Virus record (IMG/VR): IMGVR_UViG_3300009149_000126
Coordinates: 1-35,975 of that record
DNA length: 35,975 nucleotides
Source of the DNA: a virus
Reading direction: 5' to 3' (one strand)
How positions within the stretch are numbered: the stretch's first letter is position 1; the number at the start of each line of letters is the position of its first letter. The translations under genes and the position numbers were made by a program. This document shows, piece after piece, positions 1 to 35,975 of this stretch. Under the pieces are notes generated by a model that saw only the letters and a list, made by a program, of their open reading frames with translations, had not been told where the DNA came from and made no database searches.

Positions 1-3000
1 AGGCTACCAAATTTAACAAAACCAAACAAATTTTGATGTAAAGGTAAATCCTGATATTCTACATTGATCCAACCGGCACTGGGTTCTGTTATTTGAGTGG
101 CAAAGCCACCTGTGTAATATGGGGGTAGTGGAAGGTCGGGTCTAAAAACAGTACAACCCCATTCATTATCACGCCTTATTCGAACCTCCATAAAAGAAGT
201 CCAATCCATTTCTTCTGGAATAGCAGAAGAAGAAGAGTTAGGGATATATGGAGTTGTGTCGGTACGCGGTATCCGCCAAGAATTAATGTCGTTACGGTCG
301 GACCCCAACCACACACCCAAAGTTCTTTTTGCAGTGGTAGGGGCGTTGAAGGAATAGTTCAAAGAATCCCATTCTACAACCGCAGCGGTGCCAGAGGTGT
401 TGGAATTCCCAAATTGAAATTTAGTATGGGTGGTAGACCCATCAAATGAAGAAAGAGGTACTGTGGGTGCCTGTAACACGTCATCTATGACAAGGGTTAC
501 CGAATCGGTAAGTTGGGATGCTATCACCCGATAGTTATGAAGTTCCCCATCAGTCCAATCAAAAGCATAGTCTTGAAGTATCCCAGCACCAATAGTGAAA
601 GCCACCCTAGTTGGATTGGTGTAAAATTCTACCCGAACCCGATAAGGGGTACCACCATTCAAAACACTTTTGTCACCTACCTCAGCCTGGAAGTAGGGGG
701 ATGTTTCAAACAACCCATTGGCAGTATAGGATTTGATCGCCAACCGTGCCTCAAAAATACGAAGACCCTCATCCGTGAAGGTCAACCCTGATACGTCGGG
801 TTCACCCGTGCCGTTGGTGACAAATAAATCTTTGGTGTAAAAGGTTTCCTGTCCATCTATTTTAGTAGTGGTGAATATATGTCCATTCACCTGTTCGGTC
901 ACGGCATTCACACCTACTGATCGAGTCCAACTGTCATCCTGTGGTAGATACAATCCCGATAAGGAGAGGGTGGGTAGATCTAGAAGGGTTCTAAAAGCGG
1001 GTGCTAATGGATTTTCCAGGTATAGGAGGGTACCCAACTGAATTTCTTTGATGGTGTCATTGATAATAACCAATGCATCCCCTGATCCCAGGACACCACT
1101 TTCTAACCTAAAATCAACATCCACATCAATTTGGGCATTTTGGTCAAAAAATGTTTCTACACGACCATAACCAAAAGTTTGATCCAGTACACTATTGCCA
1201 GAGGTACTTTTCAACAAAAGATTGTTGGTGGGGTCTATTTGTGAAAAACCAAAATCTTCCGTGAAAAACCATTCAGAGTTGGGGTCATTTTCAGGTAGTA
1301 CATCCATTTCGGAAGATACTATGAAACCCTGTGACATAAGGGTGGTTTGATCAGGAACCACACTATAACGATAAAAAGACCACAAAGTATTATTGGTAGC
1401 TTCCCTTGAGGTAGAACCCCAAAAAACTTGACCCAAACCTGTGGTCAAAAGTTGCAGGGTGGTATCGGGGGGTATTGAATAACTCGGAGCAGTGCCGTCT
1501 AATTCCAAGATCAATCCTGATAAGGCACCTCCCAAGAAAACCTGGACCGATTTTGTGTTAGGGTTCGCTACCATGCGGTAAGAGGAAATCTGATTAAGCC
1601 AGATCACTTCCAGGTACATGCGAACATAACGGTTACCAAATAATCCGGGGTCTGCTGGAAAGCTACCGCCTGTTATCGTAATAGTGGTGGTTCCATCCGT
1701 TTGAGCCACGATGGTGTCAGTGGTATAAACACCGGACTGGGTACCCGTCAATATTTGAAACCGTCCCCCTGGTAGAAAAGAATTAGGCACTTCACTAGTT
1801 AAAGCCCTTAATGAAGTGGGGGATGTGATCTCAATATCTGCACCGGCACCCACCTCCCAGGAATCTTCATCTTGAGGTCTGCCTACATCCGTGAGCATCC
1901 CTATGTGTTGAACACCATTGATCAACAATGCCCCCACCATGTAAAGGCGACGGTTATCGTGGAAACCAAAAGACACACCTGTGAACACCCCATCTAAGGT
2001 GTAATCAGTGATCTGGAATCGTGCCGCCAAATAAACAGTAGACGGGAAAGAAACATCAATGTCCCTATAGTAATAAGCGGAGGTACCCGTTCCAAAAGAC
2101 CCTGCGGAAGAATCGATTAATTCGTATACTCCATCACCCAAGATAGGTAGCCCTGTATCCACCCCAAAGGGGGTCCATACGGGATTTGCATCTATGGGGT
2201 ATTCGGTACCCTCATAGGATTCCGCCACTCCTTCTGGAGTCAGGTTGAACCCTTCAACAGCCACCGAGTGGGGGTTCTGGTTCAGAAGCATGGTAGCAGG
2301 GTTATTAAGGGATGCAGTGTACGCTCTTTCAAATCCCAAATAACGGTGGCCTATCTGGATAGGGGAAGGTCTATCATCGAAAGGCCCCAAGACCACCGCA
2401 AAAGGGAACCTACCTTGTGACGCAGCACCCAAGGTGGTGGAGGTAGAACTAGAATTATGACCCGAAGCGCGATCCCACTTATTTAGAACCAAACCCAGGG
2501 TATTGAGACCTTCCAATTCCATGATGGGATTGGCAAACCATTTATAGTCCACCTCTACGGTGGTGGACCCTGGAGGAAGTAATGGAATGGGTACCGCAAG
2601 GGTGATTTTCCCAATCCAAGGATTCACCTCTGATATAACCACAGGTATCCCGTTGACCCTTACTTCCACATCTTGTTTGGTTGCAGGGGTGGCATCACCC
2701 CAACCTTTGACCAGAGGGCCTTTTTCCGTCAAAAATGAATCGTTCGCGGTGGCCCCCGATCCCACGAAAGTCACAAAGTTGTTGTGTAGAAAATTCCAGG
2801 TACTTGAATATATGGTGGAGGTAGAGGTGATGTTCATACCTCCTATCAAAAAATCACTGATTTGATAGGAGGGGTCTAATGTAAATTGTGATCCGGCATT
2901 ACCACCCAAAATACTGGCAACACCTGTAGCGCTTACCACGGATTCTGAAATCAAGGGGAAGTCATTGAATAGAACCGAGTAAAAGTCACCCTTTTTGTTT

Positions 3001-4055
3001 CGAAGCAGGGTGACTTTATTAGAACCTGTAGACCAAATGGCCGGTGCAGATACGTTCAAGGCCCCCGAGATCAATTGGATTTGATCCTCTCCCGCCACCC
3101 TCAAGAAATTAATATCTAGTTGTGTGGCACCATCCGAAACAGACAAGGTTCCCATGATGGTATCAAAGAGGGCAGGGAAAAAGGTGGTGCCTGTTACATT
3201 GAAGGTGAAATCCGCACGATATGTGGAGGTGGGTGTGATTTTACCCGTGGTATCTTGGAAACCCCAACCATAGGTGTCACCCAAGTCTTTGAATAAAGAC
3301 AACTGAGACGCCGCAATAGTGGATGAACCAATGCCTATTTCTGATCCCGTAAAATTAGTAGCGGCACTTGGAAGCAATGAACCATCATATACTATGGCAT
3401 CAGCAGGACTTATGGATAAGTCATAACTCAAGGTGGTCATACCAGTCACAGCTAAGGTAACCTGTGAAGGGTCACCAGATGTGGGATGTGTCACGCTTTG
3501 AATGGTGAGAGGTATGGGGTAGGTGGTGGGTGGGGTGATAGCTATTCCATAGGCGGAAACTTCTTGAATACCTGGGGTGTATTCCGCTTCGGTGAGCATA
3601 TCCTGATCAAAATCAACGAGGATTTGGGTACCGGTGGGGGTACTCACAACATAAGTGATATCTGTACCGAGGGTCAAAAATTCCACATCGGTGGCTGTCA
3701 AATCTATAATGTTACCCACAAGGTCCACAGGGCCTATTATACGTACGGTGTACTTGCCACCCAGTGTTGCCCCTGAGGTCTCTACCAACACAGAGGTGAC
3801 GCCTCCGTTTGGGCCTAAATTTTCGATGGTGACTGAGGTGACGGTAACAGGTACACCATAAGTTGCGGTGACGGTGTAATTGGTACTAAGAACCAGATCC
3901 GCATTACTCAGCATCTCTTCGCAATAGGTGACACGGAAAGTGGTGCCACTTACTGCGAGGACTTCAAATAATGGGTCAAAGGCATCTCCCGAACCATAGG
4001 GTTCTGTACCATATGGTCCAATGCCGTACCCCGCACCTGTTTTTATGCTGGACAT
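1..4055 (-). CDS. Tail fibre / receptor-binding adhesin-like protein with Ig-like and LamG-like domains (partial, C-terminus off the window)
   Basis: The frame stays open from ATG at 4055 to the left edge, giving about 1351 codons without a stop, so the C-terminus is missing. The start follows GAGGA with 6 bases of spacing and lies 9 bases after the preceding gene. The N-terminus is Gly/Tyr-rich (GYGIGPYGTEPYGSGDAFDP). Two beta-rich modules at about residues 28-128 and 128-220 resemble SbsA-type Ig-like domains (GTTFRVTYCEEMLSNADL). At least three concanavalin/LamG-like stretches follow, around residues 255-420, 645-900 and 1070-1245; the last has the typical GELHNYRVIAS...LVIDDV pattern. There is no signal peptide or membrane segment. 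Its place after the J- and I-like genes is where Mu and P2 encode tail fibres. Sugar binding and host recognition are inferred from fold type and position; no enzymatic motif is seen. Confidence 0.75.
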   Translation of the reverse strand, partial: MSSIKTGAGYGIGPYGTEPYGSGDAFDPLFEVLAVSGTTFRVTYCEEMLSNADLVLSTNYTVTATYGVPVTVTSVTIENLGPNGGVTSVLVETSGATLGGKYTVRIIGPVDLVGNIIDLTATDVEFLTLGTDITYVVSTPTGTQILVDFDQDMLTEAEYTPGIQEVSAYGIAITPPTTYPIPLTIQSVTHPTSGDPSQVTLAVTGMTTLSYDLSISPADAIVYDGSLLPSAATNFTGSEIGIGSSTIAASQLSLFKDLGDTYGWGFQDTTGKITPTSTYRADFTFNVTGTTFFPALFDTIMGTLSVSDGATQLDINFLRVAGEDQIQLISGALNVSAPAIWSTGSNKVTLLRNKKGDFYSVLFNDFPLISESVVSATGVASILGGNAGSQFTLDPSYQISDFLIGGMNITSTSTIYSSTWNFLHNNFVTFVGSGATANDSFLTEKGPLVKGWGDATPATKQDVEVRVNGIPVVISEVNPWIGKITLAVPIPLLPPGSTTVEVDYKWFANPIMELEGLNTLGLVLNKWDRASGHNSSSTSTTLGAASQGRFPFAVVLGPFDDRPSPIQIGHRYLGFERAYTASLNNPATMLLNQNPHSVAVEGFNLTPEGVAESYEGTEYPIDANPVWTPFGVDTGLPILGDGVYELIDSSAGSFGTGTSAYYYRDIDVSFPSTVYLAARFQITDYTLDGVFTGVSFGFHDNRRLYMVGALLINGVQHIGMLTDVGRPQDEDSWEVGAGADIEITSPTSLRALTSEVPNSFLPGGRFQILTGTQSGVYTTDTIVAQTDGTTTITITGGSFPADPGLFGNRYVRMYLEVIWLNQISSYRMVANPNTKSVQVFLGGALSGLILELDGTAPSYSIPPDTTLQLLTTGLGQVFWGSTSREATNNTLWSFYRYSVVPDQTTLMSQGFIVSSEMDVLPENDPNSEWFFTEDFGFSQIDPTNNLLLKSTSGNSVLDQTFGYGRVETFFDQNAQIDVDVDFRLESGVLGSGDALVIINDTIKEIQLGTLLYLENPLAPAFRTLLDLPTLSLSGLYLPQDDSWTRSVGVNAVTEQVNGHIFTTTKIDGQETFYTKDLFVTNGTGEPDVSGLTFTDEGLRIFEARLAIKSYTANGLFETSPYFQAEVGDKSVLNGGTPYRVRVEFYTNPTRVAFTIGAGILQDYAFDWTDGELHNYRVIASQLTDSVTLVIDDVLQAPTVPLSSFDGSTTHTKFQFGNSNTSGTAAVVEWDSLNYSFNAPTTAKRTLGVWLGSDRNDINSWRIPRTDTTPYIPNSSSSAIPEEMDWTSFMEVRIRRDNEWGCTVFRPDLPLPPYYTGGFATQITEPSAGWINVEYQDLPLHQNLFGFVKFGS
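2839..2872. repeat. Perfect 12-bp inverted repeat (hairpin) inside the fibre gene
   Basis: CCTCCTATCAAA (2839-2850) and TTTGATAGGAGG (2861-2872) are perfect reverse complements separated by a 10-base loop. In the minus-strand mRNA the 3' arm contains AGGAGG, a strong Shine-Dalgarno-like core, and the 5' arm contains its complement CCTCCT, so folding would hide it. The element lies wholly within coding sequence (residues about 395-405 of the fibre protein) and has no T-tract after it, so it does not look like an intrinsic terminator. Confidence 0.7.
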
Positions 4056-4064
4056 GTTAATTCC

Positions 4065-5363
4065 TCAAGAAACAAAAAAAATCGAAACATTTTCCCCTGC
4101 CACATCGTGGGGTATCTGCACCCCTAAACGATCCACAGAGACACTATAGGTTTGACCTGTTGTGGTCTGAGGCATCCTTACCGTCAATCTCAGTATACTG
4201 GAGTTGGGGCGTACCCCTGTGATGGGATTGAGAGCCGTTGAAAAACCCACAGGTCCACCCTCTAATCCCAATAGGGTGCCTAATCGGTATTTACCCGCAT
4301 TAGGCCCATCCAAAATAGTGATCACTTCACCCTCAACAGCCAATCTAAAATCTTGGTTGACATCAGTTATGTCATTTCCAGATATGGTCAACGTGCCTGT
4401 CAATCCCGTAGGTGATGTGGTGTAACTACGGGCAGTGGAGTCCGTGCCAAAAGGAAACACCAAAACATCCTCAACCTGATAAATGCCTTTATTTGGACCT
4501 GCGGTTATTTCCAAGAAGGCACCCACGGATACGGGTGAGAAAACTCGGGTGGGGTCGGAAAATAATCTACGATCCGCCAAAGTTTCACCTACGGAACTGG
4601 TGATAGCTTTGACCCCCAGGCAAAACTTACGGAAATCCTCGTAAAAGAACATATCCATGTCCCAAGACATGGAATCCTCAAACAGGGTACCAAAAGCTTC
4701 TTTAAACAAATGCCGGTAAGTATATAGGGTATGTGCTGGTTTAAGGGCCCTGATTACCAGAGCGATGTTGGATAAACTGGTGAAGGGGTCCGTGGGGAAC
4801 GCATCACAGTTTTCACCTGCGGACACATTGATTTCAAATTCAAACTGCTCATCAAACCCCCAAGCGGAATTAGGGGTGTCTCTTGCGGCAATCGCTTTTT
4901 CGATTACCTCTACCGTTCCATCGGTAACCAGTTCAACCCCTTCTTTTATAGTGTTCTTGGTGGCCCCTTGCAGTAACAGGAGAACCATGCGTTTCAAAAA
5001 ATCGCGATAGGACACGTCACCATCTATTTGAGGGATACCACGAGACTGATCCGGGAAAACCAGAGAACCCAGAATTTGATATAAGAATTCGGGTCTGGTG
5101 AAGTCATAGTCACCATCATAAAATACTTCTTGGGCCACCACCTGTATCTTTGCGATTTGTTCGGCGGCAGCTTGGAATTGCAACGTATAGTAGGGACCCA
5201 TGGTTTGCGAGAAATAGTTGGAGGGGATCACTTGGAAAAAAACTTCCAGGATACGTTCCACTTGATCTCGACAAGCATCCTTCCACTGTTGCCCAACCGT
5301 TCTTACATAAGAAGGGTTCTGCTCAACAGAAAAAGGTAAATACTTTGTTGGGTCATCTGCCAT
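4065..5363 (-). CDS. Baseplate/tail protein I-like, with two C-terminal GPNxGxY modules
   Basis: 432 aa from ATG at 5363 (MADDPTKYLPF). A TTG 54 bases upstream could extend it by 18 residues, but those residues only mirror the overlapping 57-aa gene, so the ATG is preferred; it overlaps that gene by 11 bases. The first 250 residues are mostly helical. The stretch NTIKEGVELV, then QFEFEINVS, then LKPAHTLYTYRHLF resembles the tail protein I family (P2 gpI, Mu gp48), where a conserved KPAHT-like segment sits near the end of the core. This is a resemblance by eye, supported by position directly after the J-like gene. The C-terminal part adds two beta modules, GAFLEITAGPNKGIYQV (281-297) and GEVITILDGPNAGKYRL (345-361), which are not part of classic gpI. 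The likely role is linking the wedge to the fibre. The start RBS is weak, suggesting translational coupling. Confidence 0.62.
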   Translation of the reverse strand: MADDPTKYLPFSVEQNPSYVRTVGQQWKDACRDQVERILEVFFQVIPSNYFSQTMGPYYTLQFQAAAEQIAKIQVVAQEVFYDGDYDFTRPEFLYQILGSLVFPDQSRGIPQIDGDVSYRDFLKRMVLLLLQGATKNTIKEGVELVTDGTVEVIEKAIAARDTPNSAWGFDEQFEFEINVSAGENCDAFPTDPFTSLSNIALVIRALKPAHTLYTYRHLFKEAFGTLFEDSMSWDMDMFFYEDFRKFCLGVKAITSSVGETLADRRLFSDPTRVFSPVSVGAFLEITAGPNKGIYQVEDVLVFPFGTDSTARSYTTSPTGLTGTLTISGNDITDVNQDFRLAVEGEVITILDGPNAGKYRLGTLLGLEGGPVGFSTALNPITGVRPNSSILRLTVRMPQTTTGQTYSVSVDRLGVQIPHDVAGENVSIFFVS

Positions 5364-5526
5364 TTTCTTTAGTGTCTCTTTTGGTGTCTCTTTCAGGTTT
5401 ATCAAGTACCGGTACAATCACCACATGGTGTCTCAAGTCACCACCCGGTGTGATATTGGTCTCAGTCTCATAAGTATATCGTATGAAAGATATATCCAGG
5501 TCATGGAGTGCAACTAAATCCTTCAT
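5353..5526 (-). CDS. Small overlapping protein, 57 aa, unknown function
   Basis: A short frame of 57 codons starting MKDLVALHDLDISFIRYTYE and ending TKENGR. Its ATG shares one base with the TAA of the J-like gene (TAATG), and an AGGA lies 6 bases upstream, so both the coupling and the RBS fit a real gene. Its last 11 bases overlap the start of the I-like gene. It has a plausible beta-strand N-terminus and a charged, Lys/Arg/Asp-rich tail. I recognise no family. It fills what would otherwise be a 163-bp gap between two tightly packed genes, which supports it. The alternative, that it is an untranslated spacer with a chance frame, is less likely given the RBS. Confidence 0.6.
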   Translation of the reverse strand: MKDLVALHDLDISFIRYTYETETNITPGGDLRHHVVIVPVLDKPERDTKRDTKENGR

Positions 5527-8500
5527 TATTGATCCTGATCCTCATCATAAGTAAAGTCTAAGTCACCCAAATTCAAATAGGTGGCATTACCGGGATTAAT
5601 ATTTCGAGTAAGGTCATCGGTACCCACCACATAAGTTACCGTGTAGTCATGGTTACTAGGAACATCTTTAACCAAAGCAGAGTCATACAGATAACCAATC
5701 GAAACTTTTTGACCATTGGTGATGCCACCCGTGGTGATTCGACGTAATCCTACAGGGATGGTTGAACCCCCCTGAACAATGGTGTAATCCACACCCAGGG
5801 TATAGGTGGTAGTTTGTGCTAAATTCTGCACCACTAAGGTGGTTGTAAATATTTTCAAATTACTCAGAAGTGTTACATCCGTGTTATTCAAATTATGTTG
5901 TTCATTTTGGATTTGAGTTACACCCCCAGCCAGCACCACCAAAACTCTATTAGCCGTGAGACTCTTACGAGTTGTCACTATGAAATTTTGGGTTTCCGTG
6001 GGTGATATGAAGGGAGACAAAGCCGCCAATGTAACATCATCACTATATCCAGGAATGGATATACCCTCACTCCCAATGATGTAGGAGTTACCGATGGCAC
6101 CATTGAGAGGTGAACCATTCAGTGCCAGGGTTGCCGTCACCAAATTGGTTTCGTCATCATCTTGAAAAACCCCCCGAAAAATACTGGGTAAACCACCCCC
6201 ATCCGTGGTGGCATTTTCAAGGGGGTCATTGATCAGATAAACGGAATTCAGTGATGTGGACCATTGAAGTATCAAAGATACATCCGAATCCTGATCCGTG
6301 GTGATCACCTCACGAATAACCTGTGAATCAGAGGCTCTTACCATTTTGGTAAGGGGTACTTCGGTATATGAAACTACACCACCCCCACCGGCATTTTCAA
6401 TAACATCAATGATATCCGATTGACGTACGGGTTGACCTAAAACAAGTGAATTGAAAAAATTGGTGAGGTCTGTTCTCACATCACTATCCGCTTGTGCGGG
6501 TTTTACCCCCGATTCCAATACTATTGTAGCAGTAAGGTCCACGGGTACTTCAATGGCTTCTTTGACCAGTACATCAGCCGTGATATGTCGTTGTGTATCG
6601 ATTTCTTCTTGCGCAATTTTGATCAGGAGATTGGTAAGGTAGGCCACCTGGAAGTTTTCATCATGCTCATAAGAAACCAGGATGGTTTGACCCGACACGA
6701 TATTCCCCGTCTCCACTCTCTTTATCCCAATGGGTGTGGTGGAAGTTCCATCTATGAGGGTGTAGTCAGGTGAACCCGCTGGGTCAAAGGGACTAACATA
6801 GGTGGTAAGACTATCCTCAGAAGTGACCACAATGGTAAGAGGATTAATACCTAAACGGTCCAAATATTCGGTATATTGACCCAAGATCACATGTGTTTCA
6901 TCCAGAACAATCACGGGGTCACCCGAGGGTATTGCAACATCGGGGTCTTGGTTGTCGGTGAGTTGCAAAAAGTCTCCCGCCAATGTGGAACGCCCCTTTT
7001 TCAAGGGGTCTTCCAGTTTGTATAGGGCAAATGCATCCGGGTCTACTTCACCTGTCACAGATCCGGTCATGGATTCGATTTCCCTAACGGGTTGGCGTGA
7101 CAACACATATTTGTCGGAAGTTCTATAACGATAGTCTCCCAGAATCACCTGGGTTAGGGTAAAGCTTGCGGGGTCATTGTAAGTGCTATCCAAACGAATC
7201 GCGTTATAGGAAATGATCTCCACATTGGTAAGGTTGAAAATATGACCCGTGCTGATATTTTTGAGTTCATACCCAAACGTGGGGTGATCTAGCATTTGTA
7301 TAATGGGGTTAGCAGACGTTAATTTGGGGTCCACCGCCCGAAATTCCAGATTATTAGGGTCACCCACCACTACAAACTGGATGTCTTTAGCAATTTCAAA
7401 TGTAAATGCAAAATCATCGGTTACGGTGGCTAGGTTTTCACCCTTGATCCAAAGGTCTACCTTACCCAATCGGTGGGCCTGATCCACCGGGTCATAATCC
7501 CGTTGCATGAGACTGTCACCCGCTGCCACAATGCGGACTTGTTCTACCCCTGGGACATCAATGATGTTTTTACGGTAACCCTGTTCGGTGCCAGAGTCCA
7601 CCGAGGATAAGACACCCTGTGCCTCCGCTGCCAAATCTCTATTGGATTGCACACCCGTACCCCCAAAGGTAGGGGCTTCATTGATCACGGAAAGTCCTGC
7701 GATAGCATTTTCCGTTTGCGAAATTTGCCCCGCTGCCAAGTTGCCAACTTCGCCCTCTTCTTCGGCCTCCACAGAAACACGGACTGAATATCGCCCGGTA
7801 GTGGCACTGAAAAAGGAAGCTATGTTCTCTATAGTAATTTCTGCGGCTTGTGTGGTTCTAAATCGAGTGCTACCCCCCAATACCACAGACCCAATGGGTA
7901 GTGGTATAGAAGCAGGTGGCCTTTTACTCGTGTAATAGGTGACTTCACCCCTGGATCTCTTACCCGCAGAACGAAAAACACCGTATTTGGAGGCCAATGA
8001 CTCAAAAGACAAGTCAATTATTTGTTGTACTTCGTCATCCGTTACCAGGAAGAAAGCAGCTTTCAATGCCAATTTATACTGGGATTGATTTACGGGAACC
8101 GATTCCCCTGAGAAAGAGGGGTCATCAATTTCCAGCAATGTGGAAAACGATTGGGCCCGGTGGACAAAATCCAGGATAAAGCGTAAGCGTTCGGCCTCAG
8201 AGGAAAATGGGTCGATAAATACATCTCGGGTGTAAGAACCCGATTGGATAGCAACCTGAGGTTGAGACCTGAAAATAGAAAGCGAAGTATCCTGAATGAT
8301 CTGTTGTCTGGTAGTCAGAGGGAAGGTACCCACAGCGGCAGAAATTATCAGGGGGGATGCTACCACCTCAGGAGAAAATGAAGATTCTATCTCCAACTGC
8401 CGTGTTTCATCAAAAAACACTGCGGTGACCACATAATACAGTGGGTCTTGTGCTGGAATGGTGGTGTAATCGCTATTGGGTATTGTGGGGGGGGTAGATT

Positions 8501-9284
8501 CGAAATCTGCATCCCGGTCATGGGTAAAGGTATACTTCCGTGAGGTGACCACAGACTCTACCACGATGGTGGTTCGAACCCTGCTTACTGTTTCAGGTAT
8601 TTCTAGTATTTCATTAAAATCTGTTTGCAAAATCAGGTCATCTTGATCTTCCTGAGTCTGTAATATTTTCACAAACAGTGGATCTGCCGAGGGGGTACCA
8701 TCGGGCAGTGAATTAATAACGGCGTCTACATTAAGGGTGCCTATTTCAGAAGTGGATTCGGAAGTAGTTCCCGTAATGATCAGGTAGGCATTAATTTGGG
8801 AATACCCTTCTTGACCACCACCCGGAGAGGTGGAAGCGTAGAAGTTGTAACCTCTGACATTGGGGTCATCCAGCCCCTCAACGGTGACGTCTACCACCCC
8901 ATCCTTGCGTTCTACGGAAATACCTGTAGGAGGGGTTACAAGGAGTCCTAAATCACCCTCCTGAATTAGATTAGCGTCTATGGTAGCCGAAGAGGAAACT
9001 TCCCCAGTAGTGGAAATGGATCGGACATCTACCTGATTAGAACCCGCAAGGAGGGTAAGACCCTCTGGATATGCAGAGGGGTTGGGAACAATGAAGGAGG
9101 TACCTTCAAAAAAAATCACATCGGGGTCACTGGTAAAAGCGGCACCCCGAATGGAAACCTCCATATCTGCCGTATTAGGGTCAATAACACCACTAAAAAA
9201 TCTATTGTTTTGGGTCGTGGTGAAAATGAACGTTTCACGAAGAACATTATCGGGACCCAAGAATTTTGGAACGGTGATCGCCAT
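5526..9284 (-). CDS. Baseplate J-like wedge protein, enlarged (1252 aa)
   Basis: Begins MAITVPKFLG at 9284, with AGGA 7 bases upstream and 4 bases after the W-like gene. The Baseplate_J signature is clear at about residues 458-555: PIGSVVLGGSTRFRTTQ, then the Gly/Asn turn GEVGNLAAGQI, then INEAPTFGGTG followed by a polar helix. The typical J C-terminal domain is at about 902-981 (ADVLVKEAIEVPVDL ... QSDIIDVIENAGGGGVVSY). J proteins (Mu gp47, P2 gpJ, T4 gp6 family) form the wedge ring around the hub. This one is several times longer than P2 gpJ. Residues 1-450 carry beta-sandwich stretches (fibronectin-III-like near 120-210 and 270-310), a segment of about 270 residues is inserted before the C-terminal domain, and about 270 residues follow it. 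Two copies of a strand-rich module occur at about 828-875 and 1158-1200. Confidence 0.88.
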   Translation of the reverse strand: MAITVPKFLGPDNVLRETFIFTTTQNNRFFSGVIDPNTADMEVSIRGAAFTSDPDVIFFEGTSFIVPNPSAYPEGLTLLAGSNQVDVRSISTTGEVSSSATIDANLIQEGDLGLLVTPPTGISVERKDGVVDVTVEGLDDPNVRGYNFYASTSPGGGQEGYSQINAYLIITGTTSESTSEIGTLNVDAVINSLPDGTPSADPLFVKILQTQEDQDDLILQTDFNEILEIPETVSRVRTTIVVESVVTSRKYTFTHDRDADFESTPPTIPNSDYTTIPAQDPLYYVVTAVFFDETRQLEIESSFSPEVVASPLIISAAVGTFPLTTRQQIIQDTSLSIFRSQPQVAIQSGSYTRDVFIDPFSSEAERLRFILDFVHRAQSFSTLLEIDDPSFSGESVPVNQSQYKLALKAAFFLVTDDEVQQIIDLSFESLASKYGVFRSAGKRSRGEVTYYTSKRPPASIPLPIGSVVLGGSTRFRTTQAAEITIENIASFFSATTGRYSVRVSVEAEEEGEVGNLAAGQISQTENAIAGLSVINEAPTFGGTGVQSNRDLAAEAQGVLSSVDSGTEQGYRKNIIDVPGVEQVRIVAAGDSLMQRDYDPVDQAHRLGKVDLWIKGENLATVTDDFAFTFEIAKDIQFVVVGDPNNLEFRAVDPKLTSANPIIQMLDHPTFGYELKNISTGHIFNLTNVEIISYNAIRLDSTYNDPASFTLTQVILGDYRYRTSDKYVLSRQPVREIESMTGSVTGEVDPDAFALYKLEDPLKKGRSTLAGDFLQLTDNQDPDVAIPSGDPVIVLDETHVILGQYTEYLDRLGINPLTIVVTSEDSLTTYVSPFDPAGSPDYTLIDGTSTTPIGIKRVETGNIVSGQTILVSYEHDENFQVAYLTNLLIKIAQEEIDTQRHITADVLVKEAIEVPVDLTATIVLESGVKPAQADSDVRTDLTNFFNSLVLGQPVRQSDIIDVIENAGGGGVVSYTEVPLTKMVRASDSQVIREVITTDQDSDVSLILQWSTSLNSVYLINDPLENATTDGGGLPSIFRGVFQDDDETNLVTATLALNGSPLNGAIGNSYIIGSEGISIPGYSDDVTLAALSPFISPTETQNFIVTTRKSLTANRVLVVLAGGVTQIQNEQHNLNNTDVTLLSNLKIFTTTLVVQNLAQTTTYTLGVDYTIVQGGSTIPVGLRRITTGGITNGQKVSIGYLYDSALVKDVPSNHDYTVTYVVGTDDLTRNINPGNATYLNLGDLDFTYDEDQDQ

Positions 9285-9288
9285 CTAT

Positions 9289-10359
9289 TTATCCTGATGT
9301 TAAAAGGGAGCCACCCAACAAGGGTACCACACTGGGAACAGAGAAGACTACAGACAAAGTAACAGGTTCCGAGGATGCATTTTGGATCACCACGTCTACC
9401 AAATAAACAGTAGGGTCTTCATTGGATTGCGAGGTCTGCACCGATAAAATGGAAAAAAGCCTCTCTTTATAGGATACCTCTTGATACTTAGATTGTTCCA
9501 ATTGTAGATTTTGAAGGTTCCGTAGGGCCGAACGAACATCTTCATTGATGATTGCGGCTACAGAACTCAGAGCCTTAGATCCAATCCGAGATCGTATTGT
9601 GGTTCCGTACCAGGGACTATAAGGATTGGACCCCCTATCGGTCAGGACAATTTTCAAAGCCGCTTGGTTTAACAAATTTTCATTGTCGATCAGTAAAACT
9701 TGACCGGCAAGATCAAACCTAGCGTCATTCTCCTGGTAAGTAGCACGGCATCTACGACAACGTTGAACAGGTACCGAATAGGTGACCTTGAAGATGGGGT
9801 TGGATTTGACCACCTCATTGAAACGGGGGTACCTGTTGGTGATCGTATCAGGTCTCAGATACAGACTCCAACTTGGGTATACGGTGCGACCCCTGGCACC
9901 GCGTTGTAAACCAAAACCTGCCGCTACTGTGGCAGCACCACTAACGGAAACTCTAGATTCAGGGCCAATTTTATCAATATCGGTAAACACCAAATGACCA
10001 TTTAGATTCTGAGCTACCATCAACTTAGATTGCAAGGTGAACACCTTGACAATCTGATCGGTGGTAACCCTTTCACCTATGGGTAACGTCAACAAGACGG
10101 TTTCCGACTGGGACTTCACCTGTAAAGTGTTTTCATTGCGAAGGATGCGAAAGGGGCCCGAAAGACCGCTTGCCAATTCGGCAGGGGTATGGAACCCACT
10201 TTGGGGTACAAAAAATTCGTCATTCACCAGGATACGCACTAATCCCGTAGATGCTACGGGCTGCAATGTTTGCAAGTCGCGGCGATCATCACCCAACAGT
10301 ACCCGTTCCTCTATGGTGAGGTGAGGACACCTATGAAAAAGTTGAACGTCTTGGCTCAT
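9289..10359 (-). CDS. gp25/W-like baseplate wedge protein with extended N-terminus
   Basis: 356 aa from ATG at 10359 (MSQDVQLFHRCPHL). The RBS is poor (GGA 6 bases upstream). Residues about 220-345 resemble the gp25/W family: LLNQAALKIVLTDRGSNPYS, then WYGTTIRSRIG, a helix (VAAIINEDVRSALRNLQNL), and a closing beta pair. The pattern of a helix, a 'T..G..P' turn and 'YG' is typical, and the position just before J is where Mu gp46 and P2 W lie. W proteins are usually 100-150 aa; here about 200 residues precede the core. That part contains GFGLQRGARGRTVYPSW (148-164) and a Cys pair in RCRRCR (200-205), which might bind a metal with partners not obvious here. The N-terminal function is unknown. 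Confidence 0.6.
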   Translation of the reverse strand: MSQDVQLFHRCPHLTIEERVLLGDDRRDLQTLQPVASTGLVRILVNDEFFVPQSGFHTPAELASGLSGPFRILRNENTLQVKSQSETVLLTLPIGERVTTDQIVKVFTLQSKLMVAQNLNGHLVFTDIDKIGPESRVSVSGAATVAAGFGLQRGARGRTVYPSWSLYLRPDTITNRYPRFNEVVKSNPIFKVTYSVPVQRCRRCRATYQENDARFDLAGQVLLIDNENLLNQAALKIVLTDRGSNPYSPWYGTTIRSRIGSKALSSVAAIINEDVRSALRNLQNLQLEQSKYQEVSYKERLFSILSVQTSQSNEDPTVYLVDVVIQNASSEPVTLSVVFSVPSVVPLLGGSLLTSG

Positions 10360-10384
10360 TATGTTTCCATTCCTGGTTTACATT

Positions 10385-10392
10385 TGTTTATA
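10385..10392 (-). promoter_or_regulatory. Possible late-type promoter box (TATAAACA) for the W-J-I-fibre block
   Basis: On the minus strand TATAAACA starts 33 bases before the W-like ATG. It differs at one position from the T4 late consensus TATAAATA. Transcription starting about 10 bases downstream would leave a short leader and could re-initiate expression of the wedge and fibre genes past the opposing gene. The box is short and the context AT-rich, so chance is possible. Confidence 0.3.
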
Positions 10393-10436
10393 GCTTACAT
10401 TACAATAAACTATAGAAAAGATAATCCCAAAAGGTG

Positions 10437-10442
10437 TATAAT
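10437..10442 (+). promoter_or_regulatory. -10 box TATAAT for the zinc-ribbon gene
   Basis: An exact TATAAT lies 25 bases before the preferred ATG. No TTGACA-like -35 element is seen at 16-18 bases upstream (10413-10420 is AT/GA-rich). The predicted start near 10449 gives a leader of about 19 bases that still contains the whole Shine-Dalgarno sequence. It sits in the only sizeable gap in the window and points in the only direction not used by the other genes. Confidence 0.5.
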
Positions 10443-10454
10443 GGGGGAACCAAT

Positions 10455-10461
10455 AAAGGAG
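10455..10461 (+). promoter_or_regulatory. Strong Shine-Dalgarno sequence (AAAGGAG) deciding the start
   Basis: AAAGGAG is 6 bases before ATG at 10468. The earlier in-frame ATG at 10441 overlaps the -10 box and has no RBS, so 10468 is chosen. Confidence 0.75.
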
Positions 10462-10467
10462 AAACCT

Positions 10468-10644
10468 ATGATGGATGTAAATTGCCCACTGTGTGATACA
10501 GATTTCGAAGCAGATGGTGCCGATGTTTTTGTGGAGGAGGCTTCCGAGGGGGAGATCCCAGAGGCATTTGTGGTGTGTCCCAATTGTGACGCACAGATCA
10601 CAGTGGAAGAAAATGAATTCAATGGAGGGGGTGAGAATTATTAG
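10468..10644 (+). CDS. Very acidic 58-aa zinc-ribbon protein, plus-strand accessory (moron-like) gene
   Basis: The only plus-strand gene. The product begins MMDVNCPLCDTDFEADG. Cys6-x2-Cys9 and Cys37-x2-Cys40 (CPLC, CPNC) form a classic zinc-ribbon knuckle pair 27 residues apart. The protein has 16 Asp/Glu and no Lys, Arg or His, which is unusual for a nucleic-acid-binding ribbon. Its TAG overlaps the TAA of the convergent 289-aa gene (TTAG at 10641-10644). It has its own TATAAT box and a strong RBS, so it can be expressed independently of the structural operon. Zinc ribbons of this size often bind proteins of the transcription machinery. Strong acidity could suggest DNA mimicry or anti-defence, but the sequence does not prove either. 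No specific family is recognised. Confidence 0.8.
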   Translation: MMDVNCPLCDTDFEADGADVFVEEASEGEIPEAFVVCPNCDAQITVEENEFNGGGENY

Positions 10645-11510
10645 GCCATAAGGGAGAGGTAAGCTTCTTCTGCCACGTCAACATAAAAAGAATCGTATTG
10701 TGCTATTTTACCCTGGTTTGCCTTCATGCTATTGACCGTACCATCCTCTTCGGCATCGAAAAAAATACCATCTATCAACGCCACTATGTTTTGAACCCTC
10801 AAGGAACCCACAAAACGATTTTCATCAAAATCCGGCAACATATATAAAGTACCACCATGGGCCTGTACCAAAAGGTCATCCCGCTCTTGTTCGAGTTGTT
10901 CCCGTAGGTCACACAATTTGATGATCCTATGTTCCAGGTCATGTATCTTATATTTGATCTCCCGGTTCACCCACCTCCTGGCACTGGACATCATATCAAC
11001 CACGGGGTTGGTGTCGTCACTGGGTTCGGTGCGGTCATCCAAGCGATTCCCAATGTACTTTTTGATGGCAGGGAAACCACCCTGGTATTTATGGTAAGTC
11101 CCCACTGGTTCATTGTAATTTTTAGACTGAGGTGCCGTGACACCGCCATGGGGATAATTGTCCGCCTGAACGTTGGTGCCACCCGCTTGGATGATTTCGG
11201 TTTGATCCGGCATAAAGAAATGTGAAATGTCAAAAGGGTTACCACCCATTGCCACGTAAGCTTGAATCAACTTACCCAACGAAGATTTATCCGTGACCGT
11301 AAAACCCGTGCGGTGTTCGGTAACTTGGACCCTATTGGTTTTGGAATCTGTTTCACGCTGGTACTGAACTCGGATCAACCCTATCCGTTCAATTTCCGCG
11401 TTAATCACTTCGATCCTTTTTCCTACATCCCGTCTTTCCTGTAGTATGAAGTTACGAAATGCAATCCAATACCCAGAACGGAATCGACTCAATGCACCAA
11501 AAGATGACAT
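10641..11510 (-). CDS. Structural protein with two coiled coils, 289 aa, unknown
   Basis: Start chosen at ATG 11510 (MSSFGALSRFRSGYW), one base after the TAA of the 921-aa gene. A longer frame begins upstream at 11585, but it would run deep into that gene. A G-rich run lies about 10 bases upstream; coupling to the upstream stop is likely. Residues about 20-55 and 180-220 are charged, heptad-like helices (EVINAEIERIGLIRVQY; LEHRIIKLCDLREQLEQERD). The middle is Gly/Asn/Tyr-rich (GGVTAPQSKNYNEPVGTYHK). No signal or membrane segment is seen. The position between the 921-aa protein and the W-like wedge suggests a baseplate component or assembly factor. I do not recognise the family. Confidence 0.7.
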   Translation of the reverse strand: MSSFGALSRFRSGYWIAFRNFILQERRDVGKRIEVINAEIERIGLIRVQYQRETDSKTNRVQVTEHRTGFTVTDKSSLGKLIQAYVAMGGNPFDISHFFMPDQTEIIQAGGTNVQADNYPHGGVTAPQSKNYNEPVGTYHKYQGGFPAIKKYIGNRLDDRTEPSDDTNPVVDMMSSARRWVNREIKYKIHDLEHRIIKLCDLREQLEQERDDLLVQAHGGTLYMLPDFDENRFVGSLRVQNIVALIDGIFFDAEEDGTVNSMKANQGKIAQYDSFYVDVAEEAYLSLMA

Positions 11511-11511
11511 A

Positions 11512-14277
11512 TTAGGTGGTACCCCCCAAAGAACCCAATAGGGTAGTGATAAAAGACGGGGCCCCACCGGCCAAAATGACCACACCCGCAGAATATGCCG
11601 TGCTACCGTCCGGTGGTTTGTTGGTGGAATTTACTAACCCCGCTATAATCCCCTCGGTGCCATTGGCTACAATGGGAAGCAAGGACGCAGAAGAGAATTT
11701 AAACTTCACCAACGTTTGAAGTACCGAATCGATACGATTTATCAAATTTTGAAGTTCCGTGACACGGGCCCTCAAAAAGTCAATGTAAGCCAAAATCCCA
11801 TCTGTGGCAGATTTGGACCCCAACTGGATAGACTTAACCCAACCATTAATAGTTTGAAAAAACTGATTTAGTTCCGGGATCGCGGTGAAAAGACGGGTAG
11901 CTACCCACTCCCCATCTTTCAAAGGTCGTGTCTTTGCAGAAGCCGCTATTTGAAGAACTATCCGGGCCTCATTGTACAAGGTGGAATCTATCAGATTTCG
12001 GCAGTAAAGAACCTTACCGGACTCTTCACCACGGATCAAGTTTTCCTGGTTACCATATAGCACAGGTGAAGAATCAGCAGAACCCAAAACAAAACTAAAG
12101 TCATTGAGGGTACCCAGAAAGGGGGTAGGGAATTTGTAAATAGCCTTGCGTGTAAGAGGATCAATCTCACGGTATTTTTTGACCCAAATTTCCAAATGCG
12201 GTTTGACATTCAACACCACATCTATTTCTTCTTGGGTCATTTGAGATTTGAACACCTCATGCACGGATATTTTCTGTGTTTGCAGAAATCCGGGGGTCCT
12301 TTTACCTATGATGTTGTTGAAGAAAAAGTTACGTTCCACGATTTCTTCGGCGGCACCCACGGACCAAGGGTTTGCACCCAGGCCATTACTTAGATCAGTG
12401 CTTTGCAGTGATTCTAGGATAGTTTGTGCGGGGAACATATAGGCCACATCGGACAGTTCCGTATTTTTTGAATCAGTCCACTTCCAGGTTCTAAGGTTGG
12501 TGGTGATATCCGCGATTTGTTTTTCCAATGCTGGAGTTGGTCCCATATCCTCATAAAGTTCACTTGCAAACTTTCGACAAGTCAGTAATAACTTTTGTCG
12601 AAAGTTCCTGGGGTCAACTTTTTTCTTTTTGTGTTCACCCTCCAGGTCACGGTACATCTGTTTCAGAATAGTGGAGGTGCCTTCCAATCCCGTTGCGGTA
12701 GCAGCAACACCCTGGACCACGGTGGAGGTTTTAGAATCTAATTGATCGTTGACTTGTTGGGTAGTAAGAGGACCACCCAATGCTTGAACCTGCTCGGTCA
12801 TTAGAGGTAAGTCTGATCGAGAAAGAAATGACACTGCCAATGCTGCCGCGATACCATCCAGAAACTTAGCAGTGTCATTAGAAGGGATGGTAATGGTCGT
12901 AGCCTGTGACTTTTCCCCTATGTCCGTGCCAAAATGAAGGTCTTTACCGTTTTTATTAGAGGTAGTTGCCGTTTGCACAGGGGTACCCGACTTGCCAAAG
13001 TCTGATTGATCTAGCGTGTATTTAAATTCTTCATTTTGAGTGATCAACTCAGATACGGGGGTAACTCGAACATAATAGGTGCCGGGTTGCTTTGAAATTG
13101 TGGCCACGACCTTGTTGCCCTTGACTTCAAAATCTGCCTCATAGGGTAAGTCTTTGGTGTCAATCGTAATGTCAAATCTATTTCCAAGAGTGAACAACTT
13201 AGTCGGGGTGATTTGGCGGGTATCCACAAAAAAGGTTCTTTGAAGTAGATATCTGCTACCTTGTTTGAGCAAACTCAAATCAATAGGTACCTTGTCTGCC
13301 TGTGTCTTGATAGCATAAACACGTTTCCCACCTTTTCGTAAATTTCCATCAGCATCCACGTTGGCATTGTATTGAATGTCATCCTCGAACTCCAGTTGTT
13401 GGATGCCACCAAACAACACCAAGGGTGTACCTGTGGGGTCCACCACGGGGCCATACTCCTTCAAGGTAGTCTTGGTGCTATTATTACCCACTACACTGGG
13501 TGAATCAGGTGCGGGACGTTCGTAGAATATTTTGAGACCATCACGTACTGTGGAAATCTCTACCAAAAAACCACCGGGTGCAGGTAAGGGCAAATTAATA
13601 GTAGCTGTTTTAGCACTCGAAGTAGATAGATCCCAGGAGACATTAAATTGATCAGGGACTCTATTATAAGCCGCCAAAAAATTAGGAAGTGTTTCAAAAG
13701 CAGAAGACAACAGACTGGAAAGGCCATATTTAACTTTTAGGTTATTACCCACAGGCAAGGCTTTATTGTCATCCAAAATGATCTGGAAGAATTCGATAAA
13801 TTTCTTGACGAAACTAATAATGTCTCGAATGTCGGAGACCTCTTGGACAGAGTGATAAAAGAAAAAGGCACCTACGCTGGAAGCAGTGGAAAAATCAGGT
13901 CTTGTAGAATCTTTACGATCCGTAAGACGTGCCACCATTCTACGTTCGAAAGCGTTATAACCGCCCCGCAAGTTATCAAATGGGTAAGTAAGTAAATTCC
14001 AGTCACCCGCAATGTAAAGACCAATCTTATCCAGATCTGTTATGAAGGCATTGATCTGATTGATCACCACATCAGTTAACGCCTTCAAGGGGTCCACATA
14101 CCCTATGGAAAAAGACTTGAGTGTATCCAAGACTGTAAGGACAAGACTCAATCCCGTGTTGACCGTATTTGCTACATTAGTAATAGATGTGGAAAGTGCC
14201 TGGACTTCTTGGGGGAATTCCAGATTTACAGTTTTCCACTGGCCAAGGCTAAGGGGGTTTTGCGGGTTGTCTGCCAT
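11512..14277 (-). CDS. Large tail/baseplate structural protein, 921 aa, unknown family
   Basis: Starts MADNPQNPLSLGQWKTVNLE at 14277, 2 bases after the 75-aa gene; the RBS is weak (GGCGG about 10 bases upstream). Residues 20-200 are amphipathic helices (SITNVANTVNTGLSLVLTVL) with a conserved-looking stretch GGYNAFERRMVARLTDRKDS near 105-125. Residues about 205-260 and 350-415 look like beta-sandwich (fibronectin-like) segments (PAPGGFLVEIST; PGTYYVRVTPVSEL). The C-terminal half returns to helices, ending in a Gly/Ala-rich tail. The mixed helical and FN-like layout suits a baseplate-periphery or fibre-attachment protein. Its membership in the block between spike and W supports a structural role. 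No catalytic motif is seen. Confidence 0.75.
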   Translation of the reverse strand: MADNPQNPLSLGQWKTVNLEFPQEVQALSTSITNVANTVNTGLSLVLTVLDTLKSFSIGYVDPLKALTDVVINQINAFITDLDKIGLYIAGDWNLLTYPFDNLRGGYNAFERRMVARLTDRKDSTRPDFSTASSVGAFFFYHSVQEVSDIRDIISFVKKFIEFFQIILDDNKALPVGNNLKVKYGLSSLLSSAFETLPNFLAAYNRVPDQFNVSWDLSTSSAKTATINLPLPAPGGFLVEISTVRDGLKIFYERPAPDSPSVVGNNSTKTTLKEYGPVVDPTGTPLVLFGGIQQLEFEDDIQYNANVDADGNLRKGGKRVYAIKTQADKVPIDLSLLKQGSRYLLQRTFFVDTRQITPTKLFTLGNRFDITIDTKDLPYEADFEVKGNKVVATISKQPGTYYVRVTPVSELITQNEEFKYTLDQSDFGKSGTPVQTATTSNKNGKDLHFGTDIGEKSQATTITIPSNDTAKFLDGIAAALAVSFLSRSDLPLMTEQVQALGGPLTTQQVNDQLDSKTSTVVQGVAATATGLEGTSTILKQMYRDLEGEHKKKKVDPRNFRQKLLLTCRKFASELYEDMGPTPALEKQIADITTNLRTWKWTDSKNTELSDVAYMFPAQTILESLQSTDLSNGLGANPWSVGAAEEIVERNFFFNNIIGKRTPGFLQTQKISVHEVFKSQMTQEEIDVVLNVKPHLEIWVKKYREIDPLTRKAIYKFPTPFLGTLNDFSFVLGSADSSPVLYGNQENLIRGEESGKVLYCRNLIDSTLYNEARIVLQIAASAKTRPLKDGEWVATRLFTAIPELNQFFQTINGWVKSIQLGSKSATDGILAYIDFLRARVTELQNLINRIDSVLQTLVKFKFSSASLLPIVANGTEGIIAGLVNSTNKPPDGSTAYSAGVVILAGGAPSFITTLLGSLGGTT

Positions 14278-14279
14278 TG

Positions 14280-14507
14280 TTATTTTCCGCCACCAAACTT
14301 ATTGCGGTTGACTTCCTCACCCAATTGGGTGATCAAATCCAAGTCTTGTTGGACTTGTCCCTCCAAAAGAACTTTGATATTTTCCAGGAGTTCTCTCTGT
14401 TTGGCCACAATTTCTGGGTCAAACTCCACGTCCTGAGCCTCTACCCATTCCCCTGGTTTATAACCCATTTCCTGAAAAATTTGGTGTAATGGTTTTTGAT
14501 CACTCAT
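14280..14507 (-). CDS. Small acidic helical protein, 75 aa, unknown
   Basis: ATG at 14507 (MSDQKPLHQIFQEMGYKPG) lies inside the end of the 78-aa gene: ATGAGTGA contains both start and stop, an 8-base overlap. The RBS is weak, so re-initiation is likely. Residues 30-65 form a charged helix with heptad-like spacing (VAKQRELLENIKVLLEGQVQ), followed by a GGGK tail. It probably pairs with a larger structural neighbour as a chaperone or minor subunit; this is inference from size and context only. Confidence 0.68.
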   Translation of the reverse strand: MSDQKPLHQIFQEMGYKPGEWVEAQDVEFDPEIVAKQRELLENIKVLLEGQVQQDLDLITQLGEEVNRNKFGGGK

Positions 14508-14736
14508 CTGTAACCACCATCCTGGTGTGTGTGGGTGTTTCCAAAAACGCCAGGAGAGTGCGTATTTCCTCTTCTTTAATATGCACAATAGACTTCAATA
14601 TTTGTGCATCCCGTTCCTCTTGTAGGGGTGTATCCACCCCAGGCACCCAAAGTTTTTCCAAGTCTGCCTTGTGATCCCATTGTTCTAACAAAAACTCTGA
14701 GATTTCTTCACAGGTCAACTCAATTTTTTCTTTCAT
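14500..14736 (-). CDS. Small acidic helical protein, 78 aa, unknown
   Basis: Starts MKEKIELTCEEISEFLLEQW at 14736 with an excellent AAGGAG 6 bases upstream and a 15-base gap after the 126-aa gene. It is rich in Glu and predicted to be largely helical, with a Pro-Gly turn (WVPGVDTP) in the middle. It overlaps the next gene by 8 bases. I recognise no family. The strong RBS, compared with weak ones around it, suggests it is made in high amounts or earlier than its coupled neighbours. Confidence 0.75.
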   Translation of the reverse strand: MKEKIELTCEEISEFLLEQWDHKADLEKLWVPGVDTPLQEERDAQILKSIVHIKEEEIRTLLAFLETPTHTRMVVTDE

Positions 14737-14751
14737 AACTGCTCCTTTGCT

Positions 14752-15132
14752 TTATCTATCAATATTCCCCAAAACCCGTTTTGGGAATACCTTTCTACCA
14801 CTTTTATAACCACCATACCGCATATCCCCGTAGGGGGCCATACCCGTGATTTCGGGGGAGGGTGATTCAGCATGTGTTGGGATTTTTTGTTCGGAAGGGA
14901 GGGAGAGGGGGAACGATTTCTCTAAGCGGTGGTGAATGCGTTCCAGTTGCCAATTGACGTATTCACCCAAATCGCTTAGGGATGATTCCGCCATCTCCAA
15001 CAACCGGGTCATACGGAGGAATTCTTTCACCTCCGTATCCGTGAGATCACTTTGGGTCATAAGTTGTTGGTATCTACTATTATCGAATCCAAATTTCCCG
15101 ATAACCTGAAACACCTTGTCTTTAACGTTCAT
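14752..15132 (-). CDS. Small structural/accessory protein, 126 aa, unknown
   Basis: ATG at 15132 (MNVKDKVFQVIGKFGFDNSR) follows TAGGAG by 7 bases; that RBS overlaps the TAG of the giant gene. Residues 1-72 are helical (KEFLRMTRLLEMAESSLSDL), 73-95 form a Ser/Pro-rich linker, and the C-terminus is a basic Gly/Tyr-rich tail (GDMRYGGYKSGRKVFPKR). The layout of a helical head, flexible linker and basic tail suits an adaptor, but no family is recognised. Confidence 0.75.
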   Translation of the reverse strand: MNVKDKVFQVIGKFGFDNSRYQQLMTQSDLTDTEVKEFLRMTRLLEMAESSLSDLGEYVNWQLERIHHRLEKSFPLSLPSEQKIPTHAESPSPEITGMAPYGDMRYGGYKSGRKVFPKRVLGNIDR

Positions 15133-15142
15133 GGTATAACTC

Positions 15143-18100
15143 CTAAACAGTTTTAATTGATTTTCTTCGAAGTAAACTTTTTTCCTGTTTCGCTAGGCGT
15201 TCAGGAAATTGGGCATCAAATCTTTCGATGGATGCAAGGGTTCCCTCAGTTCTTTGGATCCGATAAGACAACCATGCCAGTCGAAGTGACCTAAACCTAT
15301 CGCGGTTATCCAAAACTAGACCTATAAGGTCAGGAAGCACTGGACGTACCGACCCACCACTTGAGGGGTCTTCATATGCTGTATATTTGGTTCCAACTTT
15401 GGGCAGTACATTCAAGCGTTTGTCCAAGATCCAAAAACGTCTGTCCAGAATGGACAATGAATCACTGTCATTCGTGAAAGGCTGTATCGAGGTTTGACCC
15501 CTCAAGTCTGTAATCAGGGCATTAGATAACACACCTAACCCATCCTCTGGGTAGGTGGGCGAACCCAAATCGGAGACGTGTTCGTCTCTTTGGAATACGA
15601 AGTAGGAACCGTGTTTGTTCCCTTGAGTCAGGAAATTTAGGTTTTCCAACCAAGAATCCAGGCGTTCTCGCATCATAAGTATAAGATCTATAGCCTCGTT
15701 AGAAAACAAGGAAGAGGGTCGAATAATACGATACGAGAAAGGACGCAGAGAAAAAAGATTCCCGGCAAAGGAATTGGAGGGCGAGCCATTTTCACCCGCC
15801 TTTGATGTAGGACGAAGGTCCATTTGACCTTCGACCCCCCCTGTACCCGCCAAAGTGGAACCCCCTACTGTGGGGTATACCGCATAACCATAGAGGGGCA
15901 ATTGGGTGGGGTTTGTGGGAAATACCTTGAAGGGTGGCACCGAAGAGGTATAATCCGTCTCAGGTGAAACTTCCAGATGATCCGCATTAACCGCTATAAC
16001 CCTATACCAACCCCTGTTGTCATCTAATTCACTGGGGCCCCTTGGGTCATGGGGTAAACCTCGTTCCAGGATAGACACGTCACCAAAGGGCCGTAAGCCC
16101 TTTTCAGGGGGTGTTGTTTGCCCAGTGGGACCTGAGACCTCACCAGCGGGGTCAACCACCAAAATATCCCCTACCTGGACACCTGTTGCCGCAAAATTAT
16201 TCGCGCCGATACCTGTGATGTTGTCATCGTAAAGTTTATTACGGTCTGCCCACAATGCAGGAACATAACCACCGGTTTGCAAGGTGTAGTCGGCAGTTCG
16301 TTCCAAGATCAATTCATCTGTAATGAGTTCCATTAGTTGGGCATGGGATTGCTCATGAGGGACGGGGGCTTGTTTCAGGTAAATCTCAAAATTCTTACCC
16401 GTGGGGTCCGAGATTCTAGGGGACACCACCAACTCCGTTCCCGACTTGATCGCCAAAATAGAAGTTTTCTCAAGCACCACACCTTGAGCATCCAATATCC
16501 TAAGTTCATCTCCAGAATTGATATTGACATCCAAGTCCGTGAACAAACCCAATTGGGTGCCACCTGTAGCAATAAAACTATCCAACTGTTTAATGCTTGT
16601 GGCGTAGCCTGTTGCCACACCCCGTCGAATTTCATAGGCATATCGTAGTGGGTCTAAATTACGGCCCACCTGATCTTGAACCTCATGCCATCTCCTAACA
16701 CGACGAACTTCAAAGGTCACATTTTCAGGAGAGGTTTCACCGAAGGATACTGCATCTCGTAAACCAATTTCACCCGCCGTCAATGAATGTGTTGCATCCA
16801 CAACATGAGCAGAGGTAGAAGCCAAGTCAAAAACAGGCCGTGGGAATGAGGGTTCCAGGAAAATACCTGCTTGAGCATGGAATCCCGCCGTAGGTGTGGA
16901 GACATCCGAGGTCACTAAGGTATCACCGGGGACCAGACATTGAACACCTGCTTTGGTATGCACCGTAGACCATGTAGTAGCCGTTGCCGTTAGGTTAGCA
17001 TCCAATCCGGTGAGTGCAATCAGGTTGGGAACATTTTCATAGATAGGGGTGTTGGTCATAGGTATGAAACTGGTACTGGGAGTGGCCACATGTTGGTCGA
17101 AACCAATTTGATCAGCACCCACAACTGCGGGTAAATCTTTGAAGTCGGACACTGTAAAAGAAACCGGGGTGCCTACATCACTATAGATGGAGAAATCCTT
17201 GAACCCTAAAAGACTCACCCCTGCTTCCGTGTAACCCACCACATTATTAGAAGGAAGACCTTGACCCCCACCAATGGTGAGAGGTAAATAAACCATACCA
17301 GAAACCTGTGCGTCTACCAGAATACTATCCCAGAAATCCACCATGATGGAAACCAAGGGAATATCAATCCCGTCGGTGTTCTTATATTTGGAGAACCCAC
17401 CCGTAAGTGTAAAACGATAGTTTGACCCTACAGAAGTGATCGTAGAGTATTCCGCAGCAACCACCTCTGAATCTTTACCAGCTACCTTGGTGAACACATA
17501 GATCCAACCCGGTGCCGTAACAAAGGCATTACCCGAGGGGGAATCCGCGTTGGGGAACACATCTGAAATAGTGATCTCACCACCAACGCCAAAAGCAGGG
17601 TCAAAAGAAATCACTCTGGGGAATTCTATATCAACCCAACCGGAACCTGCACCCGCCGTGGTCTGTAAGGTTACTTCCCGAAATTTACCTGTAGGTACCG
17701 TGGTGTTGTCTTCAATGGCATGGCGTACCAAATAACTACCCGCCTTAGTAGTACCAATGGGGCCCCCTCCAGAGGCACTTTTGACTACTAGAAGGTCACC
17801 CGACTGTACCTTAGAAACCGCACCCGATAAGGTGGTTATTTCTGTGATCCGATTATCATAATCAACCACTGCATCACAGTCACCCGTACCAATACAAATA
17901 GTACCTGTAGCATCTGGGGTACTTTCATCTTTAGTGGAAGATGGTAGTGCCGAAAAAGTTATGGTTTGACCCACAACTGGAAGTATGGCCGTGTTACCAA
18001 AGCCCTCAAAAGCCATTACTTTGGTGGAACCCAATTCATCACCGGCACCCGATGCCGAAGCCGGTGTGAATGTCCCTACATCAGGTATCCGAGGCAAGAA

Positions 18101-21100
18101 ATTGAAAGGAGAACCACCATTGGTCTCAGAGGGGCCATTGACGGTCAATAAATCCGTATTGGGGCCTTCCACCGTGTACACACCTAATTGACTCTCTACC
18201 AGCACGGCACCCGACGTCACAGCACCTCTAGGGAGCATAGTAGATAAATCAAAACCTGTGTTGAAAGTCAGACGGTCTAATCCCACATTGGCACGATCAG
18301 TACCAGAGGCGGGGGTGTATAAGAGGGAATCCGTGGTGTCTATGCTAATGGTAAAGTCAAAGGGGCCTACACCAAAAGGTGGAACACCTAACCCCACTAC
18401 CCCTGTAATACCGGGTAAAAATATAATTTTATCCGTGAATGTGGGAACACCCGTCAAAATACCGGCACCACTACCACCTGTAACCGCTGCACCCTTAATG
18501 GTGATGGTCTCAACCAAAACCCCAAAGGTGTTGTAAATATCAATTTTAATCACGTTGGTGTTTGGGAACGTGGCCAATGCATTAGACACCACGTTATTCA
18601 AACCACCCGCGATAGCCACACCCACCCCATCATTCAAAACCAATGTGGGAACGGAAGCTATATCCATAAAGGTATCAGAAGTGTTGTCCGTCACCAACAT
18701 GCCTGTAATGCCCCCACCACCTATATGGGTCATGGCATTGTTGAGTATGTAACGACAACGATCACCCCGACGGCTGGGGGTAACAAACCGTGGGGGTTCC
18801 AGGAGACTGGAGGAGCCATCCCAGGAAACAGCACCCACAGATAAAATACCTTGTGACCCCTTCTGAATTTTGGATGCGGTGTCATCTACTTCTACCAGAA
18901 GTAAATCATAATCCTGCACATCCCCTATGCCTTCTTCCAAAGAACCATTGGCCACAGGGGTTACATCTTTTGATGTGATCAAAGTAGAAGGGGGCAGTAT
19001 GCCCATTATAGAGGGCAGAATATTTCCGTCATCCCCCAATACTTCATCGGGGTATACATATAAAGTGCCATCCACACTTTTGGTTTCTTGGATTTCTGCC
19101 ATACCCACTTCGATCTCACCAAAGCGGTCCAATTCTGTGTTTTGTGTCGCCAAATAGGGTATGGCCCGATCACCCGAATCATCTTTAGATTGACCCAATA
19201 AAGCCGGAAATTCCAGAGGTTCCACACTATCATTGGTGTAGCGGATCTGTGCTTCCACATTAGTAACAGGTTTTGGGGGTTTCTGCCCAAAGATTTCTTT
19301 GATTCCCAGGAAAGAGGGGTCGAAAAAAGAGGGCAGGGAAACATCTACCAAGTCTCCCTCTTTACCCCGAAAGGTAGTGTCAAAACCCACTCTGTAGTTG
19401 GATATGGAATCACCTAAGCGTTGGAGGTCTTCTTGTGTAGGTGGATCAGATGGTTGTTGTGTTTCACCCGAAGGGGGTGTGGCAAAAATAGTATCTCCTT
19501 GGGAAATGCTTAGGGGGGTTCCTTGGGCCACGTCCGTTTGGAGTCTCAAAACCTGAGTAGCATCTACTATAGGTATATCCCCACCAAAACTGTCTTTAGA
19601 CTTGAGGGTGATAAGACACCCCTTGGTCACCTGATCCACATAAACAGCAGACAGGCGATTGGACGAACCTATAGTGAGAGTTTGACCAGAATAACCAATT
19701 TCAAAAGTCACCCCATCAGGATTCCCTACCCCTATTTGTGTCTTATCCGAATAGGCAAACCAACCTGGAAAATTCAAGTCTGGGTCACCCATCAATAAGT
19801 CATTGAGGGTGCCTCCATTTGCAGACAGTTGAGTCAGGTCGGGCAAGTTGGTGTCAGGGTCAATGGGGAAGTCTTTAAGTTCCAGGGGTGTTGCAATGAT
19901 TGTGGGTTTACCTGCGGTAGTGGCATCTAACGTGGGAAAACCCTCTGGGGCATAGGCCCATACCCTAGCTCTAGGTCTACGATCCGACAACACAATATCT
20001 CTTATGTTGCGAATGGCACCCAACACGGGGTTTGAGAATTTCCCAATTTGACGGCCAAAGGTCGATTCGAATTTAGGTAATGAAAACCCTTTTTCAAATG
20101 AAAAACCGGGTGGTTCGGTCATTTGAAGGAATGAATAAACACCCTTTTCGGTGGCAGAAGCCCCTATACCTGGGAGGGTAGAGAAAAAAGCCTTAGTTTG
20201 TTCTGGGAAGAGACGGGAAAAAATATGGGGGTTCGCCATTCTCTGATAGATACCCTTGGCGATCAATCTGAAAAATGGTAAGGGCAACGGTGTAATTAAC
20301 CGTAGACTCACATCCCCAATGGTTTCCAAAACCACATCATCTACATCATTTTGAATATGTAACCTTTGTCGTGACAGCAATAGTTCCAAGTTACTGGCAC
20401 TAAGAAAATCACCGTCAACCACCCCATTGGTTAGACTCACCGTCAAGGGGTTGACGATATTGTCATCCTCTATGATTACAATTTCGTTTGCGCTATTGGC
20501 GGAGTTGAAAACTTCCGACCACAAATTTCGGGGTATGAGTTCCCCCGTGATTTGATCTTCATACCCAGGGGGGGCCACCTCACGATTGCGACCCACAAAG
20601 AACTTAAACTTACCGTCACGATCCCCAATTATGCCACCGGATATAGTTTCAAGTATTTGTTCAAAAGCCACAATGACTTGATTGTAAAAATCCAGGAACA
20701 CCCTTGCAGCCCTATCGGCACTTACCAGTGCTGATCTTTCTGAGAAAATAGAGGGGGTTCCAAAGTTTTGGTTTGCGGTACCCGTGGAAGTGGTGATGTT
20801 GGGTCCAGTGGAACCGGAAACTGAGGTTGCTGCCTCTTGAGCCACTTCTGCCAAGTACAACTCCAATGGCAGTACATTGAAGAAAAACGTATCAGGATTC
20901 TTAAACGTATAAGTGGCCCTGAGGGTACCACCCAACAAACTGTTCTGTTCACTGGGTGTGGTGACGTGTGAAAAACTAGCACGATATCGAGGGAAAGCCA
21001 AAGATTGATTCTGGAAAAATGGAGACAGAGTACGCCATTTGGAATAGCGCAAAATTAGTGTTTGGCCCGGAGATAAAGGTTCTTGTACGGGTTCCAATAA

Positions 21101-24100
21101 AGAGATCACACCCGTGTCAAAATCTACGGTGTAGTCTACTAGAGGTACCAGGGTTCTCCCTGGAAGTTCTTGTCCTATGGTATCCCGTTCCCCTTTGAGG
21201 ATTAACTCAAAAGGTTGATCGGCAAGAATCGCAGAAGATAAACCATATCCTATGGGATTAAACGCAGAGGTTGAAGCAATCTGTGGGCTAACCCCCAAGA
21301 ATAAACGAGAATCCGGGGGGTACACGGGTCGGGCCGATATTTTGACGGTACCCTGGGTGATCTCCTGTGGGGTGCCAGATGTAAAATTGATAACCGTTTG
21401 TTTGTGATCCTCAGACAAGTTGGCACTAGCAATCACAAACGGGATACCTGCTATCTCCATCAAATGGCCGGGGACTGCAAATTGACGAAGGTCTCCGTTA
21501 AACCGAATTTCCTGTGATTCCCTTTTGAAAGCTTCAAAAGAGGCAGTCACCAGTATGAAAAATCCTGCTTTGGCTGTGGGTACGGGTACACCATCTACCA
21601 AGGTGGTTACCGGGTCATTCGTTATTAGAGAAAGAACGTCGTTTGCGGGGGCCCTGGTACCAACCTCTTTAGTTGGTGTGGGAAACACCGTCACAGAAGT
21701 AAGGTCCGTGAGGGCATCATAACTGTTTTCTTTAATGTAAAAGGGGTATGCCCCAAGGCGCAATAATTGACCCACCTGGATATCCGTACGGTTTGTTTCC
21801 AGGGTGAACGTGGGGTTGTTCTTTTCCAGATAAAAGGGTGGGCGGTAGATAGGTACCTGTGACGCAGTGTAATCCCTTTCACCACCGAATGCCTCAAATA
21901 CGGCATAGCTGATTTGAACCACGGTACCCTGAGGAATTTCCTCTAGGAAGACAATTTGATTATTCGTAAAGTCCACCACAGCCGAGGTAGTACCGAAATT
22001 CTGTTGTTTGATCCCCACGTACATTTGAGGTTCTATTCTTTGGTCCACAGTTTTGCTAGTGGGATTAAACGAATAGGTGAAGGAGTTAACACGGGTGGCT
22101 TCTTCCAACCGTACAAAGAGAGGTAAGAATTCCGTGACCCGGATGGTGTTACCTTCATCATCCAGTTTCTTCCCACCCTGGTCATTGGCCACAAAGTAAC
22201 TGACCTCCACGATGTTACCTGATCTCAACGGTTGCTTAAAAGCGAACCCTGAAACCAATGGGGACACGGCAACATCCAAGCGATCCTCTGTCACCATCTG
22301 TTCAACCCAATAGGCTGTGATTCCCGCATAGGTAGTCATATCCGCGTCGGAGTAATTGAGGTTACCTGTAATGGGGTCGAGTTCCACTTGCCCTGCTGTT
22401 AGTAAATCGGTGCTTAGGAAGCTTTCCACATAAGTAACAGGGGAGCCTGAATAATCAGAAATTACATCGGAACCAAACCGCAATTCCTGAGTGTCCGTTC
22501 GATACTCGACTTCATCAGATGCAAGGGGGCCTGTGAAATCCGGTACGGCTACCAATTTGGTGGAAGCATGTGTGAAGTCCACAGTGCCTACCCGGATCAA
22601 AAATGACTGGTCAGTGAATCTCAAGGGGGATAAGGGTACAAACAAAGAATTATTGGCCAACGTACCCAATGGGGTTTGTGTCAAGGGCAACACACTTACC
22701 GAGGAACCAGATAAGCCAAATCTGACAGAATTACCCCGCTCCAAAGAAAAGGAGGTCACTGCATTTCTGTCTAATGCCTGTGCGGTGGCATCCACAGGGA
22801 CAACGCCTACAGAAGAAAGTACATTGATAATAAAAGGTTCTTCTGGCAGGTGGTTAAAGCTATTAAATATTTGATCTGCCACAATGGCGGGGTCAAAAGA
22901 ATCTGAGGTGAATCCCTCATATAATTCCCACGATACTGGGGCGGTCCCTGAATCTGTTAGAAATACAGGGGATACTTCCAGGGACGTCTCACTCAGAACA
23001 CCCTCAACGAAGAAACTTCCTTGGGTGTCCCCGGAGATCAATTTCAAACGGTACCCCTCTTGGATACCCTGGGTGATGAAAGTGGCATTAGGATCTGAAA
23101 ACACATTGGTATTCGCGCTAAAGGAACCTTTGGCACCCTGAGACTTGAGGTCACCCACACGGTCAATCAATTGTGCAAATCCCGAATCGCCATTTCCAGG
23201 AAGGATGTAATCTTCATTGAGGTTCAGGTTGGAAAAAGCAGCACCGTCTTCTGCCAACTGGAGGGAACCACCTAACACGGGTAATAAAGTTTCCTCTACC
23301 ACTTGGTTGCGTCCCAGAGACAATGCCTGTGAGGGTTGTTCCACACGTTGATTTTCAATATGGGATTCCAACCATGCAAATCGAGAACCCCCAAATTGGT
23401 ACTGGACCTCCTCATAGTTATCCAGGGTTTTGTTTACCAGAGTTACGGAACTTCCCCTTTTGATAACAGTGGTCAACTCAAAAAACTTGTTTTCGTCATA
23501 ACCCGCTACATCTTGAAGTGGTGGGAAATCCAAAAACACATACTGTTGAGGTTGAATGGAATCCGTGAGTACCGTATTTTCGAGGCGACTTCTAGACCGA
23601 AAGTCGGATTGGGGTTGTGATCTGTCTTTGTTCAAGGGACTGCGAAATAGACCCACCGAAATACCGAAGTCCACCAACCAATTGTTAGACCCACCAATAG
23701 CTCTCCACCCAGGAAGGAAACCTAACGCGGAAGCACCTGAGAGGTCTTTGACCCCAAGGGTACCAAAGGCAATTTCAAGACGCCCTGTAGTTATATCACC
23801 CGCTTCCAAAAGAACCCTACCATTGAGGGCAAGTGCCTGACCGGTACCTGTGATTACAGTATTTATGGAAGTCGCCACGGTGATAGCATCAAAAGGGTCG
23901 GTAAAGGAAGGTCCCAATAGTGAGGAAGGCCATGCATAGGAAGTCCCGTCTATAGAGAAGTAGAAGACCTCTGTGCCATCAAAGCGAAACACATCGCGTC
24001 CACGAGAAAAGAGTCTTGCTTTGTTGGTGTAGATTGCAGGGGTGAAGTCTGCTTGGAGGAAATATATAAGGTCTCCCTCAAATTGGATTCGATCCGCCAA

Positions 24101-25864
24101 TCCGATTGCTGTTTTAGATCCGGGTGTACCCGAATCTTTTTCTCTAGCAATGGTGACTTGGCCTTTGGGTATTGCGAATCCAAATAAGGGTAGATCCCCA
24201 TTTTTGGATACAATGTTGATCTTCTCGATTGCACCTTTTCGGGAAAACAGGATAGTATCTCCGACAGACTCCACTTCCCGCACAAGCCCTGTTGTAGTAT
24301 CCAGTAGATCATCGCCTCCGGGCCGCACTCCTGGCGTTCCCGTTGTCGGAACCGCACCAGTTCCATCGGGGGCATGTCGAATCCCGGATATTCCCAAATC
24401 AGGTAATCCTTGTCCATCTGGTATATATAAGTCATTGAAGGCCCCCAAAGGTTCTACCACACCACCCACATTTACCAGGGGTACAGGTGATCGGGTGGGT
24501 TGGAAAATTTGATTCAGTGCTACCCCATCATAATACACAAGGCTACCCAGGTAATTTTTGTCAAATCCGGCATTATCCGGGTCTGCTTTATTGGTATCGT
24601 TGGATGAAAATTTGAGTTGACCGGTAGTCAAAGAGATTCCCACCTCCCCCTCAGATACAGCCAACAATGCCAGATCCGCATCGGTATCCACTAAAAGTGT
24701 GGTCATGTGATCGCGGAACCCCAAACGAATAAAAGGCTTGTCCGTATGGTGGGGGATAGGGGATATAAACAAAGGGGTGGTTCCGGCACCTAACAGGGGA
24801 CCAACACTACCATTGGAGGTATTCTCAAATTGTTGGAAACCATACCAAATAGTTTGTCCCGCATAAGTGTTCGTGAATAAGGGATTCCAAAATACAACCC
24901 CCGAACCAATCCCAATGACCCCTGCGTATTGTGGACTGGTTAATGAAAAATCAAACTGGTCATTAACCTCTTCATCTAAAACCACCAAAATCCCACTGAA
25001 ACTAGCCAAAAGGGATTCCACTATAGGGAGACTAGACGAATCGGGTTGTGTTCCCAAACGGATCATCGCATAGGCGTCGGGACCCTCAACCCCAGGTAAC
25101 TGATCCCCTACCCCTAACCCTGAGGGCCTTGGACTCAAAGTTACCGAAGTATCAGGAAGTAGCACACCCAGGTTTTTGATAGCACCACCTTTGAGGGGTT
25201 CCCACTTTTGTGTACGCCCATTCCATCCAAATCGGGTTTGGAAAGCATCATTGCGGGTCCACCAAAAGCGTGAAGCCGCCAAGTAGTAGGTGGTTTCCTT
25301 AACCGTATCACCACGTTGCCGAGAAACACCCCCTCCCATGGAAACCAAGGTAGCACTATCCAACTCTACAATTCCAGCATTGGCATCCTGTGAGGCAAAA
25401 ACTGCGACAACTTCCACCCCTGTGTCACCACGTCTAAGAGTCATGGATAAAACAGAAGCTATAGACTTACCACCCTGGTCTACTACCACAAGGCGTGATG
25501 TCCCATCGGGGTAGGTGGCAGGTGGTGCCGAAGCATTGGTGACGGTCAATGTTCCCGTTGGAATGCTTACAATTGCATCTTCTATAGCCCAAGAGGGGTC
25601 TTCCAGCACACCCAATTGAGAAGAGTTGGCAGCAAATACCAAATATTCCTCGGAGGCTTGACCGGGGTTATTCAAAATGGAGGCACGATACTGATCGGCA
25701 CGAGAATCAACCAAGCTGGGTGATGCACCGGAAGAATCGAATTCTCCTGGGGGTACGGGTTTGAAGTCCCTTACCAGACCATTGGAAGCGGCACTGGTTT
25801 CACTGGCATTGGAGGGTGCTACTTTAATGCCCTTGATGACATAACCTGAAAAGTCAAAACTCAT
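15143..25864 (-). CDS. Giant modular structural protein, 3573 aa
   Basis: ATG at 25864 (MSFDFSGYVIKGIKVAP), overlapping the previous gene by 11 bases, is preferred over a TTG 24 bases earlier; GGAG lies about 13 bases upstream. It takes up 30% of the window. Most of it is beta-rich with Gly-, Ser-, Thr- and Asp-rich loops. A strand-turn-strand module of the type 'V.LD..TG.L.FS..D...Y.G..V.Y' recurs near residues 298-345, 406-446, 1118-1147, 1157-1188, 1295-1325 and 1577-1608. Paired modules occur at 1360-1400 and 1461-1502 (GQLLRLGAYPFYI; GHLMEIAGIPFVI). A different, more helical part lies around 1660-1970, with SADRAARVFLDFYNQVIVAF and GDRDGKFKFFVGRN. The C-terminus (3390-3570) is helical and charged. 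No protease, lysozyme or hydrolase motif is evident. It is likely a baseplate-periphery, whisker or fibre scaffold; the exact role is unknown. Confidence 0.85.
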   Translation of the reverse strand: MSFDFSGYVIKGIKVAPSNASETSAASNGLVRDFKPVPPGEFDSSGASPSLVDSRADQYRASILNNPGQASEEYLVFAANSSQLGVLEDPSWAIEDAIVSIPTGTLTVTNASAPPATYPDGTSRLVVVDQGGKSIASVLSMTLRRGDTGVEVVAVFASQDANAGIVELDSATLVSMGGGVSRQRGDTVKETTYYLAASRFWWTRNDAFQTRFGWNGRTQKWEPLKGGAIKNLGVLLPDTSVTLSPRPSGLGVGDQLPGVEGPDAYAMIRLGTQPDSSSLPIVESLLASFSGILVVLDEEVNDQFDFSLTSPQYAGVIGIGSGVVFWNPLFTNTYAGQTIWYGFQQFENTSNGSVGPLLGAGTTPLFISPIPHHTDKPFIRLGFRDHMTTLLVDTDADLALLAVSEGEVGISLTTGQLKFSSNDTNKADPDNAGFDKNYLGSLVYYDGVALNQIFQPTRSPVPLVNVGGVVEPLGAFNDLYIPDGQGLPDLGISGIRHAPDGTGAVPTTGTPGVRPGGDDLLDTTTGLVREVESVGDTILFSRKGAIEKINIVSKNGDLPLFGFAIPKGQVTIAREKDSGTPGSKTAIGLADRIQFEGDLIYFLQADFTPAIYTNKARLFSRGRDVFRFDGTEVFYFSIDGTSYAWPSSLLGPSFTDPFDAITVATSINTVITGTGQALALNGRVLLEAGDITTGRLEIAFGTLGVKDLSGASALGFLPGWRAIGGSNNWLVDFGISVGLFRSPLNKDRSQPQSDFRSRSRLENTVLTDSIQPQQYVFLDFPPLQDVAGYDENKFFELTTVIKRGSSVTLVNKTLDNYEEVQYQFGGSRFAWLESHIENQRVEQPSQALSLGRNQVVEETLLPVLGGSLQLAEDGAAFSNLNLNEDYILPGNGDSGFAQLIDRVGDLKSQGAKGSFSANTNVFSDPNATFITQGIQEGYRLKLISGDTQGSFFVEGVLSETSLEVSPVFLTDSGTAPVSWELYEGFTSDSFDPAIVADQIFNSFNHLPEEPFIINVLSSVGVVPVDATAQALDRNAVTSFSLERGNSVRFGLSGSSVSVLPLTQTPLGTLANNSLFVPLSPLRFTDQSFLIRVGTVDFTHASTKLVAVPDFTGPLASDEVEYRTDTQELRFGSDVISDYSGSPVTYVESFLSTDLLTAGQVELDPITGNLNYSDADMTTYAGITAYWVEQMVTEDRLDVAVSPLVSGFAFKQPLRSGNIVEVSYFVANDQGGKKLDDEGNTIRVTEFLPLFVRLEEATRVNSFTYSFNPTSKTVDQRIEPQMYVGIKQQNFGTTSAVVDFTNNQIVFLEEIPQGTVVQISYAVFEAFGGERDYTASQVPIYRPPFYLEKNNPTFTLETNRTDIQVGQLLRLGAYPFYIKENSYDALTDLTSVTVFPTPTKEVGTRAPANDVLSLITNDPVTTLVDGVPVPTAKAGFFILVTASFEAFKRESQEIRFNGDLRQFAVPGHLMEIAGIPFVIASANLSEDHKQTVINFTSGTPQEITQGTVKISARPVYPPDSRLFLGVSPQIASTSAFNPIGYGLSSAILADQPFELILKGERDTIGQELPGRTLVPLVDYTVDFDTGVISLLEPVQEPLSPGQTLILRYSKWRTLSPFFQNQSLAFPRYRASFSHVTTPSEQNSLLGGTLRATYTFKNPDTFFFNVLPLELYLAEVAQEAATSVSGSTGPNITTSTGTANQNFGTPSIFSERSALVSADRAARVFLDFYNQVIVAFEQILETISGGIIGDRDGKFKFFVGRNREVAPPGYEDQITGELIPRNLWSEVFNSANSANEIVIIEDDNIVNPLTVSLTNGVVDGDFLSASNLELLLSRQRLHIQNDVDDVVLETIGDVSLRLITPLPLPFFRLIAKGIYQRMANPHIFSRLFPEQTKAFFSTLPGIGASATEKGVYSFLQMTEPPGFSFEKGFSLPKFESTFGRQIGKFSNPVLGAIRNIRDIVLSDRRPRARVWAYAPEGFPTLDATTAGKPTIIATPLELKDFPIDPDTNLPDLTQLSANGGTLNDLLMGDPDLNFPGWFAYSDKTQIGVGNPDGVTFEIGYSGQTLTIGSSNRLSAVYVDQVTKGCLITLKSKDSFGGDIPIVDATQVLRLQTDVAQGTPLSISQGDTIFATPPSGETQQPSDPPTQEDLQRLGDSISNYRVGFDTTFRGKEGDLVDVSLPSFFDPSFLGIKEIFGQKPPKPVTNVEAQIRYTNDSVEPLEFPALLGQSKDDSGDRAIPYLATQNTELDRFGEIEVGMAEIQETKSVDGTLYVYPDEVLGDDGNILPSIMGILPPSTLITSKDVTPVANGSLEEGIGDVQDYDLLLVEVDDTASKIQKGSQGILSVGAVSWDGSSSLLEPPRFVTPSRRGDRCRYILNNAMTHIGGGGITGMLVTDNTSDTFMDIASVPTLVLNDGVGVAIAGGLNNVVSNALATFPNTNVIKIDIYNTFGVLVETITIKGAAVTGGSGAGILTGVPTFTDKIIFLPGITGVVGLGVPPFGVGPFDFTISIDTTDSLLYTPASGTDRANVGLDRLTFNTGFDLSTMLPRGAVTSGAVLVESQLGVYTVEGPNTDLLTVNGPSETNGGSPFNFLPRIPDVGTFTPASASGAGDELGSTKVMAFEGFGNTAILPVVGQTITFSALPSSTKDESTPDATGTICIGTGDCDAVVDYDNRITEITTLSGAVSKVQSGDLLVVKSASGGGPIGTTKAGSYLVRHAIEDNTTVPTGKFREVTLQTTAGAGSGWVDIEFPRVISFDPAFGVGGEITISDVFPNADSPSGNAFVTAPGWIYVFTKVAGKDSEVVAAEYSTITSVGSNYRFTLTGGFSKYKNTDGIDIPLVSIMVDFWDSILVDAQVSGMVYLPLTIGGGQGLPSNNVVGYTEAGVSLLGFKDFSIYSDVGTPVSFTVSDFKDLPAVVGADQIGFDQHVATPSTSFIPMTNTPIYENVPNLIALTGLDANLTATATTWSTVHTKAGVQCLVPGDTLVTSDVSTPTAGFHAQAGIFLEPSFPRPVFDLASTSAHVVDATHSLTAGEIGLRDAVSFGETSPENVTFEVRRVRRWHEVQDQVGRNLDPLRYAYEIRRGVATGYATSIKQLDSFIATGGTQLGLFTDLDVNINSGDELRILDAQGVVLEKTSILAIKSGTELVVSPRISDPTGKNFEIYLKQAPVPHEQSHAQLMELITDELILERTADYTLQTGGYVPALWADRNKLYDDNITGIGANNFAATGVQVGDILVVDPAGEVSGPTGQTTPPEKGLRPFGDVSILERGLPHDPRGPSELDDNRGWYRVIAVNADHLEVSPETDYTSSVPPFKVFPTNPTQLPLYGYAVYPTVGGSTLAGTGGVEGQMDLRPTSKAGENGSPSNSFAGNLFSLRPFSYRIIRPSSLFSNEAIDLILMMRERLDSWLENLNFLTQGNKHGSYFVFQRDEHVSDLGSPTYPEDGLGVLSNALITDLRGQTSIQPFTNDSDSLSILDRRFWILDKRLNVLPKVGTKYTAYEDPSSGGSVRPVLPDLIGLVLDNRDRFRSLRLAWLSYRIQRTEGTLASIERFDAQFPERLAKQEKSLLRRKSIKTV

Positions 25865-26333
25865 TTTTACGTATATACTCCATGGCAATTTTCCTTGCCG
25901 AAGGTTTTCTGCGATAAACGGTCATCCCACGTACTTTAATTTTCTCCCTGCTAGGAATATCCCCAATATAATCTCCAGAGATCTCAAAAGCACTTCCGAG
26001 GGCAAAGATATGAGTAGCCCTCGTTTTGATTAAACGCACTCTCCAGTTTTGGGGAGTTTGTAACGTGGACTGAGCAAAGTAACCCGTGTCATCTTCCATA
26101 AATGAGGGGTCCGCATAGAGGCGATGTAGGATCACAATATCGTAATTTTTACTCTCTGCAAGGAAATCACGTCCCTCATCCAAGGCAATGTAATCCAGTT
26201 TATGTGGTTCCTCTAACCAGCGTTCCCGAAGTTCCGGGTCATTTCGGATAATCCAATGGACTACTTGAATTTGGTCGGACTTGTTTTCAGGGTCACCCTG
26301 GGTGGTCCCCACATGTGCTATGCTAAGGGTCAT
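25854..26333 (-). CDS. Alpha/beta protein, 159 aa, unknown
   Basis: ATG at 26333 (MTLSIAHVGTTQGDPENKSD) comes one base after the TAG of the preceding gene and overlaps the giant gene by 11 bases. The sequence alternates strands and helices: SIAHVGTT, then a Trp/Arg-rich helix, then YDIVILHRLYAD, then NWRVRLIKTRATHIFALGSA. This resembles a small Rossmann-like or flavodoxin-like layout rather than a beta-sandwich tail protein. The C-terminus is basic (YRRKPSARKIAMEYIRK). No nucleotide-binding P-loop or catalytic triad can be named. The position between spike accessory and giant protein suggests an assembly or regulatory factor, by inference only. Confidence 0.75.
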   Translation of the reverse strand: MTLSIAHVGTTQGDPENKSDQIQVVHWIIRNDPELRERWLEEPHKLDYIALDEGRDFLAESKNYDIVILHRLYADPSFMEDDTGYFAQSTLQTPQNWRVRLIKTRATHIFALGSAFEISGDYIGDIPSREKIKVRGMTVYRRKPSARKIAMEYIRKNEF

Positions 26334-26334
26334 T

Positions 26335-26928
26335 CTAAAACACCTTACTTAGGGGACTGGTCCCCACTGTGGGAAGAGGAGTAGGAGAGGGGGTACCTGC
26401 CACCACACCTATCCCGGTTCCAGTCAGTAATTGAGAGGCGATGCCATTAGCTATGCCTATTGATAGAGTACCCAAATTGGGATCGGAACCCGTTAGGGCA
26501 GATGAAAGGGCCAAACTCAATACGGGTATCAGGGTCAAAGAGTTTGCCACCGTGATTCGGGAAACATCCGACCCAATGGCGACCCCCACAGAAGTACCCG
26601 TATAGGCTGCTGACGCGGTAAACGAAGTGGCAATACCTATGGATATAGCTTTTGCCAATAAAGGGGCTGTAGGGCCCTGCAAACCTGCGCTAGCGAAGGC
26701 TGCTGTCATAAGAGCTACAGAGGGGGCTACATTGAGAGTTCCGGTCACCACACCGGCACCCGCTTGTCCACTGGTAACACCCGTCAAAGCCAAATTAATA
26801 GGAACCTGTGACCATGCCGAAACAGCGTTGCCAACACCTTGGGCAACTCTAGGGAAATTAGGCCCCAATAAATCCGTGGAACCAGCAAGCATGATCGCAG
26901 ACGTGATCGCATTGGGGGTTAATGGCAT
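26335..26928 (-). CDS. Ala/Gly-rich triple-repeat protein next to the spike, 197 aa
   Basis: ATG at 26928 shares a base with the spike's TAA (TAATG), so translation is probably coupled. Three copies of a roughly 60-residue unit are visible at about 5-66, 69-128 and 130-187. Each has a small-residue helix, a 'G..GP..P..A..I..GI' core (for example GLQGPTAPLLAKAISIGIA) and a Gly/Thr-rich beta end (TGTSVGVAIGS). There are almost no charged residues. It is hydrophobic enough to suggest membrane contact, but no Lys/Arg-flanked transmembrane helix or signal peptide is seen. Adjacent to a spike gene, it could cap, line or chaperone the spike, or be a pore-like delivered component. No PAAR motif is visible. 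Confidence 0.75.
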   Translation of the reverse strand: MPLTPNAITSAIMLAGSTDLLGPNFPRVAQGVGNAVSAWSQVPINLALTGVTSGQAGAGVVTGTLNVAPSVALMTAAFASAGLQGPTAPLLAKAISIGIATSFTASAAYTGTSVGVAIGSDVSRITVANSLTLIPVLSLALSSALTGSDPNLGTLSIGIANGIASQLLTGTGIGVVAGTPSPTPLPTVGTSPLSKVF

Positions 26929-29357
26929 TAGATGGAAGATCCAATTCGATGACCGGGACTGCCCATACCAAAAGTCTGGAAGGGTAATCCAGATAGTGGG
27001 TCTAAGTCTGCGGAACTAATTATAAGCCCTGTTTTCGCTACAGGACCTCCACCTAAGAATACACCAAGTGAACCGGATACGGTGGCTTGTCCCGAAGTCT
27101 TCATGGTAGCGGATACGGTTCCTGAAATCGTGGTGGTACCCGCCTTAGCCTCAATGGTCACGTTACCCACTAAGACATCCCCTTTCAACCCCGTGGTGGT
27201 GTTCATGGAAAGTTCATTGGTCCCTGCTTTTGCTTTCCAGGTACCCACTTGAGTCTGATAAGTCATGTCACCCACCCGAATCGAAGTAGAATGATTACCA
27301 ATATCAAAAGTTTCTTCTCGATTACCTAAGTTGACCGAATATTTGTCCACTGTCAACCCTGGGAGACTTGTGGAAAAGTTGATCTCCCTCAAAGCACCAT
27401 TTGTAGGCAACAGGTCTTTAGGCCCACTATAGTTCTGAGAAGATTTACCGGCAACGTTGATATCCAACGTCTTAGAAGATAAACCTATCCGGTCACCCGA
27501 CTGCAAATCCAAAGAGGACATGGATTGAATCGACATTTGTGATCCGGACGCTTCAAAGTTGGCAGTCCTTAATAGGATATTCTGGGATGCCTTGACCTCA
27601 ACTGTATTCCTACCTTCAATTTGTACATCTGGAGCAGGGTTGGGGGAATTGGAACCTGCGGGGGCAATTCTTTGGACCACCCCACCTGTTTGAAGGGGGG
27701 CCCCTCCGTAAATTCGGGTGGCACCATTGGAAGAGGAAAGTTCCAAACCTATATTATTGACAGGATCACCTTTTTTTGGACGGATGCTTAGACCACCCTG
27801 AAAGTCCAAAGTGGTCATCCCTTTGACCTGTAATTTGAGACCACCCTCCATCACCCCTTCAAAAGAATTCTCACGGGTGGGACCACCCAAAGATAAACGG
27901 ACCTGACCGTTTTTGAGAACACTCCAAAAAGTGGGAGCTTCATTATCACCCACTGGGGGTTTCAACTGAAACAAAGTTGCCGCATGGGATGAAAGATCAG
28001 AACCCAAAGCGGACACCCAATGGGGATTGGGTTTACCAGAACCATCAAAGATTATGGGTTTCAGAGGAATCCCATATAATTCCCTACCCTGCACCGTGAA
28101 GGGGTCGTTCCCCACTACGGTTCCCAAAACATATTCGATAAAGGGGCTGTTTATGTTGTTCTGATCACGGTCAATCCCTGAGGGATTACTACGCGGCAAT
28201 CTATCCGCATCAAAATTGTCGGTCTGTTCGGTAACGGGAAGGGTACCATCCGCAGCATGTGTGACTTCTATGCGATATTCGGTGAAAGCTTGATCGTCGG
28301 GGGAAAGAATAGCATTAGTGGGTTCATCTTCACGGGTCTGTGGAATCGAAGTGCGGTATATGGGTTTCCCACCATATATGGCAGAAGGAATGTTTTGGTC
28401 TGTAGTAATGTAACCCTTTTCATCTATGAAAAGACCACGTTTCAAGAAACTAAAGGGGTCCACGTTATCTTGAGTGACCATCAGAGGTCGGGTAAGGGAA
28501 CCATCCGAAGTGGGTGACCTTCGAAATATTCGGGAAGGGGTAAGAAATCCATCAGGTAATAAATCCTCATCCAGGTCACCCTCATGTACAGGGCCTAATT
28601 CCCCGGATTCTAGATCCACCCCCGTTTGTGAAGGTTGATCCCACAACAACCCATCAGAAAACATCTGGGTTGGTAAAAAGTTGGCATCCCGTTGCACCAT
28701 ACCTGCATAAATACGAGTTCCGGCCATGGCATGGAACTGCTGTAGAGATCGCATCACAATTGCCTGATCCGGGTCTCTCAACAAGATTTCATTGGCACGA
28801 CGATTGGTGATCAAAACACTGTCATCCAACACAAGGTCGGAACCCTGTGCAGAAGACATCATGATGTTACCCGGTTGGATGTGTCGCAACTTGTGTCGGG
28901 TTCTGTGAAAAGCACCTTCCACAAAAGCAGAGTCTTTGGGGGAAAAGGACCATTCATCATGGGTGAAATCTTGAGTGGTCATCCAATCTTGTCCGGTCCA
29001 CACCCCTGGCAACACCCAGGATAAAATCACAGGTATCTTGGTACCCACGGTGTCACCAGAACCCCCTGATTCTTGAGGGGTCCACCCTACCACACAGTGA
29101 TCCCCAACCATGGGCATACCACCAAGGAACCAACGCTTACCGGCACCTGGGTACGTGATCGGGATCGGGACTCTTTGAAATTCCTGTTCTTCTCCGAGTA
29201 CGATTCTCAAAGTCACCATGTGTTCTTCAAAGTTGACCAGGATAACTTTGGCGACACCTAAAGAATAAGCGGAAACCCCAGAACTAGGGGACATACGCTT
29301 TTTCTTTAGTTTGGAACGCATGTCTGTTTCCATGGTCCCTTTTGAGATATTATCCAT
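26928..29357 (-). CDS. Central spike protein (gpV/gp5-like): OB fold plus C-terminal beta-helix
   Basis: ATG at 29357 overlaps the hub gene by 8 bases; later in-frame ATGs at 29333 and 29321 are possible. After a basic leader (RSKLKKKRMS), residues about 30-118 read as an OB fold (GVAKVILVNFEEHMVTLRIV ... GMPMVGDHCVVGWTP), as in gpV, Mu gp45 and T4 gp5. A middle region (about 135-225) has RHKLRHIQPGNIMMSS and NEILLRDPDQAIVMRSLQQF. From about residue 515 onward short periodic strands occur (DVQIEGRNTVEVKASQNIL; GNVTIEAKAGTTTISGTVS), typical of the trimeric beta-helix needle. It ends GMGSPGHRIGSSI, with no lysozyme domain. The function is to form the membrane-piercing tip on the hub. It is larger than Mu or P2 spikes because of the insert between OB fold and helix. 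Confidence 0.85.
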   Translation of the reverse strand: MDNISKGTMETDMRSKLKKKRMSPSSGVSAYSLGVAKVILVNFEEHMVTLRIVLGEEQEFQRVPIPITYPGAGKRWFLGGMPMVGDHCVVGWTPQESGGSGDTVGTKIPVILSWVLPGVWTGQDWMTTQDFTHDEWSFSPKDSAFVEGAFHRTRHKLRHIQPGNIMMSSAQGSDLVLDDSVLITNRRANEILLRDPDQAIVMRSLQQFHAMAGTRIYAGMVQRDANFLPTQMFSDGLLWDQPSQTGVDLESGELGPVHEGDLDEDLLPDGFLTPSRIFRRSPTSDGSLTRPLMVTQDNVDPFSFLKRGLFIDEKGYITTDQNIPSAIYGGKPIYRTSIPQTREDEPTNAILSPDDQAFTEYRIEVTHAADGTLPVTEQTDNFDADRLPRSNPSGIDRDQNNINSPFIEYVLGTVVGNDPFTVQGRELYGIPLKPIIFDGSGKPNPHWVSALGSDLSSHAATLFQLKPPVGDNEAPTFWSVLKNGQVRLSLGGPTRENSFEGVMEGGLKLQVKGMTTLDFQGGLSIRPKKGDPVNNIGLELSSSNGATRIYGGAPLQTGGVVQRIAPAGSNSPNPAPDVQIEGRNTVEVKASQNILLRTANFEASGSQMSIQSMSSLDLQSGDRIGLSSKTLDINVAGKSSQNYSGPKDLLPTNGALREINFSTSLPGLTVDKYSVNLGNREETFDIGNHSTSIRVGDMTYQTQVGTWKAKAGTNELSMNTTTGLKGDVLVGNVTIEAKAGTTTISGTVSATMKTSGQATVSGSLGVFLGGGPVAKTGLIISSADLDPLSGLPFQTFGMGSPGHRIGSSI

Positions 29358-32300
29358 TGTTGTTGTTTCCTGTACCTAACTTGGGTGGGTTATTCGCCAC
29401 AGCCTCGCGACGTTCCGCCGCTATCGCAGATTGTTCGGCAGCACTAACAGTGGTAGAGGCATTCTGTGTAGTGTGTGAAGCATTGGGGTTAGCCTCCGCC
29501 TCTGCTAGGTTCTTATCTCGTACATCCCCAATAGCACCACGCAGGGCTAATTGACCTTGTTCCCACGATTGACTTTTAGACGCTACCTGATTGGCAAGCC
29601 ATTTGGTGGCATGATCCAGGGTACCAGAAGACGAATTCTCACTGAATTTGGTGTTCTGAACATTACCTAGAGCCTTGTTGACCAGCATAAAACGATCTTG
29701 TGAAAACGCGGATAAAAGCAAGTCTGCCTCCACGGATCTACAGGAACAGACTTTTTTCCTGACTATGTTTTGTAGATCAGATAGTAGGAAGGCTGCGTTA
29801 TTGATCGGCAGTTTTTGGACACCCTCACGAGTGGTGGCCACCCAGTTTCGTAATGCCGTATCCAATTGACCTGCATCTGCGATGGACTTACCTGAATTGG
29901 TAGACAATTGTTGCAGAACATCCAACGCATTGGGGTTCTTTTTGATGGAATCTATCATGATCTTCTCTGCCGCAGTTACAGCTTGGGTACCCGTTACAGG
30001 TACACCGTTGAGAGTCACCGTTTTACCCTGGAGGGCATTTACGTAATTCTCAATAGAGGTACGATCTGCCAATTGGGTAGGGTCATTCTTATAAAGTTGA
30101 TCCATGACACCACCCGGTTCGATATCTATATCTCGACCATACCTATAGGTACCTACCACCTCGTACCCACCTTTGTCGGATACTGGAAATACGGGATTGT
30201 AAATTTCTACTTCCCGTACAACAGCCCTCACATTTTTATCCACGGTTTTACTATTTTGGACTTTCCCACTTTTAGTGCCAGAAGCTATGACCGATATGAT
30301 GGGGCCTAAAATCTTGGTATCAAAATCCCTTGCCGCCTCACCTGCCTCACGTTGCACTTTTTTAGTAGCCTTGGCATCCTTTGCCAACTTAACCTTAGCC
30401 GCAACCGGGACATAGGAGGAACGTAACAGGGTATTTGCCAGACCACCCCAATAGGTGGCAAGTGCTTTGGACACCGCGTCATTTGCTTGTGCCGTGTTGT
30501 TGAAGGGTTTACCTGTACCCACTACACTGGTAATGTTGGCGGACATTAGTATCGTATTGTTTCGAACCTTCACCGAAGCGGGAAACACCGGACCCGCTTG
30601 TCCCGAAATAATTTGTTTACCTCCCACAACCCAATGGGATACGGCATCCCACCTGGATTTATACATATTTTGGAAAGTACCACTGGTAGGGACACTTTTG
30701 AAGTATGAGGCCACCGAGGCTTGTAACTTAGGTGGTAGACTCGTGAAACTACCTGTGAACTTGTAATCCGTCACAAAGAAAGTCTTTTTTACGGTATGGA
30801 CTGCAAAAGCCAGGGTGCGGATCAGATCTGTGGTGGTTACTTTTTTTGGTTCCTTGGGGTCATTGGTCAAAATCTTGATACCACGGGTGGCCTTGTGGTT
30901 CTTATTTTTTTGTACTTCGGGTAAATTGGAATCCAAAAATTTAGATTTCACAGCCACCTTTTCAAAACCACCACCCAGTACCCTGGTGACACCCTGGGGC
31001 TTACTGGTATTTTGTACCACGTTTTTTTTCTGTCCCGTACTCTCTTTATCTATATCTTGGATCAACAATTCGGGCATACCTTGTTGATCTGGGTCGGGAT
31101 GTGAAGCCGAATAATAACGATAGGCCCCTGGTAAACTCCCATTTGAAAAAGAGGCTTTTTTATCCGCCAACAAATCCAACAAGTTTGCGGAAGAGTTCTG
31201 ATTTTGGAAGTCCCCTGAGTTTGCAAAAAACTTTTGACCCACCGCTTCCATAAGACGTTTCAAAAATTTGATGCTGGGGTCATCTGCGATGCTTTTTTCA
31301 AGTTGATTGATCTGGTCACTATAGTGACCTGGGATTTTTCCCTTACGTGCCTCCAGGGCATTCAATTCTTTTTGAGCCGCAGCGATTGCCTGGGGGTTTT
31401 TCTTTTGTGCTTTTCTCAATTTTCGAAGTTGATTGGTCTTTCGACTGATCGCCCTATTGGTCCGCGCCAGATCCAACCGACCGGTCTGAGCCTTTTTCAC
31501 CAATTCCGTATTTTTCCTTTTGTACAATTTAGCTGCGGATAACAGATCAATTACCTGTGTTCCGCTTTTTCTTTTCCTTTGGGTGGGTGTGGTATCCAAG
31601 AAAAATACTTCACCCTCCTTGCTCCCACGTATCCGATAAATGGGATTCCCTTGTTCATCTACCGACTCTTCCAAGACCCCCAAGTTACCGGTACCCGCTA
31701 TAATAAGGGCCCTGAGTTGTTGAGGGTCATCTATATTATTAGCGTCGGCACCCGCCGCCAAATATAGAGGGTTGACCTGATTCGGATCAAGAGACATCAC
31801 TACGTTAGGGAAACCTAACAATCGGGGTAAGTTGGTCCCCTCCTCTAATCCTATAAGGGGGCGTTGTGGCAGTAACATGTTTTTCAAGTCAATGGAAGCA
31901 ATACCTGTTTTGTTGGGGTCACCCGGAGCGTAAAACTTGGCTCTCTTGGCAGTGAGTTGTAGTGAGGTGGTACATTGATTTCCAAACTGGAAACCATGGG
32001 ACATGGACTGTAGGTAGTAAAAACAATCAAGAGATACTATATACACGGGGAATCCCGGACGCATCTCGGGTCGTATAGGGATCGTAACACTCGCGGAATT
32101 GATCCCTGCATTCATAATGTCCATGCGATTGATGGCGGCAAAGAACATATCTTTAGGATTATTAAAGTAGGTGGTGTCGAAAGAACCCGGACGCCAACCA
32201 AACTTGGCTACCAACCTGTAATCGATATACTGACCACGCACACCCCATTCGTTATCCAAACCCATCCCACGGATATTTTTGAAGTGCGAACCCTTTACGG

Positions 32301-33633
32301 TCATGTAAGTGATCTCAGGTTCCTTCTCGGTATGGTTCAAGGAAATAATATCTATATCCTCTATCCGATAGGTGCGGCTACTAGAGGTATCCAGGTTGTA
32401 CATGGGTGGCTTGAATACAAAATCACCATCCACATCTTGAAAAAATTCAAACCCCGTAAGTTCCGTGATCTGTTTTACCAAGTCGATTTTGGATTGGTAA
32501 CTTGACTCCCATAAATTAACCTGCCCCATTTGACCTATGTCCAATGCAAATGCTTGCATTTGGGTGATGTTCAATTCCGCTGACTTCGTAGTGGGTCGGG
32601 TCTTGCTGGTATAGGTGATAGCATCTTTGAGCCGTGGACTATAAAAACCCAAGGTTTGAGCGGCACTCAAGAAACTCATTTTCTTGGATACTTGATCCTT
32701 CGCTTGGAATCGACCCCTAAGTGTCTGAGTGGCCTGAGATGTAGACAACCTGCCCAAAAACGCAGCTTGAGCGGCACTGAACAAAACACCCGATACACCA
32801 TGCATACGAAGGTTCATCATTTTGGAATCAAATCGTTTCTTCCAATATTCAATTGTCAGGGTGAAAAGGTTTTTACCCACAACACTGGATTGGGCCCCCT
32901 GATTGGTTTTAGAAGCCAATGCAAAACCCACACCCCCTGCTGACCCAGCCGTGTCGTGAAACAACGTGTAAATGATCTCATAGGGGGTCATCTTGGTAAA
33001 ATTATGACCCACAAGGGAGAGTTTCAATTTAGAGTTGGTGGGTCTGGCACCGAACACAGATGCGTTGGTGGACATATTATGATACTGCCAGAAGTGTAGC
33101 ATAGAAGCGCAGTTTATGGAGGCTGTGTTGTAACCACCTGAATAGGAATGACTTACCTGGGTGACCACACCATGGAACACCGGATAGTAGGGGTAGTTGA
33201 TAATGTCTTCCAGCCCAACCCCATCTAGTCCCAGATCCTTAGCGGTAGACTGTTGCACCAATTTACCATCTTTCATGATGGTTTTATCTTGGAGGATCTT
33301 TTGGTACATTCCCGAAACCGGAAAGTAACCCTTCATATAGACGTGTACTTCCAACCCTGGTTTCAGAATGAACTGTGCATCCCTCACCAAAGAATCCCTG
33401 TGGTGCCTTGGCAGAGATAAAGATATGGAACAGGAATGGCCACCGGGGTCAACACCTGCCTCTACACTTACCCCTGTGATGAATTGTTGTATGTCAATTC
33501 GGCCACTACACCGGGGACAACCGGGTACCGAAGTATCACCATTAAAGTAAACAAGACAGTCCGGTGTATGTTGCACCACTCTTTGTGAGTTGAGTTGCCA
33601 CGTACCCACATAAGGGCGATTTTCAATTCCCAT
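29350..33633 (-). CDS. Baseplate hub protein (gp27/gpD-like) with N-terminal Cys cluster and coiled coil, 1427 aa
   Basis: ATG at 33633 shares a base with the previous TAA (TAATG). GGAG lies 9 bases upstream. The N-terminus has His22, Cys26, Cys39 and Cys42 (GCPRC), a likely zinc knuckle, before a beta region (ITGVSVEAGVDPGGHSCSIS; LKPGLEVHVYMKGYFPVSG; YYPVFHGVVTQVSHSYSGG) typical of gp27/gpD hub barrels. The hub-like part continues to about residue 580 (LVKQITELTGFEFFQDVDGD; RPEMRPGFPVYIV). Residues about 690-800 are a Lys/Arg-rich coiled coil. A helical region of about 500 residues follows, and the end is a low-complexity Asn/Ser/Ala tail. Position before the spike supports the hub role. 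It is far longer than P2 gpD, which is under 400 aa, so the C-terminal two-thirds may replace other hub or tape-measure-tip proteins. Confidence 0.82.
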   Translation of the reverse strand: MGIENRPYVGTWQLNSQRVVQHTPDCLVYFNGDTSVPGCPRCSGRIDIQQFITGVSVEAGVDPGGHSCSISLSLPRHHRDSLVRDAQFILKPGLEVHVYMKGYFPVSGMYQKILQDKTIMKDGKLVQQSTAKDLGLDGVGLEDIINYPYYPVFHGVVTQVSHSYSGGYNTASINCASMLHFWQYHNMSTNASVFGARPTNSKLKLSLVGHNFTKMTPYEIIYTLFHDTAGSAGGVGFALASKTNQGAQSSVVGKNLFTLTIEYWKKRFDSKMMNLRMHGVSGVLFSAAQAAFLGRLSTSQATQTLRGRFQAKDQVSKKMSFLSAAQTLGFYSPRLKDAITYTSKTRPTTKSAELNITQMQAFALDIGQMGQVNLWESSYQSKIDLVKQITELTGFEFFQDVDGDFVFKPPMYNLDTSSSRTYRIEDIDIISLNHTEKEPEITYMTVKGSHFKNIRGMGLDNEWGVRGQYIDYRLVAKFGWRPGSFDTTYFNNPKDMFFAAINRMDIMNAGINSASVTIPIRPEMRPGFPVYIVSLDCFYYLQSMSHGFQFGNQCTTSLQLTAKRAKFYAPGDPNKTGIASIDLKNMLLPQRPLIGLEEGTNLPRLLGFPNVVMSLDPNQVNPLYLAAGADANNIDDPQQLRALIIAGTGNLGVLEESVDEQGNPIYRIRGSKEGEVFFLDTTPTQRKRKSGTQVIDLLSAAKLYKRKNTELVKKAQTGRLDLARTNRAISRKTNQLRKLRKAQKKNPQAIAAAQKELNALEARKGKIPGHYSDQINQLEKSIADDPSIKFLKRLMEAVGQKFFANSGDFQNQNSSANLLDLLADKKASFSNGSLPGAYRYYSASHPDPDQQGMPELLIQDIDKESTGQKKNVVQNTSKPQGVTRVLGGGFEKVAVKSKFLDSNLPEVQKNKNHKATRGIKILTNDPKEPKKVTTTDLIRTLAFAVHTVKKTFFVTDYKFTGSFTSLPPKLQASVASYFKSVPTSGTFQNMYKSRWDAVSHWVVGGKQIISGQAGPVFPASVKVRNNTILMSANITSVVGTGKPFNNTAQANDAVSKALATYWGGLANTLLRSSYVPVAAKVKLAKDAKATKKVQREAGEAARDFDTKILGPIISVIASGTKSGKVQNSKTVDKNVRAVVREVEIYNPVFPVSDKGGYEVVGTYRYGRDIDIEPGGVMDQLYKNDPTQLADRTSIENYVNALQGKTVTLNGVPVTGTQAVTAAEKIMIDSIKKNPNALDVLQQLSTNSGKSIADAGQLDTALRNWVATTREGVQKLPINNAAFLLSDLQNIVRKKVCSCRSVEADLLLSAFSQDRFMLVNKALGNVQNTKFSENSSSGTLDHATKWLANQVASKSQSWEQGQLALRGAIGDVRDKNLAEAEANPNASHTTQNASTTVSAAEQSAIAAERREAVANNPPKLGTGNNNNG

Positions 33634-35018
33634 TAGAAGCCACTCCGACCCGGACCTGTGAAGATTGGGGGTTTTTTATTAGTCCCTGTTATCGCGCTAG
33701 CGGGTGGTGTTGCCGCTGGGGTACGGAAACCTTTATTACTACTTGCCACCGTGGTGGCACCACCCGCTGGAGGTGTGCCTACATCACGATTGAAAAATAG
33801 TTCTTTCCCATTGGCCTCTGGGTTTTGACCCGAACCCCTACCAAACAATACCGTGTCCTGACTATCCTGTGAGTTACCGGTACTGGTGTTGGGCCGATTT
33901 CGACGGGAACTTGGACTACTGGTAGGTGACGTCATGGGCTGCACCACTTGTACAGGGGTAGCCTGATCGTACATGGCAACCACATTGAATTCAATATCAA
34001 ACTGCATACCACCGTTGGCTTGAGTATCCTCATATCCAAAGGAGAAAGAATTCATGTTACCTATATAGACCCATTGGTCATATTTGATAGCCAAGGCCCC
34101 CACAAAATGGTGAGCATTACTCTTGTTGACCTGATCCATGATGTAACCGTTATTCATATAGAGTTGGAAAATACTCATCAGGTTTTGCCAGGATGCAGAA
34201 TTACGTTTAGATGCAAACTGGACACCTGTGGGGGTGCGGGTGGGGTTAGTGATTTTTTGGTTGTTCGCCACAACCCCTGGGACCAGATCAGCGGCACCCG
34301 CATAAAAGGCACCCGTTTTCCCTGAGAAACTGATCTTGGGTTGTTCTTCTCCCCACGCCTGGAATATATATCCGTTGCGAACACGCTCCGAAAATTGTTG
34401 GATCTTGGCGTACTGCACTTGGAAGGTCTGTGGATTGATCAAAAGGGTCAATGGGGGTGTCTTCAATATTCGAGATAATTGAAGCGCGATATCCGCTGCT
34501 ACTTTCACATCCGACAAAACGGGTGAGTCCATAGTATTTTGGGTGGCATACTTAGACTTATCGGTATTGGACTTCTTGTACTGTTGACCCGTTTTAGCCA
34601 CAAAGGTTTCTAGTTTTTTACGGGAAGCCCCACTATTAAACTTTTGAGTATCCAGGTCACGAGTCTGAATTTTATTCTTGGCTACCTCAAAAGCATTGTT
34701 TTGTTTCCAACCCGCAGCGATGGTGTTGACGTTATGTTTTGATTGAGTCCCATCTTCCAGTCTAGGGTTATTGGAAAAAATCAGCGGAGGGACCACTTCA
34801 ATCGTAAAAGGTGAATATGCCCGTAGGTATTGCTTGGAACCATCAATGGGTAACCCCTGCTGTAACTCAAAACTACGGTCAAACGCAGGTGGCATGGCAA
34901 TACTGTTCATTAATTCCGCAGGGGGGATTGTGATTTGGTACCGCTCTTTCAAACGGTGCTTATCATCCCCTGCGGAATGTCTGAAATTGGTGCCTGGAGT
35001 CATTGAACTGCTTGCCAT
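33633..35018 (-). CDS. Tail-tube/baseplate junction protein, paralogue B (461 aa)
   Basis: ATG at 35018 (MASSSMTPGTNFRHSAGDDK), 2 bases after the upstream gene. Residues about 192-350 match the neighbouring 238-aa protein: LLINPQTFQVQYAKIQQFSE, AWGEEQPKISFSGKTGAF, MNNGYIMD and MNSFSFGYED line up with its HVNPTTMKMSYTKIIQRIQT, HWGDGANTITFEAATGGF, HNNGMLYD and FSSFSVSEAS. A helical, Lys-rich N-terminal half (residues 95-180) and a Pro/Thr/Ser-rich C-terminal tail (350-461) are extra. The 'NP......Y.KI' and 'WG......G.TG.F' pattern is common in tail proteins found between tape measure and hub. In Mu this slot holds gp43. I infer a tube-initiator or hub-adaptor role. Confidence 0.72.
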   Translation of the reverse strand: MASSSMTPGTNFRHSAGDDKHRLKERYQITIPPAELMNSIAMPPAFDRSFELQQGLPIDGSKQYLRAYSPFTIEVVPPLIFSNNPRLEDGTQSKHNVNTIAAGWKQNNAFEVAKNKIQTRDLDTQKFNSGASRKKLETFVAKTGQQYKKSNTDKSKYATQNTMDSPVLSDVKVAADIALQLSRILKTPPLTLLINPQTFQVQYAKIQQFSERVRNGYIFQAWGEEQPKISFSGKTGAFYAGAADLVPGVVANNQKITNPTRTPTGVQFASKRNSASWQNLMSIFQLYMNNGYIMDQVNKSNAHHFVGALAIKYDQWVYIGNMNSFSFGYEDTQANGGMQFDIEFNVVAMYDQATPVQVVQPMTSPTSSPSSRRNRPNTSTGNSQDSQDTVLFGRGSGQNPEANGKELFFNRDVGTPPAGGATTVASSNKGFRTPAATPPASAITGTNKKPPIFTGPGRSGF

Positions 35019-35020
35019 AA

Positions 35021-35737
35021 TTATTTACCCACGTTGAATGCATCAGGGCGGACTTGAGATACATCACCCAAAAAGCTGTTGACCTGACTGGATTGTGTTA
35101 CTTGCGGATCAGTTTGGATACTAGACGCAGTACCCGTTTGAGTCCGGGTGGAACGAAGTCGCCACTCCTCATGTGAAATCGTAAATGAGGCAGACATATT
35201 AAACTGATAAGGTTTCTCAGATGCTTCCGATACGGAAAAAGAACTAAACCAACCAAAATGAGTATGCCCATCAAAGATCACTTTTATAAAACCCTGGTAT
35301 GCTATTTGACCCCTGGAATCATATAGCATACCATTGTTGTGAAACAGGGCTAGGAAGTCTAGATATTTATCGTAAGCAATAGTTTCTCTCCGAGTACCAC
35401 CCACATCAACACCACCCCCTGTAATGTTGGAAAGACCTGTGTACAACCTCATAAAACCACCCGTAGCCGCTTCAAAAGTGATGGTGTTGGCACCATCACC
35501 CCAATGCTGCTCTACATAACCACCCTTGGTTTGTATGCGTTGGATAATTTTGGTGTAGGACATCTTCATAGTCGTGGGGTTCACATGCATCACCAACTTG
35601 ACGGAATCCGGTAGGATACTGGTTTCTCCATCAGGGGCTATAATGTCAAACACCACAGGTCGCTTACCCTTACCATTGGTGGCATCCTCAGCGGACTTAA
35701 AAGAGCCTTTGAACACAGGTGCGTTGAGTGTGGGCAT
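35021..35737 (-). CDS. Tail-tube/baseplate junction protein, paralogue A (238 aa)
   Basis: ATG at 35737 (MPTLNAPVFKGSFKSAEDAT), 1 base after the previous gene's TGA; AGGGG lies 9 bases upstream. The core domain (about 50-190) is the one shared with the 461-aa neighbour: HVNPTTMKMSYTKIIQRIQT, GGYVEQHWGDGANTITFEA, then a helix and FHNNGMLYD. A Thr/Gln/Ser-rich tail follows. The two genes are probably an ancient tandem duplication and may form a mixed ring where the tube meets the hub. No peptidoglycan-binding LysM repeat can be identified confidently. Confidence 0.72.
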   Translation of the reverse strand: MPTLNAPVFKGSFKSAEDATNGKGKRPVVFDIIAPDGETSILPDSVKLVMHVNPTTMKMSYTKIIQRIQTKGGYVEQHWGDGANTITFEAATGGFMRLYTGLSNITGGGVDVGGTRRETIAYDKYLDFLALFHNNGMLYDSRGQIAYQGFIKVIFDGHTHFGWFSSFSVSEASEKPYQFNMSASFTISHEEWRLRSTRTQTGTASSIQTDPQVTQSSQVNSFLGDVSQVRPDAFNVGK

Positions 35738-35738
35738 A

Positions 35739-35975
35739 TCAGATTACCCCTGAGGTTTGGAGGGCCCGTTTGACCACCCCATAAGCCTTTTCTTCATTAC
35801 CATGGATGGTAATGTTGATAATAGGACGACCCCCTGCACCACCCACTCCTTTGGCACCTTGTCCGGCACCCACACCTGAGGCGATAGCACCACCGGGTTT
35901 GGTACCTAAAACAGATAAACTATCCGAGGAAGAGAATCTATTAATTAAAGACATCTTCCCCCCTTCGGTAATGGA
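35739..35975 (-). CDS. C-terminal end of a probable tape-measure protein (partial)
   Basis: The frame is open to the right edge with 78 codons visible. An internal ATG at 35954 could start a 71-aa protein, but a poly-G run sits only 3 bases before it and the frame continues upstream without a stop, so a truncated larger gene is preferred. The visible end is Gly/Ala-rich (GAIASGVGAGQGAKGVGGAG) and closes with INITIHGNEEKAYGVVKRAL, a pattern often seen at tape-measure C-termini: a short 'I.I.I.G' strand followed by a helix of the type 'V..V...AL...G'. The position immediately upstream of junction and hub genes fits. The tape-measure call rests on this short segment and on gene order. Confidence 0.55.
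   Translation of the reverse strand, partial: SITEGGKMSLINRFSSSDSLSVLGTKPGGAIASGVGAGQGAKGVGGAGGRPIINITIHGNEEKAYGVVKRALQTSGVI

Follow-up and report, generated by a model that had tools for sequence, protein, structure and literature searches.

Classical morons were described in temperate lambdoid phages. The phage DNA mimics Ocr and ArdA are small, strongly acidic proteins, and we know of no such mimic, these two included, that is a zinc ribbon. The LysW/ArgW carriers carry a C-terminal EDWGE motif with the modified or acceptor Glu, and rubredoxins have a typical length, set cysteine positions and a recognisable second-loop pattern, with a Gly usually following each CxxC. Standalone zinc ribbons have been found in jumbo phages, where they are proposed to be transcription factors, and Bacillus phage G shows an expansion of about 35 copies (PMC7824862). 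Since jumbo phages carry such proteins, a further orphan phage ribbon is a known sort of protein.

We analysed a viral record of 35,975 bp, hereafter the window, in which one gene is encoded on the plus strand against about 15 tail genes on the minus strand. Every long ORF with a recognisable or conserved gene lies on the minus strand, as the original prediction had held. The features of this locus are the following.

5526-9284, minus strand: Baseplate J-like protein, used as query for relatives (Pfam Baseplate_J 1e-17; phrog_6 baseplate wedge 1.1e-25)
9289-10359, minus strand: flanking gene, gp25-like sheath initiator or baseplate protein, 356 aa (Pfam Sheath_initiator 4.4e-4, below cut-off; phrog_2669 baseplate protein 7.8e-6)
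10360-10640: 281-bp insertion slot, flanked by two conserved baseplate-region genes that most relatives have 15-63 bp apart
10413-10442, plus strand: sigma70-like promoter candidate, TAGAAA - 18 nt - TATAAT, with a weak -35 and, alone, not above shuffle expectation
10455-10461, plus strand: Shine-Dalgarno region AAAGGAG
10468-10644, plus strand: gene of an acidic, double-CPxC, probable zinc-ribbon protein of 58 aa, translation MMDVNCPLCDTDFEADGADVFVEEASEGEIPEAFVVCPNCDAQITVEENEFNGGGENY
10641-11540, minus strand: conserved flanking gene without family, whose stop overlaps that of the 58-aa gene

With the J-like protein and 9289-10359 as queries, relatives were found on contigs as long as 485 kb. 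The uncultured source is therefore probably a huge contractile-tailed phage (myophage), of which the window would be a fragment. The minus-strand tail operon includes a single frame of 3581 aa (15143-25888, about 10.7 kb) and a 197-aa protein (26335-26928) with 1.5% D/E and 2% K/R that is rich in Ala, Gly, Ser, Thr and Val. The sheath-initiator-like protein carries a CxRC motif that is conserved in relatives as CRRC, CVRC or CLRC. A conserved Cys cluster is found in the N-terminus of the product of 29350-33633 (minus strand) and in L006:1399-4719 (HTPDC...PGCPRC and HVPDC...PSCTGC, respectively), which suggests that a large tail protein has a metal site.

Translation of 10468-10644 confirms the predicted composition, with CPLC and CPNC in one 58-aa product that has 16 acidic residues (6 D and 10 E) and no Lys, Arg or His, for a computed pI of 4.05 and a charge of about -16.5 at pH 7. 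The cysteines are C6, C9, C37 and C40, with 27 residues between both CxxC, and the C-terminus reads EFNGGGENY. The curated zinc-finger domain model TIGR02098 (MJ0042_CXXC) scored 26.0 bits against a cut-off of 20.9 as the sum of two stretches, the best of which aligns residues 35-50 with profile positions 3-18 of 38, so that no match runs continuously over both knuckles. The best Pfam model, Zn_ribbon_4, reached only 24.6 against a gathering score of 30.3. In a single-sequence AlphaFold model of moderate confidence (pLDDT 67.5, pTM 0.46), predicted strands 3-6/11-14 and 32-36/43-46 pair beside the knuckles, with block pLDDT values mostly of 64-79, and the tail 48-58 is disordered. The VIA-align neighbours (Z <= 4.1) include, besides Cren7-type barrels, a large number of zinc ribbons (RNase P Rpp21-type, NrdR, Rpb9/TFIIS, LysW); these say little on the role, because the ribbons differ in function and the barrels are among them. 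Foldseek against PDB and BFVD gave no match at E <= 0.001. The protein is thus modelled as what is probably a four-cysteine metal ribbon, with zinc as the likely metal.

Two known families of similar appearance were considered and rejected. A rubredoxin-like iron redox carrier would account for the similar length, the acidity, the cysteines at nearly rubredoxin positions and an IPExxVVCPxC stretch that resembles the second loop (Pfam Rubredoxin E 0.0093), but the score of 16.4 bits falls short of the cut-off of 23, zinc-ribbon models score better, and an Asp instead of a Gly follows each CxxC, so we give this identity only a slight chance. A LysW-like amino-group carrier, likewise a small acidic zinc ribbon, has its traces in PF21344 (E 0.012), NF041070 (E 0.063) and LysW 5eio (Z 3.0); however, both scores are under their cut-offs (15.6 vs 27 and 13.3 vs 75), the protein ends in GGGENY with no EDWGE tail, and no LysX-type partner gene was recognised in the window, which makes membership scarcely credible.

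The survey of related phages that the original prediction had called for bore out a slot with changing contents. Across relatives, the homologues of 10641-11540 and 9289-10359 stand next to each other in an unchanged order, in 22 distinct lineages after duplicates were merged. The gap between them is 15-63 bp in 15 of these loci and 239-1334 bp in the other 7, the window included. In the closest relative (L008, 55-56% identity) it measures 42 bp against the 281 bp of the window, and the flanking genes of both begin and end at matching places, with an LSLMA-stop ending in each. The other enlarged slots hold mostly unrelated genes, as listed here.

L007 (same in L030, L044 and L059): 60-aa frame, same strand as the operon
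L009 group: 100-aa frame, same strand as the operon
L048: 58-aa frame
L027: 428-aa gene
L042, 8255-8851: GIY-YIG endonuclease-like gene, by reading of its motif
L012: stretch without clear gene (gap of 239 bp with one choice of start, 479 bp with the other)

Because the gap is 15-63 bp in 15 lineages and the enlarged ones have unrelated contents, the 58-aa gene is a lineage-specific, moron-like insertion in a recurrent slot, an extra gene between genes that are adjacent in relatives. Clearly reversed cargo is found in this window only, the other occupied slots following the operon direction, so that reversal is no general property of the slot. A GIY-YIG endonuclease-like frame also lies immediately before the 10641-11540 homologue in L007 (9876-10814), and together with that of L042 it suggests that homing elements target the slot region. 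No convincing repeats that would mark a mobile element were found at the flanks of the segment. The slot is missing in L006, where the gene order differs; in L006 and L043 the 29350-33633 homologue adjoins the 9289-10359 homologue, and downstream, on the opposite strand, there is a homologue of 10641-11540.

The gene starts with tandem ATGs, and AGGAG precedes the first by 6 nt and the second by 9 nt. An alternative in-frame ATG at 10333 would give 103 aa; the 58-aa start is favoured because the RBS of the longer form is weaker and its extension crosses the candidate promoter. The TATAAT at 10437-10442 stands 25 nt before the gene, and its best -35, TAGAAA, matches at 4 of 6 positions with a spacer of 18. 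Given 15 copies of TATAAT in the window and a poor -35, we treat this promoter as a candidate only. Of the RBS and TATAAT that had been predicted, the RBS stands, and the TATAAT is present within promoter matches that do not rise above shuffles. The moron proposal divides in a similar manner, since the gene is inverted, has its own RBS and is inserted between conserved baseplate-region genes, whereas its promoter does not exceed shuffles and the site listing of the window gives no terminator-like site at its end.

Could the frame have arisen by chance, with a promoter, an RNA or an antisense 70-aa frame (10410-10622) as the functional part of the insertion? The sole other copy of the gene is identical, on a 99.8%-identical contig, which leaves no diverged copies for a conservation test. 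The synonymous codon score of the plus frame is modest, at 2.9, and that of the antisense frame is 6.1 over 70 codons. Real 58-codon segments of the phage score 4.4 +/- 2.9, and the value of the 58-aa frame is reached by 14% of antisense segments, so that the codon use of this frame fits phage genes weakly and is not diagnostic. Against this reading, just 45 of 100,000 simulated spacers (first-order Markov copies) contained an ORF of 50 aa or more that carries two CxxC pairs, the plus frame has a good RBS and an ATG while the antisense frame has a TTG start with no upstream Shine-Dalgarno, and an Rfam search gave no match. Among 3,834 small six-frame ORFs from 753 kb of related phage DNA, two CPxC motifs were found only in this gene and its twin contig. 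The loss of the frame alone from an otherwise intact spacer had been named as counter-evidence; what relatives lack is the whole segment, which speaks for an insertion and not for a spurious frame. We consider a chance frame distinctly unlikely, and a real gene that is both ribbon-type and inserted cargo very probable.

Searches with the 58 aa found no homologue in viral contigs besides the 99.8%-identical one. The best match was at E about 2 in phage sequences and E 0.6 in plasmids, and three matches in genome contigs share the CPNCDAQI-type knuckle only, inside larger unrelated proteins. The large records behind the related loci gave none either; one of these searches did recover the query's own record, and the other, which had no positive control, is a weak negative. 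TIGR02098 had no match above cut-off over 20 related-phage records, the best PDB sequence match was an Archaeoglobus Trm112 ribbon (E 0.046), PADLOC returned no match, and a literature search on acidic zinc ribbons, DNA mimics and morons yielded nothing directly relevant. At 31% identity, the closest look-alike is that of L078 (E about 1e-3, within a small set); it was treated as convergent, because its locus has recombinase- and sliding-clamp-like genes and is not a tail operon.

An acidic metal ribbon had been considered unusual, a view that the comparison with other ribbons does not sustain. Scanning viral contigs for two CPxC[DE] knuckles at this spacing gave 78 stretches (on 70-odd other contigs), nearly all in open frames and most in acidic proteins of 50-77 aa, although acidic proteins were favoured by the demand for D/E behind each knuckle, and many matches belong to a small number of repeated families. 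One example, from L077/L106 (MIDPIECPDCEGQGEYPQEM...EDEYDD), has 17 D/E and 4 K/R/H in 56 aa, and a Meiothermus LysW-family ribbon of 108 aa has 32 D/E against 5 K/R/H. The special trait that is left is the absence of K, R and H, and the 58-aa protein is merely the extreme of the acidic ribbons.

Our overall proposal, which we advance tentatively and regard as somewhat short of an even chance, is that of a lineage-specific reversed cargo encoding an acidic metal ribbon that would act as an adaptor by binding a host protein at a basic patch. The cargo gene would have entered the recurrent slot of a huge myophage baseplate operon in reverse, and its product would stand alone as a metal ribbon with four cysteines, its surface acidic throughout and its acidic tail flexible. 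It may be expressed apart from the tail genes, from an independent promoter, and during infection it would dock by protein-protein contact on the host target, possibly a nucleic-acid-handling enzyme or a part of the expression machinery. Binding of DNA or RNA is improbable because the protein has no basic residue; a ribbon that is small, metal-stabilised, acidic and expressed apart from the tail genes would most plausibly meet a basic host-protein surface. The cargo is plausibly of an ordinary kind, rather than a demonstrated case of a new mechanism.

More specific roles (a transcription binder, an anti-restriction or anti-CRISPR factor, a superinfection factor) had been suggested, and for these we found no positive evidence, the fold matches being generic small ribbons. 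Binding to RNA polymerase or another transcription component, redirecting host transcription, is in keeping with the Rpb9, TFIIS and NrdR ribbons among the fold neighbours and with the role proposed for the jumbo-phage ribbons (PMC7824862), but those neighbours are generic at Z <= 4.1 and no sequence relation accompanies them, so we judge it unlikely. A minor virion or baseplate assembly factor would suit the position between two baseplate-region genes and the short Cys clusters of neighbouring virion proteins (CRRC in 9289-10359, PGCPRC in 29350-33633); its gene is, however, on the opposite strand and missing in relatives that have both flanking genes intact and almost side by side, and we hold such a factor to be decidedly improbable. 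The 16 D/E of the protein, its lack of any basic residue and the moron-like slot would also suit a DNA or RNA mimic, which through its acidic surface would pass for nucleic acid and block a nuclease, restriction enzyme or CRISPR effector of the host. Yet the acidic make-up is common among small phage ribbons, no known inhibitor was matched significantly in PHROGs, NCBIfam or the fold search (Lar-like TIGR03655 E 0.59; phrog_6422 E 0.26), and AcrIIA4 appears among the fold matches at E 5.4 only, which leaves mimicry very unlikely. Its fullest form, in which a ribbon stripped of basic residues would be a metal-stabilised mimic that disarms a host nuclease or CRISPR effector as swappable baseplate-slot cargo, is highly improbable; if true, it would place DNA mimicry on a scaffold not known for such a role, and the extreme charge makes the protein a simple test case for the idea.

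The insertion slot is a more reusable result than the zinc ribbon itself, which would be one more orphan acidic ribbon. About one third of the examined distinct lineages hold extra DNA in the gap that separates the sheath-initiator-like gene from the gene upstream of it, so this would be a small and easily recognised place to mine huge phages for accessory genes, should the cargo serve host control.

Compared with known systems, the protein resembles the MJ0042-type CXXC finger (TIGR02098; Pfam Zn_ribbon_4 and Zn_ribbon_5) in its CPxC knuckles followed by predicted beta hairpins, and differs in giving two separate half-domain matches with a 27-residue spacing. It shares small size, acidity and a probable zinc-ribbon character with the LysW/ArgW carriers, but neither their EDWGE terminus nor their family scores, and it is small and strongly acidic as Ocr and ArdA are, although no link in sequence or fold to these mimics was found. 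The small standalone phage ribbons (CPxC-x27-CPxC of viral contigs, and the jumbo-phage ribbons of PMC7824862) match it in size, knuckle spacing and acidity; they show no clear homology past the knuckles and are not at the baseplate locus, and only the 58-aa protein is without a basic residue. As an extra gene on the opposite strand, with its own RBS, missing in relatives and set in a slot that carries other cargo elsewhere, it corresponds to the phage morons and free-standing cargo, differing from the classical ones in that its promoter is a candidate only.
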